A stretch of 64,000 nucleotides of DNA from Paramacrobiotus metropolitanus (lineage: Eukaryota > Tardigrada > Eutardigrada > Parachela > Macrobiotidae), in NCBI RefSeq assembly GCF_019649055.1, contig NW_026570283.1:558001-622000 (forward strand), read 5' to 3'. Positions 1 through 64,000 of this stretch are shown here, one piece after another. The notes under the pieces were generated by a model. The model ran no database searches. It had not been told where the DNA came from and worked only from the letters and a program-made list of their open reading frames with translations. Position numbers and translations under genes: made by a program. Within the stretch, counting starts at the first letter, position 1; each line of letters begins with the position of its first letter.

Positions 1-746
1 TTTACATGATGACATTGTATTAAGTTATTTACTTACTATTTGCTAATGCGGTAATGTTAAAATATTGGTAAAATAATAAATTTTAATACAAGTATGCTCG
101 CTATATACACGAATAGTCAGAGATAAATTATTATTTTCACAAAACCGATGAAATCCATCAAGCAAACTAGTGCTGCAATAAGACCAACGGCGATAGTGTT
201 ATAAGAGGAAGATTGCGCTCGAAAAATTAACGTTTCGCTGCCGTGTTATATATCACCTTGCTCGCCTAGATTATTCCGTACCCACTCAACGCGATCATCA
301 ACGCCGAGAACGCGATCTGTACAAAAGAGCCATGAATAACACATTGCTTACGCTGGCGAAATCGAAAAGCTCAGGTTTATTAGTCCATAAACTTTATATA
401 CCAAGTAGAAAGAACTAAGTTAACTTCTTAAACGATGTTGAAAAGAGGACGCGTGTATAATTTTTAAGGTATTGTAGAATATTTGGAAAACTGTATACTG
501 TACAGTTACCCTGCATGCAGAACATTCATTGGGTGATACGATGTACGATTGTACATTTGTACTGACGTATACTGTATAGTATTTATGTATACGCCGTAAA
601 ACGTGGCGCGACCATATTTGTTTTACTACAATCGCCATTTTTTATGTTGGAGCACTTTCCGGCGCTTAATTTTTTGATTTTCGCGTAACATGGCGTTATT
701 AATAATCGTGGCTTAAGTTAGGCCAAATACATATGGAGCAAACAGT
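1..746. other. Non-coding 5' flank of the glycosyltransferase gene
   Basis: No convincing coding exon, RNA gene or repeat is visible. The stretch is AT-rich and ends at the glycosyltransferase start codon. It may hold that gene's promoter, but I cannot point to a clear TATA box at a normal distance. Confidence 0.5.
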
Positions 747-1841
747 ATGTGGCGCTACATGGATGGCGCCGTGGGCGCAAGTCGACGATATCCCCTGCAA
801 TTTATTCTTCGCGTGACAATATTTGTCAGCCTTGTGGTTTTCTTCATTAATTCCCTGCTGAACAAACTGGACCATGCTTGCACAGCCGCTGAGGTTGGTC
901 TTCAGAATGACGCGTCACGACTACCGTCATCAGTTTTCGCCGGGAACGACACCATGACCGCACCGACTGTGTTCTTCGTGCATTACGTAAAATTCACTCC
1001 GCGACGGATTCCATTACGGTTTCTGGATTACGTCAGCATCCGCTCGGCGTTGAACAACGTCAAACCGGATAAGGTCCTCGTCCACGGCGACACCGAACCC
1101 ACCGGACCCTACTGGGAGCTGCTTCGCAAAACTGGGATGGTCGCACACCGATTTCGGCAACCGACAAAAACAGCCGGGAAAACAAAAGTTAAATTCCGCG
1201 AACACTGGGCGGATATGGCTAAACTGGACGTGGTACTGGAATACGGGGGCGTGGCCGCAGATTTTGACGTGTATTTCATCCGCGGGGAGCGGATCAAGGA
1301 GATCCTGCAGACGAAGCAGTCCATCACGTGCTACGGCGATGAAGACGGCTATAACATCGGCTTCGTCGCCGGGCGCAAGGCGGCGCCGTTACTGACCGCC
1401 TGGCGACGCAGCTACGAGGATATCTACCTGCACGACTGGAATTTCAATCAAGCGCGCGTGGCACGGTATTTAAGTATACTGTATCGCGAGACGAACTACG
1501 TCGCCGGATTCGTGTGTAATAATCCGCATCCGAATAATCTGTACCCGTTTTATAAGCAGTTGGGCGTGGTTAAGTGGGAAAGTTCCCTGGCGGTGCATAC
1601 GTACTACCGGCAAGTTGGGAGCTATGCCGAGAAACCGGATGATTTGTATAAGCACAGCGATCGGAATACGTCGCATGTGGAGATGCTGATATCGTTGCTG
1701 GAAGGCCGGTTGCCGGCGATGGAGGACGGTTTTCGGGATGAGATCGATCCTTTGACTGGACGGTTGATCGGGGATGCTGCTCCAGTAACCGAATTAAGAA
1801 AAACAACGGCGAATATCCGTATAACTGATATTGATATATGA
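747..1841 (+). CDS. Type II membrane glycosyltransferase with DXD motif (GT32-like)
   Basis: This single-exon gene encodes 364 residues. A short basic N-terminus is followed by one hydrophobic segment at about residues 17-40, the layout of Golgi type II glycosyltransferases. The central part reads HWADMAKLDVVLEYGG and then an acidic DFD at residues 172-174. This matches the 'H-x-x-D-x-x-R/K-x-x-x-L-x-x-x-GG-x-x-x-D-x-D' core of DXD sugar transferases (alpha-1,4-galactosyl/GlcNAc transferase and GT32 relatives), where the DXD binds the metal of the nucleotide sugar. Conserved Cys and aromatic residues follow. Donor and acceptor sugars cannot be read from the sequence. The frame is intact to a TGA. 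A decayed 3' copy lies at 10718-10915, so the gene belongs to a duplicated segment. Confidence 0.75.
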   Translation: MWRYMDGAVGASRRYPLQFILRVTIFVSLVVFFINSLLNKLDHACTAAEVGLQNDASRLPSSVFAGNDTMTAPTVFFVHYVKFTPRRIPLRFLDYVSIRSALNNVKPDKVLVHGDTEPTGPYWELLRKTGMVAHRFRQPTKTAGKTKVKFREHWADMAKLDVVLEYGGVAADFDVYFIRGERIKEILQTKQSITCYGDEDGYNIGFVAGRKAAPLLTAWRRSYEDIYLHDWNFNQARVARYLSILYRETNYVAGFVCNNPHPNNLYPFYKQLGVVKWESSLAVHTYYRQVGSYAEKPDDLYKHSDRNTSHVEMLISLLEGRLPAMEDGFRDEIDPLTGRLIGDAAPVTELRKTTANIRITDIDI

Positions 1842-2809
1842 CGCCGTTTTTACTGTGATATTCTTAGCGCATTTTCGGTGAGAGCGACTAGTTTCTGCCG
1901 TTTAACATGTTCTATCGTTTTCTCTCAAATTTTGGGACCGAAAAATTTTTTCACTAAAACGGTATAACTGTGTATTTCTGAAATTACGTTTTTTCGTGCA
2001 TGTATGAATCGTCATAGTGATAGTAATTATCGGATGAGAAGTCTAGTAATGCTTTTTTAATGTTTAAATTCGATCACTTTTATTAGTGTAAATCAGCGCA
2101 GGCATGTTGTTATGTATACTGGCTGTTGTCGATAAAGAAGAAGTTTAGTAACAATTTCATAAACATTGTGCAAGTTGCATAAAAAATTTAGTAGAACGAT
2201 TGCTGCTGACGTCGCGTTTTTTGTGTGCACATGTCCTCGTGCAGAGTTGCTTACACAGGAATAATTACCATAGTTAGAGTATGCGCAACTCGGTTGCCGT
2301 ATGAACAAAAAGGATTAAAAAAACGCGAAAAAAATCGAGATACGCATCTGGCATGCTTGTGAGAAGATATGCCGCTAGTCTACCGTCAACTCGGTTTCGG
2401 TCCGGTTCGGCTCGGTTTCGGTGGCATATCTTCTCTTGTGGTCCAAAACACGCTGCTACAAAGTAGTAAGTACGTGCTGTAAAACATTCACTGGAACGCA
2501 GTAATTAATTCAAACAAAGCAATTAGCCAAAACAAGGACGAATACAAAGAAATTTAGCGTCATTGTATGTGCACGCAAAAAAATAGCAATTACGCCATCT
2601 GCCGGCGACTATGGAATCTATCCGTAACTCAAGGATAAGCAAAGAAGAAAATCATAAAATTCACAGCACATCATAAAATGGTACAGAATCCAGTGGTGAG
2701 GACCACTTATTTCAAGAACTGCGGCGTCAATTCTTCATCGAAATTTTTGGATACCAACATTTTTTTCCCCAGTGCGACGGAGCAATGCGGAATTGACTTT
2801 GGGATGTGG
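1842..2809. other. Non-coding spacer between convergent glycosyltransferase and serpin 1
   Basis: There is no gene here. A short block near 2220-2290 (CAGAGTTGCTTACACAGGAA and flanks) recurs near 10590-10630, 11265-11300 and 14435-14470, which marks it as part of the local segmental duplication. The glycosyltransferase (+) and serpin 1 (-) converge on this spacer. Confidence 0.5.
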
Positions 2810-5012
2810 TTACGCGGTTGGATCGTTGATCTGTCCGATAAAGACTGGTACAGTAAAACCTCTCTATAAAATACAGGCACTCTATATGTATGGTGTATGT
2901 AACTCTTATAAAGAGGTGAATGCTATAAAGAGAATCCCCCCTATGTTATAACATGCGAGCCAATCCGGTTCCTTACAAGTTGTATGTTATAAAGAAGTGT
3001 ATTTAATAAAGAAGTGTATTTTAAGAGAGGTTTCACTGTACCCGAGTGACTTCGTTCCAGATGACCACTAGAAACGGATGATTAGCCACGAAATGCGGTT
3101 GTCGTTCGGCTAAGCAGTTGGGTATTAAGCGGAATCCGGTTACTGCCGTAGCTTTTACGCCGTACTCATCCATATCTGCAACATTTTAACGCCGTGGATT
3201 ATATAGTTAAATAAGCGCAGTTACAGACATATGCTGGAATTTTTTTGGATGGACTTCATGACGGAAAAGTCAAATTACAGTAATCACAGTTTGAAAACAT
3301 GTTATTTATTTTCCGCTATACCTATATTATCGCGCAGATTTAAAAAACGTGATTAGTGGTCGCACCGACTCCGAGCATACGCATGCCAGGGTAAATACAT
3401 AATGCCAGAATCCTATGTTTACACCAGAACGTTCACGCTCTCCTAAACACCCTTTGGCGCTGCGTTTAAGTATGCTCCACCAAAGTTTTGGTCTGTTGCA
3501 AAAGAGAATGCCCGCAGCTGTATCTCGTATCCCGTACCCAATATAACTTCCTGTTTAAACTCATCAATTTTCATTTCCCTTCCATCATCCATCATGCGCG
3601 AGAAATTCCCTGTCGACGGTGTGTACATCTGCTCTAAACCCAGCTTTTGCGTAGCTGGGATCAGGTCGGTACTGCAACGGATGCGAAATTTGGGAATGAT
3701 GATGTATGGCGTACCATCGCCTTCGCTTTTCTGCATCCAGGTTAACAGCCGTTGTATGGTAAGCATTTCGATCAATTTCCGCATTCCATCAGTAGAATTA
3801 TCGGCAGGTAATAAAAGCATGACGCTAAATTTTCTGCCTTTTACGTCCAGGATAATCATCTTGGGATCGCCGGCCTCCACCACAGCCCTGGGGTACGGCA
3901 GCACGTTGTAGTGCCAAACGACTGCGTTCTCTTCTTTCCTGAAACCCACAGCTTTCTCAATGCCATCACGACAGTGGAACGGCCCAGTTCTAGTGTGGGT
4001 CGGGCCAAAGGGCACTTCCCACTGACCTAAAGGATTATACAAACTGGAACATTTTTGAGCCGTTTTTTTAATTTAATTGAAACCAAATACCTACCGGAAA
4101 TAATGAACTGAAGTATTTTGGAAGTTAAAAAAAAGAAATTTCAGCTTTCTGCTTATAAGCGTTTAAGTCTGCATATAGACAGAATGACTTTTGTTCGATC
4201 TGAAAATGGTTGTATTATTTACAAATTTTTCGCTACTTTCGCCAAAATTTTGTTTAACCCATTGATTTCCTTTTTCTTCCAATACGCAAACGTAACAAAG
4301 ATTATGTTTTTAAAAAGTATTTATCCGAAACCATTAAAGACACAGAAAATTAAACTTACAATTATTAGTAACCCTGAAAGTTAATAATATTTGAACCGCG
4401 CATATACTGACCAGCAAAATCGATGATGTTGATTAACATTAACGCTGTATCAGTACTGTCTCGGCTTTCGGTGAGGAATGCCGTTATTTTTCCGTCCGTT
4501 TTCTCCGCCACAAACTGATTGACAATCGCTACCGCTCGAGCGGGATTATCTTGAAACGGCGTCGGAATAAATCCGCACTGTATGGACGTCTCCACCGTTT
4601 CCCGGTACTGAGCGACCAAGCGACAGTGGTCATCGTAAAACATCGCATTCGTACTGTTCAGCGCGCCTTCCGTGTTAACTGCATGTAGATTCGTTATCAA
4701 GTCCGAAAATGATCTTCCATCAGGACACAGCAGCTGCGTCAACGCTGTATGCAGTTCACCATCGGTTCCGGGCAACAGCGCTGCCAGAATCAGTTCCACG
4801 GAATACGGGCAGATAACAAGGTTTTTTTTGGGGTTACGGCACGTTTCCACCGCGGCCTTGAACGCTTCCACGGCGAAACTGTTCTCCGTATTTACCTTTA
4901 ATTCCGTGGTTTGAGGAGGTAGGAGATTGTGATGAACATTATCCTCCTGTGTAGAGTGGGCTAGCTTCTTTCGTCCCATACATGCCCCAAAACAGTCCAG
5001 AAAGTTCCGCAT
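2810..5012 (-). pseudogene. Serpin 1, last exon split by a MITE
   Basis: The gene encodes a serpin-fold protein. Exon 1 (5012-4412) carries NLVICPYSVELILAALLPG, the serpin 'SPxSI..AL' region. Exon 2 (4026-3538) carries the core with KGRKFSVMLLLPAD and PKFRIRCSTDL. Exon 3 (3175-2810) carries the hinge DEYGVKATAV, the reactive loop and HPFLVVIWNEV. No signal peptide is evident, so it may act inside the cell. A TA-flanked 188-bp element (2851-3038) interrupts exon 3. Without it the CDS is 1266 nt (421 aa), one residue longer than serpin 2. With it, translation stops two codons into the element and the last 12 residues (end of the barrel, strand s5B in serpins) are lost. Intron 1 (4411-4027, 385 bp) is absent from serpin 2. 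Whether the truncated protein folds is unknown. Confidence 0.75.
2851..3038. mobile_element. Pogo/Tc1-like MITE with TA target duplication
   Basis: Inverted ends read CAGTAAAACCTCTCTATAAA on the left and, reverse-complemented, CAGTGAAACCTCTCTTAAAA on the right. TA dinucleotides flank it at 2849-2850 and 3039-3040. The 'CAGTRAAACCTCT' end is typical of pogo/Tigger-type Tc1-mariner elements. At 188 bp it has no coding capacity. It lies in the last exon of serpin 1. Confidence 0.85.
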
Positions 5013-5343
5013 AACTGGAGGCGAAGTCTATAGTGCGGACTGGAAAAGTATGGCAAATGCCAAATTATGTATATGCGTTTGGATTCAGAATCAGTAGTAA
5101 ATACAATACAGACATGCAGCATTATTGAGAGCTCTGTCGGGAGCGATCGATACTTGACCAACTGAGTAGCCACAGAAGACACACTTTTCCATGCGCTATC
5201 TTTAGAGCAACGGTCAGCCTATCGATTTTCTCTTGCGGCATGTAAAACAGAGATTATATGGCTCATACCAGTTGACCACAACTGTTACGGGTAGTAGCTA
5301 GTAACACACTGCGTGGCCCAATCTCGCGATTGTATAACGGCAG
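5013..5343. other. Serpin 1 upstream region
   Basis: This is the 5' flank of serpin 1. Bases 5140-5250 closely resemble 13675-13790 upstream of serpin 2 (shared CACTTTTCCATGCGCTAT), so the promoter region was duplicated with the gene. No other feature is seen. Confidence 0.55.
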
Positions 5344-5733
5344 ATTGCTTCTCAACGCGCCACGCGAAACAGCTACTCTGGGCTCGGAACTTTATTCCAT
5401 TGGGCAGATATGCCGATACATTGGCCGGAAGCGGCCCCAAGCCATCGAACAAAACAACAACAACAAAAAAAAATTTTCTTAACTGCAAACAACTGTGAAC
5501 AACAGCGCAGAATGCTACCGCTCGCACTTATATAGACACACCACTATACACAGAACATGTGCTCGCTTAACAACCAGGATGCGGCGCCGTACGTCGCAAT
5601 ACGCGGATTCTCCGGTGCCTTAGAATCCAGTCCATTGCTTCTCAACGCGCCACGCGAAACAGCTACTCTGGGCTCGGAACTTTATTCCATTGGGCAGATA
5701 TGCCGATACATTGGCCGGAAGCGGCCCCAAGCC
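5344..5733 (-). repeat. Right split-repeat block B1-A2-B2
   Basis: In minus orientation: B1 5733-5634, directly joined to A2 5633-5470, then 26 bp, then B2 5443-5344. B1 and B2 begin ATTGCTTCTCAACGCGCC on the plus strand and agree over 100 bp. The identity suggests recent insertion. Confidence 0.9.
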
Positions 5734-5784
5734 CAAGAAGCCAAACAAACAAGGAACAATGCGGAAGCAACAGCACGGCTAAAT

Positions 5785-6861
5785 TTACCGTTGCAAAGTG
5801 AGGGCTGTCGCAATTCCGGAAGCGAATTCTCGGCGGAAGTCGACATCACGGCTGATGTACTGCTTGTAGCAGTCGCTTCTCCAATTCCCTTGAGCTTTCA
5901 AGGAATTTTCCGATAGGCCAACAGACGAGGAAAATGTAGCGGCTCCCCTCCGAAAGGAATGAGCGGAAAACCGTGAGACGTCCGACACGCCACCGCTTTC
6001 CAGTGTTTTCCGAAGTAATTTGTTAAATTCATTCGAGGTTAAAGGTTTAACGGTTTCGCCAACCCTATAACTAAACAAGAAATCGTGGTCGCGCGGTCGC
6101 ACAGATTTCTGAGCGCTGCGAATGGCTTGAACTGGGCAAAAACAGCTGCCGTTGACTACAGGGAGCGGTACGATGAGTTCAGCGTCTTTGTGTTTCATAT
6201 TCTTTAAGGCTTTTACGCGCAAAGTCGCTTCTGACTTCCGGTACTGAAGGTCCTTGGTTCGAAGAGCTGCGCTGTTATTCCGCCGGAAAAGCAAATTTGA
6301 TGAACGAAGGAGGGAGAAGAATGCTACCAGGCAAGCCGCCCAGAACGTTTTTCTCAAAGCGAGCGGCAAACAATGCAGATTCTTATGAATCGTGCGCAAG
6401 TGGCAAGGAGAGATGGGGTCACGACGATTCGGGGCAAGGTGGCGAGAACGACGAAGACCTGCCAATGATTCCTTGATGGAGAAATGTGACAAATCTGGGG
6501 CTTCGAGATTGTGCTCGTGGTGAAAAGAAACTAATGCCGAGACATAATTAGAAACAGTGTTGAATTCCAATTCGTCGGAGAGATGCGCGATGTATAGGCG
6601 TACAGTGTCGACGGAAGCTGGCAAGGCAAGTAAATTGAATTGTTTGCAAAACTGAAGATATCGAGACCACTGTTTCTCACGCGTCCGCCTTGTAGAGGGA
6701 GCCATGGATCGTTTCCGCAAACTTTTCGATCGATGCTCCAGAGCCGACATGAGGATACCTGGAAGTAGTGTGTTCTGGTAACGAAAATTCACGGAAACGC
6801 GGGTACATGCCGGTAAAGGTGTTAACAGACTTATTTGACTCAAGCGCCCGACTAAGAGCAT
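5785..6861 (-). CDS. Tyrosine recombinase of the Ngaro/PAT element
   Basis: This is the integrase of the element and joins a circular DNA intermediate to the genome. The open frame starts at 6861 but the N-terminal part overlaps RT in another frame, so a Met at 6750 (MSALEHRSKSL) is a likelier start. An N-terminal SAM-like segment reads KQWSRYLQFCKQFNLLALPA. The catalytic half has an Arg in FFSLLRSSNLL, the H-x-x-R box in FSAHSFRRGAATF, a Trp in GNWRSD and the nucleophilic Tyr in CYKQYIS, the tyrosine-recombinase set in order. The C-terminus is intact. It overlaps the 3' end of the RT/RNase H ORF (6677). Confidence 0.88.
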   Translation of the reverse strand: MLLVGRLSQISLLTPLPACTRVSVNFRYQNTLLPGILMSALEHRSKSLRKRSMAPSTRRTREKQWSRYLQFCKQFNLLALPASVDTVRLYIAHLSDELEFNTVSNYVSALVSFHHEHNLEAPDLSHFSIKESLAGLRRSRHLAPNRRDPISPCHLRTIHKNLHCLPLALRKTFWAACLVAFFSLLRSSNLLFRRNNSAALRTKDLQYRKSEATLRVKALKNMKHKDAELIVPLPVVNGSCFCPVQAIRSAQKSVRPRDHDFLFSYRVGETVKPLTSNEFNKLLRKTLESGGVSDVSRFSAHSFRRGAATFSSSVGLSENSLKAQGNWRSDCYKQYISRDVDFRREFASGIATALTLQR

Positions 6862-8535
6862 CTGCTGCGGTGTTGGTTGCTCCGGGCCGGTGATGAGCGC
6901 GGATTCTAAAATCGAATTTTATAGACGCGTAAAAAATAAGTTTCAACCACAACATTCCAAACGCATTGCGGGAACATCCTCGGTTGAGGAAGGCAACAGT
7001 CGCGGCGTTATCGGATTCGATAATGACCGTACTTCGGTGAAATAGCGGGGACCAAACGAGGACCGCAACACAAGCACAAATGAGCTCGAGGAAGTTGACG
7101 TTGCTCGCCACCGATGCGTCCAAAACCGGCGTAGGCAACCAGCATTTGTTCAACACGACAGGCGGTAATGATAGAGGATCCCACGATCCCAGTAGCCAAA
7201 GGTCACCGAATACAGCACCGAAGCCGCTAAACGAAGCATCGGTGCTAAAAGTTATTTCCGGCCGAAGTAACCCTAGAGAGCAGGGGATGAGACCGTTCAT
7301 GCCGGAAGCGAACTGAAACCACCAGCGAAATTCTTTTTGCAGCGGGACTGTGATGCGAGCTCGGTGGTTTGCGCTTTTCAAGGCGGAAATGCAATCGATG
7401 AACATCCTGGAGAAAGTCCGCGCACCGTAAATTGCGCGTGAGGCAAATGAAATGTGGCCCAAAAATTTCTCCAGTTCCAGCCGGGTGACCTTTACTCGGT
7501 GCGACAACATAAAGGCGCTATCCTGCAGTGCGTGGAGTTTGTCGGTTGGTAATTCCAACCGGCACAACACTGAATCGATGACCAAACCAAGGAATTTTAT
7601 GCGAGTGGACGGTCCTTGGACTTTTTCGAATTTCACGGCGAAACCCAGTGATTCGAGCAAAAAAATTAGGACGGCTTTTGCGAGTGCGCAGCTGTCAAAT
7701 GTGTCTCCAAGCACCAAAAAATCGTCCAAGTAGGACACAATGGCAAAACCACGGCAGTCGGTGATGGGACGTAATGCTGACGCATCTGACTTTCTGACGG
7801 CTCCGATTGCGTTAATACGAAGTGGCTTTTCATGTTGTTCTACCAAACGACCAAGTTGAATTTCTTCAAGAAATATTGCATCCATGAAAGGTTTATTGTC
7901 GGAACAAAGTGCGCTTTGGTAATTTTTGCAGTCAGCCGGCGAAACACATTGAACATCGTTTACAACAGAAAAGCCATTTGCAATGCCATTCAACAAAAAC
8001 TTTTATCTGGGTCAGCTGAAAGTTCAGCCTCCCAAACAGACAGGCGTTGAGTAAGAGTACAACGTAACAACAAATCCGGGTCATAAACAATATCGGTTAT
8101 AACATCAGAGCGAAGAGAGGAATCCGTCGTAACGGTTGATTCGCAGTAGTTAGGTATGGGCAGCGGAGGATCCGGGTTAGGTAGTCGGTAGAGGTCATGC
8201 GGTGAGAAGGTAAGAAGTCCGTGATCCCGGAGATGAACAGGAGGCGGGTTCGGAAGGTCAGCCTCTGCTGGTGCTTGGTCGCTCTGCGCAAGCCGTGGCA
8301 CGGTGATGCTTCCCGCAAAATCCGCAGACGTGGGGATAGTGGCACGGCGTCTCGAGACACGGTTTCTGGTCGTTGTAGTTGTAGCAGCAGTAGTTGGGGA
8401 AACGGCGTTTTCCGGTGTCCGGACGTCCTGAACGAAAAAGAGGGTTAGCGGCTTTTTTGCCTCGGGAATCCGAGGATCGGCGAGAATCCGCCGAAAAATG
8501 GGCATCAGCTGTTGAGTCGCGACGGGAAATGTCAC
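6677..8535 (-). pseudogene. Reverse transcriptase / RNase H of the Ngaro/PAT element, core deleted and frameshifted
   Basis: The N-terminal part (8535-7990) stops after DPDKSFC. The continuation starts in another frame at the LLNGIANGF motif, next to a TTTTT run at about 7996-8002. This is a one-base lesion or possibly a frameshift site. Downstream, the sequence jumps from the early RT motif SALRPITDC straight to RGFAIVSYLDDF. The region that should hold the first catalytic Asp and the fingers/palm motifs, roughly 90 residues in relatives, is missing, although the frame is kept. The YLDD box, connection and RNase H (ESDNAATVAFLN, ADALSRAL) remain. I infer no RT activity. Confidence 0.8.
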
Positions 8536-9454
8536 CCAGAGACAACCCTTCGATGTCGGCTTCCATGCGAAATTCGCAATCGAACCCGAGAACCGCGTCG
8601 TCCCTGTAAACGCAGCGCTTTCGCGCTAAATATTCTTGGTATTCCAAGAATTCAATAAGAGATGCAGGTACATTACTCTTTCGAGCCAAAGTTAGGGCGC
8701 CCCTGATGTTGCCGGCAAACAGTTCGTCACACGTAATTTCGTGTGGCTTTAAATCCTTATGAGCCTTATGGGCTGCTCTTACAAACGCGTAGGTATGTGG
8801 TCTGGCTATACTTCGAGCGTGGTCGGGAATATGCGAAAATTCGCTTGAGCTGCGGCAAGGACTAACAGATCGCTCTACACTTTCCTCACCTGAAGCAGAC
8901 TGATGGCGCTTCCCGATGCTCCGTGTTGGGGAACGACCGCGAACAACGGATTTCCGTTGAATGCCAGACAATTTGATGCGTAAATCTGCCGGAGAAAGGT
9001 CACCTGGTGGCACGATCAGCGGTGATGATCCAGCGGCTTGCTGTGCGGCGAAAACTTCAACGCGATCCCGGTCCCGGGAATTCGTAATAAAATCCAGATT
9101 ATCAGGGAATTTCCTGACCTTAGCCAAAAAGGCCAAGTCCTCCGCCGTTTTGTAGCCCTTGTCAGTAAGTTGGGCGACTGATTCGGCGGATATGCCAACG
9201 GCAGTGGCAAGGTCAAAGGGGGAATCACCCTTTACTGGCCGGTCGTCCACCCGTTCTTCCTCAACTTCGGAGGCGTCATCCGGATGAAGCAGTAGAAAGA
9301 GGCGGGTCACAAGGTCCTGCTTCGTCTCCACTTTGGGATCAAACGCCTGCTCTCCCTCCAGTTCAACAATAAGCTGTTTGACTTCCTTCAGGTTTAGACG
9401 ACCAAGTTTCTTCTTATTAAACGTACGAGCTGATTCCACAGTAGCAGGGGCCAT
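8258..9454 (-). CDS. Gag-like protein of the Ngaro/PAT element
   Basis: An intact 398-residue ORF begins at 9454. The N-terminal 250 residues resemble no domain I can name but contain a coiled, charged region (KKLGRLNLKEVKQLIVELEG). A Cys/His cluster near the C-terminus (CCYNYN..C...C.....CGFCGKHHRATAC) is a plausible zinc-binding nucleic-acid module, as in gag proteins of DIRS-like elements. It overlaps the RT reading frame by 278 bases (8258-8535), a compact arrangement usual in this class. It is presumed to form the ribonucleoprotein particle. Confidence 0.7.
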   Translation of the reverse strand: MAPATVESARTFNKKKLGRLNLKEVKQLIVELEGEQAFDPKVETKQDLVTRLFLLLHPDDASEVEEERVDDRPVKGDSPFDLATAVGISAESVAQLTDKGYKTAEDLAFLAKVRKFPDNLDFITNSRDRDRVEVFAAQQAAGSSPLIVPPGDLSPADLRIKLSGIQRKSVVRGRSPTRSIGKRHQSASGEESVERSVSPCRSSSEFSHIPDHARSIARPHTYAFVRAAHKAHKDLKPHEITCDELFAGNIRGALTLARKSNVPASLIEFLEYQEYLARKRCVYRDDAVLGFDCEFRMEADIEGLSLGDISRRDSTADAHFSADSRRSSDSRGKKAANPLFRSGRPDTGKRRFPNYCCYNYNDQKPCLETPCHYPHVCGFCGKHHRATACAERPSTSRG

Positions 9455-9552
9455 GATGAAGATAACAGACGTCTGTATAAAATAATAACTGACGATTTAT
9501 GCAGAACGCTGCTAAAGGTCACTGGCCAAACTTAACTGTAAAAAAAATTTTC

Positions 9553-9716
9553 AAAATTTTCTTAACTGCAAACAACTGTGAACAACAGCGCAGAATGCTA
9601 CCGCTCGCACTTATATAGACACACCACTATACACAGAACATGTGCTCGCTTAACAACCAGGATGCGGCGCCGTACGTCGCAATACGCGGATTCTCCGGTG
9701 CCTTAGAATCCAGTCC
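9553..9716 (-). repeat. Left split repeat A1 of the Ngaro/PAT element
   Basis: This copy matches 5470-5633 over about 164 bp and marks the 5' terminus of the element. It contains TATATAG near 9612 on the plus strand. Confidence 0.9.
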
Positions 9717-10717
9717 GTTCCGGAAAAAACAAGCATTAATATAAATAATTTAGGAGTATCTTATAAATAATGAATATCAATAGGAAAAGTAAGTATTATG
9801 GAGCTGTAAAGGAAATGTCGAGTTAGCAGCGCCGTCTACAAATTTGGACGGGAGATATGGATATAGGTAATAGCTTACTCGTCACGCATCGTTACTCGAC
9901 CAGAACACAACACACACCACGCATCGCTGTTAGGCCCGACCGCTGCCTTCAACTTGCCGGGGCATTCCACACTCTACGGCCGCCAGAAATTTTCTGTTCT
10001 TTACACACGGATTTCGAAGACCAAAAACAGAAACTACCGTTTCTTACATACTAAAAGGAATTCCGTCGTATACCGCAAATAAGAAACTGTCACGGTTCGC
10101 TGAACTATCTCAGTTGATGTGTACTTTGGTTTTGTAGCGTGCACTTGCACGGGAGAAGCGCATGTGCCCATCAAATTTCACAAACGTTGCCAATCTCCGG
10201 TGTACAAATAATGGAATCACAAGAAACGAAGAATCCGGGCCGTTGGTCAGGAATGTAGTTACGGGCCGACTCGATGGAAGAGCAACCGGATATTGCGCTT
10301 ACCGCCTATGTCGATAATTACTGGATGTACTGTGATGCTGTTGGTGTTCACATACCAGTACTTTTGGTGAAACCCTTCTCCTACTTTCTGTACTTCGCCT
10401 TGATATAATTATTATCTTTACAGTGGAATTTCCTTGTGGCAAAAATTTATATTAAAAGTGGTGTTTTCAACGCAAAATATACGTTATGTAATATTTTCCC
10501 ATAATGCATACTTCGGTAATTTCATAAAGCTTCGAATTCCAAGCATTTGTTCAGCCGATTTTCGCTGACCATGCATCACTTATGCGTGCTCGTTCTCGTG
10601 TAGAGTTGTTTACACAAGAATAATTGCCGCACTGTACAACTAGATTGTTTTATGCGTTAACACCAGCCGGCAACGATGCCAAGGTAAACGGCTTTCCTTG
10701 TACCACTGTTCACAGGA
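9717..10717. other. Non-coding, start of duplicated unit 2
   Basis: No gene is seen. Bases 10080-10300 resemble 13850-14070 (shared GCACTTGCACG and GCGCATGTGCCCA) and 10560-10712 resemble 14400-14545, so this block exists twice around serpin 2. Confidence 0.6.
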
Positions 10718-10915
10718 AGCCGGGTGATTTGTAGAAACACAGTGATCGGAATACGTCACATGTGGATGTTGATATCGTTGCTGGAAGGCCGGTCCCGGAG
10801 ATTGAGGAAGGTTTTCGGGATGAGATCGATCCGTTAACTGGACGGCTGGTCGGGATGTTGCTCCGGTCAACCGAATTAAGGAAAGCAACAGTGACTACGC
10901 GTACTCCCGATATCT
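10718..10915 (+). pseudogene. 3' fragment of the glycosyltransferase gene
   Basis: The sequence matches the last ~65 codons of the glycosyltransferase at 747-1841 (KHSDRNTSHV, GFRDEIDPLTGRL). A TAG replaces the Tyr codon of DLYKHS, and small indels shift the frame. Similarity continues past the stop into the 3' flank (GTTTTACTGTGATATT). No 5' part is present. It is the duplicate partner that pairs with serpin 2 in unit 2. Confidence 0.85.
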
Positions 10916-11596
10916 GACATGTAACCGGCAACGCCGGTTTTACTGTGATATTGATAGAAGGAATGCAGTTCTTGGTCAAAATTTGATTCTTTTTGTCATT
11001 CATATTCTAACCTTTATCGTCTTTTGTCTTCGCTGTTTGCACGGAAAAAATTCAAAACAAAAATGGATATCGAAATTCAAAACGAAAACTTATCTTTATG
11101 TCCTGTTTTAGCATGTATGGACTATCAATACGAGTAATATTGTGAATATTATCTGAAGCAAGGCTTGATTCGAGTACTCCACATGTTTGTTACAATGGTC
11201 TAAGTTGCACAAAAAATGCAGTTGAGGAATTTTGTCTGACATTGCACTTTCCATGTGCGCATGTTCTCATGGAGAGTTTCTTACACTTGAAAAACTTCCA
11301 GAAATAATGGCTTGCTTGCCGTAAGAATTGACAGCCCATTGCAACGCTGCCGACCGAAAATGCTAGCCAGCCATGTTTTTGGAACTGAGTACTATAGTAA
11401 CTGTAGTGTTGTTACTATAGTAATAACAAATCGCCATGGACCAATCGTGTTAGTTCAGAAATGCAATTTACCATCGCAAAACTCCGAAAACATTAAGCAA
11501 GTATTCATCAAGAGAGCGGTCACACTCAACTTGCATTTTTTTGTATGACTTCTTCCACCGAGTACGAGTGTGTGTCCAGTTGATGATGGGTTGGCA
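10916..11596. other. Non-coding spacer of unit 2
   Basis: This lies between the glycosyltransferase fragment and the 3' end of serpin 2, equivalent to 1842-2809 in unit 1. The CATGTTCTCATGGAGAG block near 11260 is shared with unit 1. No gene is seen. Confidence 0.5.
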
Positions 11597-13244
11597 TTAC
11601 TCGGTGGGATCATTGATTTGACCAATAAAAACGGGTACACCGACGACTTCGTTCCAGATGACCACCAGAAACGGTCGGTCGGCAACGAAGTCGGGTTGAG
11701 GTTCACGTAAACAGTGACACACCAATCGGCATGCACTGACAGCCGTCGCTTTTACACCGTACTCATCCAGATCTACAAAAAAAGATTTTTCGATGTTCAG
11801 CAACATGTCAACTGAGCACAACTGCGGAAAGATACCTCCATAATTATCATGAATCGTATTACGTATTACGTATTATGTAGTACGTATTACGTGTTAGCGT
11901 ATTACGTAGTTATAATTATATTAGTAAATATTTTATGGGTAAGACAATATTATTCTTTTTCGTAACACTTAAAATTCCAGGACATTCTGTGTTTAAACAA
12001 AACATGCACAAGTGAGAAGATGTGCAACACAAGGGGTCTAAAAAACCGTTTTCTCGCGTGAAAAAATGGGCGTCGACTAATCCATTAAAAATTTGGTCGC
12101 TGGTCTCTTGCTCTGGCACTCTAAAATAGCAAGTTTCATCTGCAGAAAGTTTAGTACCTAAGATAACTTCTTGTGTAAATTCATCGATTTTCATTTCTTT
12201 TCCATCATCCATCATCCTAGAGAAATTCCCTGCCGATGGTGCGTACATCTGGTCTAAACCCAGCTTCATTGTAGTTAGGATCAGGTCTGTAGAGCAGCGG
12301 ATGCGAAATTTGGGAAGCAGGATGTAGGGGGGACAATCGGGCTCGCTTTTCTTTAGCCAGGATAAGAGCCGCTGAATTGTCAGCATTTCTACCAGCTGCC
12401 GCATTCCATCAGCCGAATTATCCGCTGGTAACAAAATCATAACACTAAACTTCCTTCCCTTTACATCCATGACAATGATTTTTGGATCACCGACCTCGAC
12501 AACGGCCCTGGCGTAATCCAAAACATTATAGTGCCGGATGCAAGCGCGCTCTTCTTTCATGAAACTGACAGTCTTTTCCACACCACCGGGACAATGAAAA
12601 ATGTTCTGCTTAGTATCTTGCGGGTTAAATGGCGCTGTCCACTGTCCGGCAAAATCTATGATGTTGATTAGGATAAGCGCTGCATTCGGTCGGCTTTCGG
12701 TAAGAAATGCCGTAATTTTGCCCTCTGTCTTCTCCGCCACGAACTGGTTGACAATGTCCACCGCTCGGTCCGGAGCATCCTGAAACGGCGTCGGAATAAA
12801 CCCGCATTGTATGGACGTCTCCACCGTCTCGCGGTACTGAGAGGCCAAGCGACAGTGATCGTCATAAAACACCGCATTCGCACTGTTCAGCGCGCCGTCC
12901 GTGTTAACTGCCTGTAGATTCGTTACCAAGTCGGAAAAAGATCGTCCATCGGGACACAGCAGCTGCGCCAACGCTGCATGCAGTTCACCATCGGTTCCGG
13001 GGAAAAGCGCTGCCAGGACCAATTCCGCGGAATACGGACAGATTACAAGATTTTTGCTTGGATGGCGACAAGTTTCCAAAGCGGCCTTGAACGCCTCCAC
13101 TGCGAAATTATTCTCCGTATTTACGGTGAATTCGGTGATAGGAGGAGGTGGTGGGAGAGTGCGATGAGTAGCTTTCTCCTCTGTAGACTGCTTTAGCTCC
13201 TCTCGTCCTATACATGATTCAAAACAGTCCAGAAAGTTCCGCAT
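11597..13244 (-). CDS. Serpin 2, intact two-exon serpin
   Basis: Exon 1 (13244-12158) and exon 2 (11772-11597), joined by a 385-bp phase-1 GT-AG intron, give 1263 nt and 420 residues, a normal serpin length. Visible serpin landmarks are NLVICPYSAELVLAALFPG, VNQFVAEKTEGKITAFL, KGRKFSVMILLPAD, PKFRIRCSTDL, hinge DEYGVKATAV, and C-terminal DRPFLVVIWNEV and VPVFIGQIND. The hinge is only partly small-residue, so protease inhibition is likely but not certain. The reactive loop runs through SACRLVCHCLREPQPDF; the cysteines there are unusual. The start MRNFLDCFESCIG matches serpin 1; no clear signal peptide. The 5' flank resembles that of serpin 1. Confidence 0.85.
11855..11909. repeat. Short tandem repeat of TACGTAT units in the serpin 2 intron
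   Basis: Imperfect 7-9 bp units (GTATTACGTATTACGTATTA) run through the stretch. The repeat is confined to the intron. Confidence 0.8.
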
Positions 13245-14629
13245 AGTGGAAGAGATATTGCCTGAAGCGAGTACTGCGAGGGTGTGGCAAAAATTGAGCA
13301 AGATGTTTGATTCTGGGCTCAATAAGTTTCTCACGATATGGAAAGCAATGACATGAAGCCCGCCCGTCGTGTTCGGGTGAAAAGAAGGACAGGTCTATAG
13401 TCACAGATTTTTCATGTTAAAAGTAATACTTAGCCATTATAATAATTACACTTGTATGTAGTAATTACACTCACAATTACACTTGCAGTACTATTTTTTA
13501 AAGTATTCAGCATGAGAGTTTGAAATGTTAGTGCAAAATATAACATTAAGAACATTCGCGTACATAATAATATTGGTGTTTGCACTGGGGCTAGTTTGCT
13601 TTCGGAGCATACTGGGACGATTGCCTTGTACTGAATGACCAGCATATGTGTGCGTATATTGTTATACTGCGTAGCCATCGATCGATACATGACCTACTCT
13701 AGTCACAGCAAATGCACTTTTCCATGCGCTATTTTTAGGGCCGTTATTAAATCGATTTTCTTCTGCAGTATGTATCTCTGCCGCACATTGACCTTATGGG
13801 AGTTGTATTACGACTGTCTGCCGCAATTACTTACGACTACTTCAGTTTTATGCATGCACTTGCACGATGAAGGCGCATGTGCCCACCAGACTGTACATAT
13901 GTTGACCGGTTGCCGATTGTGCCGGTGTATAGCGGAAATACGGGATGAGAGAAATCCGTAAAGTGGGTGGTTAGTCACACATAGTATACCGGTAGTTACG
14001 CCTTCCGGTCCTGCCTCCATTGGAGAGAAACCGGTTATTGCGCCTACAGAATCTAATGGTGTCCATGTCGCTGTGCAGGTTTAAATGTAGGGCCGTTTTT
14101 ACTGTAATGCTTTTAATACTAATATAGTTATGTAATAGTAATGCAAGGGTCTGGGTATTTCCTGGAAACTGTGTTTTTCCCGTACTTTTTTCATTTTTCC
14201 CTGACATTTGTTTCGGAAAAATTTCTTTGGTGGCAAAAAGCATTTTTAAAAAAATGTAAAAGTATTGTATTCTCCGCAAACACATACGTTACGTGAACTT
14301 CCTGCATGAGACATACTTCGTTAATTTGTATACAGTTAGGCTTTGGAGGCTTAAAGCTTTAATTTAGGCTTTGAAGCAGTTGCTCGGCTCGGCTGATTTT
14401 CGCTGACCTTGCATCACTTATGCGCCCGCGTTCTCGTGGAGAGTTGCTTACACAGGAATAATTGCCGTACTATGCCACTAGATTGCTTTGTGCGTTAATA
14501 TCAGTCGGCAACGATGCCGAAGGTAAACGGTACTCCTTGTACCATTGTTCATATCGTAATGTGCGCAACGCTGCTGCTGTTATTGGAGTATTACTGTGTT
14601 ACCGAAGTATTTACTGTTTTCTACTTACA
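13245..14629. other. Non-coding, serpin 2 promoter side and third copy of the duplicated block
   Basis: Bases 13675-13790 match the serpin 1 5' flank. Bases 13850-14545 repeat the block found at 10080-10720. No gene is supported. The end leads into the small membrane-protein gene. Confidence 0.55.
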
Positions 14630-14917
14630 ATGCTGCGCAATCGCGCTCCCGCTCATAATGAGATCGTCTTTATGGACCCGGAGCCTGGAAAGCCGCTCTG
14701 GGACACTCCGGCAACTCGGAAGGGGAAATCATCGCTGTGTCGGATTTGTATGATTTGCGCTGGACTGCTCTTATTGATCTGGTTAGGACTGATGGCTTTT
14801 CGAATGTGGCGAGCCGATGGAATCAACCATGGAACGCCACCGCCGCCGGTGGATTTTGGAGAACATCACAGCGATCGTGTCGCCCCGGGAATAGGGCATT
14901 ACGATATGGACTTCTGA
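14630..14917 (+). CDS. Small single-pass membrane protein, unknown function
   Basis: From the ATG at 14630 the product has 95 residues. A polar N-terminus of about 35 residues is followed by one strong hydrophobic helix (LCRICMICAGLLLLIWLGLM) and an acidic/His-rich tail. An AATAAA lies at about 15066. Upstream ATGs in frame (from 14462) lie in duplicated flank sequence and are less likely starts. The gene follows the same flank block that precedes the glycosyltransferase fragment in unit 2. I do not recognise the family; the membrane segment and polyadenylation signal are the only support. Confidence 0.45.
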   Translation: MLRNRAPAHNEIVFMDPEPGKPLWDTPATRKGKSSLCRICMICAGLLLLIWLGLMAFRMWRADGINHGTPPPPVDFGEHHSDRVAPGIGHYDMDF

Positions 14918-15487
14918 ACTGACGACCTTGGATTTAATATGGTCTACACCAGCTCTGGATGCTGAATAACTGGTGTGATTGAATTTACTTTTTGAGACTG
15001 TAAAAAGCAGCGTGTGCATTCTTTGCGTTGTCTATGGAGAAAGGTAGCCGTGATTTGTGATTACGAATAAAGAGGAGTATTGATAATTGATTTATGACTT
15101 TAGTACATTTACCAAATGGCAGTCTGCGCTAACACAACCTGAACGCTGAATCATTTACAGGAACGTTCCCCAATCGAGCCGAAATAATACAGTTAATTAG
15201 CCCAGTCGTTAATTAGAGGCGCAGAAAGTCCCGCAGCGGTGCAAAAAAATACAAAAATAAATACTCGTATAATAATAAATATAAAAATGAATATAAACAT
15301 GTGCGTGGTTTCACTGCTTTTAAGATGGAAATCACAAATATTATCATAGTTAGTGTCACCGAGCATAGGGCCGCCAAAGTCTTTCAATTCAGAGGCAATC
15401 ACGAATGCTTAGGTTTATCGACCTGTCTGTTGCGAATGCGGATAAAATTAACACGAATGCGGATAAAATTAACACGACAATGGAAAT
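14918..15487. other. Non-coding spacer
   Basis: It contains the AATAAA after the small membrane gene and AT-rich sequence. A tandem copy of TGCGGATAAAATTAACACGA occurs near 15436-15476. Nothing else is recognised. Confidence 0.5.
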
Positions 15488-16332
15488 GGCTATTGTCACC
15501 CCCCTGCACCCCCTTTTGACTATTGTCACTCCCTTGCACCCCCTTTTGACTATTGTCACCCCCTTTATTTTAATAAAATAAACACCCCCTTTGACTATTG
15601 TCACCCCTCACAACACCCCTTTTGGCTATTGTCACCACCTTTTAATTTATTCTTGTAATTTTTCCTTCAGCGGCTCTTTTTTAATTTTATTCCTGCCAGT
15701 TAGGTTGGCAGTTCTTGACCAGCGATCGAGGCAGTCCTTTACACGAAACAGCGGTTCCTTCCGGTGGACGTTCGAGGCCATCGTGTGACGACATGGAAGC
15801 CTTAGCCCGCATGTACATGACGCGAGACAGTCACACTGATACCGCATGGTGCTTTTGTCAGAATGTACGTACTAAGTATTCTGCCCTTCGCGTTCGTTGG
15901 AACGGTCGTTCGCCCGTGGTCTTTGCCATGTGCGCTTTGTGGCGGATTTATAAACTAGAGTCTTGCGCTAGTTTATATTTATTTCTGGCAACTTTTTCGA
16001 TCGATCAATGGCGAAAGTCTGGTTGGTGGCTTAAGAAAACCACAGAAAACCAAAGAAAACCTAAGAAACTTAAGAAACCAAAATAATAAGTACATACTAT
16101 AATTATGCAGATTTTATTCTATCAAGTATACTTACTATAAAGTACTGTAAAATACTACTACTAAGTTGGCTGAAAGGTCAACCCAGCAACAATGTTGAAA
16201 AAAATGACCGAGGAGTGGCAATAGCCAAAGGGGATGTCTATTTTATTTAAAAAAAGGGAGTGACAATAGTCAAAAGGGCGTGCAAGGGGGTGACAATAGC
16301 CAAAAGGGGGTGGGAGGGGGTGACAATAGTCG
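15488..16332. mobile_element. Fold-back element with long tandem-repeat inverted ends
   Basis: About 125 bp at each end form an inverted pair. Both arms consist of ~30-bp units of the type CTATTGTCACCCCCTTGCAC plus CCCCTTTTG. The arms align over their whole length, including the break CCCTTTATTTTAATAAAATA. Between them lie about 600 bp (15612-16210) without a convincing gene; a TTTATAAA occurs near 15946. Long inverted arms built from direct repeats are the hallmark of Foldback-type DNA elements. Target duplications are not clear. Confidence 0.75.
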
Positions 16333-16364
16333 CACCCTATTGATATTCAAATAACAGTAATAAT

Positions 16365-16480
16365 AACACAGCATTCTGTTCATGTAAACCTAAAAGACAA
16401 GGAATTCGGGACGTTTCATACAAAGCGAAGTTGTAGCACTTCGTAAAGCGCAAAACGACGGTCGCTATTACTACTAGCTT
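16365..16480. repeat. Interspersed repeat, second copy at 55738-55835
   Basis: CACAGCATTCTGTTCATGTA, AATTCGGGACGTTT and ACGACGGTCGCTAT recur with small changes near 55738-55835 in the same order and orientation. It is probably a fragment of an unrecognised element. Confidence 0.65.
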
Positions 16481-16844
16481 TCTTGGGGCCCTCATTGAAC
16501 AGATCGGGAATTTTGTTTGTAAATTATAATAATAAGACATGATTAAAATTGAAGAGAAACCATAACTATTGCTTGAGTTTCCTCAGTTAGAGAATAGGAG
16601 ATTAACCCAGATTGATACGCCGATGGAAGCCAAAATAATGGTTTTCGTAAGACTGAATGATATCTCTTTGTTTGTGAGCTTGTATTATTGATCGGGAAAA
16701 ACAACTAAACTTAGTGTTTACCGGATGGATGTACGAGTGTCTGTAAGTTGTCGAATGCTGCATGTTTTTAGCAAAATTTTATGGTCGGCATACACTCTGT
16801 ACATCAAAGACGCTTTGCATGTACAGTATTCCTTTACAGCATTA

Positions 16845-17364
16845 GTCTCTGTTCGGGGCACACACGGTAGGTTTTACGGTAACGATAGCGGTATGACTCA
16901 CCACAAATTTACCGTTTTTCTGCCTGTACCGTATCGTAGATAACGATAGAAAGCGTTGGTATCGTTGGGCATCTCCGGTAGAATCTTGTGAGCCGTGGAA
17001 TTATTGGATTACCGTTTTGTCGAAAGAAATAAGCACTTGAAACATCGCTCTATTTAATAAAATATTTTGCCAAACAATAAAATAGAAATAACATTTAGAA
17101 ACAATTTGTTTTGTGACGGGACTAACAAACCGGAAGTCGTCTGTTCACACAAACTGCCTCCCCACAAGCGGTTGGTCACGCTCTTGCAAAATTTACTTTA
17201 CATTTTTTAATTCAGTGAGACCGGACCGAGCCCAAGCCGAACTCTGTATCGAGCGTTATCGTTGTGCTTAGCGAACAAACAAACTTCTAACGATGACGGA
17301 AACCATCACGATAGCTACCGGTATCGTCACCGGAAAACCTACCGTGTGCGCACCGAACAGACAC
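16845..17364. mobile_element. TA-flanked MITE, 520 bp
   Basis: The left end GTCTCTGTTCGGGGCACACA matches the reverse complement of the right end, GTGTCTGTTCGGTGCGCACA. Similarity continues about 45 bp inward through CGGTAGGTTTT and CGATA. TA flanks both sides (16843-16844 and 17365-17366). No ORF with transposase motifs is inside. Tc1/mariner-type target choice is inferred from TA. Confidence 0.75.
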
Positions 17365-17880
17365 TATATGCACGGTAATGCACCTGACGATTAGAAACAA
17401 AAATACGAACATGAATACGATACGCCACATTGTACGAAACGTTAGCTATAAGGCTCGAAAGAAAGAATAGGCAGGATTATTGTGGATACTTCTATACAGA
17501 GTAATCGAAAATTATAATGAGCCACAGTCATCACAGTGTCGTTAGTACTCGTTACCAAATCTCTCTAATCAGTAACTGGGGTTATTGGGTGGCAACCTAC
17601 GGACGTCAATATATGGTTCCATCTTGTCTAACTTGGCGACACGGGATGCAGGCTCCGATCCATAAGGGATAGTCGAAACTGGCTCCATCGTGCACATGTC
17701 ATATACGCACGTCGCTACATACATAAAAGTACAAACACCCAGATTGTGTGTAGATTTCTGGGGCAATGTAGATTATACGACACCGTTATGTACAGACAGT
17801 TACCAATGTAGGGAATGTGTCTTTACCATGCCATATCTCGCCAGCCGTCGCGTAACGGTCTGCGTAAGGTTCGGTTTGGT
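17365..17880. other. Non-coding, nothing recognised
   Basis: No repeat, gene or motif is supported here. Confidence 0.45.
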
Positions 17881-18279
17881 TTATAGGTGACAGATGGAAG
17901 CGGTACGGCAGAACATCACGGATGTTGCGGTTATTCTTTCAGGCCAGTGATGGGCGAAGCAGCACTGCGACTGCACTAAGTCGCTGTTCTTGTATCCTGC
18001 CACGCAGTCACGGCAGTGAGGATCGCCGTCCACCGGGCATCTTCTCTTTCCTGGCAGGAGATTGTCACTCAGGAATGCAGTCTGGCCCTTCCCGGCCCTG
18101 TAAACACCTTCGAAGAACGGGTTACGGTTGCTTCTGCCATTCGGGTAAGGTTGCTCGATGCGGACATAGGGTGTGAAGCCGGCCGGTTGTCATGCCGGGA
18201 TGGTGTACTGGATGTCGTCGGCGCGGACGGTTAAAAATCACACGCAGCTGGTAATACACAGCAACACCACAGCGAACAT
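17881..18279 (-). pseudogene. Secreted Cys-rich protein gene with two in-frame TGA codons
   Basis: From the ATG at 18279 one frame runs 133 codons to TAA at 17881. It begins with a signal-peptide-like MFAVVLLCITSCV. TGA occurs at codon 14 (18240-18238) and codon 30 (18192-18190), with no other stop and no frameshift. The C-terminal half has a Cys cluster (RRCPVDGDPHCRDCVAGYK, then QCC), typical of small secreted proteins. A TATATAAAG box lies about 75 bp upstream of the ATG. The simplest reading is a recently silenced gene. Selenocysteine is less likely, as one TGA falls inside the signal peptide. The family is unknown. Confidence 0.5.
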
Positions 18280-18351
18280 TTTGCTTAAAACGCAAGTTTA
18301 CCGATATGCTACTTGAAACGCACTGTTGAGGCCTGCAAATGATGTGAGCGC

Positions 18352-18360
18352 TTTATATAC
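18352..18360 (-). promoter_or_regulatory. TATA box upstream of the Cys-rich gene remnant
   Basis: The minus strand reads TATATAAAG about 75 bp before the ATG at 18279, a normal spacing if transcription starts ~30 bp downstream. Confidence 0.5.
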
Positions 18361-19209
18361 TACAGTCCAAGACTGGTGTGATGCTTTCGCTAACTTTTGC
18401 CGCGAACAATCCGTCACCATGCTCGAACATGGCTTTCAGTGCCTTTCACCATGCTCGTTACCCAGGAAGCTACCCGATAGCACAGTAAATTTGAAGTGCT
18501 TTTCCCGATATCATGTCCGTGTCCGCATCGAAACTTTCCTTACGCTGTGTGAAGTGCCTTCTTTGAATAATTGTCTATAATTCCGTGGATTCGTCAGGTG
18601 GGTGGTGGATTGTAAGGCACTCTCAGTAATAAAGACGGCCTAGATGATGGATCCAAGAATTTTGTTGCAGGCTGCAGCTCATGCGCTCATCGTCGGACGT
18701 CCAAGGCGCCGACTGCTTTGGAGAGGTTTACAAATTCTAACCAATTACATTGAACATTTCCATGCAAAGTGGATTAACAATCATCGCTGGTAAATTGGTA
18801 ATGTCCGTCGGTCCACCAGGTTTTTTCCAAGTATTCAAAATTGGTACTTTTACCGTCAGCAAATTGTTAAGGGAAAAAACACCCTGAATTTTGTGTTTTC
18901 AGCAAATTCCCTGGATGATTTACGAAATCTGGTACGTTCGGTGCTGTCCAAGCGAAATGATATAAAAGGTTCTTAGCCGCTCACTACATTTAAGTGGTTT
19001 AACAAAGCGTTACTACTAGAGCATTGTGATAAACGTTTGTAGATTCTTCTTCTAAAAATTCTATTTGCTGCTGTGTATATCCGGTGTGGCATAGTCTTTG
19101 ACAGTCAACGGCGAAAACAAACGATTTATGGGAGTATAGATCTGTAATTTTGTAAAGCAGGTCATCACTTTACACATTCAGTACAGTCTGTACAGATGTA
19201 CATACATCA
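18361..19209. other. Non-coding, nothing recognised
   Basis: No remnants of exons 2 and 3 of family member G could be found here, although they would be expected on the minus strand. No other feature is seen. Confidence 0.45.
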
Positions 19210-19374
19210 TGTATTGTACTTGCGGTTCCACCTTGTTCTCCAGACACGCTTCCAAGGGGAAAGTTTTTGCAAAGGACAACCTGTCGCTGCAGCACACAGG
19301 CACAGTTATTTTCCTGACCGTAATTGTTCCACGCTAACGACTGCGCCAAGTAAAACCAGCTGAAAGGTGGGCAT

Positions 19375-22300
19375 CAGACTTTGCCCATCTTTCAGGTGAG
19401 GTGAAAATTTTTCCCATTTTTCCCAGCCCACCTCATCTTTTAGAGGGGAATGAAAATGAGATGGGACAGAGCCACAGATGAGGTGAGATGGGCTGAAATT
19501 TCCAGAAATGGGATGAAAATTTTTTACCGAAATGGGCTGAAAATGGGCTGAGAAGCCTGGGTGTAAAATAAAATTATAATTATCAAATTACAGTTATCTT
19601 ACTTCCGGCGCAAGAAATGTGTTTGCCACAATTCCAATTCCAGTGCAGAAACGCTTAATAAATCCACTCAATCAAGACTGCAATCACATTGATATGCAAT
19701 AGTACACTGATGTTTTGTAAGACCGCTCAAAGAAGCTGTTCCATTGGCACTGGCATTGTAGCAGCAGACAGCAGGACTGAGTTCGCGTACTTCTACTTAC
19801 AATTCAATATGAAAATGCAAAGAACCTTAGAGTCTGTAGAGTGATTTCTTAGTTTTTAGATCTCGTGCTAAGTATTGTAGTCGTGAATACTCATCTGGAA
19901 ACGAAATGATTGTTCTTATTTAAATGCGCAATTTTAAAACTTTCGCCAGCCACTGTCTCTTCCCGTGATCATCTGGCAGAACGAATATGTCCAAAACGGT
20001 GGACACTGTGGAACTGCTCAGCTCCGATGATGAAGGAGACCCGAAGAAATCTGCCACTTCCAAAAAATCAAATCCCCTTGCTGATACCATATCACCGAAG
20101 TTGTTCTACTTGCATCTGTACGAAGCCCATTCGTCAATGAAAGAAACAAGAAATTTGCGAACAGGGCAGCTGCACAGCGCGAAATGCAAGTTTTGCAAGA
20201 AGGCCAATGGAAAAACCGTCAAAGATTTCGAATCGTACGGAAAATTCAGGATTCACGTTGTTACTCATCACGGGAGAGAACCAGTAAGCCCTTAAGCATT
20301 TTTGTGTTTGGTGATTCTCCATACAAGTTTTAGGCATACGTATTTTTGCGCTAGTACTTAGTACTTACTGTGTTGCTGTTGTTTGTAGTTGTATGATGTT
20401 CACTGCTTACTTGTTAGTGCTTACATTTTGCTTTACCTTAGTAAAGTATACTTACACTAACCCTTGTAAAACACTTTAAATAATGTACCTCTCGTGCTAA
20501 TTACTAATTGTATGTTGAAAGAATATAACTACTTCAACGGCTTGTTGTAGGCAGTGGAAGACTTCATCGCTACTCACGGAAAATCGACCTCCGCGTTATT
20601 GCAGCCAGAGATTGACAGTCTTAAGTGCGTAGAAAAGAAAGTGACTCCGTACAGTAACGAGCATCGCCAGCAGAGGCTTCTGCATGAATGCGTCGCGGAT
20701 TGCCTGTTTTCTACTTTAATTTCGGTGAATGCTTTGACAAATCCATGTTGGGACAAACTGGTGAAGAATTTCGACGAACGGCTACATGTAAGTGACGATA
20801 GTTACTTTTAAATGTAACAATACGGGGGGTAACCGGTTGTGGATTTCGCTAGTGTGCTCACTGTACTTTATATTCGCGCCTGTGTTACATTTTATGCGCA
20901 GCAGCAGGTTTTGTGTTTAGAACTAGAAGTTTCTAACTAAAAATCTCATTATTTTGTAGTGGCCGACTCAAAAGTACATTGCTCGCCATATGATACCAGA
21001 ATACGACAAAATCTACGTGGATCTGCTGAAGAAAGAACTGGAGTCAGTCGATTTCGTTGCCATTAACTGTGATATTTGGAGTAGTAAGAAACAGCGCGGC
21101 TACTTGGGCGTTACTGTACATTTCATCGATTCATCGTGGAACTTGCGGAATCATTTGCTTGCCTGTACGCGTTTTGAAGGAAAACACGGAGCGGATGAAA
21201 TTTTCAAGTTGGTAATCGAAATACTGGAGAAGTTCAATATCCGGAAAAAGGTTATTTACGTGGGCACTGATAATGGTGGAAATGTTGTGAAAGCTTTTGA
21301 AGACTGGATGCCGGGTTTTATGGAAGGATTCTGCGAAGGTGATAATAATCTTAATACTGACGATGGTCTTACTGAAGCAGTAGCCAGCGAGGACTATGAT
21401 GTCGAGTATCTCAGTCCTGATGATCTGGATTCGGATTCAACAATTGCAAAAGAAGTATGCGGTCTGCTGGAGCAAGAATGTGTTATCAACGGCAGATCAA
21501 TTCAGGTACAATAACTGGTGTAAAATAAGTAAATATGTTAAGAATTACCTAATAAATAATAATGTATTTCGGAGCTTTAACGCATGTGAATAGTCTGAAT
21601 ATTATATTATATAAAGAAAAAATTATAAAAATAAAAGTTTTTTCTCGCAGCGGCGGATAATGTCAGTGGTAAAATCTGCTTGATTTTAGACGCTTACGAT
21701 TAATTGTTTGCGTTGTTACAGTGCATAATAAAAATGTGGATATTTTTGCAGTTACGATGTGTCGCGCACACAATGCAGCTATGTTTAAAAAATCCAGTGA
21801 AGAATTGTGCGAAGTTGAACACTGTCATCGAAAAACTTGCAAAGATCGTGAGCTCTGCGAAGAAGTCACCGCAACAAACGGAGCAAATTGTGAAAGTCTT
21901 TGGACGCGAATTTACCAACCGCTGTGTTACCCGTTGGAACACTAACTACAAGATGGTTCAAGTTGCCGTAAAGTATAATTGGGAAAAAGACGGACTGATT
22001 TTCAAAGAAAAACACCGACTGACTGCTGAAGACGTCCGAATTTTGCAAGACTTCATCAACTTGACGAGCACATTTGAGCAATTGTTTCTGAAACTGCAGA
22101 GCGCTGGTTATCCTACTGTTTGCCAAGTGATTCCCGCCGTTTATCTGTTGCGCCGGAACCTTCAGGTAAATTGCAACACCATTTAACTTTGTAGTTTGTA
22201 GTACTTTGTACTTTGTAGTTTGTAACTTTGTACGTTATTTTGCTCATCAACTGTAGAATAGCTGAGTTGTTGTATTAAAATTTAGAACGTTATAAATACG

Positions 22301-23296
22301 AAATCTATTGTTTCTATGTACATTTGCTTATGCTATCGTAAATATCACGGATTTTACTTTCAGGCATACGCTGATGATCCGGCTAGCCTGCTGAAATCAT
22401 ATGCCCGTGATCTACTCAGTGAAGTTAATACTCGTTTCGCTAATACTGAAAATGACAGCGTTTATATTGCGGCATTATTTCTGGATCCGAATTATAAAAG
22501 CGAACTGTGCGATTGCGGCTTTGGGACCTTAACTACTAACGAGATGAAAGCTGTAGTCATCGGCATGATGGAACGAGTGCAGTTGAATATTTCGCCCGTC
22601 GAAGAGCTTGCGCCACTGCCGTCTACATCGTCAAGCCTTTTCTCTGTGTTGAAAAAGCCTAAATTACTTGCCACTGTACAAACGTCTGCCGGTCAGAGCC
22701 TCAGCGTGGATGCAGAATATGAAATGTATTTGTGTGAAAATGACCAGTCTTTCGGAGCCGAAGTAAATCCTCTTGTCTACTGGAAAGCTAAAGCAGAGAA
22801 ATATAAACGTTTATCCCGGATTGCTCAACAAATATTGTGCGCACCTGCAACGACAGCAGGTGTGGAGCGGATTTTTAGTGTCGCGGGATACTTGCTTTCT
22901 GAACGTCGACTTCGCACTAAAGATTATAATTTCGAAACATTGTTGTTTTGCAGTCTGAATCGTGATCTAAAGCGGCGTGGTGTTAAGCGAACCAGTGATG
23001 AGATTTCTCAATAGCGGTAATAAAATGCTTGCAGATATTTTCAGATTATACAGATTTTTAAGTCAGCTGCACAACAGGTTACCGCAGTTACTGTAAATGA
23101 ATAGTACCTTTAGATTTGACATTAAAATCGAACATCACAATATTTTTTTAAAAAACCGAAAAGTGGGGGTGAAAATGGGGTACATTAGGTGAGCCGGGAT
23201 GAGATTTTGTGCCGCCGGAGGTGGGCTGAGGTGGGAAAAGTAATGGACGAATGGAGGTGAGGTGAAAGTGAGAAATCGAAAAATGGGCGAAGTCTG
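19375..23296 (+). mobile_element. Complete hAT DNA transposon, 3.9 kb
   Basis: Terminal inverted repeats are CAGACTTTGCCCATCTTTC (left) and, reversed, CAGACTTCGCCCATTTTTC (right), beginning CAG as many hAT ends do. An exact 8-bp target duplication GTGGGCAT flanks it (19367-19374, 23297-23304), the hAT length. Subterminal regions hold repeated GATGGGCTGAAA / GAGGTGAGGTG words that could be transposase binding sites. An uninterrupted five-exon transposase gene lies inside. All parts needed for autonomous movement are visible. Confidence 0.92.
19987..23014 (+). CDS. hAT transposase with BED zinc finger, five exons
   Basis: Exons are 19987-20283, 20551-20787, 20960-21505, 21752-22165 and 22364-23014, all with GT-AG borders and all introns in phase 0. 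They total 715 codons (714 aa) without a stop or shift. Exon 1 has a BED-type finger (C-x2-C in KCKFCKKANG, H-x4-H in HVVTHH). Exon 3 has the first RNase-H-fold Asp in INCDIWSS and the second in VGTDNGG. Exon 4 has CVAHTMQLCL and VTRWNTNY. Exon 5 has the catalytic-Glu and dimerisation region ATTAGVERIFSVAG. The protein cuts and pastes the element; it looks functional. An alternative is a domesticated gene, but intact ends argue for a mobile one. Confidence 0.92.
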
Positions 23297-23606
23297 GTGG
23301 GCATCGCGGGGCACGCTATAACACCGTCACCATTCGCACCGGATTCCTTGCTGGCCAGCCGGAAATCAGCCAGCAGGTCAAAAACTTTCGCTTTCAGTTG
23401 CTGCTGCTGGTCACGCGTAGCGGATACTGTGAAAGTACGCTGCCACCTTCAGCGGACAATCACTTTATTTGACCAGTCTTCAACGGGCTAATGGTGCTCT
23501 GTCGAATGCCGGGTTGTGGAACCATCCCTCGCAACGTTGAGTGATGTTCTTCCCTGTATCATACAGTACAGCTAGTTTACCTCCCTCTTGCAAATTTTTT
23601 GGCTAA

Positions 23607-23708
23607 GGCTATTTTGCCGCAAAAACTGCGGCAAAATAGCCACTTCGGAATTTTTTTGACGTCCGAGTAACGGCGGTGGGGGTGGGGGCATTTGCCCCCA
23701 CCCCCACC
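23607..23708. repeat. Two adjacent perfect hairpins
   Basis: Hairpin 1 has 15-bp arms GGCTATTTTGCCGCA (23607-23621 and 23627-23641) around a 5-base loop. Hairpin 2 has 16-bp arms GGTGGGGGTGGGGGCA (23675-23690 and 23693-23708) around a 2-base loop. Both are perfect. They lie in the gap between G and A. They may be parts of a small fold-back element or a regulatory structure. Confidence 0.85.
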
Positions 23709-24300
23709 TCCTCCCCCCTTAAATTTGCCACTGTCATCTACGCTCGCAAACTGATCAGGAATGAAACAACGAACGGATACAGTACTTAAGCACAAATTGT
23801 GCGTACTTCTAAATGACTGCTCTATTCCATCGCGGTTATTCACCAATCAAAACTGACCGGCAAAGCCAGGCCAATGAAAGCCAAGTGCATACTGCGCACA
23901 CGGGCGTATATGCGTGCGTGCATGGTGCGCCATATCCCGCGTAACATGTGACTCGTTGCTGCATGCTGTGAACATCAGAGTCGGGGCTTTATGCGCTGTC
24001 CGGTATGGCTTGCCCGCTGCCACTCGGCAGGTTGACAGAGGTGTTTGACAAAGGTGATATTAATCCATTTAGACATACTAAGTTGTTGTCGACGCAAGAG
24101 CTGCTTTCGATTGCTTTCCGAATTTCGTGATTTTAGTTTTGAATGTGGTATCGGCTACCATCGCCATCAATTTCATCGCTGGTTTAAATTTCAGGCTACT
24201 CGTATTCCTGTGATAGTGGAGGAATTTACGCCGAGTTTTTTGTCCAGTATCAGTGCAGTGCCATTACTACAGTATTAGGCAAGGACCGTCGTCTGCAAGA
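23709..24300. other. Divergent promoter region between G and A, with conserved block
   Basis: This spacer separates G (-) and A (+). Bases 23885-23944, read on the minus strand, resemble 33001-33068 between B and C: both share GCGGGATAT, GCACCATGCAC and the following GCAC-rich tract. No exon is seen. A shared regulatory element is inferred. Confidence 0.5.
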
Positions 24301-26416
24301 ATGGATGGCAAGGGGATGGAGAAACTGTCCGGTGCGGTTGGGGATTCGACGGAGCACGGCCTGAGGCAGTATTCCACCGGACCGCTTTTATCGTCCCCTG
24401 TATGCGGCAGCGAACTCTCCCCGCCGTCGGAACCCCTGGATAAACAGCGCCAGCTCGAAGCGGAAGTTGTGGACTTGTTGACCCATCATGAACTGGCCAG
24501 AACCGACGAGACAGTAGACGGTGTCTTAGTTTACTGTGCCAAGTACACCTTTCAGAAGAATCCACAGAAATTGCGATCGTTGGCGTGGAACGATTACGGT
24601 CAGGGGAAACTGGACGGGATGGGTGTGGCACGGACTGGCCACGCGCTTTCCCCGCTGCCAGTGTGGTTGGAGAACGGCGTCGGACTGGAAGTGTTCTGTA
24701 AGTGATCATTCATCGTGCTGTAGATGCCACAGTCAACAGTCTGCGCAACGGCGTTGTGTCTGCTTTTATAAAAATCGTTTAGAATTCCGCCAATACCACT
24801 TTTGTACCGGGCAAAATAGTACTTGTGGGCCGAGGCGCTGTTACGAATTTTTGTTTCCGGTTGATGTAAAATGTCGTGGATGTATTGCAGTTAAGGAAAG
24901 AGTTGCGACACAAGAAAATGACTTTACTCGTGGCTATTCTAAGCCTGGTTTCGAAATTCCATGGGAAGCCAGAATCCAGCTAAGCCGCGTGCCGGACCAG
25001 TGCAGCCTGACGGATGTGCAGCTGGGTTTCGCTCATGTCGATCATCTCGAAAATCCCACCGCCACGGTGGAAATTTGGGAAACTCATGCCACCAACTTGT
25101 CCCACATCAACAGCAAACTGGCGAGTATTGACAGTCAGACCTTCTCGGAATGCGGCCAGGATCTGGGTATCTTCCGTGAAGCCTACTGTATCGTTACCAT
25201 GCGGGTGCCGCTGCGGCGCTTGCTGGGAGACAAGCTCCACGCATTCCGGCAGACCTTCCCGGACCGTCTGGCGTGCTCCTACGACTTGGGCCATACGGGA
25301 ACGGATACTGTGACACTGAAAACGCGAGATGGCAAGATAGAATCCCATCGAGAAATCCTGGTTAGTGACCTACTGGCTAATAGTGATATTTAATTTCTTT
25401 TTGTATTTCATTCATTTGTTTCAAATTATTTAACAAATATAACTTTACGCGCGTACAGTGCTCAAAAACTGAGAAGGTTTTGGCTGAGAGGAAATTTAAG
25501 TTACAGTATGTTCAGATCTGCGCGCGGGTGCGTAGATGCTGAGCATCTACGCACTAGAAATATACACAGCATTTTGTGCTCTTCTTATTCTTTTATTAAA
25601 AGGGTGCATGAGACTTGCCGTGGTCGTGGACAACTTTCAAATGACTTCGCTCAATCCTGCTTTCATTTATGTGAATAACGATTGGATTGTCATCGCTAGG
25701 TTGACCTTTCTCCCAAAACTCGGGCTATTTTCGGAGAGAGACCGCTTGGAAAAGTTATCTTCTACGAACTGGACTGTAGACTGGATGCCGCCTTGGCGGT
25801 TCTGGATGCGGCCGTAGCCAAGCACGAATCCCTGCCCATCGATCCGCACCGAGCGTCTCCGTTTTTCCTGTACGAGGCGATGAAGTTGGCGTTGAGTTGG
25901 GAGATTCCGCAGCTGACCCTGTGGACGCAGGTGGCGTTTCTGGAGCGCTTGTGCCGTCCGGACGATGGCATTCTCGAAGCGGTCCCCGTCCTGGATGCCG
26001 TCCGTGTTATCCGTGACCACGCCGATGCCCAGGCGGTGGGCGGCCGGATGATACTGTGCGGACTGGTCATGGTGCTACGCAACCTACATTCTCCGGCCCT
26101 GGGATGGGAGCTGGACGAGCTGAAAAATATCATTGCCCGGAAGCCGGCGTTGTGGAAGAACGTTATTTACCCGACGCGGTTGGAGAATGATTGTGACCTT
26201 ACCGTTGAAATCAATCCTGGTAGAAAAATTTATTTTAGCGTTAATTTGGCTTACTGGGTGCGCCAGTTGAAAGTACAGATTCAGGAGATCGAAGAGCTTC
26301 CCATGGATCAGCAGCGACTGGTATTTGACGGCCAAATCATGGAAGACGAGCGTACCTTGGCGGACTGCGGCATTGGCCACCGTGATTCGGTGCAGTTGCT
26401 CCGCGACTGCAACTGA
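24301..26416 (+). CDS. Member A: BTB-like protein with C-terminal ubiquitin-like domain, intact
   Basis: Exons are 24301-24697, 24891-25360 and 25700-26416, giving 1584 nt and 527 residues, with GTAAGT donors and AG acceptors. Residues 1-290 (exons 1-2) match no domain I know; the conserved cores are SLAWNDYGQGKL and [16 protein letters not shown]. Residues ~280-385 resemble BTB/POZ: SHREIL, then VDLSPKTRAIF, and a helical LYEAMKLALSWEIPQLTLW. The last ~75 residues are ubiquitin-like, with [13 protein letters not shown] in place of ubiquitin's [13 protein letters not shown], and LADCGI. Its tail is more diverged than in B, C and E, ending LLRDCN. BTB proteins are often Cul3 adaptors; that role is an inference. 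It is the head-to-head partner of G. Confidence 0.8.
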
Positions 26417-27818
26417 CCAAAACGTGAAGCAGAAGATGTGAGCCGAACTGAAGCTGCAATTGTCAACCACGGGTTGGCAGATTGCGTATATTTACTTTGC
26501 GCATATCGAACCAACTTCCTGTTTTGTGCATAATCGGTTCGGGTATCTAGTTTGAGTGAACTTGTTTTCGTTTCTGGAAGAAAAGGTTAACGGATAATTG
26601 GTGTGCAGTGTTCCAATGCACACGGTTATTTGCTGTACTGTAAAACTGCAGTCCATATCTACGATTAGAAAGCAGATACGCTGCCGTGCTTCGTTACTTA
26701 CAGATACTTGGCAGTTTGCGGGTGCTTCTTCTTAGAGCACTCGTACCTAAATTAAAGGTCTGGAATTACGAATGTCTCCTGATGTATTTCTTCTGCGAAA
26801 TGCTTTTCGAATTAAGCTATAGTTTGTGAGGCAGAAGTGAAAGATGCCGTCCGGACTTTGATTTTATCAATTGAGAATTCCCACGATCGAGAGCCAATCG
26901 AGTGCTCCTCAGGACCGTTCGTGTCCTTTGGCGCACACGGTCTGCTTAGGCCCGGGTATCCACATAAGCACTGATATCTGCAGGCTGGTCATCATCTGCT
27001 TTCCGCAGAGCTGCTGGTTTTCCCACGCCCCGTCGCTCGATCAATGTGCTAATTATACAAGGATGAATCCCTTGTATAATTAGCACCTAGATTTACTCTA
27101 CTTTGGTTTCTTGATGCAAGGTAGAACGTGTTATTATGAGATGATCTTTGGGGTCTGTTGGATGGGTTTTCTGTGTTCATTAGCATATTTTGCTCAGTAT
27201 TGATCAATCGACTGGTACAGTAGCAGTTTTTCTGGTCATGGGCTACCTTTGATAAAATAAATGCAACAGCTACAACTGTCGCGTGTGAATCCTCTCCCGA
27301 CTGCTTGATACATTAAGCTGCTGTCATGCGATTACAGGTGCTGCTACATCGTAATTAAATTTTCGAACTATTAAAAAAATAAAGCGGCAGAAGAGCGTCT
27401 CAGCGTGGTCTGGTTCTTGTTACGAAGGCGTTCGTTCAGTAGCAGTGCAGAGGGTCCTTGCCAACGAAAAAATAAAGACATCTACACAAAATTACGGGCG
27501 CGGTTTTTTTAGAACATTTTAAAACCTCCGGTACTAGTGTAAACGGGAAATTTATTAGGTTATCCGCATTAATATAGGTTAAACGCAAAATTACGCAGTT
27601 TTAACACACAACACACTCCATCCAGCCTCTTAAAGTAAATAATTGGCAATACAAATAATTCATTAAATAATACATAAACATGACCCGGTAATCCTTACTC
27701 CAGAAACGAACGCAAAGATCGAACGAATGAAAATGTGTTTCCCCTCATAAACTAAGTGTCAACTGGAGTGCGAGAATTGCGCCTCCTTTCTCGAAACTGT
27801 TGTCAGGGTTGTACACGG
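26417..27818. other. Non-coding region between converging genes A and B
   Basis: Apart from a perfect hairpin at 27046-27086, nothing is recognised. It holds the 3' ends of A (+) and B (-). Confidence 0.5.
27046..27086. repeat. Perfect 17-bp hairpin
   Basis: The arm GTGCTAATTATACAAGG (27046-27062) is matched by its reverse complement at 27070-27086. The loop is 7 bases. Confidence 0.9.
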
Positions 27819-28909
27819 TCAGCAACCTCTCAGCCGGAGACACAAATGCACGGTGGCGTTGGTGACGATCCCACAGTCCGCTAACGTAACATTGTCCTCC
27901 AACGCTCTACCATCAAAAACCAATCGCTGCTGATCCTGGGGAATACCTTCCTGATGCCAAATCAGGCACTTCAACTGGTACACCCAATAGGCCAGATTAA
28001 CGGTGACCATGCGACTTTTGCCCGTAATGTTCTTAATGCCAATGTCGGGCAACAGCCGCGTCGGCAGGAAGACGCTCTTCCACAATGCCGGCTTCTCTGC
28101 AAATTCCAATGCTGGAATTACTTCCCCCATATTTTTCATTTACTCATAATCCGATAGGGCTTCTGACCTGTACAACGGTTTATAAAGAAACAATAACATT
28201 TTTAACTGAAAACTGGTTTAAACCCATTCCATGCAGGGAATCCAAAAATCCCAATAATTTAGTCAAGCGATAAAACAGCTTAAATAGGCAAACGTTTCAA
28301 TAATTACCTATCTAATTATGCATGTCGGCGTCAAAAGACCATTACAAATCCATTACACAGTTTGTTTCTAACGGTTCTACATGTTATCAATTTCAGCCTT
28401 ACCGGCAATTAACGCCATCAGCTCATCCAGTGTCCAGCGCGCGGCTGGTGAATGCAAGTAGCGCAGCGCACCAACCAGTGCGCACAGGATCATCCGACTG
28501 CCCACCGCCCGGGGATCGGCATGGTCACCGATGATCCACACCGCGTCCAGAACGGGAATTTGATCCAGATTTGCCACCGGATGACACAAGCGCTCCACAA
28601 ACGCCAACTGCGTCCACAGTTGCAGCTGGGGAATCTCCCAGCTCGACACCAATTTCATCATCTCGTACAGGAAGAACGGAGCCGCTCGGCGGGGATCGGT
28701 GGGCAGGGATGCGTTCTGTGTCATGGCCGCGCTCAACACCATCACCACGGCCGCCTTGCTGTAGTTCGTTTCGTAGAAACGGACTTGTCCTGCCTCTCCC
28801 TCGACGAAGATCGCGCGTGTTCTCGGAGAAATACGAACCTAAGATTGCAAGTCTTCGAATTACCAAACCTGATTAAAATCAACGCAAAACGGAACATTTC
28901 TTCGGGGGC

Positions 28910-29175
28910 TTAACCCAGGAAAACCGGGTACTAGAAGGGATGGGACTATCGTTTCGAAAATTGGTAGTTTGGGATAGAAAAATTCAGTTAAGAAAAAAAT
29001 ATTTTTTTCAGAATTTTAGCGACCATAGGTCAAGCAGGAGATGACCATGTCGAGCTAACACGCTTGGGAACCATGTTGCTCCGACATGTTATCCATTGCC
29101 GTTTATAACAGGCGATAGAAAAATCGCACAGAATATGCCAATTGCTTAAACGATAGGTCTCAACGAGTACTTGAA
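28910..29175 (+). repeat. Interspersed repeat copy 1 (inverted copy at 55440-55690)
   Basis: GGAAAACCGGGTACTAGAAG, GTCAAGCAGGAGATGAC, CCGACATGTTATCCATTGCC and AAAAATCGCACAGAAT recur in the same order on the minus strand of 55440-55690. It lies in intron 2 of member B and is probably an unclassified non-autonomous element. Confidence 0.8.
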
Positions 29176-30824
29176 CACAGGTGCATTACGATGGTCATCA
29201 AGATGACCAGTGGTCAAGGAAAATTTAGAAACGAAAAAATCCTAATATTCACCAGTACATAAGCGCTACTACGATATTTCGCAACAGTTGGTCACTTTTG
29301 CTCTACGGTTTGGACAATTGGTCACTTGACCTATTGTTGACCACAGTCCTGGTGACGTCTACACAGTGGAAGTAATACTATTCCAGGTTGTGCAACCGAA
29401 AACCGTAGCAGAGATAGCTAGCAGGAATCATAGACAACATATTCTCAAAGTGTTGTACAAGTGACCAGTTGTGAGAAAACGAGGGTATCGCGCAGTAGGG
29501 TCAATAAAGCCCTGCCAAAAAGCCTACTCGTACAATCTAACTTACGTTTAAACTTTATAGAAAACAACAAATGCTCGTATTTACAAAGGAAGGCAGTTCT
29601 GCTAGTGGACTTGTGGTGGTAGACTAGCCGACTCCCTAAGCATCACGAATTATCCAAATTGTGTGGGAGTGATTGATTATACTTTGCACTGTCTACGTCG
29701 GCACCGCTGCTAAATAATGCTCAGCTGCATAAACGGAGGCTGCCTTTACTCCCAAATGCTCTCTTCCGTTATACCAACCGCTTTGCACAGACTGGTTTCT
29801 AAAGGTTACAAGCGCTCATGAACCGGAAGGTTCAAATGTTTTTGATGCTCACTATGCGAAGTGTAGACACGAGTTAATAATTTTTGCAAGATTTCACACT
29901 CATTACTACAGTGTAACTCCGATATAATCTGCAAAGAATATATGATTTTTCTCTGGAACAATGGAGCAGCTGGTAGGTTACAGTACATGGCAATAATGGC
30001 GTTCTATACGCAAGCAGTTACACTGCAAAATTTTTTGAATTCTGATTGTTCCCGGTAGTACGGGTCATAGCAATTTTAGAGCTACTCACAGCGGTCATTC
30101 CGCAACTTGTTTGCCTTTTCTTCACATTAATTTTAACTGCGTTTAGTCAAAAATTACGTTTTTCGAATTTCCGGTCATCGCTGACCAATGGTCACTTCAC
30201 TGACCACTATGTACAAGTCAGTTATTACAGCTTTTTTTTAGCTTTATTTTGATTGTTTATTGTATCTTGTAGGACGCTTCTGTCAATCAATATGAATTTT
30301 TGACACTTATTAATAAAATAGTACCGTGCCCAACCGTGTCATAACCGACATGGGATTTTCAAGTAACCAGTACTAGCCAGTGGGCGTTAATTTTCGGAAC
30401 TTTGCTTCATGTTTTTATAAAACTCCGCAATTAGTTTTCCTGTGATTTTTTTGGTAATTATCTGATGTGGGGTGGCTGTACAGACAAGCAGGACCTCCGG
30501 GAGCCCAGTTTGGTCAGTTTTGATCATGTTTGGTCACCCTCTGGACCTTCCGGATATGACCCAGCTTACGGTTATATATTTTAAACTGTCGTCTAACATA
30601 ACTTCTTTGAAACAAAACCAACAGAAATAATCTGTGTTCATAACAACGGACTACAGAGAAGAAGTCCTCTACCATGTCGGTCTAACACGCATAGTGTGGA
30701 ACGGGTTAAGAGTGAAATAAAAAACACCATTTTCGTAAAATAAAACAAATACTACCTAAAGTCAATTTAAAGAGAGAGAAATGGAAAAGAAGAAAGGACG
30801 GAAAGAACGGGAATAAATGGCGAA

Positions 30825-30915
30825 AAAATGCAGAATCGACTGACTTTCCTGCGTCTGCAAAAATGCAGAATGACTGACTTTCCTGCGTCTGCGTGTGTCC
30901 TGCGTCTGTCTGCGT
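30825..30915. repeat. Minisatellite-like repeat, two ~34-bp units plus a short tail
   Basis: AAAATGCAGAATCGACTGAC followed by TTTCCTGCGTCTGC occurs twice in tandem (the second copy lacks one C), then shorter CTGCGTCTG words follow. It lies in intron 2 of member B. Confidence 0.75.
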
Positions 30916-31990
30916 CTGGATTAAGCAATTCGAAGTACATATAAAATTCTCTCTAAAACTGACTGTTGCAAAGAGCTGCCTACAAATATTTTTCGAAAAG
31001 TAAACTTACTATATAAGTTATATAACGTAAGTATCTACACGTTTAACGGAAGGGAAGTGACAAAATGCAGAAACGTCTTCGATTATTCATTTCTAGTTTT
31101 CAACCATTTTGAAGCCTAAAAACACACTGTTCATTTTATATTTATTCATTCTACATTATTTGAAATTTCACCTTTGGGTTTTTTTGAAAACTTCTTAAAA
31201 CTGTTGAGATGGTGAGCGTATACGAACCAGGATTTCGCGATCCACCTCGATCCGACCCTGTCGCGTTTTGAGGACCACATTATCCGTCCCTTTCAAGGCA
31301 TCCACCTCCGCGAGGGCGGGACACTCCGGGATGGTCAGCCGGAATGCACTGAGCATTTCTCCCTGCAAGCTCCGCAACGGCACCCGCATAGTGACGAAAC
31401 AGTAGGCTTCACGGAAGATGCCCAGTTCTTGGCAGCATTCCGAGTAGGTCCAACCCGTGATGTTCTGCAGCGCGCTGTTGATGAAGTCCATGTTCCTGGC
31501 AGGGTTCGACTCCCGTTTACTGATAAAAACGGTTGGACTGCCGTGGTGGTCTGGGTTAATAAAGGCCAGTTGCACTGCCGTCAGGACACAGGTGTCCGGA
31601 ACCCGCTCTAACTGGATCCTGGCTCGCCATGAAACTTCGAAACCACGCTTAGCGTCGTTACCCGAAGAGTGCTGTCGATTTGTCGCCACTTTTTTCTCGA
31701 CTGCAAAGGATCAGTGGTGTACACAGTGCTTTAACAAGAAGCCCAGAAACAACGGTGGCTTCAACGGTTGTTCTGTGTGTTCGACAAAGCAAATAATTTT
31801 ATTAGCAAGTTGTTGAAGGCAGCGCAATAATTTTACAAACAGTTTATTTTGTCTTCTTGAAGGTGGATTAGGCTGACAAAACTCTTGTCATATTTTTGAG
31901 CAGATCGCCGTTTTGGAATGCGTTACTACACGGCGAGATGCAGCCATGCAGGATTAATAAATTAGTACATGAGTTAAAATTAATAAATTC

Positions 31991-32029
31991 TATATTACTG
32001 GTGGTACGGAATCTACCACCAGTAATATA
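31991..32029. repeat. Perfect 16-bp hairpin
   Basis: Arms TATATTACTGGTGGTA (31991-32006) and its reverse complement (32014-32029) are separated by a 7-base loop. It lies in intron 1 of member B. Confidence 0.9.
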
Positions 32030-32696
32030 TGTATCTGCTTGATGTATTGAGCAGCCGCCCTCGGTGATTTTACCTTCCCTTTTCCTTTATCTTTGTATTT
32101 TCCCCTTTTTGGGGAATGAATCCTTTTGTGGGAGACCCATGTTCTCCCACCAATAGATTCATCTGCTATTTCGAGGGGGTTTTAGGCCTCCCTCCTGATA
32201 TTGGTAAAGGCACAGGGATGAGGGAGCCATCAGAATACGACGTCCGATGATCTGCACTCACAAAACACTTGCAGTCCCACGGCATTCTCTAGCCACCCTG
32301 GCAAAGGAGAAATTTCGCGACCAGTCCCGGCACGTACACGTAGCAGTTGCCCCTGACCGTAATCATTCCACGCTAACGACTGCAAGTCCTGTAAATCCAT
32401 CTGAAAGACGTACATGGCACGGCACGTCACGACACCGTCATCCCTCGCGACCATGCTGGACTCCTGGCTGGCCAACTGGTGATCGGCCAGCAAGTCCAGT
32501 ACTCCCGTTGCTGCTGCTCAGCCAGAAGTGGGGAGTGCGGAAAGGGTAAGATGTCCCGTGCAGGCGATGATGGCTTAATTCGGGGTGCATACAGCGAGCA
32601 TTCGCTGTGCGAGACCTCCTGGTACTCAGTCGAATGCCGTATTGTGTAGCCATCCCCCACAACACTGGATGGCGTCTTCTTCCCTTCACCGTTCAT

Positions 32697-33608
32697 TTTT
32701 ACAGCGCTCGTCGGCTAAATATTAAGAATACTGGGAACCAGGACTCAGATGAAATATTATTCATAAGAAAACGGTGGGAACTGCATGAGACTTCAGATTC
32801 CTAAGTCCGTCGCGACGGCTAACAGCTTATCCGAGAAGGTTCTCGCCGATAAATGCCTGCCGGCAGTTCATTGTGTTCGCAGTACACTGACAAATTGCAA
32901 TATCCGAACCCAGCAAAGCTTGCAAGACCCAGAAAGTCATACAACACAACATTGAACAGTGTCACTCACTAGTCACTAACGAGTGATGTCGAGTGCAACG
33001 CTGTGCGGGATATAGTGCACCATGCACACCCACATAAACGCACGTGGCACCAATGCGCACAGAAAAGGCACGTGTGTGACGCCTGGTGGATCGCCTCGAT
33101 ACGACAGCCACCTGTCACAGACATGCCCAAAAATGTGGTAAAATCGATTGGAATTTTTCAGTTTTCGGTCGTGCTTATCGATCGACCGAGAGCTGGATGC
33201 ATTTACTGCGCAAGCACAAATTAATTTCTTTTGTGTGCTATATATGTCTGAGATTATTAATTCTAGTTCAGATCTAAAGATACCCGTATTCTTTTAATTC
33301 TGCAGGAATCTGCTGAGAGTAAGATAGCTGCAGTTGTCAGAGCAGTGCCATCAGCAAAGAACCTTCGTCTACTCCATTGATCTGCGGAGACTTCGCGGTG
33401 TAAGTTGGGAGCCGTGAACCGAGCGGTGAACGAACGGATAAGGACACGTGAGAGTACCCGTTTTAAGGGCTTGGCTACTCGTAAACACATCAGCCCGATA
33501 ACCTTAACAGAAATAGGAAGCTTTTGCAGTTTTGCTGATGCAGTGTGTACTCTAAATTGGGTTCATCTGGTTCTCTGTTGTGTTTGATCAGGTGACGAGC
33601 GTGCAGAA
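32697..33608. other. Divergent promoter region between B and C
   Basis: It holds the 5' flanks of two head-to-head genes. The block 33001-33068 resembles the minus strand of 23885-23944 between G and A. No other feature is supported. Confidence 0.5.
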
Positions 33609-35149
33609 ATGGACGGCAACGTAGTGGAGACGCAGTCTGATGCCGATAAGAATTCAACGAAGCACAGTCTGATTCAGCTTGGTAGCAATCCAATTCCATC
33701 GGCCTCCGAACTCGGCAGCGATGCATCTCAGCCACTGGAACGTCTGGATGAGCAACGTCAGCTCGAAGAAGGAGTTCTGGAACTGCTGATCCACCATCAA
33801 CTGGCCAGCATCGAAGGGACGGATGACGGTGTTTTGTGCTGCATTATGTACACCTTTCAGAAGGATCTACCGGACTTGCGATCGTTGGCGTGGAACGACT
33901 ATGGCCAGGGAAAACTGCAAGAAGCACGTCTGGCACTGACTGGCGACAGTATTTCCCCGCTGCCGGCGTGGCTGGAGAATGGCGTGAGATTGCAAGTGTT
34001 CTGTAAGTGCGTCATCTTATAGATGGCATGTCCTGAGGGGCCTATTTCTCAACGATCGCCGAATTCAGTTACATCACTGAAAAAACTGTTAAAAATTAAG
34101 GAATTGGCAAAATTTCTTTCATTTGACAATTTTTTTAAATTAATTCGATTTAGAACTTCAAAAAGTGACATTTTTCAATGAATTCGCTTTATTCCATCTG
34201 CTTGCTAATTTTAAAAGCTTTAACATAAATTGGGCGATTGGAAATTAAATTTAACATAAATTCGCTATTTTGCAGTTTTGCGGAAAACGGTGACGTATAA
34301 ATTTTACTAAATTATTTCATTTGAAGGTTTTATTAATTCTGTCAAAGCATATATGTATAATAAATTCTAATTTCGACGCAGTTTCGATGCCAAATTTCAT
34401 TAAATCCGCTAAGCTGTTCAAACCTGGTGAACTGTGCAGGCTTTTCTTCCCGGGATAGTCATTGTGCTTTTAGCTTTTTTTTATTTCTGTTGGAAGAAAT
34501 GCCATTGATGGTTTGCAGTTGAGGAAAAGGTGACGGCGGACGAACCGCCCTCAAGCGATGACTCGTCTGAAGAAGGTTTCGAAGTTCCGTGGCGGGCACG
34601 GATCCAGCTGCAGCGAGTTCCGGACGGCTGCGTCTTCACGGTAGTGCAGTTGGCCTTCATCAATCCGGACAATTGTGGAAGCCCCACCGTCGAGTTCACA
34701 ACGCCGCCGATCGATGCCACCAACTTGTACTGCATCAACAACGCATTGAAGAACATTCAGGGCCAGACGTATTCTGAATGCTGCCAGGAGCTGGGTAACT
34801 TCCGTGAAGCCTACTGCTACGTCACCATGCGGGTGCCGTTACAGCGTATTCTGTGGGAACTGGTGGCGGCCTTCCGGCTGACCATCCCGGAGGGTCCGCG
34901 ATTTCCGGAAGGGGACGCGGATGGAACGGATAAGGTGGTGCTGAAGATGCGGAACGGGCAGATCGAGACGGATCGAAATACCATGGTTAGCTCTTTTTGA
35001 TCTTGAAACGCTGCGTTCATGAAAGTATGCTTAGTATTCTTGTTTATTTCGTTCAACGATACAGGCAGCTCCGTGAAAAGGGGCGGTTTTAAAATGAAAA
35101 AAAAAGTTTTACTTCTTTAAGAATGCTTTGTGAACCGCTTGTTTTTTAA

Positions 35150-35831
35150 GGAAAATGGCCCGGTACATAGTGTCCAAAATGGGGTACATACACTAAAACC
35201 TTCGCTTGCGCGCTCTCCGAATCACTATTTTGCAATAATTTATGTCATTCTAAAGCTAAATGATTTGTATAACTGAAAACCGTTTGCGCGCTCAACATTC
35301 CGTTGCTTAGATATGAAGTATTAACATGGGCAAAAAGTTTAATTGCATTGTTGTGTACTAAAAGTGTGGTTATTGCCCGATCTTGTTGAAACTTTGCTTT
35401 AAAAGGCATATGGCCATGAAGTTGAAAGTGAACCAATATCAGATCCATAGCATTTTTTTCCGATTTTAAAATGGCTTTCAAACATTTTAAAATTCATCTT
35501 AAAATTACAGGAAAGTGCTATGAATTTGAAATTGGTTCACTTTTGACTTTGTGGCTATGTGTCTTTTGCAGCAAAATTTCAAAAAGATCGGGTAATAACC
35601 AGACTTTTGGACCTTGGTACACTACAATGCATTTAAACTTTTTGCCCATTTTAATGCACCATATCTCAGCAACCGGATGCTGCGCGCGCAAACGGTTTTC
35701 AGAACAATGTATACAAATCATTTAGCTTTAGAATGACATAAAGTATTGCAAAATAGTGATTTGGAGAGCGCGCAAGCAAAAGTTTTAGTGTATGTATCCC
35801 ATTTTTGACGCTCTGTACCGGGCCATTTCCC
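35150..35831. mobile_element. TTAA-flanked palindromic fold-back element
   Basis: Ends read GGAAAATGGCCCGGTACATA (left) and, reversed, GGGAAATGGCCCGGTACAGA (right). TTAA flanks both (35146-35149 and 35832-35835), the piggyBac target. Almost the whole 682 bp is one imperfect inverted repeat with arms of roughly 320 bp around a short centre near 35480-35500. There is no transposase gene. It lies in intron 2 of member C. Confidence 0.85.
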
Positions 35832-36663
35832 TTAAGTGAATGGCAGCTGTCTTGGTTTTTTCAGTAACCCATTGGTTTACGTCTGTAATCTGTATTCTAT
35901 ATTTACTTCCTCGTTTTTCCCGTTTGATGATAGTAACTGTCTAATGTTTCTCCAGCCAGGTTCAAAACCCAGTGCTGGGATATCCTCTTAGCCGGAAATG
36001 GACTACTTATCTGTTCTGATACGAATCTTAATAATTTTTCAGTTCATAATCGGCTCAAAACTGTTTTTCTACTTTAGGTCAGGCTGTCTCCAAAAGCGCG
36101 CGGCGTCTTCGCAACAAGAAAGCAAGGGAAGGTTTCCCACTACGAATGGGATTACAGTCTCGAGGCCGTTCAGGTCATCTTAGACGCGACCGGAACGGAA
36201 CGCCAATCCCTGGCCATCGACCCACATCGTGCGGATCCGTTTCTCTTGTACGAGGCCATGAAGTTGGCGTTGAACTGGGAGATTCAGCAGCTAACAATGT
36301 GGACGCAGGTGGCGTTTGTAGAGCGCTTGTGCTCTCTGAACGGCGTCAGTTTGGAACAGATCCCCGTCCTGGAGGCTGTCCGTCTGATCTGCGACCACGC
36401 CGATCCTAAGGTGGTGGGCAGTCGGATGATTCTGTGCGTGCTGGTCACTATGCTGCGCATCCGGCATTCACCAGCCATGCGCTGGACGTTGGATGAGCTG
36501 GAGAATTCAATTGCCGGCAAACCGGAATTGTGGAAGAACGTCCTCCAGCCGACGCGCTTGGTGACCGATACCAACGTTTTCATCACAATCCAGATGCGTA
36601 CCACTCTCACTGTCGCGGTGAATTTGGGCTATTGGGTGTGCCAGTTGAAATGCCGGATTCATG

Positions 36664-36917
36664 TAATATATGATCGTTTCTCCTACATTATACGTAACGG
36701 AGAATACCGCCAAATCCCATCAATGATCTTTACTGTAGCCGCACACGATAGATAATGATTCGCTCAATCACAACTTCATCATGGCGCTGAGAAATCAGCA
36801 TAGAAAACAGACGTCTTTAGACACAGATAGCTACGTGAAGATAGTTCACAACAATTGCATAAACGCCGGATTACGCCGGTGAGCAACACTGTATACATGA
36901 CTATGCGTCACACAGCA
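36664..36917 (-). repeat. 3' LTR of the 6.4-kb element
   Basis: It is identical to 42774-43027 except one base. The purine-rich tract on the internal side (element sense AACGGGAG) is a short candidate polypurine tract. Confidence 0.93.
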
Positions 36918-37061
36918 CTCCCGTTCTTAAGTTTGAAGCACGGCGAAAACCAATCACTTTGAGAAACGGAACATAACTTGAACGATTGGATGACCGTAAT
37001 GAAGGAAAACGCTATATAAAAAATTACATGAAAGAAGAGGTGCAAGCGTTAAGGCAAGGCA

Positions 37062-40000
37062 TTACGGCGAGGGTTCCCGTAGGGTCCGGTTACGAAGTGT
37101 CCGGATAACGGGGCGATCGGTTTCGTCGACGGGCTCGTCCGGTTTCCTGGCAGGACGACGAGGTTTGGTGACGCAGTCCCGCTCAATTTCCACGCGCAGC
37201 TCGGGATCCACGTCCTCGACGGGAATGTCCCACTGTGAATCAGTGTCACCCATTAAATCCAAATCAGACAGAGGCTCCGTGAACAGTTTTAGTCTCTTTA
37301 CGTGGACAACAAGAGTGTTTTACCACGTTTTTTAGTACGCACAGACTGGATCTCGTAGTTAAGCTTTGATTTACGGCTAACCACTTTGTACGGTCCAAAG
37401 TAATGTGCGATTAATTTTGGAGACAAACCAACAGGAGTTACCGGCGTATACAATAACACCAAATCACCGATTTGGAATTCACGCGGTTCTCTTTTGATAT
37501 TGCCGGTCAACATATAACCAGCTTGGACATTCTCAATATTAGCTTTTGCAACATCACTAGCCAGTTTAAGACGCTCTACGAGAGCCTGACTGTATTCGTG
37601 CATGTTATTCAAATTGTTATTCGGAAGTGCACCAAGCTGTGCGTCCATGACTGAACGGCACTCACGCCCGTACAACAAATAAAATGGTGTTTTATTTGTC
37701 GAGGCTTGCTTACTGGTGTTGTAAGCTGTAGTGACATATGGGAGATGTAGGTCCCAATCTTTTTGATTATCACTGACATACAGGCTAAGCATAACGGCTA
37801 AAGTTTTATTGAACCGCTCAGTCAATCCATTACACTGTGGATTGTACGCTGTTGTGTTCAGATGCCGCGTTTGACATAGCACTGGAACTTCCTGAACTAC
37901 ATCTGACAGAAATGGACCACCTTGGTCACTCAAAATTCTTGACGGCGCACCGTGACGCAGTATTACTTGATGCACCAAGAAATTAGCAACTGCAATAGCG
38001 GTCTGCGCCGGAATAGCTTTTGTTTCCACATATTTTGTCAAATAGTCAGTACAGACTATGACATACCGGTTGCCTTTAGCGGTACGGGGAACAGGACCAA
38101 AACATCCACTCCCACCATCTCGAATGCAGTGCCCACTGGAATTGGTTCAATAAGACCACCGGGTTTATCAGTTGGGACTTTACGAAGTTGACATTGTCGA
38201 CAGCCGCGTATGTACTTACGCACATGATCACGCATGCGCGGCCAAAAGTAGCGCTGACGCACACGAGTATACGTGCGCCAAAATCCCAAATGACCGGATG
38301 TACGCTCGTCATGACAAGCGAACAATATGTCACGTCGCAAATGTTTTGGTACTACGAGGAGCAGTACGTCTTCCCCGTCAACTAACGCTTTGCGATACAA
38401 CAAGTTGTTTTTCATGGTATAACACACAGTGTCGCGAGACACCAAACCGATTGCCAACTTGTCAATCACATCACACAGTCGTGGGTCTTGCACCTGTTCA
38501 TAGTGGAAATCTGGAGTGTCGGTCATGGCTACTAACATGTCCATTTCGACATCAGCACTGTCAGCTGGTTCGACGGGATGTCGCGATAGCGCATCCGCAT
38601 TTTGGTGACGTTTGCCGCTACGGTATACAATTTCAAAATTGTATTCTTGTAACAAGACCGCCCACCTGCTCAGACGACCGGCTAATTCACGCCGGCTCAT
38701 AAGCCAACACAGTGCACAGTGGTCTGTCACAATGCGAAACATCTTACCATACAAATAAGGTCGTAACTTTTTAACCGACCAAACAATTGCCAGACACTCT
38801 TGTTCAGTGACCGCATAATTACGTTCTGCGGGACTGAAACTTTGCTAACGTACGCCAACACCCGTTCGCAGTCACCCAGTTTAGATACTAAACATGCGCC
38901 TATTCCAAGGCCGCTAGCATCGCAGTGTAGCTCGATCTCAGCATTTGGATCATAATGAGCTAAAATCGGCGAACTAATTAGTGCGTGTTTGAGTTTTCGA
39001 AAGCAACCATCTGTTCGGAAGACCACACAAACGGTTCGGTTTTTCTCGTTAACCGTACCAGCGGTTCCGATAGACCGGCAAAATCCCGTACAAACCGACG
39101 AAAATACGAACAAAGTCCTAAGAACGACTTTATGTCCGTGACATTTTCTGGTACTGGATAATCTGCGATTGCCAACAGTTTATCGGGATCGGGACTAATA
39201 CCATTACGGTCAACGACATGACCAAGGTATTTGGTGCAATCGGACGCGAAAACACATTTTGATGGTTTAAGCACAATACCTGCGTGGCGAAGCTTGCGCA
39301 GTACGGCATCAAGGTGCTCCATGTGCTCTTCAAACGTCTTCGAATAGATGAGTACATCATCTATGTACACTATAACAAACTGCCATCTGAATTCATTCAG
39401 TATTTTGTCCAATTGACCTTTGAAAGGTCGCCCCGGCGTTACACAAGCCGAAGGGCATACGGCTGAATTCATATAAGCCGTCAGGCGTCACAAAAGCGGT
39501 ACGGTCCTTGCTGGACTCCGCTACGGGGATCTGCCAGTATCCCCACGCCATATCTAAGGAAGTAAAATAAGCGCACCCACCTAACTGATCAAGCGCGTCG
39601 TCCAAGCGGGGCATTGGGTACACGTCCTTCTTGGTAACAGCATTGACCCGGCGATAATCAACACAAAACCTCGTTGTGCCGTCTCGCTTGTGTACGAGTA
39701 CAATGGGAGACGACCACGGGCTACAGGATGGGGTCACAATGCCTTGGCGGAGCATTTTATCAACTTCTGTACGAATGACAATACGCTCGGCCCACGATCG
39801 CCGGTAAGGAGGTTGGGACACTGGCAATGCACTGCCTGTGTCTATAACATGCGAAACTCCTTTTACTTCGCCAATAGGGCGTTCAGCAGTGGGAAACACG
39901 CTTACGTGTTTGCGCAACACAGCGTGCAACTGTTCAGTTTGATCGGCAGTTAAATTTGCACCACACTGAATTTCTGGGAGTTCACACGTTTCAACCACCG

Positions 40001-40638
40001 AGCACTCTGGAACGCGGTCAACATACATTGGTGTCGCAGACGCAATATTCTGACCCTTACCGATTGTTTGGGTCATGCGAGAGAAATTTGCACACGCCAA
40101 ATAACACACATTGTTGACAATTTTGACTAGCGCGTTTGATGTACGTAACCCTTTTGAGCGAACGTGTTAGCGTTTGGGAAACTATAAACTCCATATTTTC
40201 TGGTTTCACACGGCCAGGAAATAGATTACGGTTTAGTTGACATTTCACCCAAGCTACGTGACCAGCGGGAATGTGCACTTTGCGACTTGCAACAAGATTC
40301 CGCGCTTTCCATGGCCTGAACTGTTCGCCATCACGTTCATCAAAGCGCCGTATAGTACGACCGGCATAATCAATTACTAGATCCGTTCGCATCAGAAAAT
40401 CATTACCGACCAATAATTCACGATCGTACGTGTCTAGCACAAGTACGTTAATTTGGTGCGAACAGTTTGCCAATAACACATCAACACAAACAGTGCCGAC
40501 AGGCGATATCAATTTGCCACTAACACCTTTAACGGGCCGCCCGGTATATGACTGAATACACAGATCTAACATCTGTGCACAGTGCACACTCATAATCGTT
40601 ACAGCGGAGCCGGTGTCAATCACAGCAGGCACGGCCAT
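37062..40638 (-). pseudogene. Protease-RT-RNase H-integrase region of the 6.4-kb element, frameshifted
   Basis: Protease: VIDTGSAVTIMS at about 40620, the aspartyl DTGS. RT: pieces at 40109-39393 and 39472-38978 with VIDTGSALPVSQ, YPMPRLDDALDQL, TSLDMAWGYWQI and VYIDDVLIYSK (YIDD box). RNase H: ELHCDASGLGIGA and RIVTDHCALCWL. Integrase: HHCC finger (SGHLGFWRTY then CRQCQLRK), then D in VGVDVL, D in LSDQGGPFL and E in GLTERFNK. Each block is intact, but the blocks lie in changing frames, so no continuous polyprotein can be read. The C-terminal tail is acidic and Pro-rich (37262-37062). Confidence 0.85.
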
Positions 40639-40859
40639 ACCATTAACATATGCCGTAGTGCAAACTGGAGCCGGAACAGTTGAATCGTCATTTGGTTCTT
40701 CTATCGGAAATGCATCGAAAGGAAAACCAGCAAAATCAGGGGGATCAGACGTATGAGCAGCTAAACCCCTGTACTTAGCTACTCTCTGGAGTTTAAATTT
40801 CCCTCACCTTCCGACGGCAGAGCATTTCCATGCTTCGCGTGTGCCGCTTTACGTTCCCG

Positions 40860-42344
40860 CATGCGATCCCAACACCGGCTTTCTTGGTGACCTTGCCGAC
40901 CGCAGAAATCACACCGCGACTTGTCGTCTTGGTTCCGTTCAACCGTCACAGCCGGTTTGCGGGATTCGCCATTGCCGCCGTTGCGTGTACCACCACGGCC
41001 ACGTCCACGAGCACGACCTCGGCCACCGCGACCACGGCCTCCACGGGCACCAGCAGCGCCTCCCGTACAAACGTTTGCGTCAACACAGGCGCGGCTGACT
41101 GAGTCTCGGGAGGTGTCGATGAGCCGGCAGCCATCTGGAACTCTTGCTGCAAACGGGCAGAGATAGCTCTGTCCACAGCCTGTTGAAATTCACTGGACTG
41201 CAGCACGTTTGACACGTTTGCTGAACTGACATCACCGGCAGCAGTTTCGTCGTCTTCACTTTGCTTCTGCTTTGCCGAGACTTCAGCTGTCAAAATGACA
41301 TTTGTGTTAGAACTTGTACGTTCCGAATCAACTTTTAACACCTTGAAACGTGTCAATAACTCTTCCGGTGTTGTCGGATTAAGCACCGCCATATGATTAC
41401 GTAGGCTTGTACTAAGACCGTTCAACAGGTAGCGCACTTTCATTTCGTTTGACATCGCAGTATCGACTTTATGACAAAGGTCAATGATAGAGTAGTAATA
41501 TTCAACCAGTCTCTCTTTATCCTGATTGAATTTGCGATTTTGCAACTTGTTCTGATAGTCCCACTTCTCATCCTCACTGACAAATTCTGTGAGAAATGCA
41601 GTACGCAAAGCGTCCCAAGTCGCAAACGGCTTTCTGAGGTTATACCACTGCTTAGCGGCACCAGCCGTCAAGTAGAACGCAAACCGTTCATTTTGGTTTT
41701 GTCCAGCCAATTCGACATGGTCGCTGCTTCTTCAAACTCCTTCATCCATTCACGAGCGTTATGCTCTGAAGGCTTGAATTTATCGCACTGCAGCGGACCA
41801 CTTACTGGAGCGTCTGTTGCGACCTTTACAAGACTCTGTAGGCCATCAGTAAGTGCTTTAACTTGTGCATCCATATTGACACTTTCAGTATTATTAACGT
41901 CAAGGAGAACCGTTGCAGTACGTTCTGGTATATCGGTCAAGAAAGGTGACTGTGTACCTGTCTCAACGAGTGGCGAAGCGTCACTTTCAAGTATAACAGC
42001 CGACTGTGTTGAGCTTAATGCGGTAACAGGCTCATCGTCATCTGATATTAATTCTTCATCAGATTTGATTTCGCCCTGGGCACGCCTGACCTTTTTTCGG
42101 TTTTGGCAATTCGCCTTCTGCAAACTCTGCTTGACCGTCTGAACGCAACGTCCGTCCTCCGGCTTTTTTTTAATATGTCTGCTTCTGTATACGGAAAAGT
42201 CTGTGTAGCAGCTTTCGAACTTGAAGCTACAGTTATTGAACTTGCGACAGGCTTATCTGCTGCTGCAGTTGCAACTGACTTATCTGCTTTCTTAGTTAGC
42301 GGTTGCGTTGATTTACCGCTCTTGTCGGACATTAACGTCGACAA
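40860..42344 (-). pseudogene. Gag region of the 6.4-kb element, frameshifted
   Basis: Three overlapping pieces (42344-42048, 42123-41668, 41710-40946) lie in different frames. The middle shows a capsid-like retrotransposon gag core (AAKQWYNLRKPFATWDALRT and DYQNKLQNRKFNQ). A CCHC zinc knuckle, CDFCGRQGHQESRC, is encoded near 40912-40871 after an Arg/Gly-rich stretch. Gag packages the RNA. Confidence 0.8.
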
Positions 42345-42773
42345 TTATTTAACCAAGAATAGCATTACAAATAATGTTGGATTGCGCCTGGTGCAGCATG
42401 TATCCCAACACGACATTAGCAGTCAAACTACCAGCAGATAAGAGAATTAACAGTTGAGTTGACCACGAGCAACAGCTCATCAACTTTCTGATCGGTGCTA
42501 CTATACAGTTCAAAACTTTACACATTTTGAACAAAAGCAACAACCAAATATTGTACGATATGCGATTCTTGTACGAATATTACATTCAAAAGAACTATCC
42601 GCTGAATAACGGAATCACATACCCAAAGCCGCTTCCACCGCCTTTAAACGTTCATTACAGGTGTCGTAAAGATGGGTATAAAATGGATCAATAACGGGAG
42701 CCGTCATATCGACTGAGAACAGAAAGGTCACCGGGCTATTACGGTTGCTAAACGCATCCACCCAGGAGCGCCA

Positions 42774-43027
42774 TAATATATGATCGTTTCTCCTTCATTA
42801 TACGTAACGGAGAATACCGCCAAATCCCATCAATGATCTTTACTGTAGCCGCACACGATAGATAATGATTCGCTCAATCACAACTTCATCATGGCGCTGA
42901 GAAATCAGCATAGAAAACAGACGTCTTTAGACACAGATAGCTACGTGAAGATAGTTCACAACAATTGCATAAACGCCGGATTACGCCGGTGAGCAACACT
43001 GTATACATGACTATGCGTCACACAGCA
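42774..43027 (-). repeat. 5' LTR of the 6.4-kb element
   Basis: 254 bp, start of the element on the minus strand, followed by the primer-binding site at 42773 and below. Its outer edge abuts the displaced end of gene C. Confidence 0.93.
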
Positions 43028-43168
43028 CATGACATAAGAGGCATTCCCATGCATCAGCAGCGACTGATATTTGCCGGTAGACAGTTGGAGGACCATTTTA
43101 CCTTAGCGGATTACGGTATTACCGCGCATGCAACACTCCATCTTGTTCTACGTCTAAGGGGATGTTAA

Positions 43169-43730
43169 TTTTGATAATCGTAATAATACAGAGTTGGTCA
43201 TCGGGTGCGAAAGAATTCTAAGTCAAATCCGCGGCTGGGTGTTAATTTTTATTGGTTTCGTTGCCCAGTTATGAAGTCAACAGCACTCACAATTGTGGAT
43301 TTAATGATTCTGAAATTTGTTCGCCATACTTTTTGATATTCATTATTGCGCTTCAGTGGGTAATCACTGTTTCATTCTTAATAAACAACTGTTTGCACTA
43401 TTACTTGCTTAAGAAAAGCGCAAGCGTTGTTTCAGTTGCCGTTTAGCTAGCGGAATAGATTTCGTATGACTAACAGCCAGAAAGGATTGATTCAGCGCCG
43501 TACTCAAGGTGTTAGAAACAAGATATATACGGCCTAATGCTTTATATATATATTTACGGTGACACGGTCTAGTACTTTATTAAGTATTACCGTTTTCTAG
43601 ATATTTCAAAGGTAAACTAAAATTCATATAAATTACAACCAGCAAGCCGTAACAGCGGAGCACTGCCCCTGGCATCCAGTGCTGGGCAGGCTTACAGCAA
43701 GTGTACAGTCTTGGCGAGGAGTTGAGGGTG
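43169..43730. other. 3' flank of gene C
   Basis: Non-coding. It ends at the GGTG target duplication (43727-43730) of the next retrotransposon. TATATATATA lies near 43542. Nothing else is seen. Confidence 0.5.
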
Positions 43731-44196
43731 TGAGAGAGACTCCGTCAGGATAGTCAGGCTATGGACGCCTTTGTACTATCGGGAGTGTACGCGTGAGCCA
43801 GCACTATATCGTCAGGCACTACTATTGTATAGAGCCATTCCCACTGTTATACGGCATTGCGAGCCATAGCACGGCAGCGTATGTGCTTGTACGAGTTTAC
43901 TCGTGCAGTGCACTACGTACAACTCGTACATCAGCCATTCTCATTGCAGGCATAGTACTTTGCAGCATAGCCAGCACAGACTGTTCATTCAGTCTGCACA
44001 GCCAGTCGGAGATTATGTGATTTTCATGCCAGCCAGATCTCCCTGTGTCATAGTGTGATTGATGTTATATATTTTTGGTGATTTTATGGTGATGGGAAGG
44101 CAGTAAATACCAGTATTTACGTCTTCCCGTTCTCTCCTGTATTTTCGGTGTAGATATAGGGAGTAGGCCCTCACGTAGATCACGGCCTACATTGCA
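43731..44196 (+). repeat. 5' LTR of the 11.7-kb element
   Basis: 466 bp, TG...CA ends; contains TATATATTTTTGG near 44065 as a possible promoter or poly(A) region. Confidence 0.93.
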
Positions 44197-44213
44197 TGGT
44201 AGCAGACGTGACG
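44197..44213 (+). promoter_or_regulatory. Primer-binding site (initiator tRNA-Met-like)
   Basis: TGGTAGCAGACGTGACG directly follows the LTR. The first ten bases pair with the conserved 3' end of animal initiator tRNA-Met (TCTGCTACCA); the rest diverges. Confidence 0.7.
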
Positions 44214-45197
44214 TTTTACGGAAGATCAGCGAGTGGAGTCCGCCCCTCCGGATTCTGCGCGTCATCACAGACGTCCGTCATCCCCTGGTGCGCGAAAGAC
44301 CGCTAAAACCGGTCACCAGGTTCAGCGAGGAGCAGCTCAAGGATCGTGAGGTACTAAGACGGAGAATAAGGCAAACCAACTTTCATTTTCTCTTCATTCT
44401 AATCTAACCATCAGTACGACAGGGTTCACCTGTGTACTGTCTGGTAAATTTAAATTTTCCATCCAGCCATATATACCACATTTAATTTGTGTAAGCCAGA
44501 ATACACAGCCACGTGTCATTCAGCATTCTTCCCAAAACTCAGTTGTCAGCCCTCCCCTGATTTTTGTCAGATCTCTTATCAGTACGACCAGTAAAAAATT
44601 CAGTCAGTTAAATTCAGCAAACTTCAGCCATTAATTCAGTGTAATTCTGTCTGGGAAGTAGACTGTTTACCAGCCAGCCAAATTGAGAGTCGTGTGCAAA
44701 AACACAATTCCTTCAGCCAGCAAAATCAGCTCATTTTCAGCAGTGAAATAAGCCAGTTTCTACCAGCCAAATCTCAGTGCGATTATTCGAAAGGTTACCA
44801 TCTTTCGAATATTTGCACACGCACCGCATAACCAGCCAGACCGTCAACCCGGATACGCCGATCAGCATTGAAGATTTTCAGCGCTGATAACGAAGCCAGC
44901 AAGCCAGCTTTTGTTCTCGGCTCGCTCGAGAACAATAGCCACTGACAGTCAGTGCACTCAGAGACGCAGCGTAGAGAGGAAATTTTCGAACTCTCGTTTG
45001 AAAACATCTTCTTACGCAATAGCCAGACAGCATCCAGGCAAGCAAAACCGCGCATTTTTAAACGCTGTTCATTGCATTTAGCAGCGTTTGAATTTGCAGC
45101 CATTTCAGAATCACCGTTTAATTCTTGTTCTAATCAGCCAAAAATCAGACAATTTAATTCTGAATATTACAGTATTGTTCCTATCACGCCAGTAAAA

Positions 45198-47495
45198 ATG
45201 TTCAGAAAATTACGAGAAACTCTTTCACCGTATGCGAAGGCAGTCATGACTCAGCCAGCTGAAACTGATACCAGTGACCATGAAGCGCTTTCTAGTGAGC
45301 CAGAAATACCGGCACAAGAACGCGTGTCAAGGTCAAAGGCACAAAAACTGAAGACAAGTGGGCATAACGTCCCATATCACACCCTCGAAAGTGTAAGCCA
45401 GCAACAAGTATTCGCCAGAAGCACCAAGACGGCTCGTTTTCCAGGACGTGCCGCCGATGGTGTGAATCAGCAACCATTGAATGACTTCCAGGCAGATGAT
45501 GCTGACTCCATTCTTGGAGATGAGTATCATCACCAAGAAATCAGTGACATGTCCCAGTCCGAGGAAGAACATGAAAAGTCAGAAGAAAACCCTCCAGTAC
45601 AACCAAACAGTCATCAGTCTCCCCCATCAACTGATCAGGCAGAATTTCATACCCCACCAGAGCCAGAACAAGACCCAGACCCACAGCAGGAAGTTCACCG
45701 ACTGCGTGAGTTGTGGGCCAAGGCAAAAATCGAATCTTTTAAGGATAAAGGCCAGTTAAACTCCGCAGCAGCCAAAATCGAAGAATTAGCCAGACTTGTG
45801 AAACGCCAAGAAGAAGTCATCAACTTCCAGAAAATGCATATCGATAATAAAGCCAGCACTACCCAGACCAATGCCGACACTGAAAAGGCACTCCAGGAGT
45901 CTTACCTGGAAAGGCAGCAAATACAGGAAAGGGCTGAGTATGCCCATCAGCAGGTGCGACAAGAGGCACAAAAACGCATTCAGGCAGAAGCACAAAAGGC
46001 ACAAATCCTTCAGGAAGAACTGAATCATTACCGAGATCGGTATAATCACTACAAAGGCAGATGTGGGGAACTTGAGGCATGCTTGATCGAGGAACCTTCC
46101 TCTTGTCAGCCAGCCCCTCCCCCACCAACCACCCGTAATCAGAGACAACAGCCACGTCGGGATGAGTTACCGGAAGTGATGGAGATCCCACGGGATGCCC
46201 CCACTAACCGTAACCCTCCTCGACGCCGTAAGCCAGAACATCGTGACCATGTCCAGTTCACAGTTACTGAGCCAGATGATACCACAGGCAAGTCCCAAAC
46301 AGGTCCAAGTGTGGTAACCCCACAACTGGATGTAGGCAGTCTTATTGGTAAGGTACTGGAGGCACATACACTGGGCCTTGCTCAGTTGTTACCAAAAGTA
46401 GCCAGTACAAAAAGCCAGAACTCATTCGTCCCCAAATATAAAGGCAGTAAGGACAGTGTTGAGGGCTTCCTCAACATGTTCGAACTCGCCAAAGAAGCAG
46501 GAAACTGGGATGACAAGGAGACACTGAATCGGTTCGCTGGTGCTCTCCAAGATGAGGCAGCGACATGGTTCAGTGGCATCATGGCATCATCAACTCCCTT
46601 AGCCAGTTATACCGAAGCCAGGAAGAGATTGTTGGAACGCTTCGGCGATCCCGACAAGAAATTCCACGCCCTCCAGGAACTCATGACTCGGAAATATGAC
46701 CCAGCCACTGAAAGTATTGAGAAATACTTTCAGTCGATGGCGTCATTATCAGATCGAAGTGGCAAAAACGAACCAGAATACCTTGCCTCGTGCTTGTTAA
46801 GGGGATTGGAAACAGCCCCTGAACTGCACAAGAACCTCGCAGTTATGAAGCCAAAAACACCCATGGAGTTTCTCCAGAACGGCAGGTATCTGAAGTCGTT
46901 GCAGCTCGACGATTTGGATACTCAGACTAAAGGCAGCACTGCTAAAGTGTCATATGTCCAGGCAGTAAAATCGCAACCACAGCGAGACAGCAATCGCGGT
47001 CGCAGCCCTGGTCGTCAGCCGACGTCCAGTGGTAATGGCAACCGCCCAGGCAGAAACAAATCTCCACAGCGTAATGCCGAAGGCAGTGATGCACCACGAG
47101 AAAGCATTGACTACTGCAAATGGTGCTGCATTGAAGGGCACAATTCGGAGTCATGCACACAGGCAGGTAAAGCACCAGAAGACAATCCAGTTTATCAGAA
47201 ATACCATTGGCCAGACGGAACACGCAGATCTCGTAAGGAATGGGAAGAAGCCAAGGCACGTCGTGAACGACGACGCTCTCAGAGCCCACCCAGAGGAAAT
47301 GATAGGCCTAATAATCAGAACAACAGAAGCCAAAACAATACAGGCAATGGTCAACGTGTAGGTGGTCAGGCCCGGCCAGCCCGCCGCCCTGGATCGTCAG
47401 CACGCCCATTCCAGTCCAACCGTTTCAGCGAACTATCAGAAGACAGTGATGACTCAGATCAGGAAACACAGCTTGGAAATGTCAGTGACAGTTAG
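45198..47495 (+). CDS. Gag of the 11.7-kb element
   Basis: From MFRKLRETLS at 45198 the product has 765 residues (an in-frame ATG at 44952 lies in leader-like sequence). The N-terminal part is Glu/Gln-rich with a coiled coil (EELARLVKRQEEVINFQ, then repeated AEAQKAQ). The capsid core is a Retrotrans_gag domain: KYKGSKDSVEGFLNMFELA, DEAATWFSGIMA, LMTRKYDP.TESIEKYFQ. A CCHC knuckle, CKWCCIEGHNSESC, follows, then a basic Arg/Asn-rich tail. It ends in TAG; a slippery heptamer sits 11 bases further on. Confidence 0.88.
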   Translation: MFRKLRETLSPYAKAVMTQPAETDTSDHEALSSEPEIPAQERVSRSKAQKLKTSGHNVPYHTLESVSQQQVFARSTKTARFPGRAADGVNQQPLNDFQADDADSILGDEYHHQEISDMSQSEEEHEKSEENPPVQPNSHQSPPSTDQAEFHTPPEPEQDPDPQQEVHRLRELWAKAKIESFKDKGQLNSAAAKIEELARLVKRQEEVINFQKMHIDNKASTTQTNADTEKALQESYLERQQIQERAEYAHQQVRQEAQKRIQAEAQKAQILQEELNHYRDRYNHYKGRCGELEACLIEEPSSCQPAPPPPTTRNQRQQPRRDELPEVMEIPRDAPTNRNPPRRRKPEHRDHVQFTVTEPDDTTGKSQTGPSVVTPQLDVGSLIGKVLEAHTLGLAQLLPKVASTKSQNSFVPKYKGSKDSVEGFLNMFELAKEAGNWDDKETLNRFAGALQDEAATWFSGIMASSTPLASYTEARKRLLERFGDPDKKFHALQELMTRKYDPATESIEKYFQSMASLSDRSGKNEPEYLASCLLRGLETAPELHKNLAVMKPKTPMEFLQNGRYLKSLQLDDLDTQTKGSTAKVSYVQAVKSQPQRDSNRGRSPGRQPTSSGNGNRPGRNKSPQRNAEGSDAPRESIDYCKWCCIEGHNSESCTQAGKAPEDNPVYQKYHWPDGTRRSRKEWEEAKARRERRRSQSPPRGNDRPNNQNNRSQNNTGNGQRVGGQARPARRPGSSARPFQSNRFSELSEDSDDSDQETQLGNVSDS

Positions 47496-47506
47496 GCAGA
47501 AGATGA

Positions 47507-47513
47507 TTTAAAA
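47507..47513 (+). promoter_or_regulatory. Candidate -1 frameshift site T TTA AAA
   Basis: In the gag frame the codons read GAT TTA AAA, an X-XXY-YYZ heptamer. A -1 slip enters the protease frame, which is open from here. The gag TAG (47493-47495) precedes it, so read-through or a point mutation must be assumed. Confidence 0.5.
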
Positions 47514-48472
47514 GAGTAAGGACAGCAGCAACCGGCACTGCTGTCCCCCGTCCCAAGAAACCGCCGGATAAGCCAGTCACTACAAAGCCTGCAAAGCATA
47601 AGCCATCCACAAAACCAGTGACAAGTAGCCATGCTTGTCATACGGTAACTGTGGAACCACAGCCATTCATACCTATCAGTAACCCACGGCTAGTAAACGT
47701 AAACGAGCTCCTTTCTCGTGTGAGATTGGAGATCATTCCAGAACTATCAGCCGAAAACCCAGAACAGCCAAAACAAAAAGCCAGCGTAAACCTTCGCGGT
47801 TTCACCGTGAACGATTGCCAATGTGGCGTCGACACAAACCCAGTTGTACATCATTGTCGGATAGGCAGCAACGATGAGCCAGGTAAAGCACCGACGTTAA
47901 CTGTACCAGTTACAATCGGTTCAGCCATTGTGCATGCACTGGTCGATACCGGGGCGGAAACGTCCCTGGTGTCTGATCAGCTGTGTCGCCAGCACAACCT
48001 TCATCAGAAGCCATTAACAAAACCAATGCATATCAGAGGCATAGGAGGAATTTGCAATTTCTCCGTCACCCATTATGCCAGTGTTCCCATACAGATCAAC
48101 GGCAACGTAGTGCTTCACAGCATGTACGTTGAGCCGCCATGCAGAGACAGTGTGCACCTTCTCATAGGCCAGGATTTCCTAGAAAACGCCGTGATGGTGG
48201 CCGACTGTGGTAAAGTCACCCACCTCCGGTCAGAAAATAAAAGCGTACGCCCTCGTAAGCCCATAAATCAGTCCGATCCAGCCGTATTTGCTGCATTGGA
48301 AATAAATCATTCCAGTCCGGCCATATCTGCCGCACCGGAAATAAAGCCAGCTAGGAATCCCTTAGTGACGTCTTACCCCATACCAGTGGCAACTGCGTTG
48401 CCACTGGATGCAAATCAAAAAGAAAGGGGAAGTCTCACTACAGAACCATGTGCACACTCTCAGCAGCGATAA
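47514..48472 (+). CDS. Aspartyl protease of the 11.7-kb element
   Basis: The frame opens just after the frameshift site. A Lys/Pro-rich lead-in is followed by a retropepsin domain: VHALVDTGAETSLVSDQ with the catalytic DTGA near 47944, the flap region (IRGIGG), and LLIGQDFLENAVMV corresponding to the conserved I-x-G-x-D of these proteases. It cleaves the polyprotein. The frame ends at 48472 while the next block is in another frame. Confidence 0.85.
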
Positions 48473-49640
48473 GCCAGAAAACTATAAGCCAGTTCCAAAG
48501 CCAAGATTCTCAAAACTACTCAAGCCAAAAATCCATAAGCCAGATAACAAATCAGAACAAAGCCAGCACGACAAGCAGGTAGATCTTTGGTTGCGATACC
48601 AGGTCTACGTAAGGCAGATGAAAGAGTTGACACTCTACCAACAGGAAACTAAGAAGCTTTATGAAGGCATCCTAACCAGTTTAAGCCAGCACAAACTTAA
48701 AGGCATTAAAGCATCACGTGGAAAACGGATTGTAAAATATCGCCAGCACAAAATCCATGATGATATTGTATCTGAATACAATCTCATGGAGAAAGAACGC
48801 AGAACCATCAGTAAAGCATTCAAGGCAAAGCAAATGGATAAACCAGATTTCCTCAGGACTCCCATTACAGTCGTTTATAAGTGGCCATACCAGAAATTTA
48901 TCGGTTTTGATCCAGCCATTTTTGGTTCATTTAATTATGAGCCAATAAACCAGGCTAAGGCCAGCAGACCGCCAATGCGAGTCAATAAGCATGTGTTATT
49001 TGATGAAAATCTTTTACACATTCGCTTCTTTGACAAGCACAAGCCAGTCCCACTAAAGCCAGTTAAAAATCTCAGTCCAATTAAAGGGATATTACCGTTG
49101 AAGAAGTTATATCAGAGTAAGCCAGATAATCGCCAAATCGATAAGCCGGTTACATACAGCCAGATACTTGAAACCTTTGTCCATCAGCCACAGGAGACGA
49201 TAGTCTATAAGCCAGTTGTCGATAATCGTGCTTCTTATTATTGTCCCCTTGAGCCAGAAAAATACCCAGAACAATTTCCTGATTTATTTCCAGCTCAAGA
49301 GCCAGTTGATATTAAGCCAGATACTACAGCAGAAATTAAATCAGAACAAACTAAGCCAGGTACTATAAATTTGAAGAAACTCTTGGAAAAATTTAAGAAA
49401 CCATATGTCTTACGCATACAGTCAGCTTTTGATAATTCCTCAGTTAAAAAGCCAGAAATTCTACAGCAGCCAGAAGTTGTACAACAACAACTGGTTGAAG
49501 TGGAATCGCAACATAAGCCAGTCCAAATCAGTTTACTTGATGAGCCAATAATCGCCACATGCGACCAACCATGTTTACAGCCAGAAACTACATTGCACAG
49601 TACATCGCATGGTAGTTCGCGTGACGTAACAGTACTCCGC
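48408..49640 (+). CDS. Lys/Pro-rich spacer of the 11.7-kb element
   Basis: About 400 codons lie between protease and RT, dominated by the dipeptide Lys-Pro and by Gln, with no domain I recognise (PVPKPRFSKLLKPKIHKPD is typical). The Lys-Pro codons are mostly written AAGCCA, which follows from the CCAG/GCCA word bias of the whole element. The true frame joins the RT lead-in after a shift near 49640. It could be a linker that tethers the polyprotein or a low-complexity expansion. Confidence 0.5.
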
Positions 49641-52600
49641 AATCAGAACCACAAAATGAGGAAGTGCCAAACAGCACTGACCAGCCCAAGCCAGATACAA
49701 CTCCAGATGCTCAGCCAGAATACGAACTACCAGATATCGTTGACAACGATGTCTTGGAAAAGCCAGAAGCCGAATTCAGAATCAGAATGCGGAAAGTATA
49801 CGCCAGTGAAAACTTTATCATTGATCCAGGATATAATTGGGTATCAGCCAAAGCACACGATAAGGCACGTATCACCGACGATGAACTGTACATGTTCTCG
49901 CCAAATCCAGCCCTATATTCGGCAGCTAAACTACTCCCTCTCCAGGGATTAGTGAAGCCAAAATCCAGCCAGTTCGATATGTATGTGGTCAACTTCTCTA
50001 ACCAGAGGCGTGTGATCAAGAAAGGCACTTGGATAGGCATATTGGAAGAATACGAAGAGGTTGATTCAATTGCCCACCTCTTCAGCACGAAAATCAGCGA
50101 TCGTACGCCAGAAGAACAGGCAGAAATAAAGCAACAGATAAGCCAGTTGAATTTCAATTCTGATTTAAAGCCAGAGGAAAAACAGGCATTCATCGATTTG
50201 CTTATGGAGTTCGGGGATTTATTCCCAACTTCAAAGCATCTCTATGGTGTAAAGCCAGAAACAGTATCCCACGTCATCGACACCGGTGACGCTAAGCCAG
50301 TAAAAAGTCACCACACCGAACGTCGTGGCGAGGAAGGCAGTTAATCGCAGAGCATATCAAGGATATGCTCGAAAAAGGCATTATCAGACCGAGCAAAAGC
50401 AACTGGTCTTTCCCAGTTGTCTTAGCCAGCAAAAAGAATCCAGACGGCAGCATTGGTACCAGGTTTTGTGTCAACTATATCAAGTTGAACAACCTGACCA
50501 AGAAAAACAATTATCCCTTGCCAAACGCAGACGAACTCCTTGATGCAGTATCAGAGAACAAGTATTATTTTACGTTCGATTGTTCGTCTGGGTTTTGGCA
50601 GATTCCCATGCATCCCGATTCAGTAGAAAAAACGGCATTTACAACCCAAGATGGATTGTACGAGTTCGTACGAATGCCTTTCGGCGGTTGCAACGGACCC
50701 GCTACCTTCCAAGCAGCCATGGACAAAACTTTAGCCAGAGTACGTCATTTAGGTATCTTCGCGTACCGAGACGACATCATTGTGGCAGCTAAAACCTTTG
50801 CAGAGGCATTGATGAAAGTCAGAGCACTGTTCGAGTGTCTCCGGGAAACTGGATTCACTCTGAAGCCATCGAAATGCCACATTGCCAAGCCAGAACTCCA
50901 TTTTCTTGGTCATATTCTCAGTGAAAAAGGCATAACTACAGATCCAGGCAAAATCACAGCCATCCAGAACTACCCTCAGCCCACTAACGAGAGAGAGATG
51001 CGCTCTTTCCTCGGTTTAGCCAACTACTACAGGAAGTTTGTGAAGGGATACGCTTCCCTTACACAACACCTGTACAATCTTCTGTCGAAAGACAAGGATG
51101 TAGCCAGAGACTGGAAGCCAGAACATACCGCAGAATTTAAAGCCATTAAACAGGCACTCACAACCACCCCCGTATTAGCCAGATTCGATCCAGCAAAACG
51201 GGCAGTCATCGAATGCGATGCATCCACAGTAGGCATTGGAGCCGTCCTGCAACAGGATGGACATCCAGTTGCATATGCCAGTCGTTTACTGACAGACGCA
51301 GAGACCAGATACGCCATTACTGAACTTGAGTGTTTGGCAGTGGTGTATGCGATCTCGAAATTCAGGCATTTCATCGAATTCGGAGAGTTCACAGTTCGGA
51401 CAGACCACCAAGCACTAGCAAACCTCATTCGTACAGCCAGTAATCGACAAGGCATGAATCCACGCTTAACTCGTTGGGCATTGCAACTAGGCAGTCACCA
51501 CATCAACATTGAATATAAGCCAGGGCGTTTCTGCCACAACGCAGATGCGCTCAGCAGACATCCAGTCGATCCAGCGATACCAGAAGAGGAGTGGGATGAC
51601 CACTTTAGCACGCCAGTTGTACGAATGGTTACAGTCAGCCATGCCAGTGACTTTCAGGAAGCCACCAGTGTTGGGTTGGTACGTGTTACTGATCCACAGT
51701 ACGCCACTGGTAAAGGCAACGAAACAGACGTTGATATCAGTACTACTACTGTATCAGAAGCCAGTCAGACTCAGAACACTCAGCCAGTCAAAATCGCACA
51801 GCCAGTAGCTGACGAGGATGATGAAGGAAACTTCAACTTCCTTCGAAGCGAACAACTTAACGATCCAGCTCTAGAGAAGATCATTCTCTATCTGGAAGAT
51901 AAGTCAGAAAGCCAGGAACTCCAAACCAATTATCGCCAGTTTGAACTACACCATGGTGTCTTGTACCGTCGCAGTGAGAAGGACGATCGTCTTAACCGTC
52001 GATTTGTCGTTCCCAGGCACTGGAGAGTTGACATCATGCGCGCTTTGCATGATTCTCCAGCAGGCGGTCATCTAGGCATTCAGAAAACCAGCCATGTAAT
52101 TTCAGCCAGATATTTTTGGGAAAATATGACCAGTGACATTTATCAGTACATTAAGCAGTGTCAGAAATGCCAGTTTCGAAAAGTGCCACGCAAGGCACTG
52201 CCAGGCAAACTTCAGCAAGTTAAAACTGGTGAGCCATTCTTCCGTATTCAGGTGGATCTCAAAGGTCCACTGAAAGTCAGCAAAAAAGGCAACAACACCA
52301 TCGCAGTTGCGATTGATCAGTTAACCAAGTTCGTTATTGCCAAAGCCATCCCCGACCAAAAGGCAGAAACAGTAGCAGATTTTCTTTTTGCACGATGTGA
52401 TATTGCCGTATGGCGCACCTTTTATCATTAACACCGATAGAGGCAGTCATTTTCTGAACGCCATCACAAAAAAGCTGAAAATTAAACATCATTTTGGTAC
52501 GGCATACCACCCACAAGGCAGAGGACTTGTTGAAAGACAGATGCAGTGCATAGGCGACGGTCTTTCCATGCTTGCAGGCAGAGCCAATGAGAAGCGTTGG

Positions 52601-53654
52601 GATGAATTTCTTCCGTTTCTCGTTGCAGCGTACAATCGTACTGTTCAGAAAACCATCCGGCATTCACCTTTTTACATGTTGTACGCCAGTGAACAGTCAC
52701 CCAGGTGACACCATCACTCAGACCAACTTGCCAGATGATTATGACAGCATTGACGACTACTTGGAGAAATTCAAGTATCGTTTGAATGTTGCTCATGATG
52801 CAGCCAGAGCATACATCGACGAAGACTTTCAGCGAAAGGCAGAAACCTACAATCAGAACAAAGAAAAGCCAGATTTTACCGTAGGCAGTTTAGTAAACCT
52901 CAGGCAGGAGCAGAAGAAAGGCGAATGTAAGGACCTTCGTTTTAAATACGACGGCCCTTTCGAAGTCGTCAAATTTCCATCAGAAAACGAAGTAGCCATT
53001 ATTCGACGTGATTACCCGTATGACTCAGATGTCGTCGCTATCGATCGTCTGAAGTCGTACACGCCAGAAAACCCGGAGTTCAGTAAGCCAATTAAAACCC
53101 GAATTATCCTCAGTGATATCGATAACGCGAAACAACTGAAGGCATCTAAAACCAAGCGTGATAAAAATAAACAGCCAATTTCACCCAGTAAACCAACAAC
53201 AGGACTGTTAAAAGTCAAGTTGAAGGTTCCGAAGAAGCCAGATGAAAACGCCAGTCCAACTGTTACATATGCAGATAACACTGCAGATCAGCCAGCCAGT
53301 GACTCTAGTACTGATTCGGGACTTACAGCCCAAACCAGTACGAGCTCCGAAGCCAAATCAACCAGTGGAGAGTCGTCTCCACAGCCAGCAGTTAAACCCA
53401 GAAAATCTTCGAATCGAAAATCGAAGAAAGCCAGTCCTGACACAGATTCGTCGGAATCGTCTAGCGATTCTGATGGAACTTGGACAATTACCGCCAACAG
53501 CAAAGGCAAAGTCAAAATCAAACGGCATCGTCAGACGCCGAATGATCTTTTGACTCAACCCCTTGATTCAGAAACCGATGCAGAGGACGCAGATCTCATT
53601 GAGAAACTTACTCGTCCAAAGCGTCGTAAACCACGTTTTCCTAAAGCCAGTTAA
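49640..53654 (+). pseudogene. RT-RNase H-integrase of the 11.7-kb element, broken by frameshifts
   Basis: Lead-in ETVSHVIDTGDAKPVKS; shift near 50310-50340. RT (50341-52431): YPLPNADELLDAV, TFDCSSGFWQIP with the first catalytic Asp, MPFGGCNGPATFQ, and AYRDDIIVA, a YRDD box (50764-50775). RNase H: VIECDASTVGIGAVLQQ, ELECLAVVYAIS, RTDHQALANL. Integrase: HHCC finger (GGHLGIQKTSH, CQKCQFRK), D in QVDLKGPL, D in NTDRGSHF, E in LVERQMQ. A shift in a CTTTTTG run near 52385 and another near 52690 separate integrase pieces. The tail (to 53654) is Ser/Lys-rich and ends RRKPRFPKAS. No env follows. Confidence 0.85.
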
Positions 53655-54975
53655 TCAGTTACCGACCTAATCAGAACTCCATAGACTGCACTGCACAGCG
53701 GAAAAATAACACATTGCATGGTAGCTATGCAGTCTAGCCAGTCCACTCATGTAAGCAGCCAGTTCCACTAATTCCCGCATTTTAGGGAATTTTGAATTTT
53801 TGTTTGGTAGCCAGATCAACAATCAGTGTTTTATGAGTACGTGTAGCCAGCCAACCAATTTGTCTGTAATTCGCTATTAATTTAGTGAATTATTTACAAA
53901 TTTAGCCATTTTTCTTTCAGCCATCACTACTTGCCAGTCCCATTGCATTTGTGCATCCTTCAGACCAATCCTCAAGATACATCGCAATACATTGCATGTG
54001 TAATGTAACGTAATACATTGCATGCATACAGTGCATGGTCGTTTACATTGCATGGTAGCCAGTGCAACAATTTTTCAACACAGCCAGTTCTACAGTTTGC
54101 GATCAAGAAGTGAATTTAGTACCAGCAACGAATTGAGGGATTCGCGGCAGGCGCTTCTCACTTCTTCACGCAGTAACTCCAATCAGTCTAATACAGCCAT
54201 TAAAACCTTGTGAGCAGATACGGCTCACAGGGATGGATTCTCCATGAGCAGATGCGGCTCATGAGAGTGGATGGACCATGGAAAGGATGAATTGGATTCC
54301 CCCATGGACCACCGGTATTTTGTTTTTTTTAATTGCCATAATTCCTGTTTTTGGTAAATTAATTTAAATTCCTTTCATTTCGATGGATTTTTCTTTTCAT
54401 TAATTTTAAGGCAATAAGCCAAATTTTCCAGCCCTTAAGGCCATGTTGTATTTTTGTGTTCTTATTGTAAGGCACAGGAAAGGCATTCAATATTCATAAA
54501 CTAACCATACAAAATCATTTGTGTAAGCCAATCGTACTTTGATCAGTTCTACCAGTTATAACCAGTCTTTACCGTTTCGCCATGGTAAATTATGAGCCAA
54601 AAACTACTCCTAAACAGGCAAACCAGAGGCAAGATACGCGCTCAATACTCAAGCGGTGGTGAACGGTCGAGAAGTGGTTGAGTTTGAGAATCAATGTGAT
54701 TTCGGTAACACCGGTTTGCGAGTTGCGAGTGTTGCGAGGAAACGTGAGCGACTTCTGGTGTCAGCCAGTCCTACAGGCAGTGTGTTGATTTCGTTATGGC
54801 ACAAACTGAACTGAGCAGCGCTATGGCGGAATAGCATACGATCAACTTTCAGACCTACTCAGGACACCACGGGGAAGCAACATCGGTATCTCGTACTCTT
54901 GCGTTTCTCGTATTACCAGTGCAATGCCGGGAGATCAGCGGGCCTCGCGAGACCTCGGCACCCCACCCAGTGGCA
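53655..54975 (+). other. 3' non-coding region of the 11.7-kb element
   Basis: About 1.3 kb without a supported ORF. The word CATTGCATGGTAG occurs several times (near 53714 and 54047) and matches the LTR/primer-binding-site junction at 44190-44203. A clear polypurine tract before the 3' LTR was not found. Confidence 0.55.
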
Positions 54976-55433
54976 TGAGAGAGACTCCGTCAGGATAGTC
55001 AGGCTATGGACGCCTTTGTACTATCGGGAGTGTACGCGTGAGCCAGCACTATATCGTCAGGCACTACTATTGTATAGAGCCATTCCCACTGTTATACGGC
55101 ATTGCGAGCCATAGCACGGCAGCTTGTACGAGTTTACTCGTGCAGTGCACTACGTACAACTCGTACATCAGCCATTCTCATTGCAGGCATAGTACTTTGC
55201 AGCATAGCCAGCACAGACTGTTCATTCAGTCTGCACAGCCAGTCGGAGATTATGTGATTTTCATGCCAGCCAGATCTCCCTGTGTCATAGTGTGATTGAT
55301 GTTATATATTTTTGGTGATTTTATGGTGATGGGAAGGCAGTAAATACCAGTATTTACGTCTTCCCGTTCTCTCCTGTATTTTCGGTGTAGATATAGGGAG
55401 TAGGCCCTCACGTAGATCACGGCCTACATTGCA
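54976..55433 (+). repeat. 3' LTR of the 11.7-kb element
   Basis: 458 bp, same ends as the 5' LTR, lacking the 8 bases GTATGTGC. Confidence 0.93.
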
Positions 55434-56274
55434 GGTGCTCAATCACTCTTCGAGATCTATCGTTTGAAATTTATTGGCCCATTCTGTGCGATTTTTCAGC
55501 AGCAATTACTCGCATAAACGGCAATGGATAACATGTCGGTGCAGCATTGTTAGCTGCGTGTTAATCCGACATTAGTCATCTCCTGCTTGACCCATTGTCG
55601 CCAAAAATTTTTATCCCAGTCTGCTAGCTTTTAAAGCTGAAGTCCCATAGCTTCTAGGCTTCTAGTACCCGGTTTTCCTAGATTTAGTACTTGTAAATGC
55701 ACGCCTGTATATTCGAATAAGAACTTCAATAATGGCACAGCATTCTGATTATGTAAACTCAAAAACTAAAAATTCGGAACGTTTTACGTCACGAACCGGT
55801 GAGCCGCGAACGACGGCAAACGACGGTCGCTAATAGGTACTTGTATCTGTACAGATTTAGCTTTTTTCTGGCCTACCAACGCATAACGCAGTAATCTAGA
55901 CCGAGGAGAAAGATGGAAGATTCCTTTCGGAATGGGTTTAGTGACTTGAGAAGGTTAACGGGCCACCCGGCTATTGCTCAACGACCTTTCAGCAACAGGA
56001 TTCGCTGCAGCCCGGTTGCTTAATATTGTCTATATCAGCGCCGTCCAGTGCAGTCTGACAAGTGGATTTTTCTGCTATAAATAAATTCCAAACTGATTGC
56101 CATTGATGTCACCAGTTAACATTCATAATCAATTGATCCATTGACTGGAATAATCAATTGATCCATTGAGTGAAATCTAAATAACGGTTCTTTTTACGTA
56201 TATTCTGCCGTCGTAACTAATATTGTACTCCATACCACGAATCACTGCAAATGGATGTGTCTAATTAGCCAACA
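55434..56274. other. Non-coding with two interspersed repeats and a 25-bp tandem pair
   Basis: 55440-55690 is an inverted copy of 28910-29175. 55738-55835 resembles 16365-16480. At 56125-56169 the unit ATAATCAATTGATCCATTGA is repeated at a 25-bp period just upstream of the SOX remnant. Confidence 0.65.
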
Positions 56275-57279
56275 ATGCCAATATTCTCTAAATCTTCCAC
56301 TGGTAGCGAGAAAGACGATGGTTACGTCAAGCGACCCATGAATGCCTTCCTGGTATGGTCACGGGGGCAACGCCGCAAATTAGCCCAGGAAAATCCCAAA
56401 ATGCACAACTCCGAGATCAGCAAGCGCTTAGGTAAGACGAAAGACCTATTAACATGAATACTCTGTGATTTTTTAGATGAAGTTGCGTTTAAATGCATCA
56501 CTAGCATACCGAAGTTCAACTGCAGTAGTGTGTGGTTCTTGTCCATAACAAAGTTTATGTGATTGTAGTAGCTGATAACTGAATTGGTTTTAATTTGCTG
56601 ACATAGGTATTCCGTATTTATGTCTGTCGTTTTCTACAGCAACACCCCGATTACAAGTACCGACCACGACGCAAGCCAAAGACCCTGCTGAAGAACGTCC
56701 GCCCGCAGTTGCCCACCGGTGTCCCTGTGGTGATCCATATGGACCATATCGTCCTTTCATGTCACAAATGTCGGCCGTAAATGAGATGGGAAAAACTCGC
56801 GCTTTCCACCCACACGGCAGTCCATACAGCAGTAATTTCTATCCAGCAGCCAGTCATGAAATGGCTGAACTCCCGGAAAATGCCGCCGTTAATGAGATGG
56901 GAAAAGCCCGCGCTTTCAACCCACACAGGAGTCCTTACACCAGTAATTTTTATTCAGCAGCCAGCAATCAAATGGCTAAAATGTCAGAAACTGGCGCCAC
57001 ATTGGCAGCACCATGGTGACCGGGGTGAACGCCGCTGCGGCGGTCAATCCAGCGCTGTATTCACCCCAGTTCTACTATAATCCTGCTGCCATGTCCGCTT
57101 ATTCACATCCGGGTACGCAGGCCAGCGATGCTGGGGCGCAAGCCAGCAGTGGACATCCGATGGGGGCCAGCACGGCAGCTGCGACCGCAGCCACGAACAT
57201 CAAGTACGACATGAACGAGAGCCTCCGACGAACGGTGCCATATGTCTTTCCTGGACAGTATCTCGGCGATCGACCATAG
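56275..57279 (+). pseudogene. SOX (group B-like) gene remnant with half an HMG box
   Basis: The first exon (ATG 56275) carries [20 protein letters not shown] and [10 protein letters not shown], the N-terminal half of a SOX HMG box. At 56641 the sequence resumes at HPDYKYRPRRKPKTLLK, the end of the box. The intervening ~26 residues (helix 2/3) are absent; the 190 bases between hold no exon for them. After KTLLK the frame shifts to YGPYRPFMSQM, followed by a 37-residue tandem repeat (AVNEMGKTRAFHPHGSPY and a second copy). Another shift near 57010 leads to a C-terminus NESLRRTVPYVFPG, reminiscent of the group-B end. The visible splice sites (G|GTAAGA, CTACAG|) would join the first exon to the repeat frame, bypassing the DNA-binding end. 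A DNA-binding SOX factor cannot be made. Confidence 0.75.
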
Positions 57280-60200
57280 GCAGCTCTGGATTATCCGCAA
57301 GTGCAGTATGCAGACAAATGTGGCCGGCGTATTCTTCCTGCAATAACGTTTCGAATGGGATTAAAGCATAACTGTGAGATTTAATTAAGCGAACTATTCT
57401 TTTTCTGATGGCTTGTACACTCACATCAGCTGCATTTTTTTGAGTGCGCATTATGTTTGATTTGTGGGATTGGTGAAAGAAGCTCTGGCACATCTCTTGT
57501 TATGGTGGCATTTTCCTTGTGGATTCCTTTTCTTGGTCACAGCGATTATTCGACGTGTCATCGACATGTTCAGCGTTAATACCGAAAAAAACAGCCGCTT
57601 TGTCATCGATTGAAACGATACTTGACATGCCGTCAGGTCGAACTGCCGCACTTAGGACCGTCGATTCCAGTTGACATGGGAATACTGCACTTTCGCAGCA
57701 GATTTTAGAGGTTTAGTTACATTTACAGAAATTTTCAACCGTGTTTTGCTGTGTACTTCTGTAAGTAAGTACCGTACTTCGCAGCTGTATTTAAACTCAC
57801 AATCAGTTGTTTTCCCAAAAACGGTTGAAAAACCGGCTTTTTTGCGTTTTCTGCAACGGCCATTTGATGTACAGCATTGCTTTTAAATCTTTTTCAGTTA
57901 AATTAAAGTTTTTTGGCTTTTAAAAAGTCTGCAAGGTTAATAAAACAGTTGGAAAACGTATAATCTGATAGAATCCGTTACGTTTGTATTTGGTTCGATC
58001 TGTACTTATTAGTTTCAAGAGTCATCTTCGGCTTCGCCTCAGATGCTCTTGTGGTCTCCAACCATTTCCTTGAAAAATAATTCTTGTTCATTTATTTTTG
58101 AAGCCTGGTTTGTGTGTATGTTTTTGCACTGTATGATTAGGCGCTGTTCACTACTTCGGTTAGCTTGATCTAATCAGGAAACATCATTATTCTATAGCTG
58201 ATCGGTTCATTTTATGTGAAGCAAAATGGTTAGTAACACGACTAATAATCGCAGAGCGGCCAGAGGTGCTAAGTTTCTAATAATTCTGCTTCGCTACTTC
58301 TTAAAGAAAGGTACGTGGAAACCAATTTTGATCGAGGACAATAATACCCTTTGTTCAGTAACCAGTATTCTTGATCGGTAGATACAGTAGTGTGAATTTT
58401 TGGATAATTCCATTCATTCAGTCGGCTGCAATAAGGAGTGTGTAGTGATAACGAGCAACAGAGATCACGTGTCCTAATCACCGAACATTAGTAACCGCAA
58501 TGGCGGGTCCGTAATTTCCGTTTACGCAGCAGCCCTGATTAGGGGTCCCTAAACACTGGTATGACCTGTGGGTTGGCTCTTTCTGAATTTCGATTGTTTC
58601 CGGATAACTGTTTCCAAAAAAGTTTTTGACAGAGATTTTAAGCATCTAATGGCGTTTGCATTTTGCGTTTTTAGTACGTACATGGGATGTCGTTCTACCC
58701 GGTACTAGGTAGTTAAAAATTTTTGTTTATTGGCAATCGCCACCAACAAAACAAAAACTAGCCCTCGCGGTCACACTGTTTGTGGTAAGGGGTTGTAAGG
58801 CCGGTGGTAAATTGAGGATCTCGGACCATGGCGACCATTCCTTTTATTTAGTAGGATTGGTCGGCGGATAGACATGCCAGCTTCTGCACAGTTCTGTTCG
58901 TTTGACAGCTGGAGCATTAGCGTTCTGCTGGACAATGATAACGGTTCTGCTCTTATCAGCTGGTCTAAGCCAGTAACGCTAAGATAATACCCCTTCCCTG
59001 TTCAGCTTCCGTTCACTCTACAGGCCTGATCGACGGTCAGTGTCGGCCTTTGCGCGGTTCTGTTCATTCGGCAGCTCAAGAACTTTGTTAGCATCGAACA
59101 GTGGGTACTGGGCAAGGGTTCCGTTGGGTTCCGTTCTCATATGCCGGTCTGGTCCGTGAGTTTTTCATTGTATAGGAAAACTCACGGTCAGTAAACTTTC
59201 GCTTGCAAACTATGGTTAGACACTGCCTGTTTTTTCACTACCACCGAGTGGACGAAGTGCGAATTCGTCTCTACGTGATATGTAAAGGAACTATGCAGGT
59301 AAATAGGAATAATCTCAAATATCCCAAATTTGCATGAACACGCGTGAGTATAGTATGAGTATTAAGATCGTTTTACACCGAAACCACTTTTTTGGTACTT
59401 AACTAAATTTTAAATTTTATGGTTATTGCAGATCTAAGTGTTTTGTGATGCACAGAGAACAATGTATGAGTACGTGGAAAAGCTAAAAAGTTCCAGTGCA
59501 AAAGCGCTTTCCGGTTCCGTAAACCAGAAGAAAATTTCTTCGCTTTAGAGCGTTTTGTTGAAACGTGACAAAGTTGAAAAATTTTCGAAGTTTAATTGGA
59601 AGTACAGTTTTTTTATTACATTTTTTTTATTACACTACATACTCTGCATTTGAATATTAGCTACCCCACGCAGCAGTGTTTTATGTAAAAGGTCTTTCAA
59701 GGTCACCTTGAACTGAGGCCTGTACCGAAACCGGCATCCGGGCGATGGTCCAGGGCAGATATTTTTGAAAACAAAATGCATGTGGGACCCTTTTGGGACA
59801 TGCTGAGTTTAATGGTGAAATCGGTTTTTTAGTTTGTTTAGCGGTTTTTTCAAGCCAAGCTCCACGGGGCGGCCGATCATAATATAGATCTGTTTCCTTG
59901 ATATAGTCAGTAAGTGCGGTATTGATGCTGTTTTATTTTGATAAGACGGTGTCGACTGTAATCCTAATGTCTGGAAGTCTAATTAAATTTATCAGAACAA
60001 GCGCTTCGACACTAGATGACCGGCAGATTACTAACGACGATTTGCTTGTCACCGACCAGCACCTCTTGTCGCTAACGCACACAGAAATATTATTGTGCCC
60101 GCGGTTGCACTTTTTGTAGTTTTGGCGGCTATTGCCCAATAAAATAATAAACCTCCAGTTTCACTGCAAAGTTAATAATCTTTTCTGCATCAAGTATTAT

Positions 60201-60383
60201 ACCATCAAAAGTCAATTCCAAAAACGAAAGCCACACCACCACCAAGTTTAGCAAAAGAAAAGTTGATGCAATCTTGCGCAGAAAAAGCAAGGAACATACT
60301 AAAAATCATTAATAATCAAGGCAATAAGAAATTAAGAAACGTTATTTACTATTATTCCCAAGGCTGTCCTGCATTCTGTATCT
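57280..60383. other. Non-coding, nothing recognised
   Basis: About 3.1 kb without a supported gene, repeat or RNA on either strand. It includes the 3' flank of member E at its right end. Confidence 0.5.
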
Positions 60384-62262
60384 TCAGCATCCCCTCTGTC
60401 GCAGAACAAGATGAACGGTAGAATGAGCGGTAATACCGTTGTCGGCTAAAGTCTGTCCATCCTCCATCTGTTGACCGGCAAAAATCAGTCGCTGCTGATC
60501 CGGAGGAATGCCTTCCATGTCATGAATCCGGCATTTCAACTGGCACACCCAATAGCCCAAATTCACCGCCACGGTGAGTGTCTTCCCCGTCAAGGTCATA
60601 ACGAAGACAGTGGTATCGGGCACTAAACGCGTCGGATAGATGACGTTCTTCCACAACGCCGGCTTGCTGGCAATCAGATTCTTCACCTCGTCCAGCGTCC
60701 AGCGCGCGGCCGGTGAATGCAGGATGCGCAGCACAATCACCAGACAGCAAAGGATCATTCGCCCGCCCAACTCCTTAGGATCGGCGTGGTCGCGGATAAG
60801 ACGGACAGCTTCCAGGACGGGGATCTGCTCCAGATTGACGCCATCCGGCTGGCACAAGCGCTCCACAAACGCCACCTGCGTCCACAATATAACTCGTCCA
60901 ATTTCCCAGTTCAACGCCAACTTCATCAGCTCGTACAGGACAAACGGATTGGTTCGGTGTGCGTCGATAGGCAGGGATTCGTGATTCGTTCCGGCCACGT
61001 CTAAAATTGTCTGAACGGCTTCCAGACTGTAATCCAATTCGTAGTAAGTGATTTTTCCTTGCTTTCTTGCAGCGAAGATACCACGCGCTTTTGGGGATAC
61101 GCTAACCTAGGGACGATGCGCGAACGTTCAGGACCTTGACATTCACAACATAGTTCATAAATTTAAAAGATTAAATTTAATTTAAAAAATTAAAATTAAA
61201 AAAATATAAAAAATTTATTATTTTAAATTACGAATTATGTGAAACGTAGTGGATTTAACCTCCACAACGAGTATTAACTAGCGAGTGACTAACCAGAATC
61301 TGCCGATCGGTCTCTATCTGGCCGTCTCGCATCTTCAGCAGCACCTTATCCGTTCCGTTCCATCCATCCCCATCCTGGATTGCCGGACACTGCGGAATGG
61401 TCTTTCGGAAGGCGGTGAGCATTTCTCCCAGCAAGCGCTCCAGCGGCACCCGCATGGTGACGTAACAGTAGGCTTCACGAAAGATACCCAGCTCCTGGCA
61501 GCATTCCGAGTACGTCTGACCCTGGATGTCCCGAAGGTTCCTGTTTATGCAATTGATGTTGGTGGTGTGGGTCGCCGGCATTTTAACCTGAACGGAGGGA
61601 CTTCCGCAATTGTCCGGATTAATGAAAGCCAGCTGCACCTCCGTCAGGATGCAGCCGTCCGGAATGTGCTGCAGTTGGACCGTGGCACGCCACGGAACCT
61701 CGAAACCACGTTTCGACTTGTCGCCGGAGGAGTGCAGTTGTTTGGTCGCCACCTTATCCTCAACTGCAAAGCATCAGTAGTCAGTTTGAATCGAAAGTAA
61801 TGCGCTTGGAAAATCGATGGTGGTAACGATAGGGAACCATCAGGCAAAACCAGGTAATAACTTACAGAAAACTTGCAGTCTGACGCCGTTTTCCAGCCAC
61901 AATGGCAAAGGGACAACACTGCCGCCAGTCTCAGCCACACGAACGCCTTCCAGTTTCCCTGGCCCATAGTCATTGAAAGCCCGCGATCTCAAGTCCTGCA
62001 GTTCCTTCCGAAAGGTGTACTTCACGCAGCACACGATGACATCGTCGTCCGTCCCGTTGGTGCTGGCCAGTTGATGGTGAGTCAGGAAGTCCAAAATTCC
62101 CGTTTCCATCTGGCGCTGTTCATCCAGACGCTCCCGTGGCTGTGAGGGTACGCTGCCGGATACAGGAGCCAATTGAGTCGGAGTACTGCCGTGCTGAGCC
62201 AGGACGTTTCGAGTTGAGCTTCCCACAGCACTAGTTTGCTTCTGCACTCCCTTGCCGTCCAT
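60384..62262 (-). CDS. Member E: BTB-like protein with C-terminal ubiquitin-like domain, intact
   Basis: Exons 62262-61866, 61763-61294 and 61106-60384 give 1590 nt and 529 residues. Residues 1-289 are the family's unrecognised N-terminal half. Residues ~280-385 are BTB-like: [52 protein letters not shown]. The last ~72 residues align without gaps to ubiquitin residues 7-76; I count 42 of 70 identical, including [20 protein letters not shown] and HLVLR. Ubiquitin positions L8, I44, H68 and V70 are kept. K11 and K27 are kept, while K6, K29, K33, K48 and K63 are replaced. It ends RGC instead of RGG. It is head-to-head with F. It may be a Cul3-type adaptor with a built-in ubiquitin mimic (inference). 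Confidence 0.85.
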
Positions 62263-63235
62263 TTTTTCGTCAATGGAGAAACTAATCAAAAGCAACGAAA
62301 TGCAGTTAGAAAGTCGAGGAACGGGCTATTAACAGTTTAATAGGCTGCTGTACTGCACCGAAATGAAGACCTCACTGACCATATCTGTTGTGGCTGACAA
62401 CTTACACGCAATTGAACTATCTGTACTCTGCAGAGTGTAGGCAAATTTAGACAACAGCAAATCTGCAACAGTTATCAGTTAGAGCTCCTTAAAGCAGCAA
62501 GAAGATGCTTAGATTGTGGCCAGGAATACCCAGCATTAACATTTACTCGCACAGAAGTAATGCTCAGGACTGTGCTCATAAACTGATAGCAGTTAGTTCG
62601 CCGAGCACCACTAAACTAACTAATTTTATCATGCTCGAACGCCAGACTCAGATCGCGCTCGGTAACGACAAGCAAAAGGTGGGAGTAGTAGAGGAAAGCC
62701 GACAGCGTAAACCGCTTCGCCTTACAGCAATAGCGAGCGCACTCGCAAATGGTGGCCGAAACGGGTCAGACAATCAGTCTCCGGTTCCTCAGACCGAACT
62801 CAATGCACAATTATTGATTCATCAGGATCCGGAACAAGATTGTCTGACCCGCTTTGTCCGCCATACGCGGCAACAGTAGCATAGGCCCCAGGGTGAGCGC
62901 GCTGAGCTGATACGCTGTCCTGTATAACTTACAAGTCCTTTTTGCCTTCTGCAATGCCAGCGTCGGCAGCGTGAATATTAGTTCTTTGGTGTCGCGCTTA
63001 AAATCTCAATCTTATATCACCAATCATCATCACTCAGTTAAAGTGCTCGTTTCCTTTACTTCTATTTCACATGTTTCTTCTAAGACTCCCTTCAATTTTT
63101 CTGCGCATTCCGATCCACAAATAAGACAGGGAATTCATAGGCTAGAAGTCTGGAACGTCTGGGTGACAAGGGAACCATCAGTGTACGGATACGCGCGTTT
63201 GATTTTTTTATGAAACCTAACTATCGCTGTAGCTG
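62263..63235. other. Divergent promoter region between E and F
   Basis: A perfect 14-bp inverted repeat CGGGTCAGACAATC lies at 62762-62775 and 62838-62851. An open frame at 62505-62879 has no domain or codon evidence and is not called. The conserved block of the other two pairs was not found here. Confidence 0.45.
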
Positions 63236-63243
63236 TATAAAGG
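63236..63243 (+). promoter_or_regulatory. TATA box of member F
   Basis: TATAAAGG lies 58 bases before the ATG at 63294, leaving room for a short 5' UTR. Confidence 0.55.
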
Positions 63244-63293
63244 TGCGCATGCCGTTTCACTTTTAGTCCCGATCAACAAACGAGCGATAAGTA

Positions 63294-64000
63294 ATGGCCG
63301 GCAACGGGATGGAAACGCCGTTCGATGTCGTGGGGAATGGCTACACGATCCGGCATTCCACGGAGCACCATGTCGTCCTGCAAAGCGTCAGCCCGTTTAA
63401 TGTACCGGACATCATGCCAGCGTACCCTGCGCGCGACAGCGCAAACGCTCCGCACAATCGGCATCGTCTGGCTGAACAGCGGCAGCTGGAAACGGGAGTG
63501 CTGGACTTGCTGACACATTACCAACTGGCCAACATGGAATCGGGGGTGACGGATGACAAAGTCGTGACGTGTCGCGCTATGTACACTTTCCAGAAGGATC
63601 TTCAGCACCTGCAGTCGACAGCGTGGAATGATTACGGTCAGGGTGCCCTGCAGCGCGTTCGTGAGGCATGGACGGGTCACGAAATTTCTCCCTTGCCAAC
63701 TTGGCTGGAGAATGGCGTGGGACTGCAAGTGTATTGTAAGTGTTTGAAGTAGCTTTGTGTACAACGGCTTCCCAATGCTCCAAAGACAGAGCAATGAAAT
63801 CCCAGTGCAATGATACATCCAGTTGGAATCGTTCCGGGTAGCTGCAGACACATATGTATTTCCCGAAACATCGTACACTACTTATCTCCACAAAAAATTC
63901 CCGTAGTTTTAAATGAAAGTTTGAAGAAGAAATTTAGCGTTTTAACTTTCAACGAGTCAACTCGGAAATCTCGATATTACAAATGTGAATTCCAGCTGGC
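63294..64000 (+). CDS. Member F: exon 1 of a BTB-ubiquitin-like gene, runs off the window
   Basis: Exon 1 is 63294-63735 (442 nt, ending in phase 1) with a GTAAGTG donor; it encodes 147 residues. Its start MAGNGMETPFDVVGNGYTIR is shared with B (and in relic form with G), not with A, C and E. The core LAEQRQLETGVLDLLTHYQL and TAWNDYGQGALQ is common to all members. The remaining 265 bases are intron; exons 2 and 3 should lie beyond 64000. A TATA box is at 63236. Confidence 0.75.

Follow-up and report, generated by a model that had tools for sequence, protein, structure and literature searches.

Gene E of Paramacrobiotus metropolitanus raises the question of why a BTB-like protein should end in a near-ubiquitin domain whose last two residues are Gly-Cys in place of Gly-Gly. 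The gene lies in a window of 64,000 nucleotides (C63:558001-622000 of the 169.8 Mb assembly), to which all positions below refer unless another contig is named. The first-pass annotation had suggested two answers, a non-conjugated ubiquitin mimic in a ubiquitin-ligase adaptor or a tail with its own chemistry. We compared E with its relatives in the same genome and in protein collections, and we weighed these answers against others.

Gene E and the order of its domains

Gene E runs on the minus strand from 62262 to 60384, and spliced translation of its three exons gave a product of 529 aa. Both introns were of the GT..AG type, and a protein search found the product identical (100%) to RefSeq LOC129593769, which bears out the locus and product length of the first-pass annotation. 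The features of the gene were as follows.

61866..62262, minus strand: exon 1, with the start codon, the N-terminal tail and the first half of the N-domain (first intron GTAAGT/TTGCAG; identity to RefSeq LOC129593769)
61294..61763, minus strand: exon 2, with the second half of the N-domain and the start of the BTB-like part (3' intron GTTAGT/CCCTAG; RefSeq identity)
60384..61106, minus strand: exon 3, with the remaining BTB-like part, the linker, the ubiquitin-like domain (UBL) and the stop (single open frame)
61477..61509, minus strand: an 11-residue stretch of the N-domain containing SECC, one of the most strongly conserved segments in the family, with Cys220 at 61501-61503 and Cys221 at 61498-61500
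60795..61347, minus strand: BTB-like domain, residues 272-393, across the second intron (hhalign against a BTB profile)
60387..60614, minus strand: UBL, residues 454-529 (PF00240, E 3e-20; 44 ubiquitin identities)
60384..60392, minus strand: Gly528-Cys529-stop (GGA TGC TGA; codon variation and site rates across the family)

Ubiquitin-type domains were the only domains recognised in E by Pfam. PF00240 matched residues 456-527 with 72.2 bits, compared with a curated cut-off of 25.4, and the overlapping PF11976 match had an E value of 8.6e-11. The 44 identities to ubiquitin extended over positions 2-76. The 42 identities claimed earlier for positions 7-76 proved exact on recount, and the Pfam E value places the match far beyond chance. 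As had also been described, L8, I44, H68 and V70 of ubiquitin were kept and K6, K29, K33, K48 and K63 were absent; K11 and K27 were kept as well. A conjugatable modifier presents a C-terminal Gly-Gly to E1, and E instead ended LRQRGC followed by a TGA stop.

The label "BTB-like" had been given by eye, and the evidence on it was divided. With an E limit of 1, Pfam BTB (PF00651) matched none of the 40 family rows, nor did BACK or MATH match any of them. A genome-wide search with Pfam MATH (PF00917) returned no match anywhere, and its controls were equally silent, so that little can be read from this outcome. In a profile-profile comparison, however, a BTB profile made from 15 loci of the same genome found by Pfam BTB aligned by hhalign with the family profile over 104 collinear columns, with a score of 30.2, a P value of 3.8e-4 and an HH-suite probability of only 36%. 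None of 200 column shuffles reached this score (highest 19.8), and at the same settings the reversed columns scored 13.7, the N-domain 15.0 (1 column) and the UBL 14.7 (12 columns). An earlier run with another option had given a score of 19.2, a P value of 0.0011 and a probability of 8%. The BTB-like nature of residues 272-393 is therefore supported, not proven, and because of this similarity a link of the family to Cul3 ligases is plausible. A large expansion of BTB in this tardigrade is evident from the same genome, which gave at least 151 exon-level Pfam BTB matches at E up to 1 (best 150 of 1033 candidates scored).

In E, the UBL and the greater part of the BTB-like region lay in the same open exon (60387-61106). 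In addition, single open frames of 404-496 codons at C400, C83, C158 and C37 took in the second half of the N-domain and continued to the UBL stop. These frames show, at the level of predicted products, that the UBL is fused downstream of the BTB-like part in the order N-domain, BTB-like, UBL, as first proposed, and they rule out that the UBL belongs to a separate gene. The genomic sequence contained no GG-containing extension after Gly-Cys; the stop was immediate, and the sequence downstream was unconserved across the family. Selenocysteine insertion or read-through past Gly-Cys was likewise ruled out, because all three stops occur and the downstream codons are unconserved.

The N-domain had no match of weight in Pfam (40 family rows) or among PDB sequences (best E 0.83 and 0.18), and a search of NCBIfam with three proteins gave, besides one chance match, nothing more than weak Rad23 hits in the UBL. 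Its comparison by hhalign with the stretch preceding BTB in other BTB loci of the same genome indicated no kinship (P 0.6). Among the matches listed from about 5.8 billion proteins, the only relative of E besides proteins of P. metropolitanus was P0013 from ENA. Word-based seeding with the best 8000 candidates at most limited the reach of these searches, and the silence of one of them is weak, as it returned P0013 alone and missed known P. metropolitanus members. P0013 is 395 aa long, contains the SECC motif and has no UBL in its model. The earlier statement that no described family has the order N-domain, BTB and UBL stands within the literature searched for that order, where the available text on Brassica MATH proteins (PMC3664471) describes none. 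A BTB orthogroup was named once, in a table, in the available text of the Hypsibius/Ramazzottius genome paper (PMC5531438), and the term BTB was absent from the accessible main text of the P. metropolitanus transcriptome paper (PMC11191345). The literature searched contained no natural Gly-to-Cys UBL end.

The Gly-Cys end across the family

A genome search with E gave at least 90 exon-level matches, some of them polyubiquitin (best 82 of 125 candidates scored). The family comprised at least 34 loci, some damaged, and ends were read at 34; C228, which had a degraded frame and no UBL that could be found, was left uncounted. Further members in the window were the following.

24217..26416, plus strand: member A (RefSeq LOC129593784, 527 aa), with the tail RDCN and Gly in place of Cys221 (SECGQDLG)
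27819..32517, minus strand: member B (RefSeq LOC129593772), with the UBL in its own exon (27822-28139) ending RGC and with SECC kept
33588..43168, plus strand: member C (RefSeq LOC129593771 in part), with the UBL split into 36078-36752 and 42941-43165, the latter ending RGC
63291..63749, plus strand: exon 1 of member D (RefSeq LOC129593768), the remainder of which lies beyond the window and ends RGC

The RGC ends of B and C and the absence of the motif from A agreed with the first-pass annotation. The RGC half of the member C UBL was located about 6 kb from the first half. Gypsy-like ORFs (37298-42252, minus strand, by eye) lay between the two halves, and the RefSeq model of this member continued into other sequence.

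Other elements of the window were recognised by eye. A second Gypsy-like retroelement (44946-53654, plus strand) had gag, protease, reverse transcriptase and integrase-like ORFs, and DIRS-type-like ORFs (5785-9496, minus strand) were recombinase-like and reverse-transcriptase-like. There were also hAT-like transposase ORFs (20960-23014, plus strand) and serpin-like genes at 3443-5027 and 11916-13394 (both minus strand), the second being one long ORF.

The exact Gly-Cys-stop end was found at 21 of the 34 loci, spread over two clades, and a GG-stop end at none. The remaining 13 loci ended in RDCN (A), KGCQ (C123), LVC (C158_148), VSR (C37_359), RKQ (C63_286), FIPL-type sequences (C83_217 and C83_224), FEQRG (C56) or RGF (C3_256), or had by appearance lost the end through small insertions or deletions in the tail (C38, C3_75, C3_250 and C63_627); this division into indel and non-indel losers is a judgement from reading the tail codons. 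At least five loci with the Gly-Cys end were damaged elsewhere or had a UBL in two frames (C, C63_635, C3_276, C83_1 and C1). Inheritance of the terminal Cys from a polyubiquitin tail was ruled out, with two polyubiquitin loci (L038 and L040) ending GG-stop. Another locus, L039 (C3:1400500-1404000), was separate from these; it was ubiquitin-like, divergent and tandem, and it ended PGG-stop. L022 and L023 (C83:212500-228500) formed a divergent branch of the family, with FIPL-type ends and no cysteines at the SECC position.

At the loci with the Gly-Cys end, Gly was encoded by GGA, GGT or GGC and Cys by TGC or TGT, and the stops were TAA, TAG or TGA. Codons and stops thus vary among these loci, and constraint therefore acts on the protein. 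Site rates in the UBL, with losers included, were obtained from 30 of the 33 aligned UBL loci (rows of fewer than 60 letters were dropped). Of 75 sites ranked from the slowest, Cys76 stood 11th and Gly75 15th, alongside core residues. Gaps were treated as missing data, and this favours the Cys column (22 Cys, 5 gaps and 3 other residues among the 30). The tail sites 73 and 74 were fast, ranking 62 and 61 of 75. Furthermore, six UBLs with just 16-21 ubiquitin identities still ended YGC, TGC, SGC or VGC.

The contact surface of ubiquitin was tabulated in the GC-ending loci with most of the UBL (n = 19), a set in which Gly-Cys is 19/19 by construction. L8 was found in 9/17, I44 in 9/19, H68 in 8/19 and V70 in 9/19. 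The earlier idea of a ubiquitin mimic consequently fits E and some of its relatives, but a patch of the I44 type is not family-wide. These counts also bear on the main rival that would act in trans, in which the UBL is a natural G76C ubiquitin whose terminal Cys would form an intermolecular disulfide with the catalytic Cys of E2s, HECT E3s or DUBs under oxidation, trapping or inhibiting them. Engineered Ub-G76C forms such disulfides, in the available text of the two reports with the SdeA DUB and, as cited there, with E2 and HECT enzymes (PMC10619426) and with Ube2S (PMC4734694), and E retains much of the ubiquitin surface. However, this surface and the LRLR tail were lost in much of one clade where Gly-Cys stays, and in the same available text DUBs differ in their reactivity towards Ub-G76C, and the cysteine that reacts may be another one, OtDUB being an example (PMC10619426). 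We consider such a trap rather improbable.

A tree of 33 of the 34 loci (C3_256 was left out) was built from the sequence that precedes the UBL. Gly-Cys occurred in 11 of 17 loci in one clade (support 99/96), in 10 of 12 in the other (92/80) and in none of the four outside. The label required at least nine changes on the tree, and its clustering was no greater than in shuffles (142 of 500 were as low). We read Gly-Cys as an old feature of both clades with scattered losses. Among 11 pairs, dN/dS was 0.19-0.61 in the UBL and 0.21-0.37 before it, with some dS values near saturation (up to 2.05); between E and A it was 0.29 within the UBL and 0.27 before it. Taken at the level of sequence, the comparisons show an expanded family under purifying selection, with a long-kept Gly-Cys at a predicted free C-terminus.

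Covariation of the end with Cys221

Cys221 of E, the second cysteine of the SECC stretch, corresponded to alignment column 225. It was kept in all 19 Gly-Cys loci with a readable motif, which leaves out two of the 21, C1 (motif deleted) and C83_1 (stop inside a CC-bearing motif). The losers counted were 12 of 13, C3_256 having no readable motif; Cys221 was changed in seven of the eight non-indel losers and kept in all four indel losers. That the latter still read ECC is as expected if their tails were lost first, and recently. In C56, a Cys was placed at column 225 by HMM alignment, within a scrambled motif. All four non-indel losers within the clades had changed the residue, to Gly in A, Asp in C158_148, Ser in C37_359 and His or Tyr in C123, where the motif falls at an apparent frame change and the residue is uncertain. 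Cys220 was kept in all four. The sisters C37_354 (ECC, GC) and C37_359 (ECS, VSR) differed in both sites.

Of 480 columns, column 225 alone combined invariance across the 19 tail-positive loci with a change in each of the four non-indel losers inside the clades; columns 112 and 186 were changed in three of these four. If changes are independent over the 55 comparable invariant columns, 0.029 such columns are expected by chance, and 9 of 2000 control quadruples of tail-positive loci showed one. Uncorrected for phylogeny, Fisher tests gave 3e-4 for all 12 losers (Cys221 present in five) and 9e-6 for the eight non-indel losers (present in one). Independent pairs were also compared. Leaving out the indel losers, three pairs on starred branches (five on all branches) were concordant in 2.8 cases on average and discordant in none (sign test p 0.25); with the indel losers, five pairs (nine on all branches) gave 2.3 concordant cases and 2.7 with no difference (p 0.5). 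This test discriminates little, because columns 112 and 186 go the same way (concordant in 1.9 and 2.1 of three pairs, compared with 0.8 for Cys220). The link between Cys221 and the tail is post hoc, and the independent events are too few for significance.

The exact Gly-Cys end was gone from three of the four losers within the clades, A (DCN), C123 (GCQ) and C158_148 (LVC), with a Cys persisting in the tail. A plain disulfide that lost its partner thus fits inexactly, and the data are better read as a function shared by Cys221 and the exact end than as a simple half-cystine pair. The suggestion of a tail with its own chemistry gains support from these data, because Gly-Cys evolves slowly beside fast neighbours and covaries with Cys221.

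The same observations have to be set against an ordinary lineage-specific BTB-UBL expansion, in which the tail would have been inherited under weak constraint and its link to Cys221 would be a coincidence among decaying copies. The loss of the exact end from 13 loci, the damage to several copies, the few independent events and the position of four of the eight non-indel losers, which are divergent members outside both clades, are what such an expansion would produce. It does not sit well with a Gly-Cys that is slow next to fast tail sites, with the synonymous turnover of its codons or with the low number of columns expected to match the pattern of Cys221 by chance. We regard an ordinary expansion as unlikely, if still a serious contender.

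Possible roles of the end and comparison with known systems

The reading we prefer, which we hold to be quite possible but short of probable, is that of a lineage-restricted, non-conjugatable UBL-BTB family in which Cys221 and the Gly-Cys end cooperate, probably by forming a latch within the molecule through a disulfide or a metal. Canonical E1 conjugation of ubiquitin needs Gly76. As residue 76 is Cys, the UBL would not be conjugated and may serve as a fixed interaction module in cis. The covariation suggests a common function for Cys221 in the N-domain and the Gly-Cys at the terminus. In the simplest mechanism, the flexible UBL tail would reach the SECC stretch and form a disulfide or a shared metal site with it, and we favour a latch that holds the UBL folded back against the N-domain. 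Such a latch could be redox- or metal-sensitive, and its opening could expose the UBL or the BTB surface. The cytosol is reducing, which counts against a disulfide latch.

Other uses of a terminal Gly-Cys were considered. During the processing of Hedgehog and of inteins, a Gly-Cys bond rearranges into a thioester, and by analogy the UBL might charge itself without ATP. The Gly-Cys bond would become a thioester, Cys221 would take the Gly75 acyl, and the protein would then bear a UBL thioester of its own, next to a BTB-type adaptor, and could transfer the UBL; we give this scheme the slimmest of chances. A lipid anchor, prenyl or acyl, would agree with the conserved free C-terminal Cys, but prenylation motifs are CaaX, CC or CXC ends, and none of these was present in E or in the other GC-stop ends listed, which makes an anchor highly improbable. 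The tail might also be that of a precursor, in which proteolytic loss of the one terminal Cys would leave a single Gly free for conjugation. A single terminal Leu is removed from the GABARAP precursor. In the available text of its report, UFM1 is trimmed of Ser-Cys and so acquires its one C-terminal Gly (PMC4936604), and in the present family the Gly preceding Cys is conserved. However, a residue that is cleaved off need not stay Cys, the modifier would be burdened with a 450-residue N-terminal load, the Cys221 link would be unexplained, and ubiquitin itself needs Gly76. We rate a precursor lower than the trap in trans, as a distinctly improbable case.

If the latch reading is true, the family would represent a natural, selected Gly76-to-Cys ubiquitin domain on a ligase-adaptor-like body, expanded within a single animal to no fewer than 34 loci. 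A ubiquitin fold would in this case carry a thiol handle at the end where conjugation normally takes hold, with Cys221 as the candidate partner, and the proposal can be tested. The host is a tardigrade, a member of a group known for stress tolerance.

Known Cul3 substrate adaptors with BTB domains include MATH-BTB proteins such as SPOP and BTB-BACK-Kelch proteins such as KLHL. The E family resembles them in its BTB-like domain behind an N-terminal domain and in its multigene expansion, whereas the lack of Pfam BTB, BACK and MATH matches among the 40 rows, the unclassified N-domain and the C-terminal UBL set it apart. OASL, Parkin, Rad23 and others are non-conjugated proteins with UBL domains. 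Like them, the E family has an integral UBL within a larger protein and no GG-stop end among its 34 loci; unlike them, it has a conserved terminal Gly-Cys, a free C-terminus, a BTB-like neighbour and a covarying cysteine. Elongin B and Elongin C combine a ubiquitin-like and a BTB-like fold that cooperate in a cullin ligase. They are two chains, whereas E is one, and the likeness drawn here is one of fold pairing.

With the engineered ubiquitin G76C, as presented in the available text (PMC10619426, PMC4734694), E shares Gly75-Cys76-COOH on a ubiquitin fold; its UBL is, however, natural, part of a larger protein and apparently kept by selection. The UFM1 precursor, as described in the accessible text (PMC4936604), likewise combines one Gly with a Cys at the end of a ubiquitin-like fold, but it is a free modifier ending Gly-Ser-Cys, whereas in E the Cys directly follows Gly in a fused domain. 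The known kinds are therefore BTB-type adaptors and integral UBL domains, and the predicted family is a variant of these with a conserved Gly-Cys end and a candidate partner cysteine.
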